Assembly: GCA_015179125.1 (NCBI GenBank)
Contig: WHVA01000481.1
Location: 21,592 to 85,591, forward strand
DNA length: 64,000 bases
Source: Gautieria morchelliformis
Taxonomy: Eukaryota; Basidiomycota; Agaricomycetes; Gomphales; Gomphaceae
Direction of reading: 5' to 3'
Of the stretch, positions 1 to 64,000 are shown in pieces. The notes below the pieces were generated by a model. It made no database searches. It was not told the DNA's origin and worked only from the letters and a program-made list of their open reading frames with translations. The translations under genes and the position numbers were made by a program. Position 1 is the stretch's first letter. Each line of letters opens with the position of its first letter.

Positions 1-1311
1 GTAAACGCCACTGTTGGATATACTCTTTCCAATATAGAAACGAACAGATGCAGACTCTGACCCGATCATTGATAAATATGGCCAACAGATCGCTGATTAT
101 CTCAACGACCTAAACTGGTCCAAATAGGCTGTTGAGTGTGAATACAATCACATAAATTATACCCACTTCTCAGAATGACTTAGCTGGTTTGGATCAAAGT
201 AAATGGCCGGTTTAATGTTCTATATAATATAACGGGGATATGCTGTAGCGCCCTGCTGTATAGGTGCAGTATGTATGGTTCGTGTTCTATACAGGCACTA
301 CTCCTTATAGTAAGGTCGCTTAATACTCATCGTACACAACGGGTTGCATGGCGTGGCACGGCCCTGAATAGAGATCACTGACTTACTAATGGTATGGCGG
401 ATCCAGACGTGGGCCGTCATGCGCCTCCAGATATATACACGCCGGAAGAAGGAAGGGGCCGGATCCATATATTCTGCTTAAGCAAGTGTCAACACGGCGC
501 ACCGACTGTGTTAAAGCCCGAGGCCTGCCAGTGAGGCCTGAGGTATGAACGTTAGAAGCCTCGGTGAGCTGGTAATACCGAGTTCCGGTTTTGCACGTCT
601 TCCGAGCTCATCATTACAGAGCGCTCTGGCATGAATATGCCGTACGACGGTGCCTCGGACATCATAATAGAGACCTAGTGCCGTCCTGGTGCGGGCTCGC
701 GGTGATTGGCTAGCAATCGTCGACAATTGATCGCAGTTCAGCTCCCATTGGAGAGTAATTCTGGCACCCCCGTGTAGACTAGTCGAGACAACTCGAGACA
801 TCCGGGTTAACGGTGACCGTTCAATTGCGGAATCTGGGCATTGCGGCTCCCGCTGAGCGGGGCGCCGTCGGCGCTCAACCAAGGACTTATTTTATCAGCT
901 TGCTGTCCAACGAGCACATTGTCTTCGCGAGGACAGCCTACGCTTGCAAGTACATGAGCATGGTCTTCAAATATAAGCCAAAGCGACAAAAATATCAAAC
1001 CTTGATCGCTATGGCGTCTCTGCACAGCATTGGAACAAAAGCGGTGCTGCAGCCTGCCTGAGACGATCAGATGCTGAACGCCTCTCCAGTCTTTGGCCGT
1101 GACTTACACTACCGGAGACAGTGCTGGTGTAAGAGTAGAAAGCACAGCTCTCCATAGTTAGCAAGTTGCTGCGATAATTTCCTGTGCGGTCTTGGCCAGG
1201 GTCTTGGGTCCCAACATTCGTCTCTTATATGCATGTCATTGGTACTATATAGTTGCCTTGGATGCCTCTCCCTCCCATGAGCATCTCCCAGCCCCGCCCC
1301 TCCATCGTGTT
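1..1311. other. Intergenic, no gene recognised
   Basis: Mixed-composition DNA with frequent stops in all frames. Short ORFs here show no domain, no composition bias and no splice-compatible continuation. I saw no tRNA-like B-box or repeat array. The promoter of the downstream F-box-like gene is presumably at the right end. Confidence 0.5.
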
Positions 1312-2298
1312 ATGAGGCAGTCCCGTCGATCCAGACAAGCACAAGTTAAACCCACTGGATGCTGCCAGCTGCAGCTTGACCAGCATCTAGCTATCTCCGT
1401 GCCTGCAATTATCCATACAGGCGAGGAGCCTCTACCCTCCCCTTTCTCCCGTTTCCCCTCCGAGATTGTGTGCTTCATCGTCAGGCATGCAGCCGCAATA
1501 TGCTCGCAGACAGCACTGACTCTCACGCTCGTTTCCAAAACTGTCAGGGAATGGACCGAGCCAATTCTTTACCAAACCGTCACTCTCTGGACACCACACA
1601 CGGTCGACCTGTTCCGCGTCGCTTTCGACGCCAAACCACGTTCCTTCTTCGCGGCTCACGTTAGGAATTTATTCATCAATGGGGAGCACGGCGCGGACAT
1701 CATCATGGCCTGTTCAAACGTAGAAAGACTCGCGAGCTATCCGCCCGCTCTGGTGGGACTCCCAGATATTGATATGCAGGAGAACACTGCGTCCTCGACT
1801 GCTGCCTCCCCGTCACTTCCACAAAGTTCAGCAGACACTGGCTGTCCCACCCCAAGAGAAGTGATGCTCATGGGGGCGCTCGACGACGTCCCCTGGGCCT
1901 CGCCTCTATTTCGCAACGTCAAATATCTCTACCTAGGACTCGAACCGCCTCCTCCGGAGACAGCGTGCGATCTCTCCCTTCTCCCTTCCCTCACACATTG
2001 CGCCTTTCCTTACGACGGGGACGAGGACGACGCGCTCATCCTCACCATATCCACTCTCCTCGAGTCGTCAACGCTGACGCATCTCGTCGTACTCGTTAAT
2101 GACGAGCAGGGGAACCCGGACCGCGATCGCAAAGGCTCTATATGGACTAAACTGGCGTGTATGACCGATAGTCGGTTGCTGGTAGGCACAGAGCTCTGCC
2201 ACGATGGCGATGACTGGAAGGCGATGGTTGAGGCTGGGACTACCGTGTGGGGTTCTTGGGATAGGGACTACAGCGGTTGGAGGTGTGGGTTGCCTTGA
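1312..2298 (+). CDS. F-box-like protein
   Basis: Predicted substrate-adaptor type protein of the F-box-like group that is greatly expanded in agaricomycetes; such proteins usually bind Skp1 in SCF ubiquitin ligases. The reading frame is open from 1192 to 2298. I prefer the ATG at 1312 (328 aa), because the 40 upstream residues look like translated leader; 1192 stays possible. Near the N-terminus the run FPSEIVCFIV, then LTLTLVSKTVREWTEPILYQTV, matches the L-P-x-E-I...VSK-x-W...P-x-LY-x-x-V pattern of fungal F-box-like domains. The rest has weak leucine-rich character (RNLFING, VKYLYLGLE, LTHLVVLV), as expected for the LRR-like tails of this group. There are no introns or breaks. The substrate is unknown. 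Family fair, function inferred. Confidence 0.7.
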   Translation: MRQSRRSRQAQVKPTGCCQLQLDQHLAISVPAIIHTGEEPLPSPFSRFPSEIVCFIVRHAAAICSQTALTLTLVSKTVREWTEPILYQTVTLWTPHTVDLFRVAFDAKPRSFFAAHVRNLFINGEHGADIIMACSNVERLASYPPALVGLPDIDMQENTASSTAASPSLPQSSADTGCPTPREVMLMGALDDVPWASPLFRNVKYLYLGLEPPPPETACDLSLLPSLTHCAFPYDGDEDDALILTISTLLESSTLTHLVVLVNDEQGNPDRDRKGSIWTKLACMTDSRLLVGTELCHDGDDWKAMVEAGTTVWGSWDRDYSGWRCGLP

Positions 2299-2829
2299 CC
2301 ATTCTGACCACAAATGTATGCATATCTGACTGTCAAGAATAGAGGCTGCTGGGATCAAGACCCCTTAACCAAAGGCATGAGGTCGCATTCACATCCCGGA
2401 CTCCCAAGGTATAATGTTTACACAGCATCCACAAAGGCGCTGTCTGAGATGCACAGCATGTCGGTCCCAATCAACAAGGCTCTCAGGGTAACACGTATTT
2501 ATCAGGATGATCATCGCGTCCGGACAGCCGAGACGAGGGCTCGCCTGCATCAATGACTGGAAGCTAGCATTTTGACATAAGATCGGGAGAAACCACAAAC
2601 CTGGTGGATGGCTCATGTCCCCGTCCTGTGCGTCCCTTACTTCTGGCCATATTAATAGATGATTTATTATTATTAATTATAATTTGTGCAACAATAAGAA
2701 GATGGGCGAAGATTCGAGGCTGCATCAACTGTTGGTCTCTAGATCCTAACAACAAGAAAGTGTTAAGTGCTACACACGATCAAAGATGAAGCGTTGCCGA
2801 GACATCCAGCGGTGGTTATCATGTCAAAC
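2299..2829. other. Short intergenic, AT-rich tract
   Basis: Contains an A/T-rich stretch at about 2650-2700 built of TTATTA-like units. It separates the 3' ends of the convergent F-box-like and ArfGAP genes. No gene is seen. Terminators or polyadenylation signals for both genes probably lie here. Confidence 0.5.
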
Positions 2830-4457
2830 TCACATGCCCCCCCAAGGGCCATGCTGCGGTTGACCAGAAGGCTGATGTTGCCAAGCAGGCACACCGAAGG
2901 GATTGCCACCTTGCATGGGCTGTTGCTGGGGAAAGGCTTGGAGAGGCTGTTGCATGGGTATGTGTGATGTTTGCACAAACTGTTGAGGAAAAGACGTTGG
3001 AGTGAACTGTTGCTGCTGCTGCGGGTAAGGAGGTGCCAGTGGAGGTGCATATGAGTGCGAGAAGTGAGTCGACGATAACTGCTGGAACGGAGACTGGACA
3101 TGTACAGGGGCAGAAGGCGACGACTGGAAAGAGTGTGTGTTCACAGGCATTTGGCCAGGATACCCAGGTAACTGTTGAGCAAAATGATCCCCTATACTCG
3201 GCTGTGGGTGTGTGCTCTGCGTCGGGAACGGGTTGCTCGGACTTGTGAGCACAGGAAGACTGGCACTGCGACCTGGAGGTTGACTGGCCACCGTAGAAGG
3301 GAAAGCGTGGGTCGATGTCGTCCCCAACGTACTGGTGGAGCTACTGGAAGATGGGAATGATGGTTGCTGAAATTGACTGGGAACCTGGAGCTGCGACTGT
3401 GGAAGCATGGAGGGCATGCTTTGGCCAGGATTGGCCAGCGACATCATGTCGTCCCATACAGGGTGATGTGGCACTGGATTAGGTGCTGGTTGGGGCGCAA
3501 GGGGTGCAGCTGGGGCAGGCCGAACCATGGAGGGCGGAGCTAGGGAAGGCGCAGACGGTTGCCGGAGTGATGGTGCGGGAGGAATGGTGGTTGCCGAGTA
3601 TACCCCTGATGGACGAGGTGGTGCAGTTATATTGGATACGGTACTTGAAGGCAGAGGCGGAAGAGGAGACGATCGTCGGGCTATTGTCGCCACGGGTGTG
3701 GATTGAGGTCGAATCGTGGGTGCCTTGGCGGACGGCGCGTCTTTACTCCCAGTCTTGTCCATAAACCGCCTGAATTCGTATTTCCCTATAGTCAAAAAAG
3801 ACAATCAGGCTTCCGAATGAAGATGAAAATGTGCCGGGGAAGGGGCTTACATCGGATGAATTTCTCTAACTCACTATCCCTCTCCGATTCCTCCCGGTTG
3901 GCTGGTGGAGGATGGCGTGTCTCATTAGGATTATACTTCGCATTAGAGGCCAGGTTACCGATCGATTTCATGACCTGTAACAGTGAAGAAGGTATGTCAG
4001 GATCGGGTGTGACACATACCAAAGTACCAAAGTCAACGTGCCTCAACCTGTTCCCTGCTCCACGAGTCCATTGTCACGCTCTTCCTTAACAACATGGAAA
4101 CCTGTCATCTCTTGGGCAATCTGGGGAGAAGAGGCAGTACTCACACTTTGGTGACATGGGTGCCAATCTTGCGATGGATGCTAGCACAGTTCATACTATG
4201 AGACGGATATCACTACAGAACACCCAAGTTGTCGGCCCAACAGTACTGACGTACCATATAAAGATTCCAAGGTTATGCGATGCCCATCTTGGAGTTCTCG
4301 CCTTACAGTCAGCACACACATCTGGTCGAGTACGTACAAGCCTGATCAGCTGCCATAGTTGAAAGGATGGAGTTAACAGACCATTTCCAGGCTGGGTCAA
4401 GAGATCCAAGAGAATGCGCTGGTTTCGATCTGCCGTGAACTTGCTAACGCCCGACAT
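2830..4457 (-). CDS. ArfGAP (AGE2/SMAP type)
   Basis: GTPase-activating protein for Arf, acting in vesicle budding at Golgi and endosomes. Spliced model: exons 4457-4382, 4321-4255, 4195-4145, 4084-4042, 3974-3851 and 3785-2830, total 1317 nt, 438 aa, frame kept throughout. The zinc finger is assembled across two introns: C28-x2-C31-x16-C48-x2-C51, followed by the ASIHRKIGTH segment whose arginine (R56) matches the catalytic arginine finger. Next come KVKSVTMDSWSREQVE and SIGNLASNAKYNP...ELEKFIR, typical of fungal ArfGAPs. The C-terminal 300 residues are Pro/Gln/Ser-rich with FPQQ/MQQP runs, resembling clathrin-adaptor-binding tails of Age2/SMAP proteins. The fourth intron (4041-3975) needs a GC donor. 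The start is the ATG just before the family-typical N-terminal helix (FTADRNQRILLDLL). Confidence 0.9.
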
Positions 4458-4571
4458 TCGATTGTGCTCTGAGATGCAATAAGTAATGGGTCGACTAATT
4501 TCAGTCACAGCCGTGACGGACCGCGATCACGTGATGCTAACCAGCTTGTAAATGTTCCATGTATTACCGTC

Positions 4572-6360
4572 ATGTCTGAGGACTCCCGTAGCAACACATC
4601 CGTGCGCCAGAGCACCGAAGCTTTGAAAGCTTCCAGAATCATGGATCGAATACGACACGAATTTCGGAATGAGTGGAGACAGGACGATACCTTGCTGGAG
4701 AAGTTCTTTCCGGTATGCTCCTCCTGGAAACCTCATATAGAGGCGACGCAGAGGTGAAATTACAATGCGAAGACCTCCCGATGGAAGTGTATCCCGAAGG
4801 CACCCGACGTCGCGTCTGAACTCTAGACCCCGCTCTGGGTGCTGGTGAACGACATCCTCCTCGCAGAAGAAGATTCTCGCACGCAACCTTCCTCCTACCG
4901 CAAGGTACAGGACAGAAAATCTCGCAAGGAAAGTCAGCTCATCGGTATAAGTGGCGGACAGAACACAGTCGAGCTGTTTTAGCTACTCACGCCAAGAACA
5001 AACGGGTGCACACTTACCCACCTTCTCCCATGTCCTCATCACTTTATCTTGCCGGTGGAGGATACCAAATCATGGGTGTTGGGCCGTTGAACGAAGCAAA
5101 CAGCGTGGCTGGAATCGCACCCATAGAAGTTATAGTCGACTCAGATGATTCTCTAGTCGCTCGTGACCGGCTCGCGACGAACTCGAGCCAAATGTTCTGC
5201 AACCAGTCTAATCGACGGTTTGCGTTTGGCCTCATAATGACAGAAACTACATGTGAGGTGTACATGTTTGATCACTCTGGTGCAGTCGCGTCGAAACCTT
5301 TCAACTACCATCGGCAACCCTCACAGTTCTGTGCGATCATGTTCCGATTGGGTTGTGACCAATGTGATCTTCTTGGATTTGATCCCAGCATATTTGGGGA
5401 CTCTCGGGGGTTGGTAATTCATTCCCTGGTTGAGTCCGGAGACGGTACGGCGATGCCAGTATTTTACATCATTGACATGCGCGGAGAGCTTTTCCATTTC
5501 CCTACACTCATCGGACCCGGGAAGGTAGTTGTCGCACTCAGAAAGAAGGCCACCCGGGATCGCAATTCGTCGTCAAAGAGGCATGGATTCCCTACGAGGA
5601 ATTTCCTGGAAGGGAATCCGAGAGCTCACTCCTTCGTCATGCACAGGCTAAAGGTATAGTTTCTGGCGTGGCTCAACTTGAACACTTCGAACAAGTCCGG
5701 CGGGTAGTATCTAGGTCACTGGATTCATCACTGATGATTCCAGTGACCTAGATACTGTCTTGCGCAATCGTCAGGTCGACAATCCGACTGTGGACCACTG
5801 GAAGGCGGAACGCATTCACACTCGGATGGTCTTGAAAACATATGGCAAGCCGCTCAACAGGTTTGCGACAAGAAATGAACTGTTGTTGGTGTTTCATGAT
5901 GCTGTCCTTGGTGTGTTTTTTCCTCTGGCCTCGTTAGTTCTCATGATATTAATGCACCCTAAGCGCATTGGCAACTTCATGAGGTGGCAGGCATTCTACA
6001 CCGTGATATTAGTCTGGACAGCATCCTTATTAATCCCGGCGGCGCAGAAGGCAATTGTGGAATCCTTATCGACTTTGATCATGCCATTCGAGTTGGAGAT
6101 ACTTTCCGCACACGTACCTTGACGACCTTGAGTCATTTTACTTTGCTCTGCCATCCATACTCATGGCCTATTCCGGGCCACGCAAGTTCAAATTTGTACT
6201 GCCGGACATCGCAGTGTCTTGGAATGACCCTGATTCTTCTACTTTGAAACATGGCCACTTTGGCTTACAACAGTGCAGAGTCTCAGTAGACCCATGGTTT
6301 GGCCCTGCTTCCAGGCACTCACTAGTCGTCTTTTCAATTTCTTCCGTACCCGTCGTCTAG
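4572..6360 (+). pseudogene. FunK1-type protein kinase relic
   Basis: Remnant of a fungal-specific FunK1 kinase (Pfam Pkinase_fungal), a family abundant in multicellular basidiomycetes. Visible pieces in order: a possible first exon at 4572-4714 (DTLLEKFFP), the FunK1 core around 5190-5450 (MFCNQSNRRFAFG, LLGFDPSIFG), a frame change near 5525-5550 leading into FVVKEAWIPYEEF, a second disturbance inside a near-perfect palindrome (5707-5755), GKPLNRF at about 5850, an apparently spliceable intron (about 5913-5959), the catalytic GILHRDIS motif at 5990-6013, the DFG-equivalent LIDFDHAI at about 6068-6091, then YLDDLESFYFAL at 6114-6150 in another frame. The GTLPFMA...HTYLDDL segment expected between the last two is missing and no intron fits, so the kinase lobe is deleted there. 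Most likely nonfunctional. Confidence 0.7.
5707..5755. repeat. Near-perfect 49-nt palindrome
   Basis: Arms 5707-5730 and 5732-5755 are 24 nt each with one mismatch and a single-base centre. It sits inside the FunK1 relic exactly where the frame of the kinase changes. The right arm reads in a kinase-compatible frame and the left arm looks like its inverted copy. Confidence 0.9.
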
Positions 6361-7408
6361 GTCTCGGGAAACCCCTGTCTGCCCTCGACCCTGGAGGACT
6401 ATGCTGAGTATTTGGGCTATATCCAGCAGTGCATTGTCGACATGGAAGTTGAGGAATTACCAGTCTAGCAGCGTCAAGCCTCTCCGTCTGGTGAACCATC
6501 TGCCTTTTACCATTCGAGGAGACGAAACCGAGAACATTCAACTAATTCCCACCTGACACAGGCGTCCTTCCATAATATTAAAAGGCCTCGAGGGTCGGCT
6601 GGATGCCTAGCTGATGAGACTATATCATCCTGGCCTGATTTCTTGTTACGCGTACGCTAAAGGTGCTAATAATGCCTTACTGGCAAATATTTGTGATATC
6701 ATTGAAGCGGCATGGAATAAAATTGCGTTGTCGGTATATATATCCTCTAGTTCGTTTCTTATCACGTGGGTAGCCAACAATGCCTTACTGGCAAATGTGA
6801 TATCGAAACAGCATGGAATAAAATCGTCCTAAGTACAGTCTTCTGTGTTACGAGGAGCGTGTGTCCGCCCTTTCCATGAACGTTTGGTCATTCCATTAGG
6901 CTGAGAGTCCATGTTCAGCTTCTCTATAGTCTCTTCAAAGTAAGCTTGAACATGCTTGAATTACATAACATGCACGCTCCGACCGTCGACGTCACCCCTC
7001 TCGGTCGAAACGCTACAGTATATTTATTCATAAGACTTCTATTACTACTAAAATTCCTAATATTACTGTAAAGGTCCACGTGAAGTTGTAAGGGAGATTA
7101 AAAACATCAAGATCTGTACTTAAATGATTAGGGTTGGGGATATAGCTTGGTAGCACTGTCTAGGTGGCTCTGGTTTGTGGATACAAAAACGGTCCATAAA
7201 CGTTGCTACAGGTTGGTAAGCGTTCGATGCGAAATCGGCATGTTAATTGGATACTGGGGATTTAGGGTGCGGGAAAGATCAAAGTTTTAGTCCAATACAT
7301 AACTTGAAGGATCGAAAAGCTGAACAAGTCCGTCGTAATCAAATGGGTAGTATCTGCGAATGAGAGTATTTGCAATTGTCATGCAGCTTAGATATGAGCA
7401 GACTTGCC
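6361..7408. other. Intergenic, AT-rich, with a diverged repeat
   Basis: No gene recognised. Contains the spaced direct repeat at 6664-6827, an A/T-rich stretch near 7015-7075, and otherwise unstructured sequence. A small remnant of the FunK1 gene's 3' end may extend to about 6540. Confidence 0.5.
6664..6827. repeat. Two-copy direct repeat, diverged
   Basis: Copy 1 at 6664-6725 and copy 2 at 6772-6827 share ATGCCTTACTGGCAAAT, then TGTGATATC, then GCATGGAATAAAAT, with a few substitutions and a short gap. They are spaced by about 46 nt. Function unknown; possibly the footprint of a short mobile or tandem unit. Confidence 0.75.
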
Positions 7409-7681
7409 TTAACGGCGTCGACACGCTGGGCAGTGCCCGTGACGCATTACGTCGCAGTGCTCCTCCAGCTGCCGTTCTGAACACCTATGGTGGTTGCGGC
7501 AAGCCCTTCGCGAAGCCACACAGTCTGGGCATCTGCCCGAAGCACCGTATGTGCAGCGATGAGGGTGCCGGGAGCTATCGATACAAGTTGATCGAAAGCA
7601 GTCATCATAGGTTTCTATCGGTTTATAGATGTGCCCACAAAGCAGGTACTTTGTGTGTCCTTCTATTGTGATGATACACAT
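7409..7681 (-). CDS. Small Cys/His-rich protein
   Basis: A 90-aa product starting MCIITIEGHTKYLLCGH and ending CPACRRR. The opening pattern (M-C-x-x-x-x-x-x-G-x-x-x-x-x-x-CGH), an internal HPHRCTYGASGRCPDC and a terminal CPAC pair resemble a group of short, uncharacterised zinc-ribbon-like proteins that I recall as common in agaricomycete genomes. Nine or more cysteines in 90 residues, several as C-x2-C, suggest metal binding. There is no signal peptide and no obvious intron. Function unknown. It could be a fragment of a larger gene, but start and stop fit the family length. Confidence 0.5.
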   Translation of the reverse strand: MCIITIEGHTKYLLCGHIYKPIETYDDCFRSTCIDSSRHPHRCTYGASGRCPDCVASRRACRNHHRCSERQLEEHCDVMRHGHCPACRRR

Positions 7682-9084
7682 CTAATAACCCAAGCCGATT
7701 AGCTCGCAACCAGAGTGGGGGCAATGTCGGAGCTCCCTGATGAGTGCTTGAGGGACAGTCGGACGGCTATGGCAAAAACTTCATGAGTCCAATGTGCGAT
7801 GAAGGCAGGCGATATGCTCACATGGAAAAATGTAGTCTAAGCGAAATACTTGGGTGGGAGGCTGTAGATTTGGAACGGGGTGAATGAGAGAAACATAGCA
7901 TATGGGTTGGCTCTTTTGTACGCCGGGAAGGAAGACCAAACACATACATTGCATAGCCAAGTACGTGAATAGCAGCAGTCCATATAAAGGATAATTTGCA
8001 ATGCCGCGATATCCCGATAACCTGCACAGTCCTGTAAATCCACTCAATACCATGAACGTGGCATTTCCATTAAAACAATCAGACAAAGAAACAACGAAAC
8101 ATTACTCCTGCAGCCAGGAAAATGCAAGCCGAAAGCGGTCCCACATTTTACAGACGGTCTAGCCGCCATCGCCTTGGAAACAGGGCACATGTCCAGGAGC
8201 AACTTTCGATGACGAGCTTCATCGATATGGCTGTGAGAAAGGTGAGTAACAGCCAGGTGGTCAGCTCATAAGCCTCTGGAGTGATATATGGGCGTCAACC
8301 AGCCAGAGACGAGTAGAGGAATAGAGCTCGAGCTGTAGCGAACCAAGATGCACCCCAGCTAGGATACACGGCGAGGAATCTGACGGAATCTACCGCGGAA
8401 GATTGCTCAACTAGCGAACTTGCTGGGCCAGCAAGACGCGCTTTGCAAGGGGTGGAGTCCACGCATAGCCTGGCAAAGGGGACAGCCTTGAAGTCACCTG
8501 CGAACTTTGACAAGAACTGGCGACTATACTGCTGTGGATCGCCACTGGCATGACCAAACGCCAACCTGTTCCAGATACTACAAATCATGGTCAGTGCATC
8601 CGATAGACAGGGGATTTGATAAAGGTATCGAATGGAGATATTCTCATGGAAAGAGACCACTCACTGTCACCACGACACCTATAGACACCTCGTGGTTTCA
8701 ATTTACCCCGCATGCGGTGGTATAGTCAACTTCAACATAGCAACCTGAACATATCGGCCATGCTGAATGATATAATGCAGTGCAACATATATATGTTGCA
8801 TATGTTGCCTCGTGGTGTAACGACAGCTTTGGTTGGACGAGACGCCATGTTGCGTTTCCCGCATGATCCAACGCTGCAATTAAGAACATGAAGACGCCAG
8901 TTCTTGGTAAGATGGTGCGACTGCACACGTATCGCTTGGCTGTACGGTAGCACTGCCGGACAGCGCATCTGGGGAGGTACAGATAATGCAGCTCAAAGTG
9001 AAAGCTATAGGAGTAAACTATGAGGCACTGTGGGCGTCTGTGGTACCTCAACGCGTCCTGTTACGCCTGTCACTGGTGAAACCA
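7682..9084. other. Intergenic, no gene recognised
   Basis: Short ORFs on both strands lack composition bias or motifs. The right end is the MRE11 promoter region. Bases from about 9017 onward are duplicated in inverted orientation at 15402-15480. Confidence 0.5.
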
Positions 9085-11943
9085 ATGTCAGAATCTGAAC
9101 GCGATGACTCTGCTTATCCTCGTCGAACCATACGCCCAGGGTGTAAGTTGAAATACCCAGAAGATCATATGTAACTTATTCAGGCATGCCTCGTAGTCCC
9201 TCATGATACTGTAAAGATCATGCTCGCCACCGACAACCACATAGGTTACCTAGAGAGAGATCCCATCCGAGGACAAGATGCCATAAACACATTCGAAGAA
9301 ATTCTTCAGCTGGCAGTCAAGCATGATGTGCGTAACTTGTCGCTCCATGTACTTCGCCATTCAGTGGCTAACAATTTCGCCGACCTCCAGGTGGACTTTA
9401 TACTACTGGCAGGCGACCTATTTCACGACAACCGCCCATCTCGAGACTGTATCTATCGTGTTACAGCTTTATTGCGCGAATATACTCTAGGAGACAAACC
9501 TGTGTCGATAGAGCTTCTGAGTGACCCCGATGACGGCAAGGCCCCTGGGTTCTCGTGCGACTGGCGATCTTTAAAATCACACCAGATCCGCTAAACATTA
9601 TATAGGTTTCCTGCAGTCAACTATGAAGACGCCAACTTGAATGTTGGGATACCGGTGTTTTCTATTCATGGCAATCACGATGACCCCCAAGGAACTGGAC
9701 CTGTATGTCACTTCGCAGGTCTGCTGATGTCTTGGGTCACATTTTATGGTAGGAAGGAGCACTCTGTGCCTTAGATCTGCTTTCCGTCACAGGGCTGCTC
9801 AATTACATGGGAAAATCCGATTTACCAGCAAATGACAATGACGACCAGTCCACGGGATTGGCAGTGAATCCAGTGCTTCTTCGCAAAGGACGTACCCGAG
9901 TAGGGATGTATGGCATCGGTAACGTCAAGGACGCCCGAATGCACTACGAATTACGAAGCAATCGTGTTCGCATGTTTATGCCACACGACAAGGATGACTG
10001 GTTCAATATACTACTTGTGCATCAGAATCGGTCGGCAGATCTATTCATTCTTCTTATTACGTGGCTCATCCCCAACTTTTCAGGGTTAAGCACGGTCCTC
10101 AGCAATCAGTTCCAGAAGGCATGTTCGATGATAGCATAAACCTCGTCGTTTGGGGACACGAGCATGACTGTCGCATCGATCCGGAGTCTGTGGCCGGCAA
10201 AGAATATGTTATCACTCAGCCTGGCTCATCTGTTGCCACCTCTCTGGCTGAAGGAGAAGCTTTACAAAAGTAGGTGTCCTCATGTTTTTCCTTCAATATT
10301 CACTTATAGTTTTATAGACACGTCGCTATTGTTGAGATCCTAGGAAAAGACTTCCAATTCACCCCAATTCCTCTGAAAACCGTCCGACCTTTCGTGATGG
10401 AAGAAATAGTTCTCATCGACCTGGAAGGTAATCAGAAAGTTGACATAACAAAGCCTATGGAGGTGACCAAATTCTTGAAGTCCCGGGTACGCGGTGTCAT
10501 GCCCTAGCCATTGGGCTGATATTAATGCACTCTTCAATAGGTAAATGCGCTGATAGACAAAGCCAATGCCGAGTGGGATGAGCGCAACAAAGCGTCCGTC
10601 ACAGCAAATGAGAAGGAACTACCACGGATGCTCCCTCTAGTCCGACTCAAGGTAATTATTTATGTTCCCAAAAGGCTTCTTGTGACGAACTCTTGACTGT
10701 ACAAGGTGGATACGACAGGTGTACCCGAGATGCACAATCCTGTACGTTTCGGACAAGAGTTCGCGGGGCGAATAGCGAATCCTCGAGATGTCCTGCTGTT
10801 CCATCGTGCGAAAAAGGCAGCGGCTCGTGGTGGCAAAGTCGTTACAGATGAACCGGAACTTTCCATTGACGACCCTGACATGCCAGTGCGTGAAAAGCTG
10901 GAGAAGATCAGAGTGGCGACGCTTGTTAAGGAGTATCTAGCAGCGCAAGAGTTGCAACTACTGGGAGAGAATGGAATGTCAGATGCTATCCAGACATTTG
11001 TGGACAAGGACGACATACATTCGATCTCCCGGTGATTAAATTTCCTATTCTTACTAATTTCTCTCATTCTTGCTTTTTTCTTATTAATGCTTGTGGACAG
11101 GTACGTTGTTAAGAGTCTCAACTCTCTCCAGAAAGGTGTGGCGGCCGTGGAAGCCGACGAAGAGGAATTGGAAGAGAAGGTGGAGGCTTCATGCAGTAGC
11201 GTTCTGATCCCAATTGACATTGCATATATCAGTTAATGCAAGCCAAGGAACAGGCCGATGAAGAGTACGCGAAGCGTAAAATGGCCGGAAAGACTGCGAA
11301 TAAGGTATGTTGTAAATACGCGTTCTGACATAACTCAGACATGGGACAAGGCCAAAGCCGTGGAGTCAGATCCAGAGTCTGTTGATTCGATGATGATGGA
11401 TGTCGATGCGGAAGGGTCCGACTTCGATGAGCCCCCGCCCACAAAGAAAGCTTTTGTTAAAAAGCCGGCCGCGGCTACGAAGGGCAAGGGCAAAGCACCC
11501 GCCAAGAGGAAGAGCAAGAAAGTTGTGGTAAGTAATTGTTGTTCTACGATGACGTCACCGCTAAGTTCCACAATATCCAGGACGAGGACGATGAGGATGA
11601 GGATGATGACTTTATTGAAGACGATGACGAAGAAGAGGAAGAGTTACCCAAGACTAAAAAGTCTAATAGAGCCGCCGTGCTTAAGTTTGTTTCGCCCTGC
11701 TTCAATGGCATCTTACAGTTCCTGAACTTCTTATTCAGTTCCACTACTACGACTAAGAAAGCACCTGCGAAGAAGAAGGCCGAGCCTAAGCAGACAATGT
11801 TGAAACTTGGTTCGACAAGGGCAACATCTGGACGTGCAGCGGCAGGCAAAGCGAAAGGGAAAATGGCCGAAGTGGTGAGTTTCTACACACAGTGTGGTGC
11901 TTCTCTGACGTGACATGTGGTACAGGTGGATATTAGCGACTAA
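9085..11943 (+). CDS. MRE11: MRE11 double-strand break repair nuclease
   Basis: Nuclease subunit of the MRE11-RAD50-NBS1 complex; resects and tethers DNA ends in the nucleus. About a dozen short exons: start at 9085 (MSESERDDSAY), introns at about 9144-9200, 9328-9390, 9549-9605, 9703-9752, 10032-10083, 10270-10317 and further ones downstream. All phosphoesterase motifs are present: ATDNHIGY (motif I), LLAGDLFHDNRPS (II), SIHGNHDDPQG (III), ILLVHQNR (IV) and VVWGHEHDC (V). The MRE11 DNA-binding cap follows (QPGSSVATSL, VRPFVMEEIVL, NPVRFGQEFAGRIANP). The C-terminus is acidic then Lys/Ala-rich (11380-11880), as in other MRE11 proteins, ending VDISD with TAA at 11941. The second-exon acceptor is ambiguous; GTAG before TCCCTCATG keeps the frame. 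Apparently functional; pieces are duplicated elsewhere in the window. Confidence 0.95.
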
Positions 11944-12407
11944 CCAGAAGTATCACATTGCACCACACAACAGATTGGCTGGGTCTAGAGACCAACACAC
12001 TTACTAAATTGTAATATTTAGTCTTTTCATCAATGTAATACTACCAGCACGACACGGATATGAGAGCGTATGTTCAATCATGTGAAGCTAATAAACTGGA
12101 TAGGATCTGATGCGGATTTAATTTACCCTAACTTATTCACTAACCTAGAATCTCGCCATTACAGTACATGCCGGCCACATACAGGAGCATGTACTTTGAA
12201 TTATTTTCCGTCACCGTGGCTGAATGCGCCCTTTTCCTAACAAATACAACAGTCTCCCATATTCGACAGTCTCGCACTGTTAGAAGTAGTGAGCAAGTGA
12301 GCACCATCGTTCTAGTTCTAGCTAGCCCTTTTTGGACGTATCGCACGACGTCTGTGACGCGTGACCGGTCGTGAATTGACTGTGATTGTGGCTTCGAGCC
12401 TGCTAAT
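11944..12407. other. Intergenic spacer
   Basis: About 460 nt between the MRE11 stop and the start of the nucleotidase-like gene. No ORF with support. Presumably holds the MRE11 polyadenylation region and the promoter of the next gene. Confidence 0.5.
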
Positions 12408-15279
12408 ATGGTGTTGGCAACTCCGTTTATTCTGGCAGCATTCTTGTTATCTGGGACAGTGAGGTGTAAAGATGCATTCATTCATGAGCAACGTCATGTG
12501 CCCATTGGCCAGCCGCTGGCGGTAGCTCATCCTGCGACCCCACTGGTCTGGGGTGACGTATGTGTTCCTGTTTAAAAGCCACTTAAAATCTGAAACTGAT
12601 TGCATTTTGTAGATAAATATACTACACACCACTGGTAAGCTTGCACTTTATATATTGTCTTGATACCAACTTGACGTTGAATCAGACTCGCATGGCTGGC
12701 TCGCAAGAAGACGGCTCCGGAACCTAACTACAGGTATCCACGTACACCCTCACTGGGATCTATCCGTCAATAGCCAACCTTGACATTGTTTCTTATTAGC
12801 GGTGACTTGGGAACCTTTTCAAGTTTCGTTACACATATGAAAGCCGAAGCCCAGGTATATGAATCCAGTGTACTTTTGAAGAAGACTCACTGAGTGTACT
12901 TAACCCATCTCCTCTCTTACTGGACTGTAGAGGCTGAATGTGGACCTTCTTCTGGTCGACTCAGGCGATATGCACGACGGCAATGGCATTACTGACGGAT
13001 TTCCGGCGGGTGACGTCAACGGACATGAAGTGAAATCCATACTTGCTCTCGTCACCTGGGTTCCAACTGATGCGCTATCATGAGGCATTGAAAATATTTA
13101 CACAACTTCCTTACGATGTCCTCGCTATTGGAAAGTACGTTATGAGCCAGTATTCCGTTATCGGTACTTACCTTATCTAGCCATGAGCTGTACAAATATG
13201 GCGTTGCGTACGACGTGTAAGCCAGTCGCTCACAGGTAAACCTGAGTCGTTGATTTAACTCTGTGGACAAAAGGTACAAGAACTTTGCTCCTAAATGGAG
13301 CGGACGTTATTTGACGTCGAATGTCAACATTACTATTGGAAATGGAAATAATGGAAGCACCAGTGTCTCGCTTGGTGGTATGTTTTGACCATTCTTCGAT
13401 TGCTTTTGTATTCACACCCGCTTCATAGCAAGGTATGCACAGTTTAAGACCAGGCTGTAAGAAACCACTTTTTGCTTGGATCTCACTGTAATAACTCTTA
13501 TCAGCGGTCGATCGGTCACCGCGCTTGGTGTTCTGTTCGATTTTACGATGAACAGTGCAAATACCACGGTGCAGCCTGTCGGTGATATGGTCAAAGAGAA
13601 CTGGGTACGCGTCTCACCGTAGTGAATTACCACTCTTTGATTTCAACTATTCATAGTTCAAAGAAGCGATTTCAGATGAGCCTGACATTTTCCTGTTGGT
13701 GGGGTATGATAACTTCTCATGCGCCCGGCGGGCCTTTCCATTCAACGCACGTTGCTAGACACATGCCTCTCCAGAACAACAAATGGCCAGTTGTATTCAG
13801 TGCTATCCGTGCCGTCCATCCTCAAACACCTATTTTAATATTTGGAGGTCAGTTGTCAAAGTGACCAACCCATGTACATTGCTGAAACCGCATTAGGACA
13901 TGCTCATATTCGTGACTGCGGTAGCTCTTCATGCCATCTAATCATTATTGGAATGAAATTTATTCTCGTGTGGGTAGTCCAACTGGATGGGCGATCCATG
14001 TCACTAGCTAGCGGTCGTTACATGGAGACCATTGGTGCGTCATATGCTTTCCAATGGTTTCTGGATTTACCAAACCTAAATCGCACACAGGGTGGATGAG
14101 TAACTAATTCACGCAAGGTTTCTTAATTGCTCCTCACAATATGCCCTAGGCGCAAAACTTGATAAGGCGGGAAGCACAGACGAGATTGCTTTTAGCCGAC
14201 GGTACCTGGACGCGAACCAAGTCACCTACTCCGTAGGCACATATTTTACCGCCTTGGGTTTAATGTTGGCTCATTTTCGCACAGTACCACACGGGGAAAA
14301 CTGGCGAGGAATTCCATACTGCTCGGGGACAAAGCATCACCACCAGCGTGCAAGCGCTTTCTCATCGGTTCAACCTTTCATATCAGTATGGCATTTCTCC
14401 AAGCGATTATTTCCTAGATAGGTATGGTTCGCGAAGCTCATGGCTGAAGACAAGGTCTCTGAATAACCCCCTCCCCCCCAGAGTACCAGCTTCATCACCT
14501 CAATCCCTGCTATCACTCGTCATTTCACAAGTCTGTCCGCCTGCATTGTTTTATCATGACTTACTTATGATCAGTTATTAGGTTCTCCCTACGATCTTGT
14601 CAGTCTCCAATCCTCGGGCGTCTATCCCAAGAATGATAGTCACAAATTCAGGAGCATTACGCTTCGATTTGCACGCAGGATCGTTCACACGCAACGACCA
14701 GTTTATTGTGTCGCCATTTACTGACACCTTTGAGTATCTGGATAACGTACCGTCAAGCGTGGCGAATAAGATTCTAGACGAGCTGAACCGTTCAGGGCTT
14801 CCGGCACGTCGAAAGCGAGACTTAGAAGATGATTTTGAAGCGCTTGAGCTACTTAATCAAGGCAATCCGTCCGCCGTGTACAAGAAATGGATGTGGGACC
14901 AGTGGGACCAGTGGAATATGGAGCATCGAGATCCGACCAATTTGACCCTGGGATACGTCACCAAGGACGTGAGTGATTATTCGCACATTTAATGACAGAC
15001 GTAATGTGATCCGGTCAGGCTTGTCCGGGTGCTGGAGACGACGTCATACATGCGCCTCTGCCGCACTATTCCAACCAGCCATTCATAGGCTCTCCTCCTG
15101 GGCAGAGCGATGCTTTTGACCTTGTCTTTGGAGGGTTCATCCGCGACTCTGTCATACGTATGGTCAATACACTCAACGCGGGTTCGAGACCGAACGTGAC
15201 AGACGCGAACATTCAGCCTTACAGTGAAATGACGACGAGTGAAGCATTCGGTTTATTTGCAAGTATAATGTGGAACTAA
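12408..15279 (+). CDS. Secreted 5'-nucleotidase-like metallophosphoesterase
   Basis: Calcineurin-like phosphoesterase of the fungal UshA/5'-nucleotidase group, probably hydrolysing nucleotides or other phosphoesters outside the cell. Multi-exon. Exon 1 encodes a signal peptide (residues 1-20, MVLATPFILAAFLLSGTVRC) and ends WGD. The following exons give INILHTTDSHGWL (metal-binding D-x-H), VDLLLVDSGDMHDG (GD-x-H-D), AIGNHELY with the NH split by an intron at about 13138-13179, a GHMP-type segment, GGHAHIRDC (GH-x-H) and the C-terminal 5'-nucleotidase domain with VTNSGALRFDL (NSG-x-R), FTRNDQF and SPFTDTF. The protein ends ...SIMWN with TAA at 15277. N-glycosylation sequons (NIT, NGS, NLT, NVT) fit secretion. 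No break is seen, although several splice sites were placed by homology to the family pattern only. Confidence 0.85.
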
Positions 15280-15401
15280 GTAGAAGTGGCTACTTATTCT
15301 TTACTGATTGGACTAGAGACTTTGCACGCTTTATTTTCTTAGCTATAAACGTGATTTTCTTGGGCAAGCGTGTACTGAGGGATGCGCAGTCAAGCTTGCT
15401 G
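15280..15401. other. Short intergenic before rearranged DNA
   Basis: No gene. It leads into an inverted MRE11 fragment and then the truncated end of a gypsy element, so this is a rearrangement boundary. Confidence 0.5.
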
Positions 15402-15480
15402 TACCTGGGTGTATGGTTTGACGAGGATAAGCATCACAACAGGACGCGTTGAGGTACCACAGACGCCCACAGTGCCTCAT
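15402..15480 (-). pseudogene. Inverted fragment of MRE11 promoter and exon 1
   Basis: The reverse complement matches about 9017-9143 with an internal deletion of about 57 nt that removes the start codon. It retains CTGGG-GTATGGTT-GACGAGGATAAGC (end of exon 1) and the upstream AACAGGACGCGTTGAGG...GTGCCTCAT segment. Two differences are CG to TG. It lies immediately left of the truncated gypsy B copy. Confidence 0.85.
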
Positions 15481-15532
15481 CTGTCGCGCGCGCGCGTTTC
15501 TCTTCCTTTCCCTATCATCTTGCTGCGGTATC

Positions 15533-16177
15533 ACCTGCGTGTGGTGCAGGACACGCTCCTTGGGCTGTAGTATAGCCCATGGTCGTCGTAGCAAGGCGAC
15601 CCCAGGAAAGGGTCAGGCGAGTACCGTGGGCAAGAAGTGGGCGAGGAGCGAGGACACCGAGGACGGGCCGAGGCCGAGGAAAGAGGCCAAGGTTCGGGAC
15701 GAGGCTGCAGAGGACGGCGACTCAAGTGACTGGGTCGAGCGGACCCTTGAGACGAGGGTGGAGCGGATGGAAGCGAGGTTGAGCGAGGAGAAGGGTAAGG
15801 GGTCAGAGGGAGCGAGGCAGAGTGAGGAGAAGGGTAAGGGGTCAGAGGGAGTGAGGCATAGTGAGGGGAAGGAAGCCGAGGTGGAGGAAACCGAGGTGGA
15901 AGGTCGGAGGGCAAAGAAGGACAAGAAGACGAAAAGGTCGGAGCGAAGTGCGGAGATGAGGGAGTTGATCGCGGCGGTGAGGGACGTGGGACAGAAGGTT
16001 GGCAAGGTTGGGGAAAGGGTGTGTGAGTTGTTGGGGGAGTTTAGGGTGGCGAATGATAGGATGAACTGGGCGGATGTGGAGTTCATGAGGATAAGGAGGA
16101 GGCGGAATTACTTGAAGCGGATGCAGGGGGCGAGAGACTTGGCGGATTATGGGAGACATGGGGGTCTGGTGGAGTGA
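15533..16177 (+). pseudogene. Truncated antisense Zn2Cys6 accessory gene (gypsy B)
   Basis: C-terminal part of the gene that gypsy B carries opposite to pol. Homology to the copy at 50087-51223 begins inside the second half of the zinc cluster (ACVWCRTRSLGC region, here GITCVWCRTRSLGC), so the first three cysteines and the upstream exon are lost. What remains is RRSKATPGKGQ, an acidic/basic linker with repeated SEEKGKGSEGAR units (about 15780-15860), a Lys-rich KKDKKTKRSERS, a predicted helix (EMRELIAAVRDVGQKVGKVGERVCELL) and RMNWADVEFMRIRRRRNYLKRMQGARDLADYG. The terminal TGA (16175) replaces the CGA present in the sister copy, shortening the tail by about 20 residues. Not functional here, but it preserves the middle of the protein without the frameshift seen at 50.3 kb. 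Confidence 0.75.
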
Positions 16178-16372
16178 AGTAGCAGTAGTAATGAGGAGGA
16201 GTCGGGCGAAGATAGCGAGGAGAGCGCGGAAGAGGATGCGAGGATATTAGAGTAATCTACTAATGGAATAATGGAATCTTTTCTTGGTCTTTTATTGATT
16301 TTGTGATTCGATTGTGAGGATTTTTTTTTGTTATCTAACTACTGGGGTCATGGTGGTTAAACTAGGAAATGG

Positions 16373-18645
16373 TCATAGGGCAGTCAAAGGTCCTGGCTTG
16401 GCCGGGTAAGACTCGTGGAAATCGGTGACCAGCTCCGAGGCATGATCAAGCTCGGAAGCGAGGATCCACAAGGTTTCTTCGTCGGTACCTTCGTAACCAG
16501 TCCACCTAACAAGATACAGCAGTTTGCAGCTCTTCCGTCTATTATTGATCTTCGAGTCGAGGATCTCCAAGACTTCAAACTCAGGCTCGCCGTCGATGAC
16601 GACTGGGGGTGGAGGAGGCTGAACTCAGTTCGGGATGGTGTTGGGTGAGGCTGGTTCGAGCATGGATACGTGGAATACTGGATGGACTGAATGCATGTGT
16701 TCTGGAAGTCGAAGGGTGAAGGAGTGAGTACCCGCTCGGGAAATGATCTCAAAAGGACCCAAAAACTTCTCGGTGAGCTTCTTGGTAGGCCGAGTTGTTC
16801 GGAAGTACTGTGCCTTTACAAAGGCGAGGGATCCTATTTGGAAAGCAGGAGCGGGTTTGCGGCGAACATCGGCTGAGGCTTGGTAGGTCTTCTGAGCCTC
16901 GAGGATGGCGCGGCGAAGTTCCTGGTGTAGCTCGTCCAGGTCAACCACGAAGTCTCGAGCTCGTGCTGAGGCGAGGTCGCGCTTGGGGTGGACTGCGAGG
17001 TTCAGGTGGTAACCCTTATTAGCAAAGAATGGGGATATGCCGGTGGTTGCGCTAGGTGCATTGTTGTAAGCGAACTCGGCGAGGGGAAGGAGTGAAGCCC
17101 AATTGGACTGTTGATAGTTGCAGTATATCCTGAGGTACTGTTCCAAGGTCTGGTTAGCACACTCGGTTTGACCGTCACCCTCGGGATGATATCCCGAGGT
17201 AAAATGCAACCGCATGTCCAAGGCTTTCCCTAGAGAACGCCAGAAGTGCGAGACGAACTCGGAACCCCTGTCCGAGGTGACGTGCGAGGGGACTCCATGC
17301 TTGGAAAAGACATGAAGGACGAAGAGGTGAGCGAGCTCTTGCGAGGTTATCTTGTCGGTGGTTGGAATGAAGATAATCTGCTTAGTGAAGCGGTCAACAA
17401 CCACTAGTATGGAGGTGAACTCGGATGAAGGGGGAAGCTGCTCAATGAAATCCATAGAGATGGAATTCCAAGGCTTCTCGGGAACGGGAAGTTGTTTGAG
17501 GAGACCATAGGGCTTGTGACGTTGCGGCTTGCTTCGCATACAAGTGGTACACGTCTTGCAATACTCCTTGACAAAGGATCTAATCCTTGGCCAAGTGTAA
17601 TCTCATCGGATCAGCTCCAAGGTCTTGTTGACCCCGAAGTGTCCCGAGAGAATGTGATCGTGCTTGTATTGCAGGATGCGAAGTCGAAGGTCTTGGGCCG
17701 CTGGAACATAGGTTCAGTTGTCAAGCTTGAGAAAACCCTCGGGGTCTGTGGTCCACCTTGGGTTATTAACCAAGCCGAGGTGCAACTTGGCTATGGGGTC
17801 CGAGGGGAGGTTCGTTAGTATGTCAGCTTGGATCTGCTCAGTATCAAGCATCGAAGCGGCTCGGAGTATGACGGGAGTGAGGTTAGTAGCTCTAAGGGAC
17901 GATGCCAGCTGGTGTTGAGTAAACACTGGCCGTAGGTTCTGGGGGTTTATGGTGGCATAGTCGCTATTCCCCTCTTTAAGGTAGACGTCCCATCGTCTAG
18001 TGAGAGAGTCAGGCTTCGTTCCGAGGTGACCAGGTCGAAAACGGATGGCGAGGTTGAATTGGGAAAGGTATTCTGACCACCGAGCTTGTTGACGGGTCAA
18101 GAGCTTCGTTGTTGAAAAGTATTTGAGGTTCTTGTGATCGGTGATAACGTCGACAGGGTCGCCAGAGCCCTCGAGGTAGTGTCACCAGCGTTGAAACACT
18201 TCAAAAATTGCTAGGAGCTCCTTGTCATGAACATTGTAGTTGAGCTCGGTAGAGGTGAATGTGCGGGAGTGGAAAGCGACGGGATGAAGTTCACCTTCCA
18301 AGGTTCACAGTGATAAGATTGCCGCTAAGGCATAATCTGAAGCATCAGTCTCTACGATTAGTGGAAGGTCAGGAATCCAGTGGGTAAGGATAGGAGCGGT
18401 AGTGAACACCTTCTTCAACAAGTTGAAGGCCTGCCGACAATCCTCGGAAAGGTTCCAAGGGGTACCCTTGCGGGTGAGTCGGGTGAGAGGAATGGTGATG
18501 TCGGAGTAGTTGTGAATGAAACGTCGGTAGAAGTTGGAGAAACCGAGGAAGGACTGGATGTCGCGAACTTTGCGAGGTTCAGGCCAGTCTTGAATGACCT
18601 TTACCTTGTTGTCCGCCATAGTGAGGCCCTCGGGAGAGAGTATGT
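16373..18645 (-). pseudogene. Gypsy B pol, distal part (RNase H, integrase, chromodomain)
   Basis: Continuation of the pol that starts at 25361, on the far side of the copia insertion. It covers the end of RT (MADNKVKVIQDWPEPRKVRDIQSFLGFSNFYRRF), RNase H ([27 protein letters not shown]), the HHCC zinc binding region, the integrase core (SISMDFIEQLPPSSEF, TSDRGSEFVSHFW, YHPEGDGQTECANQTLEQYL) and the chromodomain (CKLLYLVRWTGYEGTDEETLWILASELDHA) ending in TAL at 16373. It is broken by TGA stops at 18305, 17714 and 16625, each where the copy at 58-64 kb has CGA, and by small indels. Inactive. Confidence 0.9.
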
Positions 18646-19143
18646 TGTAGAGGACAGGAATTATAGGCAGTAGGTATGGACTTGTTATTCAAAAGAATAG
18701 ACTAGAAATCAATTCACTCTCTCAGTGAATTTAGTGGTCACTATAAATATATTATACACTACCTAGAAATCAATTCACTACAGAACATTTCTAGGTTAAT
18801 AAATGCAAAGACTACTAGACTAATTTACTTGCCTCTCTCAGTGAATTTAGTGGTCACTGAGAGAGGGGGAAATGTGTTCCACTGCGCATGTACTACTACC
18901 CGGCCCTTTAGCGCCCAAGGGCTCGCGCGTCGAAGTCATTTCAGACTCCGCTGGGTGCAGCCGCTTGTGAAAGTAGGAATAACAAGATGAAATAGAGAGA
19001 TAAGAAATGAGTGGAAAATTTTGAAAATAACCAGAGAAATGGATGCATAATACAAGAGCAATGTGAGAAGAAATTGGAAGGCCACACAACAAATTGGATA
19101 TATTATGCTTGATTTTGGTGCAGGAGCATAAATGCACCCAACA
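18646..19143 (-). repeat. LTR G, 3' LTR of copia
   Basis: Begins TGTTGGGTGCATTTATG and ends CCTGTCCTCTACA in element orientation (TG..CA). Contains an internal near-repeat of GAGAGAGTGAATT/TTCACTGAGAGAGGC and the phrase TAGTGACCACTAAATTCACT twice. Confidence 0.95.
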
Positions 19144-19156
19144 CGCCCCCTCAAGC

Positions 19157-22100
19157 TTAATATATTCCGATTTGCTCGTTGAGAATCTTCACTCTAGGAC
19201 TAGGAAGTCCTTTAGTGAGGATATCTGCCAACATTTGTTCGGTTGGCAAATAAACGAGCTTGGCTTGTTGATTTTTGATTATATCTCGAAGGAAATATAA
19301 TCGGATGTCGAAGTGCTTGGTTCTCGTGTGTTGTTGGGTGCCATACGTGATGGCAATGGCTGATTGATTGTCTGAATAAACTTGGATGGGTCTGTTCAGT
19401 GGTTGGAATATTTCAAAAATAAAATGGCGCATCCAAAGAGCCTCTTTGCCCGCATGGGTCAGGGCGACGAATTCGGCTTCAGTTGATGAGAGGGCTACTA
19501 TCGACTGTTTCTGGCAACTCCATGAAACAGTGCCTCCATCAATCTGAAATAAGTATGCCGAATACGAACGCCTATGACTCTGTGAACCCCAATCCGCATC
19601 TGAATACCCCATCAAGCCGTCTTGATTTCTTCCAAGTGTGAGCTTGTAATGCTTCGTGCCTTTCAAATATTTGAAGACACGTTTGACTGCATTCCAGTGT
19701 GTGCCACCTGGATTTTCAAGGAATTGCGAGAGTAATGACACCGCAAATGCAATGTCAGGTCGAGTGGCTACAGCCGCCCACATCAGTGATCCTATAGCTT
19801 GCCTGTATGGAAACTTCGACATGGCTTTCTTGCCTCTCTCTGTAGAAGGACATTGGTCTTTAGATAATTTTACGGCTGGATCAAGAGGCGTAGCATAAGT
19901 CTTTGCATCTTCGAGATTAAATTTTTTGATGATCTTCTCGATGTATGCAGGTTGTGAAATTGCAATAGTTTTCTTCTGCCAGTCTCTTTCGATTTTGAGA
20001 TTCAATAGCCAATGAATCTCGCCTAGATCTTTCATACTGAAGACCTGAGCAAGATCTCGTTTGACTTCGTCCAGGACTGATTGATTCTCAGCTGTGATGG
20101 TAAGGTCGTCCACAGCTGTTGCAATGATCACATGCCCCTTTCCGCCACGTCTATAAAATACAGCCCCATCTGTGGCTGACGTAGTGAATCCTAACTTGTG
20201 GAATTCACCACTTAGACGTTTATACCATTCTCTTCCAGATTGCTTGAGGCCGTAGAGTGCTTTCTTCAAAAGTAGCACTTCGCCTTTGTCTCCAGACTCA
20301 TATCCATACGGCTGCTTCATGTAAATAGGTTCGGGCAACGTAGCATTGAGGTATGCATAGTCTACGTCCATTTGATGGATAGGCCAGTCATTCCTAGCAG
20401 CGATGGCGCATATGATCCGTAGGGAGGATAACCGAGCAACAGGTGAGTATGTCTCATCATAGTCGACTCCAAACTTCTGTGTGAAGCCTTGGGCGACCAT
20501 TCTCGATTTAGGTACTATTGGTTTCCCTTCTGGATTACGCTTCCAAAGGTAGACCCATTTATTACCGACAATATTGGCTCCAGGAGGTGGTTTGGCTCGT
20601 TCCCACACTCCCTTGTCGATTAGGGCCTCATACTCTTTGTCCATTGATTTCTTCCATATAGGATTATTCAGAGCTTCGTCTGCATTGCTAGGTTCAATTT
20701 GACTCAAATCCGGCGCCTTGTTATTGTTTTGACCGTCGGTTAGAAACGCACTGATGGCACACTCATAGCTACTGATGCCATCAATCTCGGAGGATAATTC
20801 TTGGTCGAATAAAACTTCTTTATGGTCCTCAACGTCCTCGTAAGCTAGCGTAGTCATATGTGCGCCAGCTTGTCTCTGGGTTTGAGATCTTGTTACGGGA
20901 CCTGATGGGGCCGGCTGCACTTGTTGTTGACGGATCCTTTCGCTTCTCCTTATCGGTTCAGCTTCTCTAGGTCTGTCATCAACTCCCTGAATAGGTTGCA
21001 GCTTTTCAAGATATTCCTCTGGTGCACTTTCATCAATTTCTTCGATCTTTGCCTCTTCGCTGACTAAGCGACCGGGCACAGGCACTGATGCCGGAATGGC
21101 CTTCTTCTCTTCTTTAGACGTAGGTAGCTTGGATTCCTCAATAGAAATGATTGGGACCTTTCCCTTCTTCATCTCTGAATCAAACACAACATTCCGCTCG
21201 ACAGAAACTTTGTGCGAGTCAGGCCAATAAACATAATGACCATGGCTCTGCGCAGAAATTCCTATCCACCGAGCTCTCTTGGCACGAGCTGCCAATTTAT
21301 CTCCCTGAGTGATTTTAACGTAAATTTCAGTTCCCCACGCGTGAATGTCTTTGAGATTCGGTTTTTCATGGTGAATCATCTCGTAGGGCGTTTTATCTGG
21401 TAGAGCTCTTGTATGCGTCCTGTTCCTAAGATAATTGGCATGCTGTATCGCATAGCCCCATAATATCTTAGGAAGGCCTGATTCTAGCAGCATGGCACGA
21501 GTTCTCTCAGTGAGAGTTCGGTTCAGGCGTTCCGCAACACCATTGGACTCTGGTGTGTCGTGTACCGTCAACTGATGCTTCGTGCCTTGTTTGGCTAGAT
21601 GCTGTTCGAATTCAGAGCTCGTATACTCGCCCCCTCGATCAGAAACAAGTGCCTTGATGTGCACATTTCTCTGACGAAGCATTAAAGCCTCGTAGAGCTT
21701 GTACTTTGAGAATGCTTCTGATTTGTTCGCCATGAGATAGATCACCGATTCTCTTGAGTAATCATCGATAAAGGAGACATAATATGACTTCTTATCGATC
21801 GTGAGGTGTCTTGCAGGTCCCCAGACATCAGAATAAATTCTGTCACCGAATTTTGATGTTCGGTCTCTGGGTTCTCGAGGAAGAGGTTTGCGCGCAATCT
21901 TGGCCTGAATACACGCATCACAGACAATTCTATCGCCTGTGGAGCTCAGTTCAATGCCCAATATCATGCCATGATTTAATAGATGTTGTAGGGACTTCTG
22001 CGAGATGTGCCCCATCTTTTGATGAATTTCCATGGCAGATAAACACATATGGGCTTGAGCACTTGGTGACTGGAGGTCTAGTCGATATAAGCCATTGACT

Positions 22101-23401
22101 TTCGGTGCTTGCATCAATACTTTTCCAGCAGCATTAGATATTGTGCATTTCTGGCCACCGAGTCGAATGTCGTAGCCAGCATCATCGCACCGACCGATCG
22201 AGACGAGGGTAGCAGCAATTTTAGGTGCATAGTATGTATCTTGCAACGTGACTTCTACTGTTCTATCTCCAACCTTATTGGATAATACGAGCAGTCCTGA
22301 GCCGAAGGCATCAAAGGTACCTTTGTTGGCTGCTCGGATAGTCCTCGGCTGTGAGAATTGACAGTAGTTCCTCAATAAATTTTTGTGAGGAGTCATATGC
22401 GATGTCGTTCCGGTGTCGAGTATAACTATAACTCCTGAGGATGTGCTCAAATTGAAATTAGAGCACTCGTCGAAATTGGTGAAGGCAAGATGCCCATCAC
22501 CACTTTCCTCAGAAGTAGACTCTTCTTCGGCAACATTCGCTTTTGCTTTACCCTTCTTCTTCTTCTTGCCTTTGGCTTTCTTCTTCTGACGTGGTCCTTG
22601 ACCTTCTTTACCACCTCCTTTAGCCCAGCAATTTTCGATGGAATGTCCAGGCTTTTTGCAGTTGGTGCATACATGCGCCTTCTGCCCCTTCTGGTCCTTC
22701 TTAGTAGATGAACCAATAAACACCTGCTCTTCTTGCGGGAGTGTTTTCTTCCTGTCATACTGAGCCTTTAGTACCCTAATAATATTATCAGGGACCAATG
22801 GCATCCCGCATTCTTCAAGCGAAGTGGTAAGGGCGTTCATGACTGCCTCATAGGATGGTGGAAGTGATGCAAGGATGATGTCCATGAATTCTTCTTCGGA
22901 AACTCTGGCTCCCATCTCATTAAGACGAGCATATAGGTCTTGGGCCTTGTCCAAATGATCTCTCAAGTCTCCATCCTCAGGACATCTCATACTGCGGAGT
23001 TGTCTCTGCAGGCTGGTGAGGACCATCTTGGGCTTTTTGGTCATTTCATTGACCAGTGCATCCCAAGTCTCTTTTGCTGTCTTCTGCTTCTGCAGCATCA
23101 GGGCTAATGACTCTGACACTGAGACGATGATTTGGGTCTTGGCTTGTCCTTCTCTAGCAAGGTATCTCTCCAGCTTCTCCTCGGCCTTATCCATCTGAGT
23201 TTCCTCAGCTTCTGTTAGAATATGGCCTGGGGGCATGACTGGAGGATCAGGAGGTCGAGTGACTCTCCCTTCTACATGCTTGAGTAGATTTTTGGACTCG
23301 AAATAGCTGATGAGAGTAGCTCGCCACAATGGCCAATTACTTCCATCAGTAGCAAGCTTCTCAACACCCAATAGCTTCTCAGAAGTGTCTCCGGGGCCCA
23401 T
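19157..23401 (-). CDS. Copia Gag-Pol polyprotein
   Basis: Single ORF of 1414 aa from the ATG at 23401 (an in-frame ATG at 23422 lies inside the LTR and is less likely used). Order, approximate residues: Gag/UBN2-like region (1-230, GSNWPLWRATLISYFESK), Lys-rich linker and CCHC knuckle CTNCKKPGHSIENC (about 245), aspartic protease with ILDTGTTSHM (about 328), integrase zinc region (H-x-x-x-GH...CDAC, about 460-500), integrase core (SDVWGP, SDRGGEYTSS, ESNGVAERLN), a GKEV-type linker, reverse transcriptase with YLNATLPEPIYMKQP and the catalytic AVDDLTI, and RNase H (MGYSDADWG, STEAEF, SDNQSAI). Protease-integrase-RT-RH order is diagnostic of Ty1/copia. All catalytic residues I can check are present and there is no internal stop. 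Confidence 0.97.
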   Translation of the reverse strand: MGPGDTSEKLLGVEKLATDGSNWPLWRATLISYFESKNLLKHVEGRVTRPPDPPVMPPGHILTEAEETQMDKAEEKLERYLAREGQAKTQIIVSVSESLALMLQKQKTAKETWDALVNEMTKKPKMVLTSLQRQLRSMRCPEDGDLRDHLDKAQDLYARLNEMGARVSEEEFMDIILASLPPSYEAVMNALTTSLEECGMPLVPDNIIRVLKAQYDRKKTLPQEEQVFIGSSTKKDQKGQKAHVCTNCKKPGHSIENCWAKGGGKEGQGPRQKKKAKGKKKKKGKAKANVAEEESTSEESGDGHLAFTNFDECSNFNLSTSSGVIVILDTGTTSHMTPHKNLLRNYCQFSQPRTIRAANKGTFDAFGSGLLVLSNKVGDRTVEVTLQDTYYAPKIAATLVSIGRCDDAGYDIRLGGQKCTISNAAGKVLMQAPKVNGLYRLDLQSPSAQAHMCLSAMEIHQKMGHISQKSLQHLLNHGMILGIELSSTGDRIVCDACIQAKIARKPLPREPRDRTSKFGDRIYSDVWGPARHLTIDKKSYYVSFIDDYSRESVIYLMANKSEAFSKYKLYEALMLRQRNVHIKALVSDRGGEYTSSEFEQHLAKQGTKHQLTVHDTPESNGVAERLNRTLTERTRAMLLESGLPKILWGYAIQHANYLRNRTHTRALPDKTPYEMIHHEKPNLKDIHAWGTEIYVKITQGDKLAARAKRARWIGISAQSHGHYVYWPDSHKVSVERNVVFDSEMKKGKVPIISIEESKLPTSKEEKKAIPASVPVPGRLVSEEAKIEEIDESAPEEYLEKLQPIQGVDDRPREAEPIRRSERIRQQQVQPAPSGPVTRSQTQRQAGAHMTTLAYEDVEDHKEVLFDQELSSEIDGISSYECAISAFLTDGQNNNKAPDLSQIEPSNADEALNNPIWKKSMDKEYEALIDKGVWERAKPPPGANIVGNKWVYLWKRNPEGKPIVPKSRMVAQGFTQKFGVDYDETYSPVARLSSLRIICAIAARNDWPIHQMDVDYAYLNATLPEPIYMKQPYGYESGDKGEVLLLKKALYGLKQSGREWYKRLSGEFHKLGFTTSATDGAVFYRRGGKGHVIIATAVDDLTITAENQSVLDEVKRDLAQVFSMKDLGEIHWLLNLKIERDWQKKTIAISQPAYIEKIIKKFNLEDAKTYATPLDPAVKLSKDQCPSTERGKKAMSKFPYRQAIGSLMWAAVATRPDIAFAVSLLSQFLENPGGTHWNAVKRVFKYLKGTKHYKLTLGRNQDGLMGYSDADWGSQSHRRSYSAYLFQIDGGTVSWSCQKQSIVALSSTEAEFVALTHAGKEALWMRHFIFEIFQPLNRPIQVYSDNQSAIAITYGTQQHTRTKHFDIRLYFLRDIIKNQQAKLVYLPTEQMLADILTKGLPSPRVKILNEQIGIY

Positions 23402-23406
23402 AACCC
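23394..23406 (-). promoter_or_regulatory. Primer-binding site of copia G
   Basis: The 13 bases directly after the 5' LTR read GGGTTATGGGCCC. The complement of the initiator tRNA-Met anticodon arm is GGGTTATGAGCCC (tRNA sequence from general knowledge of yeast), one mismatch. This suggests priming by an internal tRNA-iMet fragment, as in Drosophila copia. Confidence 0.55.
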
Positions 23407-23904
23407 TGTAGAGGACAGGCATTATAGGCAGTAGGTATGGACTTGTTATTCAAAAGAATAGACTAGAAATCAATTCACTCTCTCAGTGAATTTAGTGGTC
23501 ACTATAAATATATTATACACTACCTAGAAATCAATTCACTACAGAACATTTCTAGGTTAATAAATGCAAAGACTACTAGACTAATTTACTTGCCTCTCTC
23601 AGTGAATTTAGTGGTCACTGAGAGAGGGGGAAATGTGTTCCACTGCGCATGTACTACTACCCGGCCCTTTAGCGCCCAAGGGCTCGCGCGTCGAAGTCAT
23701 TTCAGACTCCGCTGGGTGCAGCCGCTTGTGAAAGTAGGAATAACAAGATGAAATAGAGAGATAAGAAATGAGTGGAAAATTTTGAAAATAACCAGAGAAA
23801 TGGATGCATAATACAAGAGCAATGTGAGAAGAAATTGGAAGGCCACACAACAAATTGGATATATTATGCTTGATTTTGGTGCAGGAGCATAAATGCACCC
23901 AACA
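23407..23904 (-). repeat. LTR G, 5' LTR of copia
   Basis: Same 498 bp as the partner at 18646-19143 with one visible substitution. That change creates an ATG in the LTR end, which extends the polyprotein frame seven codons upstream. Confidence 0.95.
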
Positions 23905-23909
23905 TATGT

Positions 23910-25361
23910 AGCCGAGGAATTCAACCGAGTCGCGATGAAACTCACATTTGTCTTCTTTGGCGAAGAGGTTGTTGAGTCGCAGTCGTCGCAAGACTTCCTT
24001 GACATGTTCAATATGTTTGGAGGGGTCACTGGAGTAGATTAGAATGTCATCCAAGTATACCACCACACAAACGTCCAAAAGGTCGGCGAAAATCTCATTC
24101 ATGAATCTCTGGAAAGCAGCAGGGCCGTTAGTGAGACCAAATGGCATAACCAACCATTCAAAAGACCCATAGCGAGTCCTGAAGGCGGTTTTCCATTCGT
24201 CACCCTCGGCCACCCTTATGAGGTGGTAAGCATGATCGAGGTCAATCTTCATATAGATGCGAGCATTCTTTGGAGCATCAAGTAAGTCAGCAATCAATGG
24301 CAATGGATACCGATCTTTTTTCGAGATCTTGTTTAAACCTCGGAAGTTGACACACAACCGAAGTGAGCCATCTTTTTTGCGAACAAACAATACCGGTGCA
24401 CCATGAGGCGAGCGTGAAGGTCGGATGCAACCGATGTTCAAGTGCTTGTCGATGAACTCGCGAAGAGCTTTGAGTTCAGAAGCTGAGAGAGAGTAGATGG
24501 GACCGATAGGCGGCGAGGTCCCTTCTTCAAGGTTGATCTTGATATTGTGCAGTCGGTGGGGGGCTAGAGTGTCAGCGCGTGCTTTGCTGAACACATCTGC
24601 AAATTCGTGATATACTTCAGGAACATGTTTTTTAACGTTCTCAGAAAGCTTGGCAGAGCTTTCTCCCGATGTTGCTCCTTGGGCGAGGAGCTCAGGCGAG
24701 GCCAGATTGAGCTGAAACACTTCGGACCCTTCCAATCTAGACGCACACATGAAAGCGGGTGCATTGATTAGGGAAACGAGGGGTGCTTGCAACTTCGGAG
24801 GTGAGTTCTGAGGCGAGGTCGAAGGCGGGGTCGAAGATGCCATAGGCAAGGTCGAAGTCGTAGCCGAAGCTGAGCGGGCTGACGTTGCCGTGGTCGCTGG
24901 AGTCGTAGTTAGGTCGATGGTCTTGAAAGTAATACTGCCCAATACCCAGTCAATCGACGGATTGTAGCGGGTGAGCCAGTTGTGGCCAAGTACCACTGAG
25001 CAACTCGAGTTGAGTGAGGTTACATAGAAGGTAACCCATTGTTGTTCGCCGGGCGGAAAGCAGATACAGAGGTCTAGAGCTTGGGTAATTGTAGTGTTAG
25101 TACTACCGTCAAATAGTTTCAAGGGTATAGGAGAGACAGGATAAGCAGGCATAGAGTACTTCTGGACAAATCTGGATTCAATAAAACAATCTGAGGACCC
25201 GCAGTCAACTAATGCAACAAAAGCGACGTTGGGAAGCGAAGGTGAGGTTAAATCTACATTAAGGGAATCTTTGGACAATGAATGAGAAGCGGCACTGAGT
25301 CTGAGCACACGGGTGAGGTTACCGCAATCCTCGGATCGTGTGGTTCCGAGGTTGCTACCTA
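23910..25361 (-). pseudogene. Gypsy B pol, proximal part (protease, RT)
   Basis: Starts in the -1 frame relative to gag at the AAA AAA TAG junction (about 25359-25366). Encodes the retropepsin segment VALVDCGSSDCFIESRFV, a variable Pro/Thr/Ser-rich linker, and reverse transcriptase (GAPVLFVRKKDGSLRLCVNFRGLNKISKKD, MPFGLTNGPAAFQRFMNEIF, VVYLDDILIYSSDPSKH) up to EFLGYI, where copia G interrupts it. The frame continues by chance into the copia LTR. Within this segment I see no stop, but the gene is split and its distal half carries stops. Confidence 0.9.
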
Positions 25362-28125
25362 TTTTTTCACCTCCATGATGGAGGCCGAAGTCCCCTCATT
25401 GGGGGTCTTCGCTGCCCAACCTTTAGAACCGCTACCGCTGGTAGACTTGTTCTTCGGGCAGTCCTTGACGATGTGGCCTTTGGTGCCGCAAAGTAGACAA
25501 AGGCCTTGGTCGACCCGACGTTGGCATCCCTCGGGAAGTAGTTTGCCATCCTTCCCGAGCTTGCTCGATATGTCCGGCTGGCTCTTGTTGTTCGAAGAGT
25601 TGTTGTTGGAACCCTTGCCGTTGTTGTTAGTCTTGTTGCGGTTCTTATTGTTGTTGGAACCGCTGGAAGACTGGTTGTTGTTAGTGGCATTGCTGCTGGA
25701 CTGATTAGTGGTGCGTGCAGGCTGGGAGCTACGACCATTGATCATGGCGTCATATTCCTTACGCTCCCAGTAATGGCTGTCGCATTCCAGCGCGAAGTTC
25801 CTAAGCTTGGTGAGGCTGCGGAATCGAGGGAAGTTGTTTTGGAACCCTTCAAGACTTTGGTGTTATTGCTAACGCCTCTGTCTATCAGAACGTGTCGTTT
25901 ACACGACTAGTAGAATACCAATTCAATGCAGCAGCACAACTGCGGAAATAATTTAATATTTGTACCTTGGTTGCAATCTGTGTAATAACTAGTCCAAGTT
26001 ATTACAGGTAGAAGGCAATGCGTTTCTTAGCTGCACTGAACAATAAACTAAAAGAGTGTGTAGGTTCAAGGACACTATCGGGGTCCAAGAGTATTCCTTT
26101 TAATAAAGAGGGAATAGGCTCCGCAGGAGAGTTTGTAAGTGGATTGGGTCGACCAACGTCAATGCACTGCAATAACGAGAGAGTAATGTGAAGTGGCTTT
26201 CGCGCACAACTTGACTTGACTTGTGAAAGTCACTGAACAGGAAAATCAACTGAACAGCTCGTCTCGGGTATTGGAGTGCTAATTGACAAGAAAATCGATT
26301 GCCAACCTCACTCTGTAGAGTTTCACCCAGCGTGTTAGGCTAAGTGGCTAAGCAGTAAAGCAACTACTTAACTAAGAATAGTTACTCTAAGCAAGAGTAG
26401 TATTCTAGTTCGGGTTAGGAACTTAGATAAGATGTGCAAGTCACACAAGCTGTGTAGGATAGAAGATGGGTAGATTGATTGCTCAAAGGGCAGGCAAAGG
26501 GCCTCCTTTTATATTGTAATGTACAGGAGCTTAGTAAGCAGGTAGAACCTTCTATCTATTAATGGAATGGGGGAAGAAGCTTGTGGAAGATGGAAGAAAG
26601 GGTTGGAAGAAACTGGCTGTTTCCAGGGGACTCTACCATGCTTCCTACCAATCAGAGCTTGATTTGTCAGGAATGACTCACTGAAAAGGGTCATGTGCCA
26701 TAGCACAGCTTGGCTGAGTCATGTACTCCTGACTCACCAAGTTGTGCCTGGATTGGTTGAGTCATTGAGGCTGTATCTCCAGATGACCATGTATTTGGCA
26801 CTCAGAAGCTGAGTAAGCAGTTCTGAGCCAATTAGGGCTCTGTAGCCATGATTACTAAGAGCACTGCTTAGCACAGCTGGGCATAGCCTGGTACAGCCCA
26901 GTTGTCATGACTGACCATGATCCCCATTGTTTGGTGAAGCCAAACAGGCTGCACAGTTGCTATGGCTGCATATAGCAACTGTTTGGGACTCAGCTGGAAA
27001 TACTGAGTGAGCCATCCTGCCGGACTTGTGGGTGCTTGGGTGACCATAAGTCCGAAAATGCGGCCACCGCCGAGGTGCCCGGCGGAGTTTGAAATAGAGC
27101 GCCGAGGACAGAGTTGTGGGTGCTAGAGGATCCACAACTCTGTAATGACAGAAAAATGGTAGTTTGAGCCATGGAGACTTTGGAAAAATAAGGAAAAATA
27201 TGAGTTAACTAGAGGAATGTTTGAAAAGCCTTTCCCCAGTTATATTAACAGCATACAGATACTGTTAATTCCTCAAATGTGTTTTTACATGTTGTCAAGA
27301 CAAAAAGAAAAGACTAGGGCTGGTTGAGCAGCCTTCCTTGGCTGGTTGAACAGCCGTTCCCCTACAGAAGTGAAGTAAGTCATCCTTGATTCGTTTGGCC
27401 AAGCCCTTGTAGGCGAAGTGTCGGAGGGCCGCATCGTTCCACTGAGTCCGAGTTGAAGCTCGGGCGAAGTCGATAAAGAATCGCGCGGCCTTGTGGTGCT
27501 CTTTCATAATGATCTTCTCGAGGTCAATCTCGGCTTGGGCAGCGTTGTCGTAAGGGCCGAAGTTGAGCTCGAGCTTGGCCTTGAAGCTGTCGCAGTCCTT
27601 GAGCCAATCTGGCTCGGGTTGGACTTCGCCGAGGATCGCCGGCTCGAAGTACTGTAGAGCTGAGCCTGACAGGTAAGAAATAGCATACTGCACCTTCGAG
27701 GCCCCAGTCTTGAACGCTGTGGGACGATCTCGGAAGTTGAGTACGCATTGAAGGAAGAAGGTGCGAAGCCTGGCCTGGCCAGTACCGTCATAACTATCCG
27801 GTTCCTTGACCTTGGCTCGTGCTTCGGACTCGCGAGGTTTCGCGAGCTTGATGAACACTCGACGCATAAGCTCGTTGTCCTCGAGGTCACCGAGGTCCTC
27901 GGGTGGGAGGTTGGGGAGGTCCCGATCGTTGTCGGAGCCTCCAGAGCCATCTCCTGGATCACCTGAAGGATCACCGGGGTTAGCCCTACCTTTGCCTTTG
28001 TTACTAGGCTCGGCGGGGTCTGTGAGGGGTATCCCCGGGGACGGTGGTGAGTCATTGAGGGCTTCCGAGAAACGTCGTTGTTCTGAGATACCCCGAAGGG
28101 TGCGGGAACGAGTCATCATGAACAT
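25359..28125 (-). pseudogene. Gypsy B gag, split by a solo LTR
   Basis: Gag begins MFMMTRSRTLRGISEQ (28125), runs through a Pro/Gly/Asp-rich linker and the conserved capsid-like region (FFLQCVLNFRDRP, AISYLSGSALQYFEP, WNDAALRHFAYKGLAKRIKDDL) to 27372, is interrupted by LTR E, resumes at 25834 (FPRFRSLTKLRNFALECDSHYW), then a long Ser/Asn-rich tract and the CCHC knuckle CLLCGTKGHIVKDC. It ends ASIMEVKK at 25359. The two halves join exactly after removing the LTR and one copy of the 5-bp target duplication. The copy at 58.6 kb has one extra stop. Confidence 0.9.
25835..27366 (-). mobile_element. Solo LTR E, 1532 bp
   Basis: Starts TGTAGGGGAACGGCTG and ends CTTGAAGGGTTCCAAAACA in its own (minus) orientation, with TSD GAAGT at 25830-25834 and 27367-27371. 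No internal coding region. It has a TATA-like ATATAAAAGG at about 26505-26515. The left part carries several GC-rich inverted segments (GTTGTGGATCC...GGCACAACTCTG). Related copies are at about 48000-49338 (plus) and 57772-58018 (truncated). The internal part of family E is nowhere in the window. Confidence 0.9.
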
Positions 28126-28169
28126 AGTGAAGAAAAGGGATACGTAGGGTGTAAGCAGTCTGAAAATAC

Positions 28170-28718
28170 TGTTACGATACGATCCCTTGTAAGGTTGACC
28201 GAGGTCGAGGACGAAACCCGAGGCAAGGTCCGAGGTTACGGGGTGAGGTTTGGATGGGGAAGTCGGAGAGGGACTTGGCTTCAGCTTATTTGCTGCGCCG
28301 ACCCTACGCACGAGTCCCAACTTTGGAGGCAAACGAATAAGAGGCGAGGTTTGGCTTAAGAGGCGAGGCTTAGAAACTAGCTAAGGATCGAAGGGATACG
28401 ATAGTTGATTTTCAGACTGAGGAGTAGGAATGCATACAGGAGGGTTTATATACGGGGCGAGGGTACGAGTCAGGGGTGAACATATTAGTGGAGATCAGGG
28501 CGAGGTCAGGGCGAGGTAATATATGAATGATGCGTGATGGAGCGGATCAGTAACTAAGGGGATACGTGCATGGGATCAAGGTCGGATATGAGCTCTAGCT
28601 CGGGCTCGGGCTTGGGTGCAGGATAAGAATCATATGTACTCGGGCACGAGTATCACAAGGCTCGGGCTCGGAAGAAAGTTACACCGGTAAGTAACCGGCC
28701 AAAGGCCGGGTTCTTACA
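28170..28718 (-). repeat. LTR B, 5' LTR of the old copy
   Basis: 549 bp, TGTAAGAACCCGGCC ... ATCGTATCGTAACA in element direction, matching the LTRs at 51394-51933 and 58019-58555. Rich in CCTCG and CCCGAG words. Confidence 0.9.
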
Positions 28719-28891
28719 ACAATGCTCAATATCCCCCCGGTCCCTCCAGCTGGATACCATCCCAACTCGAGCGTGACATATGGAGCGAGCGACTTCTTGC
28801 GATCACGCTGCGTGGCATGGCCAATCTCAGGTCCTTAGCTTGGCTTCATGGCTGTCCTCCCATTCTCTCCGGGCCTGAAGATATATGGAGT
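28719..28891 (+). pseudogene. Possible host F-box/LRR gene fragment
   Basis: A 173-nt stretch wedged between LTR B and LTR D that is open in one plus-strand frame and reads like an LRR piece (ERLLAITLRGMANLRSLAWLHGCPP). It may be the host gene into which both elements inserted. Too short to assign. Confidence 0.3.
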
Positions 28892-29106
28892 TGTAAAGGA
28901 TGTCGATCTTAAGACCTTGTATCACAAGGGCACAACAGAACTTGACCAATGAGTGGCATTCTGAATGCTATGTAGTGACAGGTAAGAGTAAGATGCGATG
29001 GGGGCCGCTGGCCGGTTCCCATGCATAAACTATACAGTGGGACCCTAAGGGGCCCACTGGGATTATGTAATAACTAATGTACATGTAGATACACAGGTTA
29101 TTTACA
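28892..29106 (-). repeat. LTR D, 3' LTR
   Basis: 215 bp, TGTAAATAACC ... CATCCTTTACA in minus orientation, nearly identical to the copy at 46485-46699. Preceded (in element direction) by the polypurine tract GAGGGGGAGGG. It contains an internal hairpin CAGTGGG ... CCCACTG. Confidence 0.9.
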
Positions 29107-29164
29107 CCCTCCCCCTCTATAGACAACTATAGGGGTCAACTACTACTCATAGAGGTCATCCATG

Positions 29165-29864
29165 TGTTACGACCGTTCATTTCCGACTTCCGACCCTCAG
29201 TTCCGCCACTCCTTCCGCCCCTCCAATAGTTCCGCACAACGTTCCGCCCCTCCGACATTTCCGACATTCCGCCCCTTGTACATTTCCCTTGTTCTTTCGA
29301 CTCTATTACTCGGACCCACCGGACCCACCTCGCCATCCATCAAAACCATATATCCGGTCACCCTTGTAGTTCGTTGTCAGATATGTTTTCCCGACCCCTT
29401 GTTCTTTGCCATTGTTCTACCTTACCCTGAACCCCCCTTGTAGTCCCATTGTTCCCAATAGGTTAGTTCCCACACATTGTACTCGACTTCCGCTTCCTCC
29501 GGAATTTGTTTAGTACAACATCATTACTTGTTGCTCTGCGCTTTGTATAAAAACCCCCTCATGTATGTCTGTTATTCTGCAATCAGATAATCACCTTCGA
29601 TACTTGATTTCCTTCGCTCCATCTCCTGTTCTTAGCACAGCGAGTCTAGCAAGATCTCAGTCTCTCTCTCAGCCTTCCGTCTTCCGCCTTCCGCCTTCCG
29701 CCTCAGTTCCGACTCAAGTTCCGACCAAACCTCTGGTCCAGTACTTTCCGACTTCCGGCTCATTTCCGAAATACCTAGGACGATAGTTCATTGGGGGCGC
29801 AACCTATAAGTTGAAGCCGCTGTCCTTTCCAGTTCCGACTTAGTGGAAATCTCGATACGTAACA
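29165..29864 (+). repeat. LTR A, 5' LTR
   Basis: TGTTACGACCG ... GATACGTAACA. Contains about twenty TTCCG words, almost all on the plus strand, including a 7-nt tandem (CTTCCGC) at about 29682-29703. Confidence 0.97.
29548..29593 (+). promoter_or_regulatory. TATA box and predicted transcript start of gypsy A
   Basis: TATAAAAA at 29548-29555. The 11-mer AATCAGATAAT (29583-29593) lies about 35 nt downstream, where transcription is expected to start, and is the exact complement of the PBS. The same arrangement is repeated in the 3' LTR. Confidence 0.7.
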
Positions 29865-29866
29865 GT

Positions 29867-29877
29867 ATTATCTGATT
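29867..29877 (+). promoter_or_regulatory. Self-complementary primer-binding site of gypsy A
   Basis: ATTATCTGATT, two bases after the LTR end, is perfectly complementary to 29583-29593. An 11-nt PBS matching the mRNA 5' end is the hallmark of Tf1-type self-priming. Confidence 0.75.
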
Positions 29878-29897
29878 CCCACCCGATAACTATCACT

Positions 29898-31325
29898 ATG
29901 CCTCCTCGTACCACAGCTACTTCAGCTCGAGCAGGAGCTGTCGAAGCTCTCTCTTATTTTGGCAATCTTAGATCCGCAGCACCAAGGCACGCGGAACCCT
30001 CCAGCAGCTCTCGTGCCGACGATGAGCTTTCCGATGCTTTTCCGCAACGTTTCGAAGAAGTTCCCGACGCTAACCCCGACGACAATCCCGACTACGACGG
30101 GAATTCGACGAGTAGCAGCGGCGAACAAACAGCAGCGTCATTCCGACGCCCAGCTCCACCACCAGGACCACCTCCAGGCGGCCCTCCAGGCGGCCCTCAT
30201 GGCGGCCCACCCGGCGGTCCCCCAGGCGGTCCTCCCGGCGGTCCTCCACCTCCAATTCCACCTCAGATTCCCGCCAACCCAGTTCCGCCCGCGCCAGTTC
30301 CGGATCTTGCACAAGCCATCGCCATGCTAGCCGGACAACTCCAGCGCCCGGCCCAAGCACCACCACGCCCCAAGACAAAGGTCCGCGAACCAGATCAGTT
30401 CGACGGTTCCGACCCCAAGAAGCTCCAGCCATTTCTGGTTCAGCTTCAACTCAATTTCCGTGATCGTCCCGACGCCTTTCCCGACGACGAACGAAAGGTC
30501 AATTATGCCCTTTCCTATCTCCGAGGCACGGCGCTCGACTATTTCGAACCCGCCCTCATGGATCCGTTCGCTCTCGTCGACTGGGCCGACGATTACCCCA
30601 ATTTCATTTCCGAACTCCGCAGCAACTTCGGACCATTTGATATGGAAGCCGATGCGGAAAACGAACTCGATAAGCTTCGCATGAAAGACACTCATAAGAT
30701 AGCTAAATATATCGTCACGTTTCAGCAGCTCGCTCCTCGAGTCCAATGGGGAGAAGCCGCACTCCGATGCCAGTTTTACATGGGCTTGCCATCCCGCATC
30801 AAGGATGAAATTGCCCGCGTCGGAAAACCCACCACCCTTACCGACCTCCGCAACCTCGCCCAATCCATCGATTCGCGCTACTGGGAAAGACACTCTGAGA
30901 TTGCTCGTGAAACCTCCGCCCAGAGCAAGAACGACAAGTCTTCCGACAAGAAGTCTGATAAAGACAAGAAGAAGACCAATTCCGGAAACACCAACTCCGG
31001 AAACAACAACAACAACAGTTCCGGATCCAACTCCGGCAACCGGAACAACAACAACACCCCTCGGAACAACCAGGCCTCTGGTTCTAACACCAACACCCGG
31101 AAGAGCACCCCGGATCTTTCCGACAAACTTGGGAAGGACGGAAAACTAACCCCTGTAGAACGCCAGCGTCGCATGGACAACAACCTTTGCCTCTTCTGCG
31201 GCAAAGGAGGTCACGTCGCTCGCGACTGCACTCGCGCTTCCGCCTCCGCTGCTAAGGCCAAAGGCCGCGCAGCAAAGACGGAAGAGAAATCCGAAGCGGT
31301 TCCCGCTGCGGATTCAAAAAAATAG
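29898..31325 (+). CDS. Gypsy A Gag
   Basis: 475-aa Gag. N-terminal acidic region, then a Pro/Gly-rich collagen-like tract (GGPPGGP repeats, about residues 85-120), the capsid-like domain (DQFDGSDPKKLQPFLVQLQLNFRDRPDAF, YALSYLRGTALDYFEP, FGPFDMEADAENEL, RVQWGEAALRCQFYMGLP), a Lys/Ser/Asn-rich linker and one CCHC knuckle CLFCGKGGHVARDC near residue 430. It forms the virus-like particle and binds element RNA. It ends DSKK with TAG at 31323-31325, overlapping the slippery run that gives Pol by -1 frameshifting. No disruption. Homologous to but clearly distinct from gypsy B Gag. Confidence 0.97.
   Translation: MPPRTTATSARAGAVEALSYFGNLRSAAPRHAEPSSSSRADDELSDAFPQRFEEVPDANPDDNPDYDGNSTSSSGEQTAASFRRPAPPPGPPPGGPPGGPHGGPPGGPPGGPPGGPPPPIPPQIPANPVPPAPVPDLAQAIAMLAGQLQRPAQAPPRPKTKVREPDQFDGSDPKKLQPFLVQLQLNFRDRPDAFPDDERKVNYALSYLRGTALDYFEPALMDPFALVDWADDYPNFISELRSNFGPFDMEADAENELDKLRMKDTHKIAKYIVTFQQLAPRVQWGEAALRCQFYMGLPSRIKDEIARVGKPTTLTDLRNLAQSIDSRYWERHSEIARETSAQSKNDKSSDKKSDKDKKKTNSGNTNSGNNNNNSSGSNSGNRNNNNTPRNNQASGSNTNTRKSTPDLSDKLGKDGKLTPVERQRRMDNNLCLFCGKGGHVARDCTRASASAAKAKGRAAKTEEKSEAVPAADSKK
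31316..31325 (+). promoter_or_regulatory. -1 ribosomal frameshift site, gag/pol of gypsy A
   Basis: Seven A residues (31316-31322) read A AAA AAA in the gag frame, directly followed by the gag stop TAG. The pol frame is exactly -1 and is open from this point to 35029. Confidence 0.75.
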
Positions 31326-34300
31326 TCAGCAGTCCTCCGGCCTCCGCACGAGCTGAGGGCTGTGTTGACCCCATTCGTGCGACAAACGAGGTTAAACTCA
31401 ACGCATCCGCTCTTTCGTCCTCCGACTCTCTCTCTGTTCCGCTCACTTCCGACACCATTTCCGCACCCCCGTTTACAGCATTGGTCGACTCCGGTTCGAC
31501 TCATTGTTTCCTCGATTCCGACTTTGTTTTGAAACATAAACTTCCGACCCGCAACATTCCGACTATTCCGCTCCGCCTTTTCGACGGGTCTTCCAACACG
31601 GGAATTTCCCAAGTTGTGGATCTGTCTATCCGTTTCGCTACTGGGGACAACCATGAAGTTACGTTTTACGTTACTCCGCTAGATGCTAGCTGTTCCGTTG
31701 TACTAGGACACAATTGGCTCACCCGATATAATCCGTCGATTAACTGGGCATTGGGTCAAATACAGTTCCGTACCCCGGATCAACTTCCATCTATTCCGAC
31801 GTCTTCTGCAAAGATGGCTCAGGCCTCTTCTGCAACTCCGCTCGTGGATTCAGTTCCGCACTCCGGTCCCGCTTTAGCACCTCCGCCCCTCGAAGCTCCT
31901 CGAATTGCGCTCGTTTCCGCCATCGCTTTCCGCGTATTGCAACGGCAAGATGATACGACCGTCTTCCAGCTTCACCTCTCCGATTCGGCTTCAGTCAAGG
32001 CTCGTTCCGCCTCGACTTCCGCTCCGGTCGACATGAGCTCAGTTCCGGAAGAATATCGTGACTTCCCGGACGTGTTCAATAAGGCCAAAGCCGACAAACC
32101 TGCTGCACATCGACCTTACGACTTGAAGATAGATTTGGAAGAAGGAGCATCTCCGCCCCTTGGACCGATCTACTCTCTTTCGCAAAGTGAACTCCTAACT
32201 CTCCGAGAGTTCGTCGATGAACATCTCAACATGGGCTTTATCCGCCCTTCGCTGTCTCCGCACGGCGCTCCGGTCCTCTTCGTCAAGAAGAAGGATGGAT
32301 CTCTCCGCCTCTGCGTCGATTTCCGCGGACTCAATGCCCTCACTAAAAAGGACAAATATCCGCTTCCGCGCATTTCCGATTTACTCGACACTCCCCGCAG
32401 GGCGAAGATCTACACCAAAATTGACCTCCGGCACGCTTATCACCTTGTCCGCATCCGGGAAGGTGACGAGTGGAAAACCACCTTCCGCACCCGCTACGGT
32501 GCCTTTGAGTGGACTGTCATGCCTTTTGGTCTAACCAACGCTCCCGCCGCTTTTCAGCGATTCATGAACGACGTATTTTCCGACCTCCTCGACGTATGCG
32601 TTCTAGTCTACATTGACGACATCCTCATCTATTCCGACACACCGGAAAAACATCGGGAACATGTCCGCGAAGTACTCCGCTGTCTCCGCAAACATCATCT
32701 CTACACAAAAGCAGAGAAATGCGAATGGCATCGCGACACGGTCGAATACCTCGGCTACATCCTCTCTCCAACAGGTCTTACCATGGCAGAGGACAAGGTC
32801 AAGGCAATTCAAGAATGGCCGGAACCCCGACGTGTTAAGGATGTGCAGTCTTTCCTTGGCTTCGCCAACTTTTACCGGCGTTTCATTTATAATTTTTCCG
32901 ACATTACTGTTCCGCTCACGCGTCTCACCAGGAAGGGTGCCCCATGGAATTTCACACCGGAATGCCGTTCCGCATTTGAAGCCCTCAAATCGGCCTTCAC
33001 CACGGCTCCCATACTCGGTTTCTGGATTCCTGATGCCCAACTTGTACTCGAAACCGACGCTTCTGACTACGCGCTAGCCGCCATTCTTTCCATCATTTCA
33101 CCCGACGACGGAGAAATTCATCCGATCGCCTTTCATTCCCGCACCTTTTCCGCCCCGGAACTCAACTACGACGTCCACGATAAGGAACTACTTGCGATTT
33201 TTGAAGCCTTCAAAATCTGGAGACATTACCTCGAAGGTCCAACTTATCCGATCGACGTTGTAACGGATCATAAGAACCTTGAGTATTTTGCAACCACTAA
33301 GATTTTGACTCGCCGTCAAGTCCGCTGGTCTGAATACCTCTCACAGTTCAACATGGTGATCCGTTTCCGCCCCGGAAAGCTCGGAGCAAAACCCGACGCG
33401 CTCACTAGACGTTGGGACGTCTACCCGAAAGAGGGAAGTAGCGACTATGCCAGCGTTAATCCGCACAATTTCCGCCCAGTATTCTCCACTGAGCAACTGG
33501 CATCGTCCCTGCGTGCCACAGCATTGCAGTTTCCGCTACTCCGCGCCTCAATTATTATGGACACCGAGTCTCTCCATTCCGACATCCGTTCCGCACTCCG
33601 TTCCGACCCCACCTCCGCAACCCACCTCGATGACCCCACCAGTCCTGGATGGTCCCTCGATTCCGACGGATTTCTCCGGTACAAGTCCCGGATTTACGTT
33701 CCGGACACCAACGATCTACGACTTCGCGTGCTCCAGCAAAGCCACGATCATCCGCTCTCAGGACACCAAGGCCAGAACAAGACCCTCGACATAATCCGAC
33801 GCACCTATACTTGGCCTCTCCTCCGCACGATGGTCCAAGACTACTGCAAGTCATGCACCACCTGTATGCGAGCCAAGCCTCAACGTCACAAACCCTACGG
33901 CCTCCTGAAGCAACTTCCGATCCCGGAACAACCGTGGAATTCAATATCCATGGATTTCATTGAGAAACTTCCTAAGTCATCTGGCTATGATACCATTCTA
34001 GTGATCGTTGACCGCCTTACAAAGCAGTCCATCTTTATCCCGACCTACGACACCATAACTTCCGCCCAGCTCGCACAGCTCTTTGTGCTCCATGTCTTTT
34101 CCAAGCACGGAATCCCTTCCCATGTCACTTCCGACCGTGGATCCGAATTCGTGTCCTCCTTTTTCCGCACACTCGGCAAGGCTCTCGACATGAAGCTCCA
34201 CTTCACTTCCGGTTATCACCCCGAAGGAGACGGACAAACGGAGCGTACTAATCAGACCCTTGAGCAGTATCTCCGCGTCTATTGCAACTACCAACATAGC

Positions 34301-35029
34301 AATTGGTCCGACCTTCTTCCACTTGCGGAATTTGCCTACAACAATGCGCCTTCCGCTACCACCGGAATTTCACCCTTTTATGCCAACAAGGGCTACCACC
34401 CGAATCTCGCCATCCACCCTGAACGCGACCTCGCCTCTGCAAGAGCCCGAGAATTCGTTGTGGAACTTGACGACCTTCACCAGCACCTCCGAGAGAACAT
34501 TACCGCTGCCCAGAAGAGATACCAAACTTCCGCCGATCGGAAACGCCTTCCGCAACCGGCATTCGAGATAGGCGACAAAGTCTTTGTCAAAGCGGAAAAC
34601 CTCCGCACCACTCGCCCCTCGAAGAAGCTCTCTGAGAAATACCTCGGTCCTTACGAGATCATCACTAAGGCCGGCAGTCGTTCTTTCACCCTCAGACTTC
34701 CTGACAAGATGCGCGCAGTACATCCGGTATTCCATGTCTCTATGCTTGAGCCAGCAGTTCCGAATACAATTCCGAATCGAGAACAACCTCCGCCTCCGCC
34801 AGTCGTCATCGACGGAGAACCGGAATATGAGATTTCGGAAATTCTCAACTCCAAGCTCGACAGACGATACCGCTGCCAACTCCAGTACCTAGTCAAGTGG
34901 GCAGGCTATGAAAACACCGACGAAGAGACCTCGTGGATTTCCGCCACGGAACTTGACCACGCCTCTGACCTCGTCTCTGACTTCCACAAGTCATATCCTG
35001 ACAAGCCTGGCCCCATTTCCGCGCCCTAG
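31322..35029 (+). CDS. Gypsy A Pol (protease, RT, RNase H, integrase, chromodomain)
   Basis: Open in the -1 frame from the slippery site to TAG at 35027. No natural ATG upstream of the protease, consistent with a Gag-Pol fusion. Domains in order: retropepsin (ALVDSGSTHCFLDSDF), RT (GAPVLFVKKKDGSLRLCVDFRGLN, MPFGLTNAPAAFQRFMND, catalytic VYIDDILIYS), RNase H ([40 protein letters not shown]), integrase HHCC (HDHPLSGHQGQNKT...CKSCTTCMRAKPQRH), DD35E core (SISMDFIEKLP, TSDRGSEFVSSFF, HPEGDGQTERTNQ), GPY/F-like module (LGPYEIITKAG) and a C-terminal chromodomain (CQLQYLVKWAGYENTDEETSWISATELDHA). The chromodomain suggests targeting to modified chromatin. All catalytic residues are present. Confidence 0.97.
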   Translation: MVSSPPASARAEGCVDPIRATNEVKLNASALSSSDSLSVPLTSDTISAPPFTALVDSGSTHCFLDSDFVLKHKLPTRNIPTIPLRLFDGSSNTGISQVVDLSIRFATGDNHEVTFYVTPLDASCSVVLGHNWLTRYNPSINWALGQIQFRTPDQLPSIPTSSAKMAQASSATPLVDSVPHSGPALAPPPLEAPRIALVSAIAFRVLQRQDDTTVFQLHLSDSASVKARSASTSAPVDMSSVPEEYRDFPDVFNKAKADKPAAHRPYDLKIDLEEGASPPLGPIYSLSQSELLTLREFVDEHLNMGFIRPSLSPHGAPVLFVKKKDGSLRLCVDFRGLNALTKKDKYPLPRISDLLDTPRRAKIYTKIDLRHAYHLVRIREGDEWKTTFRTRYGAFEWTVMPFGLTNAPAAFQRFMNDVFSDLLDVCVLVYIDDILIYSDTPEKHREHVREVLRCLRKHHLYTKAEKCEWHRDTVEYLGYILSPTGLTMAEDKVKAIQEWPEPRRVKDVQSFLGFANFYRRFIYNFSDITVPLTRLTRKGAPWNFTPECRSAFEALKSAFTTAPILGFWIPDAQLVLETDASDYALAAILSIISPDDGEIHPIAFHSRTFSAPELNYDVHDKELLAIFEAFKIWRHYLEGPTYPIDVVTDHKNLEYFATTKILTRRQVRWSEYLSQFNMVIRFRPGKLGAKPDALTRRWDVYPKEGSSDYASVNPHNFRPVFSTEQLASSLRATALQFPLLRASIIMDTESLHSDIRSALRSDPTSATHLDDPTSPGWSLDSDGFLRYKSRIYVPDTNDLRLRVLQQSHDHPLSGHQGQNKTLDIIRRTYTWPLLRTMVQDYCKSCTTCMRAKPQRHKPYGLLKQLPIPEQPWNSISMDFIEKLPKSSGYDTILVIVDRLTKQSIFIPTYDTITSAQLAQLFVLHVFSKHGIPSHVTSDRGSEFVSSFFRTLGKALDMKLHFTSGYHPEGDGQTERTNQTLEQYLRVYCNYQHSNWSDLLPLAEFAYNNAPSATTGISPFYANKGYHPNLAIHPERDLASARAREFVVELDDLHQHLRENITAAQKRYQTSADRKRLPQPAFEIGDKVFVKAENLRTTRPSKKLSEKYLGPYEIITKAGSRSFTLRLPDKMRAVHPVFHVSMLEPAVPNTIPNREQPPPPPVVIDGEPEYEISEILNSKLDRRYRCQLQYLVKWAGYENTDEETSWISATELDHASDLVSDFHKSYPDKPGPISAP

Positions 35030-35163
35030 TCAATTCCGACCTCATTCCGACACCACGGCTTGCTTACATTTCTCAAGTCATAATTCAAAAGAAAATCCGA
35101 TTATTATTCCGATATGCTAATTTCCGACACTTCAAGAAAAATACTACAAGTCACCTCGACACC

Positions 35164-36493
35164 CTACTCCTCCCTCATGGTCTCCGCCTCGACCTCCCTT
35201 TCCGCTTCCGGATCCTTTTCCGACTCTCCTACCTCGACGACCACCAACTCCGTGTCTAACCGTTCCCTCATCGTTTCCGCCTCTTCCTCGTTCTCTGCTT
35301 CCGCACCCTCTTCCGCATGCCCCATCGGCACACTCACCAGCTCTGTCTCCACCCTCGTTCCCGCCTCATTCTCCTGCTCCTCTCGCAACCCTAGTTGGTC
35401 CCGGAACAAATCGTTCCGCCACCGGAACTCCCGCTTCAGCTGCTCCAAAACTGTTGACATTACAGTCATCTGATTTTGGAATGACAACACTTGGTGTTGT
35501 TGAACCTCTGCCATTTCCAGCAAAATGTTCCGGATCCCGCGCTGCGTTTTCCGGATCCCCCTCAAGGACTCGGCGATATCGAGTAGGGGCGACGCCATGG
35601 TGAAGTGGTTTAACACCGCTGTTTCCGACTGCCCGGTCACCGGAAAGCCTTCCGCGCCTTTTTTCCCGCTCGACCTTGGTTTTGACTTTGGGGTTTCTGG
35701 CCCCTCGGTCTCGACTTTCCGCCTTTTCCGCTCCACCCTCGCGGAACAACCGTCCACGACGCACCGCCTCTTCTTGTCACGGCACCGATTGCAAGCGGTT
35801 TCCCGCGGATTTTCCGACCAAATACACTCAAGCCCCTTCACCTCGCATGTGTCGCAGGGCGCCTTTTCTTCTTCCCCGTCCCTTGTCTTCCGTTTCCGGG
35901 TCACGGGATTCTCCGGCCCCAACTCCCGGAGGTCGACAATGCGGGCCATCTTGTTCTTCCTGGCCTGTTGAAATTCGTCCGCCCCCCTTTTCCGATCCGC
36001 CACAAGGTTCACAACAGGAACTACTTCCTGTTGTTTTCCCTTCCCTTCAGGAGACGGTGTGTTTTCCGCCGTGTCTTCCGACTCCGGTTCGGAATCGGAT
36101 TCGACGATTATTTTCTGCCAAGTTTCTTAAGTCAGTCTCGGGATGAGACTCAGAACCTTTCCGACTCACCCGGGATTGTTCCGTTTTCTCCGCCACGGCC
36201 TTGTTTCCCGCAGCCTTTTTGGCCGCATCCCGTTTCCGCTGTTCTTCACGGACGCGCGATTCCTCCTCGCGACGTTTGCGGTCACGCTCCTCCTTCTCTT
36301 TCCGCTCCCGTTCCAGACGCTCCTGTTCCTTGCGCTCTTTCTCTTTGCGCTCCTCCTCCAGACGCTCTTTCTCCTTCCGCGCCGCTTCCTCGGCCTCGCG
36401 CTTTTCGGCCAACTCCTTTTGCGCGAGCATGTCAGCAAAGTGTTCTTTCATCTCAGCACTGGTCATTTTGGAGAAGTCGACTGGAGTGCTCAT
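35164..36493 (-). CDS. Antisense Zn2Cys6 coiled-coil protein carried by gypsy A
   Basis: Spliced gene opposite to pol, converging on it (134 nt between stops) and starting about 120 nt inside the 3' LTR. Exon 1 36493-36170, intron 36169-36115 (GTGAGT donor, CTGAC branch-like site, CAG acceptor, phase 0), exon 2 36114-35164; 424 aa. Residues about 10-105 form a long charged helix (EKERLEEERKEKERKEQER). The centre has a basic stretch and a binuclear cluster with Cys at 195, 198, 205, 216, 219 and 226 (C-x2-C-x6-C-x10-C-x2-C-x6-C), followed by RVERKRRK, a possible nuclear signal. Further on is a second helical region (residues about 275-345) and an acidic tail (EAENEEEAETM, DPEAEREVEAETM). Known Zn2Cys6 proteins are fungal transcription factors binding CGG/CCG triplets. 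Role in the element unknown; regulation or anti-silencing is inference. Confidence 0.85.
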
Positions 36494-36615
36494 GATGGAC
36501 TAAACAGAAGACGCGTCTTGCTTCCCGCCTATCTTTCAAACTCCGACGCATTTGTTCACAGGTCACGTGATTCCGACTTGTGGTCTCGCGGGGCTCGACC
36601 TTAGAAGGGAGATAC

Positions 36616-37314
36616 TGTTACGACCGTTCATTTCCGACTTCCGACCCTCAGTTCCGCCACTCCTTCCGCCCTCCAATAGTTCCGCACAACGTTCCGCCCC
36701 TCCGACATTTCCGACATTCCGCCCCTTGTACATTTCCCTTGTTCTTTCGACTCTATTACTCGGACCCACCGGACCCACCTCGCCATCCATCAAAACCATA
36801 TATCCGGTCACCCTTGTAGTTCGTTGTCAGATATGTTTTCCCGACCCCTTGTTCTTTGCCATTGTTCTACCTTACCCTGAACCCCCCTTGTAGTCCCATT
36901 GTTCCCAATAGGTTAGTTCCCACACATTGTACTCGACTTCCGCTTCCTCCGGAATTTGTTTAGTACAACATCATTACTTGTTGCTCTGCGCTTTGTATAA
37001 AAACCCCCTCATGTATGTCTGTTATTCTGCAATCAGATAATCACCTTCGATACTTGATTTCCTTCGCTCCATCTCCTGTTCTTAGCACAGCGAGTCTAGC
37101 AAGATCTCAGTCTCTCTCTCAGCCTTCCGTCTTCCGCCTTCCGCCTTCCGCCTCAGTTCCGACTCAAGTTCCGACCAAACCTCTGGTCCAGTACTTTCCG
37201 ACTTCCGGCTCATTTCCGAAATACCTAGGACGATAGTTCATTGGGGGCGCAACCTATAAGTTGAAGCCGCTGTCCTTTCCAGTTCCGACTTAGTGGAAAT
37301 CTCGATACGTAACA
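36616..37314 (+). repeat. LTR A, 3' LTR
   Basis: 699 bp, identical by eye to the 5' LTR apart from one deleted C in a C-run. Preceded by the purine-rich tract AGAAGGGAGATA (36603-36614). Confidence 0.97.
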
Positions 37315-37319
37315 CCATG

Positions 37320-39279
37320 AGGGAGTCCTCTAGAGTGGCCGATATGATGATGTCGTCGTCGTACGGGGCCGGTGGAGCACGTGACTCCTCCGGGGGCACC
37401 TCTGCGTCATCGGTGGTGATTGGGTGAGGCTGGTCGGCCTCACCACTAGTGGTGGTATCCGCTTGGGTGTTAGGGCCAGTGTCCTCGCGGAGCATGGCCT
37501 CAACGGCCGGGTCCTCAGTCTGAGGAGGGGGCCGGAAGCGTGCCAGCTCTTGGTCAAGCTGAGCGTGAGTGAGGGGTTGCGGCACCGCGGCCCTCACATG
37601 GCTGGTCTCGATGACCTTTTGTTGGCCCTCACGGGCGGCGGCACTGAATGCCGCGCCGGTGATGCTGCATTGAACATAATGTTCAATGCGTGCCACTCGC
37701 TCGCGAGTGACCCCCGTGTAGCGGGCCAACCATCTCGCGATCTTGTCGAGGGGGATGTCGGGGCCGGCTCGGCCCTCCACAGGGAATGGGCCCGTGATTG
37801 AGAGCCGCAGGGTGGTGCTCTGAGGTGTCAGCACTTCCCTGGCGTCGACGAGGCTCGACCATTGGTCTGTCAAGCTGAATAGGTCGAGTAGCCTCGCCCT
37901 AAGAGGTGATGCGACCCCTTTGACCTGGGGTGCAAGGGCCTTCAACCACATCCAGACGTCCATGTCATCTAGGTTGAAGGTGCCATCCGTGTTGTCACAG
38001 ATGGCGGATGGGATTCCTTCAGGGTTGTGTATCCAACCCTTCAGGATGGCTGCGATATCATGCGGGGTACCGCCCGCTATCACGAGACAATCCCTTTTGG
38101 GATTGCGAGCGCGTTGTTTGTGCTCGATGCATTTGAATACGCCGATCATCTCGTGCGTACATGCGAGCTGCGGCGTCTCTTTTGCCTGTGCTATGAGTTC
38201 GACGAAGCGTGGGTCGTCGAGTGGGCAGACGTCGTACCATTGAGTACGACGCTGTTGGGCCTTTCCTCCCGGCTGTGGTAGGAGGCCCGTCTCAGAGATC
38301 GGTGGATCTCCGAGTGGGATGAGCATCCCCTCCCCCGGGTAGGGAGGATAAACTGTCCCCGCCGGTGGAGGAAGGGCCACGCCAGGCCCGATGTACTGGG
38401 CCTCGACTTGTGCTATCCGCCATTGCAGGGCGGGGTCGTTGATGGTGTGCGACGATGATGCCGCTAGGTAAGCGCTGATCGCGCTTTCCTTCGCAATGGC
38501 TAGCCCATTGACGGTGTTGGCATTGCCGCGCAATTTCTTGCGCTTTTTCTTTGGCTGCTCTGCCAGCCGCTGTGCCCTTTCCGGGTTGTATGTCTTCCAG
38601 ACGGATGAGTCTGACTCCCATCCATCTGGGACACCGTACGCAGAGTCGGAAGGCGCGCTATGCCCTTCCGTCGTTGTCGTTGTCGGGGTCGGTGCTGACA
38701 ATCGGGACACTAGCCCCGATGTTGCGTGCGCCGGCAATGGCGCCCTCGCGTGAGGTGATGATGGCCCGGCCACTGGGTCCGTGGCCCAGTCATGTCGCGG
38801 CCTTTTTGAGGCAGCGTGGACCAGGGTAACCTGGAGCTGGGCTGCGCTCAGCTGCTGCTCCAGTTCCTTGATATTGGCGCGCTCGGTTACGAGCGCATCG
38901 TCGCGGTCTTCGACCGCACGTTCCAACTCTTTGACCTCTTTTTAAGGTCATGTATGTCCCGGAGGGGCTCTTCTCACACGTCACACGTGATGCCCCTTGG
39001 GAGACATCCCCAGGCTGCATCGACGGCGTCGCCGATGTCTTCATCCTGCAACTTGACCTTGCGGGTGCCTGTCGAGGCCCGTAAGTGCGTGGCGTAGTCT
39101 GCGCACGTTGCGCAATCGTCCGGGTGGACGATGGTGAGGGCGTCCTCCCATCCCACGATCATCCAGTGCTCCTGGTCTATTAGAGCACGAAGAATGTCTG
39201 TGGCCCCCTGTCTTGGGGCCGTTGCTCGCGTTGTGGACGTTGACGGGTCAACGTCCATCCCATCTTTAGGGGGCATCAT
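37320..39279 (-). pseudogene. Gypsy D accessory ORF downstream of the chromodomain
   Basis: Sense-strand third ORF of family D, between pol and the 3' LTR. It starts MMPPKDGMDVDPSTST (39279), includes a small domain with DDCATCADYATHLRAS, then a coiled coil (VEDRDDALVTERANIKELEQQLSAAQ), a Pro/Ser/Thr-rich linker, a Lys-rich KKKRKKLR, and a globular region of about 350 residues without recognised motifs (QWYDVCPLDDPRFVELIAQAKETPQLACTHEM; SAICDNTDGTFNLDDMDVWMWL). A stop and a 1-nt frame change at about 38940-38975 break it. Gypsy A interrupts it at 37315; across that insertion the frame continues to a TAG at 29143-29145, next to the polypurine tract. Original size about 650-660 aa. Function unknown; env-like position, but no signal peptide or membrane segment. 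The DNA is extraordinarily rich in short hairpins. Confidence 0.7.
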
Positions 39280-39398
39280 CTTCGTGGGGATGATGGTGGT
39301 TAGCTTCCAAGAAGCGATGCGCCCTCAGAAAGATCCGAGGTGAAAATTTAACCGCACCATGGCCGGCGCGTCACGTGGTCTGCACGTGACAGACGCAT

Positions 39399-40190
39399 CT
39401 AGCGGCGTCTGGGGAGGTTGCGTGGCTTGCTCACCCCCCTAAGCTCTAGATAGCTATCTAGGGCTTCAAGGTCCTTGCAGGACGACATGGGTTCCCATGT
39501 CACGTCGCCTAAGGTCCAATGGACCTGGAACTCCAGGTCCGTCGAGTTTATCCATCGATGTGCGATAATCTCGTCGACGAGCCACTCCTCGTCGTCATTC
39601 GCTCCGAAGTCATAAAATGACTTGGCCTCACAACGGGGGAACAATTCGTCGTTGTTGGCCTCATATCGCCGTACGAGGCTTGAATGGAAGACCGGTGAAA
39701 TGCGGCGGCTTTTCAGCTCATCGGGAAGATCGAGGGTCACCGTCGAGGCGTCGTTGTGAGCCTCGACCATGCGGTACGGTCTGATGTACCGCGGGACTAG
39801 TTTTATGGCTCTTCCTTTCGGGAGAGTTAAGTTTTGTGTCGAGAGGTAGACGCGGTCGTTGGCCACGTACCTGTCGCTCGCCATATGTTTCTTATTTGCA
39901 TGAAACGTTTGCGTCACTCAATGCTCTATGATTGCATCGTGTGCCGCCATCAGGTTCCATTTTGCCTGATGTGTGAACCGGGCTACCCCCTTGAACGGGG
40001 TGTCCACGGCTATGGGGAGGTCTATCCGTGGCATATAGCCGTGGTTCATCTCGAAAGGTGCGAACCCTGTGGTCGCGCTGACGTTGCTGTTGAGGGCGAC
40101 CTCAACCATTGGGCATTTCAATGCCCAATCCTTCTGATCGTCTCTGACAACCGCTCCGTCAAACGCACGATTGACGTCTTGGGACTGACT
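39399..40190 (-). pseudogene. Gypsy D integrase end and chromodomain
   Basis: The 5'-truncated end of family D pol. About 40165-39918 encodes the end of the integrase core (WALKCPMVEVALNSN...TTGFAPFEMNHGYMPRI); a stop at 39918 separates it from 39917-39399, with an integrase C-terminal GPY/F-like region (KLVPRYIRPYRMVEAHNDASTVTLDLPDELKSRRISPVFHSSLV) and a chromodomain (WLVDEIIAHRW...LEFQVHWTLGDVTWEPMSSCKDLEALDSYL). Sequence above about 40190 is unrelated host DNA, so the front of the element is missing. Inactive. This lineage is distinct from A, B and C. Confidence 0.85.
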
Positions 40191-40375
40191 CGGCAGTCAT
40201 CACTGGGCCTACCACCTCCTCTGCTCGACCCTCTTCCGATGGTGTTCTAATAGTTGGGTTGTCGTGACCTGTGTATTTCCTGCACCTTGGTATCCCCATT
40301 TTCCCTTTCGCTACTCCTCCTCACACGGTTTGCAAAGTATGTAATATCCATGCTGGAGATATATCTGCTTTTTCA
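40191..40375. other. Short boundary between gypsy D and host DNA
   Basis: No feature recognised. Marks the broken 5' edge of the D element. Confidence 0.4.
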
Positions 40376-40723
40376 ATGACACGATTGCAACCCGAAGTTC
40401 TCGAGTATATACTGGGCCAGGAGAGCAACCTCTCCCCTGGAAGACAAGTTCTTGAAGTATGTTTCACATGCCTTATATATCACCTACGTGCTTGACTTAT
40501 ACTGTTGTTTTTCAAGCTTCGCCATCAGGAAACTGGTGTCCTTATTGCGGGAATTGTACTGCCACACCAGGGGTTTGGCTTTCTCTCCAGAAAGCCCAGC
40601 CCTGCTTCGTTGGAGGTCTTTCCACAGTACGCGAAAGAGCCGCAATTTTTAAACGCGATAGCGATCACATGGACCATCCTTGGTGGAATAATGGGAAACA
40701 AAGATATCAGCTGTTCCACCTGA
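40376..40723 (+). CDS. Hypothetical protein, two exons, possibly partial
   Basis: MTRLQPEVLEYILGQESNLSPGRQVLE is followed by a GTATGT donor (about 40457) and a TTTTCAAG acceptor (about 40518), then LRHQETGVLIAGIVLPHQGFGFLSRKPSPASLEVFPQYAKEPQFLNAIAITWTILGGIMGN and a stop at 40721. One or two hydrophobic segments (GVLIAGIVLP; AIAITWTILGGIMG) suggest a membrane-associated product of about 95 aa. I do not recognise the family. It could be a fragment of a larger gene whose 5' end was lost at the D element boundary. Confidence 0.3.
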
Positions 40724-41152
40724 TGTTGACGGCTCACAACATCTAGTAGAGGAAATTGTCCTTACCATTAGGGATTCGAGCTGCACGGTAGGTGTTCATC
40801 CGTCATTACTTAATTTATGCCACAGGATACTAACTAGTTATTATCAAAGGATGTTTAGATTCCAGGATTTGGCGCTATACGACATCTAGTACCCGACGAC
40901 GCCATGTACTCTGCAAAGCCGAATATTGTCCTCGTTTTGAGGGTGTGCAAGCGATCACCAACTCTTCTCGCCTCCGTGTGTGATGTCCAGCCATGACTGA
41001 CTGTGAGGCTATAGAATATTCTCCTGTGTACACCTTTCAACAACCAGTGATATAATTACATAAATGTACGCTTGTATTGGAAAGAGAGACGAAGGAGTGA
41101 CGAGCAGCAGTACAACAGGCTAGGACATTCTGTTGAGACACAACAACCGCAA
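40724..41152. other. Intergenic
   Basis: No gene recognised between the hypothetical ORF and the 3' end of the membrane-protein gene. Confidence 0.4.
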
Positions 41153-42027
41153 CTAGCTATCTCTGTCGCCTGACCCATTGCTCATGGGATGCCATTCCTC
41201 AAGACTGCTTGGAACACTCGGTTCCTTTTTCACTTGATCGTGATTAATGACAAGAGACCCTGCGGATTCGGGAGCAGGCCATCTGAGCCCGATACGTGTT
41301 TCGCGTGCCCAGCCTACAACTCCTTGCTTGAGGTCACCTTGTGAAGCGAGATGCCGTACCAGTCGAAATGTAACGAATACGGTGACCACTGCGCCGGTAA
41401 CTAAAATTGAAGCGACAAGCAGGGTGCCGAGTATGGACGCTAAAACACCACCTATCGGTACAACAAAGTGACAAGCGCGATTAAAATATTCGGTGAGGCC
41501 AATGCGAACGCTCACCTGCCACAACGATCAGAAGGGTCGAGGCAATGAGGGCGCTTCCAAGGCCAATGGATACAAACGTGGCAGTGACGAGGATGACGAA
41601 GCCCCTATAGTCGCAATTCAATATATGGCTAAATAGAGGCCTTACATGCGTGGTATCTCACATGAACGATGCAACAGGTAGGAGGCTTAGAAGACTGAAT
41701 ACACTGACTAGAATCTGACGAGAGTGTGAAACATATGCGACCGGTCATACACATCCATCTGGACTCACAGCTGCTATAGGCCGTCTATACGCAAACTGGC
41801 GGCTAGATTCCATACATGGCAGGAGGATATTTTGCTCAAACCTACCACCAGGTTGAGGTCAGCCTTTTGTGTTGAGTCGAGAGCAGCAGCGTATCATCCT
41901 GGCCCGCGGCCGTGCGAAGAAAGAATACTTGTGAGACGACTGACTGGGAAATGCGGGTTCGGACGATGCGCACAGCATGCTCAAGTCCAGACTCCATGCC
42001 CTGCTTGGTTTTTTCATCAAGAGCCAT
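41153..42027 (-). CDS. Small multi-pass membrane protein (possible LDAF1/promethin-like)
   Basis: Multi-exon model in minus direction: possible first exon MALDEKTKQGMESGLEHAVRIVRTRISQ (42027), a middle exon with VSVFSLLSLLPVASFM, then (after an intron ending CTATAG) GFVILVTATFVSIGLGSALIASTLLIVVA, then (intron about 41511-41451) GGVLASILGTLLVASILVTGAVVTVFVTF, and a hydrophilic tail (RLVRHLASQGDLKQGVVGWARETR ... GSGDRDS) ending at 41153. The exons join in frame. Three to four hydrophobic helices packed with Gly/Ala/Ser, with Leu-Pro kinks and short turns, flanked by soluble ends, recall the double hairpin of LDAF1/promethin-type proteins that work with seipin at lipid droplets. That assignment is tentative; the membrane topology is the solid part. 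Confidence 0.5.
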
Positions 42028-42699
42028 AGTAGTGAGGAGTGACTAGTGGCTAGTTGACGTTTAACGTTTCACGCCGAACAGACTTTAATGGGGTTTCTGA
42101 TTTTCGTCACGTGAAAAAATTGCTGTGAATTAGTTCGTCAGGCTTACATAATGACTTGAACACCGCAAGCTTACCGTGGGTTATATGGCCCCTAATTAAC
42201 ATAAGTATTGTCATTCCATATACCGTTACATCTAGCTTCTTATTATTCTCAGAGGTAATTAATACAAGTGGCATGTCCAAAATGCTGGCCCCTCTCCTCG
42301 ACCTCGCTTTCACCAACGCCACATACCATGCAGAATACCCGCCACACTCCCAGTCTACCGATAATACTTCCCCGCATATCCCGAGTCTGATGCCCCGTCC
42401 CCACTCGCTACCTCCAGGTCTTTGTACGGTGAGCGTTACAGTGAAAATAATGCGCCCCGTTATGGGCGAGGTGATTTATGAGCGTCACTATAGGCGTTGG
42501 CTACGTCTCCAATAATCAACGGCTGTGTAGAGGCACGTGAATTCAACTCGGAGCTCAACGGCCGAGAGGATGCTACGCAGGGGATACGACTGAGTTAGTA
42601 CTTACCATCACAATACACGTGCATGCACAGTTGTGCATGAATATACTTCTAGCTTCTTTAGTAGGATTCCCGTGTATCCTTAAGTACAGTAAAACCGGG
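42028..42699. other. Intergenic
   Basis: Divergent/convergent spacer with AT-rich parts. An ORF near 42275-42515 has no recognisable features. No gene called. Confidence 0.4.
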
Positions 42700-44196
42700 T
42701 CAGTTCTTCTTCTTCTTCTTCTTCTTTTGGGGGTGCTGTAGCTGTGCAAGTGCTGCGGCACAGCCGTCCTCCTCGCGCGTCCGCTTCTGGCCTTTCTGCA
42801 CTGCGAGCTGTTGAGATGGCTGAGAGAGAGAACGCTCTTGCCGTTGATTGGACAATGAGACTGAGTCGTCAGGTGCTTTCGAGGGGGGTAGCTCCGACAC
42901 AGGGGATGATAGCGTGCTCGACATCCCAGATGGGGTCATGGTGGACTCGAGCTGTGACGCAGGGTGTTGAGGTGCGGTTGGCTGGAGCACTGGTTGCTGA
43001 GGTGCAGGCTGTTGTGGCGCAGGTTCCTCCATTCCCAGGTTCCCCCCGAAGGCTGCACGATGAGCCTTGGCTCTGACAGGACGGCACGGTACGTCTTCCG
43101 CGACTCTGCCCGCAGTCCCTTCAAATCACTGCCCAAACAAGAAACAAATAAATTCCACACTCACGCGCCCTTAGCACTACCGACTTCGCAGTCTGTGTCA
43201 CAGCAGCATGAGATAGGTTCTGCGGTATGCCGAGCAGTGTCACTCTGCAAGACGTGCGGTGTATCCGTCAGCAGGTGTGCGGCGGCCGCCACGCAGACTG
43301 CAAGGCTCACAGATTCGCCGCATCCCTTGGTGCGCGCACCTCCCTGTCCTCACTCGTCCCCCCACTGAGTAGCACACCTTTGCCCTTTGTGACACGCATG
43401 AGCTCGCGTGCGCCGCCCCACCAGTTGCGTCGTTCGGTCTCGGCGCCCACGGCCCCTGCATACGCAACCTCGAACACCGCACCATTCTTCAGAGCCGTGC
43501 GGATGAGTGTGTGCTTGAGGTGGAAGGGCAGGCGGGGGAGCGTCACGGGCATGGAGATGATATGCGAGGTCTGCGGTGAGGGCGTGCTGTGTGTGAGACA
43601 GGCCTGTGAGAATGAGGTCTGGGTTGTTGGCTGGAGTGAGAGTATGTCATATTGAGAGAGGAGGGTGTCATTCTGGGCATTCTGTGGTTGTAGGGAGAGA
43701 GGGTGTAAAAATAGGGAGGTAAGTGGCAGAAATATGAGGTACGGGGTACGTACGACGCCATTGCCTTTGTCGCTGTCCTCGTCAAGCAGGACCGTCAGCC
43801 GTTTCAAAATGGCTACGCCTTGGCGTTTCCTAAGTCTCGGCACGAGCCCCTGGAGCCAGTCGACGTGCGTCCGTGAGTCGACTTTGCTCTGTACACACTG
43901 GGTCAACGCAAGCACCGTGTATCCGACTGCGCAGACACCATCCCTCAGCACCAATCAACAAATCAGAATTCGCGTAAACCCGGCTACGTACGCTGAACAA
44001 GAATATCTATACGCGCCTCGATTGCGGCGACTTGGGCGAGGGAGAAAACAAGTGCGGGTGGGGCCGGAGAATTGGCTGTGGTGGATTGGCCACCTGGAAG
44101 AGCCTTCTGCCTTTGTTTTCCTTTCTTATGAGACTGGGTAGAGGAGAGGGTGAGCGCTGTGGGTGTGGGGAGCAAAACGTTGAGGTCAAAGAACAT
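42700..44196 (-). CDS. RPP1: RNase P/MRP subunit p30 (Rpp1)
   Basis: Protein subunit of RNase P and RNase MRP, needed for tRNA 5' processing and pre-rRNA cleavage. Exons: 44196 MFFDLNVLLPTP ... IEARIDILVQ; after an intron (GTACGT...GCGCAG) LGYTVLALTQ ... LVPRLRKRQGVAILKRLTVLLDEDSDKGNG; after a second intron NAQNDTLLSQYDILSLQPTTQTSFSQACLTH and LPFHLKHTLIRTALKNGAVFEVAYAGAV...GVLLSGGTSEDREVRAPRDAANL; then RVTLLGIPQNLSHAAVTQTAKSVVLRAR and a low-complexity Gln/Pro tail ending in a poly-Lys run (42705-42727) and TGA. N-terminus, DILS-QPT and the RxPxDxANL segment match the p30 family. The exon junction near 43040-43100 is uncertain: the tail lies in a different frame from the preceding exon, so either another small intron or a frameshift exists there. 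Confidence 0.88.
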
Positions 44197-44239
44197 TTCA
44201 GACCGTATGTTTGCTTCCGCGATCCCGCGCTACAGTGTT

Positions 44240-44695
44240 ACCTAGAAGGTCATATGTACGTAGTCCCTCATCCCTCATGATACTGTCAACATCATGCTCG
44301 CCACCGACAACCACATAGGTTACCTGGAGAGAGATCCCATCTGAGGACAAGATGCCATAAACACATTCGAAGGAATTCTTCAGCTGGCAGTCAAGCATGA
44401 TGTGCGTAGCTTGTCGCTCCATGTACTTCGCCATACAGTGGCTAACAATTTCGCCGACCTCCAGGTGGACTTTATACTACTGGCAGGCGACCTATTTCAC
44501 GACAACCGCCCATCTCGGGACTGTATCTATCGTGTTACAGCTTTATTGCGCGAATACACTCTAGGAGACAAACCTGTGTCGATAGAGCTTCTGAGTGACC
44601 CCGATCACGGCCCTGGGTTCTCGTGCGACTGGCCATATTTAGAATCACACCAGATCCGCTAAACTTTATATAGGTTTCCTGCAGTCAACTATGAA
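44240..44695 (+). pseudogene. Duplicated MRE11 fragment (exons 2-3 with introns)
   Basis: About 93-95% identical by eye to 9156-9617, including both introns, so it is a DNA-level copy and not a retrocopy. It stops abruptly at GTCAACTATGAA. Damage: CGA to TGA at 44342-44344 (after ERDPI), a 6-nt deletion in the DPDDGKAPG codons, and a small duplication CCCTCAT before the exon. The left edge begins where the inverted fragment at 15402-15480 ends, as if one block had been split. Confidence 0.92.
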
Positions 44696-45332
44696 ATGGT
44701 AGTGTTATGGGACGACACTTGACCTGAGATTGGACAAGACGAAGCACGTGGAAAAATCCATAGCGAGGATACGTCTAGGTCAAGACTACCAGTACCCGAA
44801 CGTGCGACAGCCAGGAGCGACAGCGCAGAAGCCCATGAAGACAGCATTGCCGTGAATATCCAACGGGATTGAAGGGCCATGGAGGAGGCAGAGGTTACCA
44901 GTACTCAGTTCAAGGAAGAATCATGGCGGGTAATTTGACACCTAATGTGTGTAGATAGATCATGTGGCCACACTGATACGTCTGGAAGTGTTCTGAACCG
45001 CCCTGGTTTTTCCTTGGGATGCTCAGCAAGGTGCCGCCTGGCGCGTCCGCCGTTGTAAATGGCTGCGCTGATCCATACTCTCCTATCGTCCCTGGCTGAC
45101 AGGGATCAACACCGTAGATAAAGAAACCTGGCAGGGAGTGCGCAAGTAGTACATGAACATGATATTTACATGCCACAGCATATCATATTATGAACAGACC
45201 AGAGAAATTGGTTGTGCCAAATGAGAGGCCTCGAAGGGGTGAAGAGTACGATATACTATTTGTATTTTATAGTTACAGTATTATTGTTCCTCGATCATAT
45301 ATGGATCTGGAATATGGAAAGCTAACCAGGGA
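44696..45332. other. Intergenic
   Basis: No supported gene. Follows the broken edge of the MRE11 duplicate. Confidence 0.4.
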
Positions 45333-46425
45333 CTATAGGTTGTCCTCCAAGTCAGACCATCTGCTCCCCGAATTATCTCCATTTGCATCGATTGGCCCGT
45401 CAAGAAATACAAGTCGAGGAAATATATCAGCGAGCAATACAATTCTGGCTTGAGTTTCTTCTTCCAGATCATTTGACTCGAAGGGGATTCCGTATAGCGC
45501 TCTAAGATTCTGAAACGAGCGAAGCCTTTCTGCACATTCACTGAATTTAGTAACGTTGGTATGTCGAGGAAAGAAAATCTTTTACCATCGACAGACGTCT
45601 AATATATCCCGCGTCGTCAAAGTAAATTGTCGTGCTCAGTTCGAGGTATTCAATGCACGGAAATAACATCCCCAGAAGCTGGAGATAGTCGAGTCTTTGG
45701 ATACCACTAATTTTCACAGCAAGCAAGGCATCCTTATTGCCCTGGAAATTTGAATCAGATTGTTGACACAACGCTCTGTCCAAGGTTAGTCCCCGAAGTT
45801 TCTCGAGCGGTCGCGGTGGTGAACACGGGCATGAAAGTATTGCTTTAATCATCTGATTTCCCGCATATAAAAATGTCAGGTGGGGGAGACAGTTGGGGGG
45901 TAAAATGATGTTCAGGTTGTAGTCATCATCTGTATAGAGGAAGCAAACGAGATGCCGAATTGTGAGATTGTTGGGGAAGAAAGATCTCAGAGCTACGCGC
46001 ATGGCGTGAGTGGGCGATAAGCTGATGTTCTTGAGTTGCAATATGCGGAGCTTTGGCCACTTTCCAAGGAGGAAAAGATTGTCGACGTTCGGACAAGAAA
46101 TATGGTCAGACTCGATCATAATTGTGAGACTCTAGAAGTTAGGTCACTTGGGAGAAAGGCAATTAGCTTCAGTAACTTGCCTCCAAGTGGGGACAATGGG
46201 AAACGAGTAGGTCCACCACAAGAGGGATCATGGGGGGACCTTTAAAGGGAATCGGGGTACATGTCAAATGGAATCTGACGAGACCAAAGAAAGTGGTTGA
46301 GATCTACACGAGAACAATCAAAATTTGTGCGAATATTACAAAGTACTACTAACGGGGCTGACGAGTAAGGAGCGGATGGTGATTTCGATGTCTTTCGACG
46401 GAGAGACTGCATAAGAAGGCGCACT
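45333..46425 (-). CDS. F-box/LRR-like protein, 5' end uncertain
   Basis: Leucine-rich-repeat type protein resembling the tails of agaricomycete F-box-like proteins. Well supported exon 46119-45590 (ISCPNVDNLFLLGKWPKLRILQLKNISLSP, RSFFPNNLTIRHLVCFLY, LPHLTFLYAGNQMIKAIL, LEKLRGLTLDR, IQRLDYLQLLGMLFPCIEYLELST), then an intron and a last exon CAERLRSFQNLRALYGIPFESNDLEEETQARIVLLADIFPRLVFLDGP ending DNL with TAG at 45333-45335. Upstream pieces at 46425-46240 (LLMQSLRRKTSKSPSAPYSSAPLVVLCNIRTNF) probably belong to it but need introns I cannot place, and no F-box is visible. LTR D starts 60 nt upstream at 46485, so the gene may be 5'-truncated. Confidence 0.55.
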
Positions 46426-46484
46426 GCACCCTAGCTCCAGCAACTTTACATCAGATAGATACTGCTTCTGACAGAGTGCACTCC

Positions 46485-46699
46485 TGTAAATAACCCGTGT
46501 ATCTACATGTACATTAGTTATTACATAATCCCAGTGGGCCCCTTAGGGACCCACTGTATAGTTTATGCGTGGGAACCAGCCAGCGGCCCCCATCGCATCT
46601 TACTCTTACCTGTCACTACGTAGCATTCAGAATACCACTCATTGGTCAAGTTCTGTTGTGCCCTTGTGATACAAGGTCTTAAGATCGACATCCTTTACA
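46485..46699 (+). repeat. LTR D, 5' LTR of a second D-type element
   Basis: 215 bp TGTAAATAACC ... CATCCTTTACA, nearly identical to 28892-29106 on the other strand. Followed directly by internal element sequence, so it is a 5' LTR. Confidence 0.88.
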
Positions 46700-46837
46700 C
46701 CTTTTTGAACTATCCTGCGGTTGATCGCCACGCGACCAGCCGATAGTGGATTCGAAGCAATCTTGAAAAAGATCGCTGCGTCGATGACTAAACATCGTTG
46801 AGACCCTCCAGTAGACCTTCTACTGTCAGCTGCGAGC

Positions 46838-47998
46838 ATGATGATTCCACGCAGGCGAAGACGGACACGAGCAACGAGCTCGAGGTCCACGCCCCAGGCG
46901 CAGCCCAGCGACACGATGGCTGATGCTACCCTGGACCAAGAGTCCAGGACGATAGAGGACGGAGAGATCGTAGATCTCACCGCCCTCGTCCCCTCAGTAG
47001 AGGAGGAGGAAAACCCCGACCACGTCTCGTCGAGCGTGGCCGAAGAAGAGACGATGCCGGGCAATGAACCGGCGCTGCCCCCCCATTCCCCTCTGCCCAG
47101 AGACAACGGAAAGGGCAGGGAAGTCTCGCCGTCGTCAGACGGTAGAGCAACAACGTCGAGGTGGGCACAAAGCCACGACTCAAACCGACGCTCACGAAGT
47201 AGAGCGACGACGATCGTCCCTGAAGGGGGACAACGGCAAAAAAGACGAGCCCCAGACGATGGTCAGGACTCGGAATACTCGAGCTCCAGTCACAAGAGCT
47301 CAAGGGCTCACGCCATCGACCATGAGACGGCAGAGGCTCTGAACAAACAGGTGCAGGCTGCGCTGCACCGAAGCATGCTGACGCGCCACAAGCACGATCA
47401 GCTGGCATCACAGCTTGACAACGCCGCCGCCGCCCTAATGGCAATCGGCAAGGAACTCCACCAGGCGGAGGAGGTCAGGCTGCAAGACGCAGCCACGCTG
47501 GAGGACGTCCAGAAAGCCCTCCGCCCACGCAGGGAACGCGACGCAACTCGTCCGAGCTCGCGACAGTCCGCAGCCAACGAACGCAGTTGCGACGTGGAAG
47601 ACCCGCGCCGAAAGGAGCGGGACAAGCAGCGAATGCCGCCGCCAGCTGTCCCGGTCGAACAGGACGTAAGGTTCGGAACGAACCTCAAGAGCAACCGGCT
47701 GCCCCAACGGACAGCCATAAAACGATCCAACAGATCATTAGGGGGCAGGTCGCCTCAGAGCCTGACTCTGAAACGACGACCGAGAGCTTAGAGCTCGAAG
47801 TCGCACACTGGCAGCGTAAAGAAGCCGCAGCCGCGCGCCGCCACACACGGGCACTCGGGCTACTAGCGAAGAATGCTGAAGAGACAATGGCCCACAGCCA
47901 CACTGATCAGCTGCCTGACGAACAGCTCACGCAAGCCGTTGTGTGGGAACCGTTGCTAATGAAAAGCCTCGCGAAAAAAGGATTAAAATCGCTTTGAA
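46838..47998 (+). pseudogene. Gag-like ORF of D-type element, frameshifted
   Basis: First ORF after LTR D. The N-terminus is basic (RRRRRTRATSS) then acidic (EDGEIVDLTALVPSVEEEENPD), followed by a Ser/Arg-rich region and a helical segment (ETAEALNKQVQAALHRSMLTRHKHDQLASQLDNAAAALMAIGKELHQAEE). The first frame stops at 47791. A second frame, probably the original after a frameshift around 47600-47750, continues ESLELEVAHWQRKEAAAARRHTRALGLLAKNAEE to 47997. No CCHC knuckle or capsid motif is visible, so Gag identity rests on position after the LTR. The DNA is full of short inverted repeats like the other D sequences. Cut off by LTR E. Confidence 0.55.
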
Positions 47999-47999
47999 A

Positions 48000-49338
48000 C
48001 CCTGTTTTCCCAGCTGATAGTAGCTAATACACATGGCTATTGTTGGGAGAACTCTATTCAAATATTCCTTGAATTTCCTCTTATTTGTTCGCCATTTAAC
48101 TTGGCTTCCCTGGCTCAAAAACTCCTTAGTCTGTCAGGCAGAGTTATGAACCCACGCACGTCCACAACTCTGCCACAGCCGCTCAGTTTCAAACTCCGAC
48201 CGGAGCTTCCCACGAACCGTAAACTCGGAGTTGCAGGCACTCAAGCACCTACAACTCCGGTACCTTGGCTCACTCAAACTCAGCCACTGAGTCTGAATGT
48301 GTCCCCTACCGCTTACACAAGCCTGTGCAATTCAAACCCAGCTGGCACATGACTTGCATCATAGCAACCATGGCTGTGCAAGGCTGCGTACAAAGTCACA
48401 CAAAGATGTACAAAGCCAAAACTAGGGTGCAGGTTTGATAAAGCCTATTGGATGAAGGATCCTCCAAACGCAACGCTACGACACCAAATAGGCCCCTTGA
48501 TGTCATAGCGGCTGTGTAGGGCTGTGCAGGGCAGTGCAAGGCTGTGTAAGGCTGTGCAAACCAGGGAAGGTGATTGGCTATCTATTTCCAATTTCTTTGC
48601 ACAAACACGCCGCAATAGTTACGAGGGTGTGTTTCAGCAGTGCAAATATTTACTTATGACATCACTCGCCTAATAGATAGAAGAACCCCATTTTACATAA
48701 TCCTGTGTATTTTACAATATAAAAGGAGGCCATTCTGACCTCCTTGAATCATCTTTCTAGCAATCTAACATCTTCTATCCACGTGACCTCGTGTGACTTG
48801 CATCTTACTAAGCTGCTAATCCCAGCTAGGGTTATTCACTTACTTTAGTGTCTAATTCCTTGTTAAGTAGATACTTTTCTGCTTAGCCACCTAGACTAAT
48901 CCTCCGGGTGTAATTCTACAGAGTGAGTCTGTCAATTGATAGTCTTGCCATTCGCACTCCAATACCCAAGACGATCTGATCAGTCGATTTCCCTGATTAG
49001 AGACTTTCACAAGTCACTTCTAAAACTCGTTCATCCCTCGTTTTATTGCTGTGCACTGGTAGATTATCAGGGCAGTCCATTTATAAACTCGCCTGCTAAG
49101 TACATTCCTTTCTATTTTGGAATACGCTTGGACCCCGATAGTGTCCTTGAACCTACATTCTTTTAGTTTATTGTTCAGTGCTGCTAAGAAACATATTGCC
49201 TTCCATCCGTATTAACTTGGACTAGTTTTTATGCGGATTGCAACCAAGGTACAAATATTCTTTGAGTCTCGTAAACGACACGTTCTGATAGATTGAAGTG
49301 TTAGCAATAACACCAAAGTCTTGAAGGGTTCCAAAACA
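48000..49338 (+). mobile_element. LTR E, plus-strand copy
   Basis: Plus-oriented relative of the LTR at 25835-27366. The 3' end (CTTGAAGGGTTCCAAAACA) is intact at 49338; the left edge is unclear (47970-48010). Contains the TATA-like AATATAAAAGGAGG at about 48717-48730. No matching TSD: D-type sequence lies on the left and gypsy B integrase on the right, so it sits at a recombination or deletion junction. Confidence 0.75.
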
Positions 49339-49969
49339 GAACCTCGCAGTCCACCCTGAGCGCGACCTCGCCTCGGCACGAGCTCGAGACTTCGTGGTTG
49401 ACCTGGACGAGCTACACCAGGAACTTCGCCGCACCATCCTCGAGGCTCAGAAGACCTACCAAGCCTCGGCCGATGTTCGCCGCAAACCCGCTCCTGATTT
49501 CCAAATAGGATCCCTCACCTTTGTAAAGGCACAGTACTTCCAAACAACTTGGCCTACCAAGAAGCTCACCGAGAAGTTTTTGGGTCCTTTGGAGATCATT
49601 TCCCGAGCAGGTACTCACTCCTTCACTCTTCGACTTCCAGAACACATGCATTCGGTCCACCCAGTATTCCACGTATCTATGCTTGAACCAGCCTCGCCCA
49701 ACACCATCCCAAACTGAGTTCAGCCGCCTCCACCCCCAGTCGTTATCGACGGCGAGCCCGAGTTCGAGGTCTCCGAAATCCTCGACTCGAAGATCGATAA
49801 TAGATGAAAGAGCTGCAAGCTGCTCTATCTTGTTAGGTGGACTGGTTACGAAGGTACCGACAAAGAAACCTCGTGGATCCTCGCTTCCGAGCTTGATCAT
49901 GCCTCGGAGCTGGTCACTGACTTCCAGGAATCTTACCCGGGCAAGCTGGGCCCTTTGACTGCTCTATGA
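49339..49969 (+). pseudogene. Gypsy B integrase end and chromodomain, second copy
   Basis: Corresponds to 62913-63539 of the third copy: NLAVHPERDLASARARDFVVDLDELHQELRR ... GPLEIISRAGTHSFTLRLPEHMHSVHPVFHVSMLEPASPNTIPN, then TGA at 49715 (CGA in the third copy), then the chromodomain segment CKLLYLVRWTGYEGTDKETSWILASELDHA with another TGA at 49805 (CGC in the third copy). Ends PLTAL at about 49969. Upstream pol is missing. Confidence 0.9.
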
Positions 49970-50086
49970 TCGTTTTCTTGTTTAACCCCCATGACCCAGT
50001 AGTTAGATAACAAAATCCCCTCGCAATCGAACAAACAAACAAAATCAATACAATCCAAGAAAAATTCCATTATTCCATTTACTAGT

Positions 50087-51223
50087 TTACTCCAACATCC
50101 TCATATCCTCTCCCTCGCTCTCCTTGCTACCCTTGCCTGACTCCTCCTCATTACTACTGCTACTTCGCTCCACCAGACCCCCATGTCCCCCATAATCCGC
50201 CAAGTCCCTCGCCCCCTGCATCCGCTCCAAGTAATTCCGCCTCCTCCTTATCCTCAAGAACTCCACATCCGCCCAGTTCATCCTATCATTCGCCACCCTA
50301 AACTCCCCAACAACTCACACACCCTTTCCCCAACCTCGCCAACCTTCTGTCCCACGTCCCTCACCGCCGCTATCAACTCCCTCATCTCCGCACTTCGCTC
50401 CGACCTTTTCGTCTTCTTGTCCTTCTTCGCCCTCCGACCTTCCACCTTGGCTTCCCCTACCTCGGCTTCCTTCCCATCACTCTGCCTCGCTCCCTCTGAC
50501 CCCTCACTCTGCCTCGCTCCCTCTGACCCCTTACCCTTCTCGTCACTCAACCTCGCTTCCATCCGCTCCACCCTCATCTCAAGGTTCCGCTCGACCCAGT
50601 CACTTGAGTCGTCATCCTCTGCAACCTCGTCCCGAACCTTGGCCTCTTTCCTCGGCCTCGGTCCGTCCTCGGTGTCCTCGCTCCTCGCCCGCTTCTTGCC
50701 CACGGCACTCGCCTGACCTTTTCCTGGGGTCGCCTTGCTGCGACGACCATGGGCTATACTACAGCCCAAGGAGCGTGTCCTGCACCACACGCAGGCACCC
50801 TGGTCGGCGAGGCTAACAGCCCGAAGGCACGTATAGTCGCGCTCTTCGCAGTGCGCACACCTCGCCTCGGCCTTGGTCACGAGTTGCCACTCACAAGGTC
50901 CTCCGTCGGCGAGCTTGTACCCGTATAGGGACAAGTCGGTGGGGTGGTACGAGAACAACATGCGTTTATACTGTACAAGTCAGCAGTGTCCATTACCAGA
51001 CAACGACAGTACTCACCTTCTTGCCATTGGGCCCTTCCTGCCACGGTTTCCGCATATCTATGGCCCCTGCATCCTCGATGGGTCGCGGGACCACGTCGGG
51101 TCGAACCTCGGGCATAACCTCGCCCGAGGGACCGTCCTCCTCAGACAGCAGGGTCTGGTCGAACGCGTTGTTCGCGCTGTTTTCGTCGATAGCAGAGTTA
51201 AAGAGGGCTTGGGGGCGCACCAT
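50087..51223 (-). pseudogene. Antisense Zn2Cys6 coiled-coil gene of gypsy B (one frameshift)
   Basis: Best copy of the B accessory gene, opposite to pol and just inside the 3' LTR. Exon 1 51223-51017 (MVRPQALFNSAIDENSANNAFDQTLL ... QEGPNGKK, 69 aa, acidic), intron 51016-50971 (GTGAGT donor, GCTGAC branch-like, TACAG acceptor, phase 0), exon 2 from 50970 (YKRMLFSYHPTDLSLYGYKLADGGPCEW). Cysteines at residues 107, 110, 117, 129, 132 and 139 give C-x2-C-x6-C-x11-C-x2-C-x6-C, a fungal Zn2Cys6 pattern. Then RRSKATPGKGQ, acidic and SEGARQ-repeat linkers, a Lys-rich stretch, a helix (MRELIAAVRDVGQKVGEVGERVCELL) and RMNWADVEFLRIRRRRNYLERMQGARDLADYGG with a Ser/Glu-rich end at 50087. A 1-nt deletion near 50300 breaks the frame compared with the copy at 15.5-16.2 kb. 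The full protein would be about 360 aa. Confidence 0.8.
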
Positions 51224-51393
51224 ATTCGTTGGCACTTGGGTTTGCTGCCTCCTACCCACCCTTTATCTAACCTCGGCTACGATTAAGCTTCGCCTTTCCG
51301 GCGACTTAACATCGGGCCGGGATCTAGATTCGAGGATAGGCGAACCTTGTTCATATTATGGCCTCGAGGGTCTCGGCCATAAGGAGGGGATAC

Positions 51394-51933
51394 TGTAAGA
51401 ACCCGGCCTTTGGCCGGTTACTTACCAGTATAACTTTCTTCTGAGCCCGAGCCTTGTGATACTCGTGCCCGAGTACATATGATTCTTATCCTGCGCCCGA
51501 GCCCGAGCTAGAGCTAGAGCTCATATCTGACCTTGATCCCATGCCTGTGTTCCCTTAGTTACTGATTCCGCTCCATCACGCATCATTCATATATTACCTC
51601 GCCCTGATCTCCACTAATATGTTCGCCCCTGACTCGTACCCTCACCCCGTATATAAACCCCCTCTGTATGCATCCCTACTCCTCAGTCTGAAAATCAACT
51701 ATCATATAACTTCGATCCCTAGCTAGTTTCTAAGCCTCGCCTCTTAAGCCAAACCTCGCCTCTTATTCGTGTGCCTCCGAAGTTGGGACTCGTGCGTAGG
51801 GTCAGCGCAGCACATAAGCTGAAGCCTAGTCCCTCTCCGACTTCCCCATCCAAACCTCGCCCTGTAACCTTGGACCATACCTCGGGTTTCGCTCCCGACC
51901 TCGGTCAACCTTACGACGGATCGTATCGTAACA
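51394..51933 (+). repeat. LTR B, 3' LTR of the second copy
   Basis: 540 bp TGTAAGAACCCGGCC ... GTATCGTAACA, preceded by the purine tract AAGGAGGGGATAC. Its right edge abuts gypsy C protease sequence, so this B copy had inserted into a C element. Confidence 0.92.
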
Positions 51934-54900
51934 GGAATCCCCAATGAGGCAGGGTCCATCACGGAGATAGTAGACACAATTCTCCGCTACGATGGACACT
52001 CAGAATGTACTTCCTTTGCAGTCACCAGCCTGGGGAAGCAAGACGTCATCCTCGGATTTACCTGGCTTCAGGAGCACAACCCGGAGATCAACTGGCAGAC
52101 TCGGAAAGTACTGATGAGTCGATGCCCAGCCAAGTGTCACATGTGCCGGTCGGAAGTGCGGAAGGAGTGCCAGGAGCAGCGGAAGACTGAACGGCTCATA
52201 CAGACATGTCGTTCTGGCCCCCATCCACTGCTTGCAGAAGAAGATTCGGAAGCGGAATTTGAACCAGGTCCCACTTCCAATTCCAATTCCAATTCCGACT
52301 CCGAGGTCATCCGACTCGGCCCGGAAGACACTCTGGTGGAAGGGGAGCGCTTGCTGTACGTAAACCTTCCACCGGAAGCGGAACACATCTGTGCCACCGG
52401 AAATATTTTGCAACGCCTTGCTGAAGCATCCAAGAAGCATGATAGAGTGGAGGCGGAAATTCCAGAGTACCTGCGGGAGTTCGAGGACGTCTTTGCCAAG
52501 GAGTCATTTGATGCCCTGCCTCCACGGAAGCTGTGGGACCATGCCATCGAGTTGGAGCCTGGGTCAAAGCCCACCAACTGCAAAGTCTACCCGCTGTCAC
52601 CCAAGGAGCAGGTAGAGCTCGATGCATTCCTTGCGGAAAACCTCCGTACAGGGAGGATCCGCCCCTCCAAGTCACCCATGGCATCTCCGGTGTTCTTCAT
52701 CAAGAAGAAGGACAGCTCACTCAGACTTGTGCAGGATTACCGGGCCTTGAATGCGATCACGATCAAGAACCAGTACCCCATTCCACTCATTTCCGAACTA
52801 ATCACACAACTCCGCGGGGCAAGGTACTTCACTAAGCTGGATGTCTGCTGGGGCTTCAATAATGTTCGTATCCGGGAGGGAGACGAGTGGAAGGCCGCAT
52901 TCCGCACCAACCGAGGACTCTTTGAGCCACAGGTCATGTTCTTCGGCCTCACCAACAGTCCCGCCACATTCCAGACGATGATGAATGACATTTTCCGTGA
53001 CATGATAGCAGAAGGGGCTGTCTGTGTCTACCTCGATGACATCCTCATCTTCACAAAAACAATGTCGGAACATCGGGAAGTCGTGCGGAGAGTGCTGGAA
53101 CGGCTCCGGGAATACAACCTGTGTCTCAAGCCGGAAAAGTGCGAATTTGAGTGGACGCGGATAGAATATCTTGGGGTGATTGTGTCAGAAGGAAAAGTGG
53201 AAATGGACCCAGTCAAAGTTTCCGGTGTATCGGATTGGCCTGTGCCGCGGAACAAGAAAGAGGTCCAGTCCTTCATTGGGTTTGTCAACTTCTACCGGCG
53301 GTTCATCAAGGACTTCTCCTGCCACGCTCATGCCCTCTTCAACCTCACCAAGAAGGAGGTTGGATGGCAGTGGGGAGAGCCGGAACAGGCCTCTGACAAA
53401 CTCAAAGAGCTGATCACTTCCGCCCCGGTCCTGATCTTTCCCGATGACTCTCGCCCTTATCAAGTCGAGGCGGATTCTTCCGACACAGCTACCGGAGCAG
53501 TCTTGTCACAACAGTCATCGGAAGATGATGGGGGATGGCGTCCGATTTCCTTCTTCTCTAAAAGCCTTAGTCCGGTCGAGCGGAACTATGAGATCCACAA
53601 CAAGGAGATGCTGGCAATCATCTGAGCGCTGGAGGAGTGGCGACACTTCCTCGAGGGTGCTCTATGCCCGTTTGAGATCTGGACAGACCACAAGAACCTC
53701 GAGTATTTCCGCACATCGAAGAAGTTGAACTGACAACAAGCACGGTGGTCCCTACACCTGTCCCGGTTCGACTTCATTCTCCACCACCGCCCCGGCCACA
53801 CCATGGGCAAGCCCGATGCCCTATCCCGCTGTGCAGATCATGGGAGCGGAAGTGGAGACAACGCGGATAGGACACTGCTCCGCCCTAGTCTCTGTGCAAT
53901 CCGCGCCCTAGAGGGAGTGACTGCGGTTGGGGTGGAAGCGGAAATGCTCTGGGACATCTGGAGGCAGTACCGGAATGGAGAGAAGGAAGAGTCGGTCGTG
54001 AAGGCAGTGGAGGAACTTCGGAAAGGGCACTCACGGTCTGTACGGGCAGTGGAATGGTCGGAACATGATGGACTGCTCCACTTCAGAGGCAAGGTCTATG
54101 TTCCAGGTGGGGCGGACCTCCGCCGCTGCATCGTGTCCCAGCACCATGACACGCAGGTTGCTGGGCATGCTGGCAGGTGGAAGACGCTGGAGTTAGTGGC
54201 TCGGAATTACTGGTGGCCTCAGATGTCCCACTACATTGGACAGTACGTGAAGACATGTGACCTTTGTCTCCGAACCAAAGCACAACGACATCCACCCGTC
54301 GGAGAACTTGTTCCGCTCCCGATTCCTGAATCCCGCTGGGACACCATCAGTGTCGACTTCATCGTTGAACTCCCAGAGTCTCATGGCTACGACGCGATCA
54401 TGAACGTCGTGGATTCGGTAAGCAAGGTGTCCCACTTCATTCCGATGCACACGACGATCACAGCCCTCGGAGCAGCCTGCCTGTTCCTTGCACATGTCTG
54501 GAAGTTGCATGGGCTCCCGAAGCAAGTTGTTTCCAACCGAGGTCCGCAGTTTGTCGCGGAACTGACTTGGGAGCTCTACCGCCTGCTCGGCATAAAGCTG
54601 GCTACCACCACAGCATACCATCCGCAGGGTGACAGACAAACGGAACGGGTCAATCAGGAGTTGGAGCAATATCTCCGCCTCTTTGTCAATGAGAGGCAGG
54701 ATGACTGGGATGAGTTACTTCCACTGGCGGAATTCCAATACAACAACCATGTACATTCCGCCACACAACATACTCCCTTCATGCTGGACTCCGGATGACA
54801 CCCGCGGATGGGCTTCGAGCCATGCCAGGCAGAGTCCTGACTCGAGACAGTCAATGAGTTCTGAGACCGCATGGACTCCACCCTTTCAGAAGCCAAGTCA

Positions 54901-55467
54901 GCCCTTGCGAAGGCCAAGGATGACATGGCAAGGTACTACAACCAATGCTGGGTTCCTGCCCCGGAGTACCAAGTTGGAGACAAGGTGTATCTAGATGCAA
55001 GTGACATCTGCACCACACACCCTTCACAGAAGCTTGCCCACCGCTACCTTGGGCCCTTCACAGTGATGCGGAGGGTTGGACGGAATGCATACCGCCTCTG
55101 ACTTCCGATGTCCATGTCCCGCCTCCACCCCGTCTTCAACGTGGTGAAGTTACTCCCTATGCTTGAGGACCCAATTCCAGGTCGGAAGGCTCGTCCGCCA
55201 CCTCCGCTGGAAATTGTAGATGGGGAAGAGCACTAGTGGAACAGATCCTGGACAGCCGGTTGGTGCGAGGACGACTCTAATTCCTCGTGAAATGGGAAGA
55301 GTATGGGTATGAGGAGAATTCGTGGGTCCCAGAGCAAGATGTTTCCGCTCCAGACAAACTCCGTGAGTTCTATAGGACACACCCCGGTGCCCCTCGCCAA
55401 ATCCGCTCGCTGGCATTTCAATCCCTCGTGTCCCGTGCTTCGAGGATGCAGCACGCTAGAGGGGGGG
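51934..55467 (+). pseudogene. Gypsy C pol, riddled with TGA stops
   Basis: Third gypsy lineage. Protease end (SLGKQDVILGFTWLQEHNPEINW) at about 52010-52090, then a small C-rich linker, RT (MASPVFFIKKKDSSLRLVQDYRALN, FGLTNSPATFQTMMNDIF, VYLDDILIFTK), RNase H ([26 protein letters not shown]), integrase (HHCC at about 54150-54270; SVDFIVELPESHGYDAIM; GPQFVAELTWELY; YHPQGDRQTERVNQELEQYL), and a chromodomain (FLVKWEEYGYEENSWVPEQDV). From 52114 to 55101 a single frame is kept and is stopped only by TGA at 53623, 53731, 54796, 54838, 54862 and 55099, all at positions where arginine CGA is expected. After that come a frameshift near 55230 and a TAA. The 5' part is replaced by LTR B. Inactive. Confidence 0.9.
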
Positions 55468-55686
55468 TGATGTCAGGGGACACCCTGTTTTCCATTTCCA
55501 GTTCTGACACCACACCCAGTTCCGACTCCATTTCCGACTCCGCTTCTGGTTCCGAATCCATCTCCGCCTCCGCTTTCGGAAATGATTCCGCTTCTGGGAG
55601 AACTTCCACCAGTTCTGTTCGCCTTGCCAGTTCCACTCCAATTTCCAACTTCCACTCTCGGAACAGTGTCGGAAATCAAGCGACTC
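55468..55686 (+). repeat. Partial LTR C
   Basis: Starts TGATGTCAGGGGACACC right after the polypurine run AGAGGGGGGG (about 55457-55467), with many TTCCG/TTCCGACTCC words. Interrupted on the right by LTR F. Confidence 0.65.
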
Positions 55687-56467
55687 GTGTAATAGGTGGC
55701 ATCAAGGGTTGATCAAGGGTCAGGGTGGTCAGGGAGATGCAGGGTTGATGGCGGGTGTCAAGTGTTGTCCCTGGCTGCGCAGCGTAGTATAATACGGGCT
55801 CGCTGACATTGGGGGTCCTTAGACTTTTCTCTTTGGATTTCCCCTTGTCAGGTGAGAATCCCCTCTCTTGTATACTCTGTTCATTTATACATACTTTGGA
55901 TTTCCCCTTGTCAGTCAGTTGTGTGGTAGTGTGATCTCCACAACCAGCCAGGGTTGCCCTTACTGTTGGGTGCATTTATGCTCCTGCACCAAAATCAAGC
56001 ATAATATATCCAATTTGTTGTGTGGCCTTCCAATTTCTTCTCACATTGCTCTTGTATTATGCATCCATTTCTCTGGTTATTTTCAAAATTTTCCACTCAT
56101 TTCTTATCTCTCTATTTCATCTTGTTATTCCTACTTTCACAAGCGGCTGCACCCAGCGGAGTCTGAAATGACTTCGACGCGCGAGCCCTTGGGCGCTAAA
56201 GGGCCGGGTAGTAGTACATGCGCAGTGGAACACATTTCCCCCTCTCTCAGTGACCACTAAATTCACTGAGAGAGGCAAGTAAATTAGTCTAGTAGTCTTT
56301 GCATTTATTAACCTAGAAATGTTCTGTAGTGAATTGATTTCTAGGTAGTGTATAATATATTTATAGTGACCACTAAATTCACTGAGAGAGTGAATTGATT
56401 TCTAGTCTATTCTTTTGAATAACAAGTCCATACCTACTGCCTATAATTCCTGTCCTCTACACTTACA
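55687..56467 (-). repeat. LTR F, split by a solo LTR G
   Basis: In minus orientation starts TGTAAGGGCAACCC after the polypurine tract GAAGAGGGGGAGGG and ends CACCTATTACA. About 282 bp once the solo LTR (55963-56461 plus one TTAC-containing 5-bp duplication) is removed. Contains a duplicated TGACAAGGGGAAATCCAAAG segment (55836-55855 and 55896-55915, opposite strand). It looks like the 3' LTR of the element carrying gag F. Confidence 0.6.
55963..56461 (+). mobile_element. Solo LTR G (copia)
   Basis: TGTTGGGTGCATTTATG ... CCTGTCCTCTACA with TSD CTTAC at 55958-55962 and 56462-56466. Nearly identical to the LTRs of the copia at 18.6-23.9 kb, opposite orientation. Formed by LTR-LTR recombination. 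Confidence 0.95.
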
Positions 56468-57681
56468 CCCTCCCCCTCTTCATCAATCTGTTGAAGAGAA
56501 TTTTGACCAAGATCCGTCTCCGGATCCTCGGCCTCATCGTCGTGCTTCATGGCTGCTGTCCTTATACTGGACCTAAGCTGGGGGCACTCTGCCTTCTTGT
56601 GGCCAGGTTGGCCGCATTCAAAGCACGTGGTGTTGCTTTGGCTGCCGCTGGGTCTGTCATTAGGCCGGCCCAACATTTTCGTTGGTGGGGCAGGTCGTGG
56701 GGACGACCCTGATGCTTGAGGCTGTTTAGCTTCAGGCGGGTGTCCAGCTTGCGCTGGGCATGATGGCGGTAGCCGTTGTCCTGTTCCACTTCTTGAGAAC
56801 AGGCTGGGCCTGGTCAGGCCCGTTTGTGTCAACGGCTTGCTCCCTGTGAGCTGGGCAGCGCTTGCCGTTGCTGCTGCGCTTTCTGCGCGGCCCATCCCCA
56901 TGTTGTATCGGGATGCCTCCTTGATCATCCGGGCCATTTCGAAGAGTTGCTCTATTGAGCTGCTCTCGGCATTATAGCCCTTTTTGAGGACCTCGTTGTG
57001 CAGCGTTTCGCGCAGTGCCGATACGAACCGTCTCCGCAATGTGTAATCGTCTGGCAGCTGTATCATATGTGCCGCGTATTTCGTGAGCTCGTTCAGCATC
57101 TCCTGAATGGTTTTCATGCCCTGCATGACCACGTCAAATTTATTCGATGCGTGATGGTATGTCAGTGTGTGCAAGAACCTTTTTTGAAGGCCTTGCATCA
57201 CAGTTTCCAGCGTCCAGCTGCGGACCTGGCGATCGAAGCGTTCAACGTTTCGAAGGAACCACTCCTGGGCTTCGCTGGTGAGGTGAGTGCCCATGTAGCC
57301 GACCTGCATGCTGGTTGGCCCTAGGAGGCAATTCATTTTCAGCCATTGCAGGATGGCTGCCACGGAGATTTCAAACTCTTCGAGGTCAGATCCCCCGGCA
57401 TATGGCTCGGGGTGAGCCAATTTTACGCCAGCTTTCGCTAGCACAGACTTCTCCGGGTCTGTGTCCGCGGCGTCTGCTAACGCCACGCAGATCATCCATG
57501 TGATCCCGTCGTACGGCTCCATTGGCACGACATCGGCCTGGTCAGGGATTCCCTGGCCTTCCGTTGGGGCCATGGATCGCTCACGCGGCTGTGACACCGC
57601 GCGGGGCAGGCTGTTATATGCCCTGGGGCCCGGGTCAGGCTCGGGATCGGGAGCATTTTGTGCTCTCAGTTCCGGGGGCAT
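56468..57681 (-). CDS. Gag F with CCHC knuckle, no pol attached
   Basis: Gypsy-type Gag of about 405 aa. Order: Pro-rich N-terminus, PYAGGSDLEEFEISVAAILQWLKMN (capsid-like start), YMGTHLTSEAQEWFLRNVERF, ETVMQGLQKRFLHTLTYHHASNKFDVVMQG, MLNELTKYAAHMIQLPDDYTLRRRFVSALRETLHNEVLKKGYN, a Pro/Ser/Gln linker and CCHC knuckle CFECGQPGHKKAEC near residue 360. It ends in QQIDEEGEG, whose codons form the polypurine tract, and LTR F starts directly after. No protease or RT follows, so this is either a non-autonomous gag-only element or an internal deletion. The frame is open throughout and continues into the LTR. The 5' side is cut by LTR E at 57772. Confidence 0.8.
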
Positions 57682-57771
57682 TTTGTGCCTGGTGTCCCCG
57701 GTCAGTCCCGCATTGCGGATCCGCAGCCTGCTGTTCTAGGCTGCGCGCACCTGCCGTGCATTCTGTACGGC

Positions 57772-58018
57772 TGTTTTGGAACCCTTCAAGACTTTGGTGT
57801 TATTGCTAACACTTCAATCTATCAGAACGTGTCGTTTACGAGACTCAAAGAATATTTGTACCTTGGTTGCAATCCGCATAAAAACTAGTCCAAGTTAATA
57901 CGGATGGAAGGCAATATGTTTCTTAGCAGCACTGAACAATAAACTAAAAGAATGTAGGTTCAAGGACACTATCGGGGTCCAAGCGTATTCCAAAATAGAA
58001 AGGAATGTACTTAGCAGG
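57772..58018 (-). mobile_element. LTR E, truncated by gypsy B
   Basis: Matches the 3' 250 bp of the 1.5 kb LTR E. Its remaining part is presumably beyond the window, because gypsy B inserted at 58019; GCAGG at 58014-58018 is the likely left target duplication. Confidence 0.85.
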
Positions 58019-58555
58019 TGTAAGGACCCGGCCTTTGGCCGGCTACTTACCGGTAGAACCTTCTTCCGAGCCCCAAGCCTTGTGATATCCGTGCCCGAGT
58101 ACATATGATACTTATCCGCGCCCGAGCCCGAGCCCGAGCTTGAACTCATATCCGACCTTGATCCCATGCCCGTATCCCCTTAGTTACTGATTCCGCTCCA
58201 TCACGCATCATTCGTATATTACCTCGCCCTGACCTCCACTAATCCGTTCGCCCCTGACTTGCACCTCGTCCGTATATAACCCCCTTGTATGCATTCCTAC
58301 TCCTCAGTCTGAAAATCAACTATCGTGTCCCTTCGATCCCTAGCTAGTTTCTACGCCTCGCCTCTTAAGCTAGAACCTCGCCTCTTATTCGTTTACCTCC
58401 GAAGTTGGGACTCGTGCGTAGGGTCGGCGCAGCACATAAGCTGAAGCCAAGTCCCTCTCCGACTTCCCCATCCAAACCTCGCCCTGTAACCTCGGACCTT
58501 GACTCGGGTTTTGTCCCCGACCTCGGTCAACCTTACGACGGATCGTATCGTAACA
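58019..58555 (+). repeat. LTR B, 5' LTR of the third copy
   Basis: 537 bp TGTAAGGACCCGGCC ... GTATCGTAACA. Includes a (CCCGAG)3-like run near 58122-58140 and seven CCTCG words. Confidence 0.93.
58273..58316 (+). promoter_or_regulatory. TATA box and predicted transcript start of gypsy B
   Basis: TATATAA at 58273-58279; CAGTCTGAAAAT at 58305-58316, about 32 nt downstream, is the exact complement of the PBS. Confidence 0.7.
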
Positions 58556-58557
58556 GT

Positions 58558-58569
58558 ATTTTCAGACTG
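58558..58569 (+). promoter_or_regulatory. Self-complementary primer-binding site of gypsy B
   Basis: ATTTTCAGACTG, two bases after the LTR end, perfectly complementary to 58305-58316. Conserved in the minus-strand copy at about 28156-28167. Confidence 0.75.
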
Positions 58570-58598
58570 CTTACACCCTACGTATCCCTTTTTTCACG

Positions 58599-59831
58599 AT
58601 GTCCATGATAACTCGTTCTCGCACCCTTCGGGGTATCTCAGAACAGCGACGTTTCTCGGAAGCCCCCGATGACTCACCCCCGTCCCCGGGGATACCCCTC
58701 GCAGACCCCGCCGAGCCTAGTAACAAAGGCAAAGGTAGGGCTAACCTCGGTGACCCTTCAGGTGATCCAGGTGATGGCTCTAGAAGTTCTGACAACGATC
58801 GGGACCTCCCCAACCTTCCGCCCGAGGACCTCGGTGACCTCGAGGACAACGAGCTTATGCGTCGAGTGTTCATCAAACTCGCGAAACCTCGCGAATCCGA
58901 AGCACGAGCCAAGGTCAAGGAACCGGATAGTTATGACGGTACTGACCAAGCCAAGCTTCGCACTTTCTTCCTTCAATGTGTACTCAACTTCAGAGATCGC
59001 CCCACCGCGTTCAAGACTGGGGCCTCAAAGGTGCAGTATGCTATTTCTTACCTGTCCGGCTCGGCTCTGCAATATTTCGAGCCGGCGATCCTCGGCGAAG
59101 TCCAACCCGAGCCAGATTGGCTCGAGGACTGGGACAGCTTCAAGGCCGAGCTCGAGCTTAACTTCGGCCCATACGACAACGCGGCCCAAGCCGAGATTGA
59201 CCTCGAGAAGATCGTTATGAAAGAGCACCACAAGGCCGCGTGATTCTTTATCGATTTCGCCCGAGCTTCGACTCGGACTCAGTGGAACGACGCGGCCCTC
59301 CGACACTTTGCCTATAAGGGTTTGGCCAAACGAATCAAGGACGACTTACTTCACTTCCCTCGATTCCGCAGCCTCGCCGAGCTTAGGAACTTCGCGCTGG
59401 AATGCGATAGCCGTTACTGGGAGCGAAAGGAATACGACGCCATGATCAATGGTCGTAGCTCCCAGCCTGCACGCACCCCTAATCAGTCCAGTAGCAATGC
59501 CACTAACAACCACCAGCCTTCCAGTGGTTCCAATAACAATAAGAACCGCAACAAGACTAACAACAGCGGCAAGGGTTCCAACAACAACAACTCTTCGAAC
59601 AACAAGAGCCAGCCCGACATTTCGAGCAAACTCGGGAAGGATGGCAAACTGCTTCCCGAGGAGCGCCAACGTCGGGTCGACCAAGGCCTTTGTCTGCTTT
59701 GCGGCACCAAAGGTCACGTCGTCAAGGACTGCCCGAAGAACAAGTCTACCAATAGTAGCGGTTCTAAAGGTCGGGCAACGAAGACCCCTAACGAGGGGAC
59801 TTCGGCCTCCATTACGGAGGTGAAAAAATAG
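58599..59831 (+). pseudogene. Gypsy B gag, third copy (one TGA)
   Basis: Starts MSMITRSRTLRGISEQRRF. Capsid-like region FFLQCVLNFRDRP, AISYLSGSALQYFEP, FGPYDNAAQAEIDLEKIVMKEHHKAA, then TGA at 59241-59243 where the minus-strand copy has CGA; the same frame resumes FFIDFARASTRTQWNDAALRHFAYKGLAKRIKDDLL, a Ser/Asn-rich tract and CCHC CLLCGTKGHVVKDC. Ends ITEVKK with TAG at 59829. Without the TGA it would be about 410 aa. Confidence 0.92.
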
Positions 59832-62800
59832 GTAGCAACCTTGGAACCACACGATCCGAGGATTGCGGTAACCTCACCCGTGTGCTCAGACTCAGCGCCG
59901 CTTCTCATTCATTGTCCAAAGATTCCCTTAATGTAGATCTAACCTCGCCTTCGCTTCCCAACGTCGCTTTTGTTGCATTAGTTGACTGCGGGTCCTCAGA
60001 CTGTTTTATTGAATCCAGATTTGTCCAGAAGTACTCCATGCCTGCTTATCCTGTCTCTCCTATACCCTTGAAACTATTTGACGGTAGTACTAACACTACC
60101 ATTACCCAAGCTCTAGACCTCTGCATTTGCTTTCCGACCGGCGAACAACAATGGGTTACCTTCTACGTAACCTCGCTCGACTCAAGTTGCTCGATGGTAC
60201 TTGGCCACAACTGGCTCACCCGCTACAATCCGTCGATTGACTGGGTATTGGGCAGTATTACTTTCAAGACCATCGACCTAACAACGACTCCAGCGACCCC
60301 GGCGACGTCAGCCCGCTCAGCTTCGGCTACGACTTCGACCTCGCCTACGGCATCTTCGCCCTCGCCTCCGACCTCGCTTCCGAAGTTGCAAGCACCCCTC
60401 GTTTCCCTAATCAATGCACCCGCTTTCATGCGCGCATCTAGATTGGAAGGGTCCGAAGTGTTTCAGCTCAATTTGGCTTCGCCTGAGCTCCTCGCCAGAG
60501 GGGCAACATCGGGAGGAAGCTCTTCCGAGCTTCCTGAGAACATTAGGAAACATGTTCCTGAAGAATACCACGAATTTCCAGATGTGTTCAGCAAAGCACG
60601 CGCTGACACTCTAGCTCCCCACCGACCTCACGATATCAAAATCAACCTCGAAGAAGGGACCTCGCCACCAATCGGTCCCATCTACTCTCTCTCAGCTTCC
60701 GAACTCAAAGCACTTCGCGAGTTCATCGACGAGCATTTAAACATCGGTTTCATCCGACCTTCACGCTCGCCTCATGGTGCACCGGTATTGTTCGTTCGCA
60801 AAAAAGATGGCTCACTTCGGTTGTGTGTCGACTTCCGAGGTTTGAACAAAATCTCAAAAAAAGATCGGTATCCATTGCGATTGATTGCTGACTTACTTGA
60901 TGCTCCAAAGAATGCTCGCATCTATACGAAAATTGACCTTCGTCACGCTTACCACCTCGTACGGGTGGCCGAGGGTGACGAATGGAAAACCGCCTTCAGG
61001 ACTCGCTATGGGTCTTTTGAATGGTTGGTTATGCCATTTGGTCTCACTAATGGCCCTGCTGCCTTCCAGAGATTCATGAACGAGGTGTTCGCCGACCTTT
61101 TGGACGTTTGTGTGGTGGTATACTTGGATGACATTCTAATCTACTCCAGTGACCCCTCCAAACATGTTGAACATGTCAAGGAAGTCTTGCGACGACTACG
61201 ACTCAACAACCTCTTCGCCAAAGAAGACAAATGCGAGTTCCATCGCGACTCGGTTGAATTCCTCGGCTACATACTCTCTCCCGAGGGCCTCACTATGGCA
61301 GATGACAAAGTAAAGGTCATTCAAGACTGGCCTGAACCTCGCAAAGTTCGCGACATCCAATCCTTCCTCGGCTTCGCCAACTTCTACCGACGTTTCATTC
61401 ACAACTACTCAGACATCACCATTCCTCTCACCCGACTTACCCGCAAGGGTACCCCTTGGAATTTTTCCGAGGATTGTCGACGGGCTTTCAACCTGTTGAA
61501 GAGGGCGTTCACTACCGCCCCTATCCTTACTCACTGGATTCCTGACCTTCCACTGATCGTAGAGACTGATGCATCAGATTATGCCTTAGCGGCAATCTTA
61601 TCACTACGAACCTCGGAAGGCGAACTTCATCCCGTCGCTTTCCACTCCCGCACATTCACCTCTACCGAGCTCAACTACGATGTTCACGACAAGGAGCTCC
61701 TCGCCATTTTTGAAGCCTTTCAACGCTGGCGACACTACCTAGAGGGCTCAGGCGAACCAGTTGACGTTATCACCGATCACAAGAACCTCGAATACTTTTC
61801 AACTACGAAGCTCTTGACCCGTCGACAAGCTCGGTGGTCGGAATACCTTTCCCAGTTCAACCTCGCCATACGCTTCCGACCAGGTCGCCTCGGAACGAAG
61901 CCTGACTCTCTCACTAGACGATGGGACGTCTACCTTAAAGAGGGGAATAGCGACTATGCCACCATAAACCCGCAGAACCTACGGCCAGTGTTTACTCAGC
62001 ACCAGCTGGCATCTCCCTTAGAGCTACTAACCTCGCTCCCATCGTACTCCGAGCCGCTTCACTGCTTGATACCGAGCAGATCCGAGCTGACATACTAGCA
62101 AACCTCCCCTCGGACCCCATAGCCAAGTCGCACCTCGGCTTGGTTAATGACCCGAGGTGGACCACAGACCCCGAGGGATTTCTCAAACTTGACAACCGAA
62201 CCTATGTTCCAGCGGCCCAAGACCTTCGACTTCGCATCCTGCAATACAAGCACGATCACATTCTCTCGGGACACTTCGGGGTCAACAAGACCTTGGAGCT
62301 GATCCGACGAGACTATACTTGGCCAGGGATTAGATCCTTTGTCAAGGAGTATTGCAAGACGTGTACCACTTGTATGCGAAGCAAGCCGCAACGTCACAAA
62401 CCCTATGGTCTCCTCAAACAACTTCCTGTTCCCGAGAAACCTTGGAATTCCATATCTATGGATTTCATTGAGCAACTCCCCCCTTCGTCCGAGTTCACCT
62501 CCATCCTAGTGATTGTTGACCGCTTCACTAAGCAGGTGATCTTCATTCCAACCACAGACAAGATAACCTCGCAAGAGCTCGCTCACCTCTTCGTCCTTCA
62601 TGTCTTTTCAAAGCATGGAGTTCCCTCGCACGTCACCTCGGACAGGGGTTCCGAGTTCGTCTCGCATTTCTGGCGTTCTCTAGGGAAAGCCTTGGACATG
62701 CGGTTGCATTTCACCTCGGGATATCATCCCGAGGGTGACGGTCAGACCGAGCGTGCTAACCAAACTTTGGAACAGTACCTCAGGATCTATTGCAACTATC

Positions 62801-63539
62801 AGCAGTCCAATTGGGCTTCGCTCCTTCCCCTAGCCGAGTTCGCTTACAACAACGCGCCTAGCGCAACCACCGGCATCTCCCCATTCTTTGCCAATAAAGG
62901 CTACCATCCGAACCTCGCAGTTCACCCCGAGCGCGACCTCGCCTCGGCACGAGCCCGAGACTTCGTGGTTGACCTGGACGAGCTTCACCAAGAACTTCGC
63001 CACGCCATCCTCGAGGCTCAGAAAACTTACCAAGCCTCGGCCGATGTTCGTCGCAAGCCCGCTCCTGATTTCCAAGTAGGATCCCTCGCTTTGTAAAGGC
63101 ACAGTACTTTCGAACAACTCGGCCTACCAAGAAGCTCGCCGAGAAGTTCTTGGGTCCTTTTGAGATCATTTCCCGAGCGGGTACTCACTCCTTCACCCTT
63201 CGACTTCCAGAACACATGCATTCAGTCCATCCGGTCTTCCACGTATCTATGCTCGAACCAGCCTCGCCCAACACCATACCAAACCGATTTCAGCCGCCTC
63301 CGCCCCCAGTCGTTATCGACGGCGAACCCGAGTTCGAGGTTTCCGAAATCCTCGACTCGAAGATCGATAATAGACGCAAGAGCTGCAAATTACTCTACCT
63401 TGTTAGGTGGACTGGTTACGAAGGTACCGACGAAGAAACCTCGTGGATCCTCGCTTCCGAGCTTGATCATGCCTCGGAGCTGGTCACGGATTTCCATGAC
63501 TCTTACCCGGGCAAGCCCGGCCCCTTGACTGCTCTATGA
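59828..63539 (+). pseudogene. Gypsy B pol, third copy (two frameshifts)
   Basis: Continues in the -1 frame from G AAA AAA TAG (59822-59831). Protease VALVDCGSSDCFIESRFV, RT with VVYLDDILIYSSDPSKH, RNase H ETDASDYALAAILSLRTSEGELHPVAFHSRTF, integrase HHCC and core (SISMDFIEQLPPSSEF, TSDRGSEFVSHFW, HPEGDGQTERANQ), chromodomain CKLLYLVRWTGYEGTDEETSWILASELDHA. A 1-nt deletion near 62012 and another near 63090 (both visible against sister copies) shift the frame. Otherwise well preserved, and it serves as the reference for the CGA positions lost in the other copies. Ends PLTAL at 63539. Confidence 0.95.
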
Positions 63540-63641
63540 TCGTTTTCCCTGTTAATCCCCATGACCCCGGTAGTTAGATGACAAAAACCCTTCAAAACAA
63601 AATCGATAAAATCCAAGAAAAGTCTATTATCCATTTACTAG

Positions 63642-64000
63642 TTATTCCACCATCCTCATATCCTCTCCCTCGCTCTCCTCGCTCCCCTCGCCTGACTCCT
63701 CCTCATTACTGCTACTACTTCGCTCCACCAGACCCCCATGTCCCCCATAATCCGCCAAGTCTCTCCCCCCTGCATCCGCTTCAAATAATTCCGCCTCCTC
63801 CTTATCCTCATGAACTCCACATCCGCCTGTTCATCCTGTCATTCGCAGCCCTAAACTCCCTAGCAACTCGCACACCCTCTCCCCAACCTCGCCAACTTCT
63901 GTCCCACATCCCTCACCGCCGCTATCAACTCCCTCATCTCCACTTCGCTCCGATCTTTTCGTCTTCTTGTCCTTTTTCGCCCTCCGACCTCCAACCTCGG
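63642..64000 (-). pseudogene. Antisense Zn2Cys6 accessory gene, third B copy, partial
   Basis: The C-terminal part of the antisense gene (stop at 63642-63644) is visible to the window edge. It aligns with 50087-50420 but has several small deletions (for example near 63765 and 63825), so the frame is broken. The zinc-cluster part lies outside the window. Confidence 0.7.

Follow-up and report, generated by a model that had tools for sequence, protein, structure and literature searches.

Does a gypsy retrotransposon of the fungus Gautieria morchelliformis carry a functional gene of its own on the antisense strand, and, if so, what might the product do? The locus lies in a 64,000-nucleotide stretch of contig WHVA01000481.1, here called the window. 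A first-pass annotation had noticed that, between pol and the 3' LTR of an intact gypsy element, the opposite strand holds two open segments joined by a short intron, and that the encoded protein has six cysteines spaced as in fungal Zn2Cys6 DNA-binding domains.

A spliced-looking antisense gene in an intact chromovirus

The host element, which we call element A, is a complete Ty3/gypsy chromovirus at 29165-37314 with open gag and pol frames, in agreement with the first-pass reading. Its 5' LTR (29165-29864, plus strand, 700 bp) and 3' LTR (36616-37314, plus strand, 699 bp) have the termini TGTTACG...CGTAACA and differ solely by a single 1-nt indel. The 5-bp target-site duplication CCATG flanks the element on both sides (29160-29164 and 37315-37319). 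Since the LTRs are otherwise alike and CCATG is present at both ends, the insertion is probably recent. The gag gene (29898-31325, plus strand, 475 aa) matched Ty3_capsid and Retrotrans_gag, and its CCHC knuckle scored below the cut-off for that domain. The pol gene (31481-35029, plus strand, 1182 aa) encodes, in the order PR-RT-RH-INT typical of chromoviruses, protease, reverse transcriptase, RNase H and integrase, together with a Tf2-1 SH3 domain and a chromodomain. On our reading of the sequence, AGAAGGGAGA (36603-36612, plus strand), immediately 5' of the 3' LTR, resembles a polypurine tract. The window gave no match to Rfam families at their gathering scores, and a scan for tRNA genes likewise found none.

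The antisense gene is encoded on the minus strand. Exon 1 (36170-36493, 108 codons, ATG at 36493) is charged and rich in K/E/R, and exon 2 (35164-36114) contains 316 codons and the stop; dN/dS was 0.158 for both exons. They are separated by a probable spliceosomal intron of 55 nt (36115-36169, minus strand) that begins with GTGAGT and ends with CAG. Joined, the exons form an uninterrupted frame of 424 aa; read unspliced, the window gene contains stops. The coordinates, protein length, intron length and splice sites given in the first-pass annotation were therefore correct. The gene had also been described as antisense to pol. It does lie on the opposite strand between pol and the 3' LTR, but it does not overlap pol, being located 134 nt past the pol stop and ahead of the 3' LTR.

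Using the antisense protein, we searched the genome (122 Mb, 1113 contigs) and obtained 1073 candidate places; 99 of them were scored, and 135 matching stretches were listed. The alignment of copies had 31 rows: 29 fetched loci, L042 and the window (L010 is the window itself; L039-L041 repeat three of the fetched loci). The GTGAGT and CAG signals were intact in all 31 copies, which had introns of 48-57 nt, and the nine splice-site bases were identical to those of the window in each of the 30 other copies. The intron interior was 72% identical to that of the window across all copies; among the 18 divergent ones the figure was 58%, compared with 73% for their exons. The CTGAC branch-like site pointed out in the first pass occurs in the subgroup to which the window copy belongs, without being conserved across copies. 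Right after GTGAG, the intron contains TCGGAAA, in which the C is kept in 27 of 30 copies and the other bases in 97-100%, unlike the rest of the interior.

In 21 of the 31 copies the intron length is divisible by three, and 18 of these introns were stop-free and can be read through in frame; in the remaining 13 copies the unspliced frame is broken. A retained-intron product is possible, judging by the frame, in those 18 copies. Where the intron is 54 nt long (14 copies), pN/pS was 0.91 in the intron, compared with 0.25 in exon 1 and 0.23 in the opening 100 codons of exon 2. By this measure the intron bears no sign of protein-level constraint, and its codons look unconstrained. Of the distinct indels relative to the window, 23 of the 29 in the exons were multiples of three; the same held for 1 of 10 indels upstream and for 2 of 20 downstream. 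A corresponding count for the intron (0 of 9) was discarded, because it depends on taking the 55-nt intron of the window as the reference. The earlier argument that an intron can persist only in an antisense gene was overstated: an intron in the sense orientation also persists when genomic RNA escapes splicing.

Selection on the frame was analysed by pairwise dN/dS in 28 copies (353 pairs; L015, L035 and L042 were dropped). The antisense frame had a median dN/dS of 0.160 and 7 internal stops, and the other five frames had values of 1.49, 1.52, 1.21, 0.32 and 1.84, with 62-352 stops. The region of the six-cysteine cluster (aa 181-232) gave 0.069; the 3' part of pol, in 25 copies, gave 0.089. 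The closest antisense pairs (dS 0.01-0.15, 32 pairs) had a dN/dS of 0.32, as expected where recent neutral decay is included, and distant alleles (dS 1-3, 63 pairs) had 0.135. Exon 2 was open over at least 281 aa in 22 of 30 copies, with acidic C ends, and was cut short in 8. The check for neutral decay across family A copies, which the first-pass annotation had proposed, thus found a conserved frame. Splice sites, open frame and dN/dS together support the notion that the retrotransposon carries a real, intron-bearing protein-coding gene on its antisense strand and that this gene is under purifying selection.

The cysteine cluster and a second antisense gene

From the N to the C terminus, the protein comprises a charged K/E/R segment, an acidic patch, an RKRKTR basic patch, the cysteine cluster, an RKRRK basic patch, a long helix and an acidic tail. 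The cluster (35761-35856, minus strand; CDTCEVKGLEC-x10-CNRCRDKKRRC) has the spacing C-x2-C-x6-C-x10-C-x2-C-x6-C, exactly as first read, and includes a basic C-x2-C-R-x-K-K-x-x-C loop. Zn2Cys6 domains are spaced C-x2-C-x6-C-x5..12-C-x2-C-x6..8-C, and the window protein, with its x10 loop, fits the spacing of PF00172. The cluster was aligned in 18 sequences, namely the window and 17 of the 22 open copies, with near-duplicates left out; all 18 share five of the cysteines, and 17 have the sixth.

Against Pfam Zn_clus the window protein scored 17.9 bits, which is below the gathering score of 21, and the Pfam search of this protein gave no match besides Zn_clus. Among 18 exon-2 sequences, 15 matched Zn_clus at E <= 0.1 (best 1.7e-4). 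When the half-clusters were tested separately, the first corresponded to Zn_clus positions 18-35 and the second, weakly, to positions 1-13 (8.6 bits, E 2.8). The halves are thus swapped relative to Zn_clus: the canonical order places the basic half first, and here the basic R-x-K-K loop stands second. The Zn2Cys6 identity proposed in the first pass keeps its spacing and basic loop but falls short in score and in the order of its halves. We regard the cluster, from its sequence, as Zn2Cys6-like rather than as a proven member of PF00172. Because of the low score and the swapped halves, a Gal4 mode of binding cannot be assumed.

AlphaFold predicted a long helix over exon-2 residues 164-254 (35353-35625, minus strand), with block-mean pLDDT of 90-96 over residues 181-240. 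In this model the helix is a possible coiled-coil dimer interface. The cluster itself had a pLDDT below 50, i.e., low confidence, and the mean was 56.5. Comparison with solved structures matched only a V-ATPase subunit (E 0.083 and 0.22), which we disregarded. No gypsy pol was found near eight Zn_clus loci (L001-L008, ~3.1 kb each).

A second gypsy family, B, is present in the window at 15449-28718 (minus strand), 49339-51934 (plus strand) and 58019-64000 (plus strand, cut by the window end), and it too has an antisense ORF located after pol, as in family A. One such ORF (50278-50961, minus strand, 227 aa) encodes the cluster CAHCEERDYTC...CVWCRTRSLGC; near the C end its frame differs from that of longer copies. 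Another (15449-16177, plus strand), antisense to the minus-strand B element, lacks the first part of the cluster and keeps the second half. A genome search with the B antisense protein gave 505 candidate places, of which 150 were scored, and 155 matches; many of the frames were open for ~290-300 aa. All six cysteines were invariant in 7 of 7 aligned sequences (six of eight fetched loci plus the window; L046 was left out and L043 is the window). The pooled dN/dS of the B antisense frame was 0.40 and the median 0.35 (28 pairs, 8 sequences), versus 0.51-1.31 for other frames. The B copies are close, and this evidence for selection is weaker than that for family A. The Zn_clus profile gave no match to the B cluster. 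Since hhalign aligned the A and B clusters at a probability of 0.65%, we do not claim homology between the two antisense proteins. Nested in the minus-strand B element is a copia element (18646-23904) with identical 498-bp LTRs and one ORF of 1421 aa; a solo LTR of the same copia family lies at 55964-56461 in the opposite orientation.

Exchange of the antisense block and CGG-type motifs

The antisense genes are far more diverse than the elements that carry them. Median dS was 0.795 for the antisense gene versus 0.158 for the 3' part of pol (300 pairs, 25 copies with both regions). In 72 pairs, pol dS was below 0.15 yet antisense dS exceeded 0.5, and the antisense genes fell into 7 allele groups. 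For example, L042 and the window are 97% identical in gag, 97-99% in pol and 95-96% in the LTR, yet 69% in antisense exon 2. The L042-type allele is established, being found in dozens of copies with 84-96% identity. On the pol side, the boundary of the diverged block differs between L041 and L042. Because the block ends at different places, the pattern points to a recombining cassette, exchanged for example by template switching, rather than to a locally raised mutation rate. A gene that is kept by selection and swapped between copies suggests that elements may bring their own regulator.

Zinc-cluster factors are described as typically binding CGG triplets as dimers (PMC5559640), which makes it attractive to think that the protein binds its own element. 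The sense strand of element A contains 122 TTCCG and 32 CGGAA versus 11.3 and 4.9 expected from base composition. A 646-bp part of the LTR has 15 TTCCG versus 1.5 in dinucleotide shuffles (0/200). In gag, pol and the antisense coding sequence, CGGAA and TTCCG were more frequent than in synonymous-codon shuffles (0/1000 each; 2/1000 for TTCCG in the antisense coding sequence). The 260 nt upstream of the antisense ATG, extending into U3 of the 3' LTR (36494-36753, minus strand), contain 9 CGGAA in a single orientation. Of the 30 other copies, 29 have 4-9 CGGAA in this interval and at most one in the opposite orientation, counts that are not independent, as the copies share a common ancestry. L035 has no upstream CGGAA, and both L015 and L035 lack the antisense ATG at that place.

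Per kb, CGGAA occurred 9.4-19.9 times in A copies, 1.1-6.2 times in B (8 loci) and 1.3-3.6 times in the Zn_clus loci (n = 8). Family B was enriched in another motif set: its pol has 19 CCTCG versus 7.1 and 9 CCGAG versus 2.7 (0/500 each), along with 7 TTCCG versus 3.2 (11/500), and its LTRs contain 6-9 CCTCG each. Neither motif set was enriched in the copia coding sequence and LTR.

A further family, D (member in the window at 52114-54798), is a very abundant, compact gypsy group (L051-L060) with ~480-bp LTRs and a pol that is ~42% identical to that of A; 121 matches to its integrase were scored among 5453 candidates, nearly all at 93-95%. No antisense six-cysteine frame was found in the stretches of family D that we read (8 downstream, 2 upstream), and two copies, each read at both ends, have their LTR closely behind pol. 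The two D pol frames tested were as rich in CGGAA/TTCCG as A, on both strands; the pol of L054 has 29 TTCCG and 32 CGGAA versus 9.0 and 8.2, with no strand bias. We therefore rejected the idea that the motif occurs only where the antisense gene does. Since family D is equally saturated with CGGAA in the gene-less copies read, the link from protein to motif is offered here as a hypothesis. Retention of CGGAA in the LTR and leader of 27 copies was 0.759 versus 0.776 for other 5-mers, i.e., there was no excess. When CGGAA was lost from these regions, the outcome was often TGGAA (34) or CAGAA (20). Changes of this kind point, by their sequence, to CpG methylation decay of the elements.

A proposed role and its rivals

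Sequence comparison supports the gene, its intron, purifying selection, cysteine conservation, the recurrence of such a gene in family B and the exchange of the cassette. As to function, our main reading, to which we assign a probability of roughly 0.55, is that element A is a chromovirus with an accessory antisense gene for a nuclear, dimeric zinc-cluster protein that regulates the element. The gene would be transcribed from the 3' LTR side and its transcript spliced once; the protein would enter the nucleus, dimerise through the long helix and bind CGG-containing sites in the element's own DNA, i.e., the CGGAA arrays of the LTR, the antisense promoter and the body of the element. Bound there, it may regulate transcription or silencing of the element, either like HBZ or in the manner of VANC, where an element's own protein binds a family-specific motif and removes methylation. 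Of these roles, we consider it most likely that the protein acts in trans on LTR transcription, as an activator or an anti-silencing factor rather than as a repressor. What favours a zinc-cluster factor is the presence of the usual parts of such proteins, namely the CRDKKRRC loop, the RKRRK patch, the long helix and the acidic tail. The reading is weakened by the score of the cluster below the Pfam cut-off with its halves swapped, and by the B cluster to which Zn_clus does not match. It is weakened further by the motif in gene-less family D, by the retention of CGGAA without excess, by the frequency of the motif in coding sequence, by the intron frame that is open in 18 copies and by the low confidence of the cluster model. 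A bolder extension is tentative, and we doubt it more than we believe it: the A protein with CGGAA and the B protein with a CCGAGG-like motif would constitute family-specific self-recognition codes in which the motif saturates LTRs and synonymous sites and the protein activates or de-silences its own family in trans; the gene-less family D would have adopted the code of A and would ride on the A protein.

Could a real accessory protein act on RNA or cDNA instead, in export, packaging or as a chaperone, with the CGGAA saturation caused otherwise? The strand bias in element A is what an RNA-level motif predicts, the motif is also frequent in gene-less copies of family D, and the A cluster is non-canonical. 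Yet the L054 pol of family D lacks such a bias, and in its basic loop, basic linker and long helix the protein is similar to DNA-binding zinc-cluster proteins; we consider an RNA or cDNA role unlikely. Some other LTR elements encode self-limiting proteins, and a self-repressor serving copy-number control or competition between elements would give the cassette diversity a meaning, as escape from repression by rival copies. The dS contrast between antisense gene and pol, the 7 allele groups and the differing block ends in L041 and L042 fit this explanation. It is made quite improbable by the dN/dS of 0.135 between distant alleles and by the richness in CGGAA of every fetched A copy, both of which argue against a change of specificity.

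Two explanations deny the gene a role in the element. One holds that a host gene was captured once and has been carried as a passenger. Retrotransposons do capture genes, and a spliceosomal intron and a zinc-cluster-like domain look host-derived. Capture of a passenger is nevertheless very improbable: the frame is conserved to a dS of ~1 in many copies, the protein has 1073 candidate places in the genome (99 scored), a dN/dS of 0.16 already disfavours a passenger, and no host homologue was found among the ~8000 database candidates sharing most words that were scored per search. The other explanation is that the frame is open by chance or mirrors a sense-strand gene, as a GC-rich sense strand does have long mirror ORFs. 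In 28 copies, however, the sense frames have 62-102 internal stops and dN/dS of 0.32-1.84 versus 7 stops and 0.160 for the antisense frame. Splice-site identity and frame-specific dN/dS across the other copies, together with the contrast in pN/pS between intron and exons, refute a chance or mirror frame.

Several known systems resemble parts of our main reading, an element-encoded antisense regulator. The plant gypsy elements Retand, Grande and RIRE2 likewise have an antisense ORF between pol and the 3' LTR with predicted DNA binding, and the Grande antisense protein is described as localising to the nucleus (PMC11963269). In element A the same arrangement is conserved across copies. Retand-type elements differ in being plant non-chromoviruses with a TRP28 domain, as opposed to a fungal element with a chromodomain pol, an intron and a six-cysteine cluster; the words "intron" and "zinc" are absent from the main text of that paper (PMC11963269). 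HBZ of HTLV-1, too, is a regulator encoded in antisense, and the mRNA from which it is made can be spliced or unspliced (PMC6237760; also PMC11963269), but it is a retroviral bZIP protein, and we draw the likeness without a claim of homology. VANC of Arabidopsis VANDAL is an element-encoded anti-silencing factor associated with a dense, short, family-specific motif in one orientation, and a related VANDAL family uses other motifs, according to PMC5735166. VANDAL differs in that it is a DNA transposon whose motifs are mainly non-coding and often in tandem repeats, with binding experimentally shown (PMC5735166). Unlike VANDAL, element A has motifs throughout its coding sequence as well, and saturation is not restricted to protein-bearing elements, as gene-less family D carries it too. 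Gal4-type Zn2Cys6 factors share the six-cysteine spacing, basic KK loop, linker and long helix, and differ from the present protein in the order of the half-clusters, the Pfam score and the presence here of no other Pfam domain. In Didymium, an antisense homing endonuclease gene of a mobile element is likewise expressed by way of a small spliceosomal intron, but that element is a group I intron in the rDNA of a myxomycete and its product is an endonuclease (PMC9548176).

Among the literature matches listed, we found no fungal antisense retrotransposon gene. The first-pass remark that this is not an established fungal system agrees with the matches listed, but the principle is known from plant elements and HBZ. 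Plants and deltaretroviruses already offer examples of antisense accessory genes in LTR elements. The present case is a fungal one, with strong sequence evidence for a functional antisense protein, a DNA-binding-type domain, allelic diversity on a near-constant backbone and an abundant candidate binding motif. Should this motif prove to be the target, fungi would possess an anti-silencing system comparable to VANC. If it is not, saturation across several gypsy families would itself need explaining.

The database searches with the antisense protein (~8000 candidates sharing most words scored per search) gave three hits, all from Gautieria morchelliformis. A genome locus matches one database protein, P0003, at 92-98% across most of the length of P0003. 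Another, P0001 (339 aa), opens with exon 1 of the A antisense gene (~65 aa) and continues as a PF20414-labelled protein; the transposon exon may have become fused to a different gene, or the gene model may be wrong.
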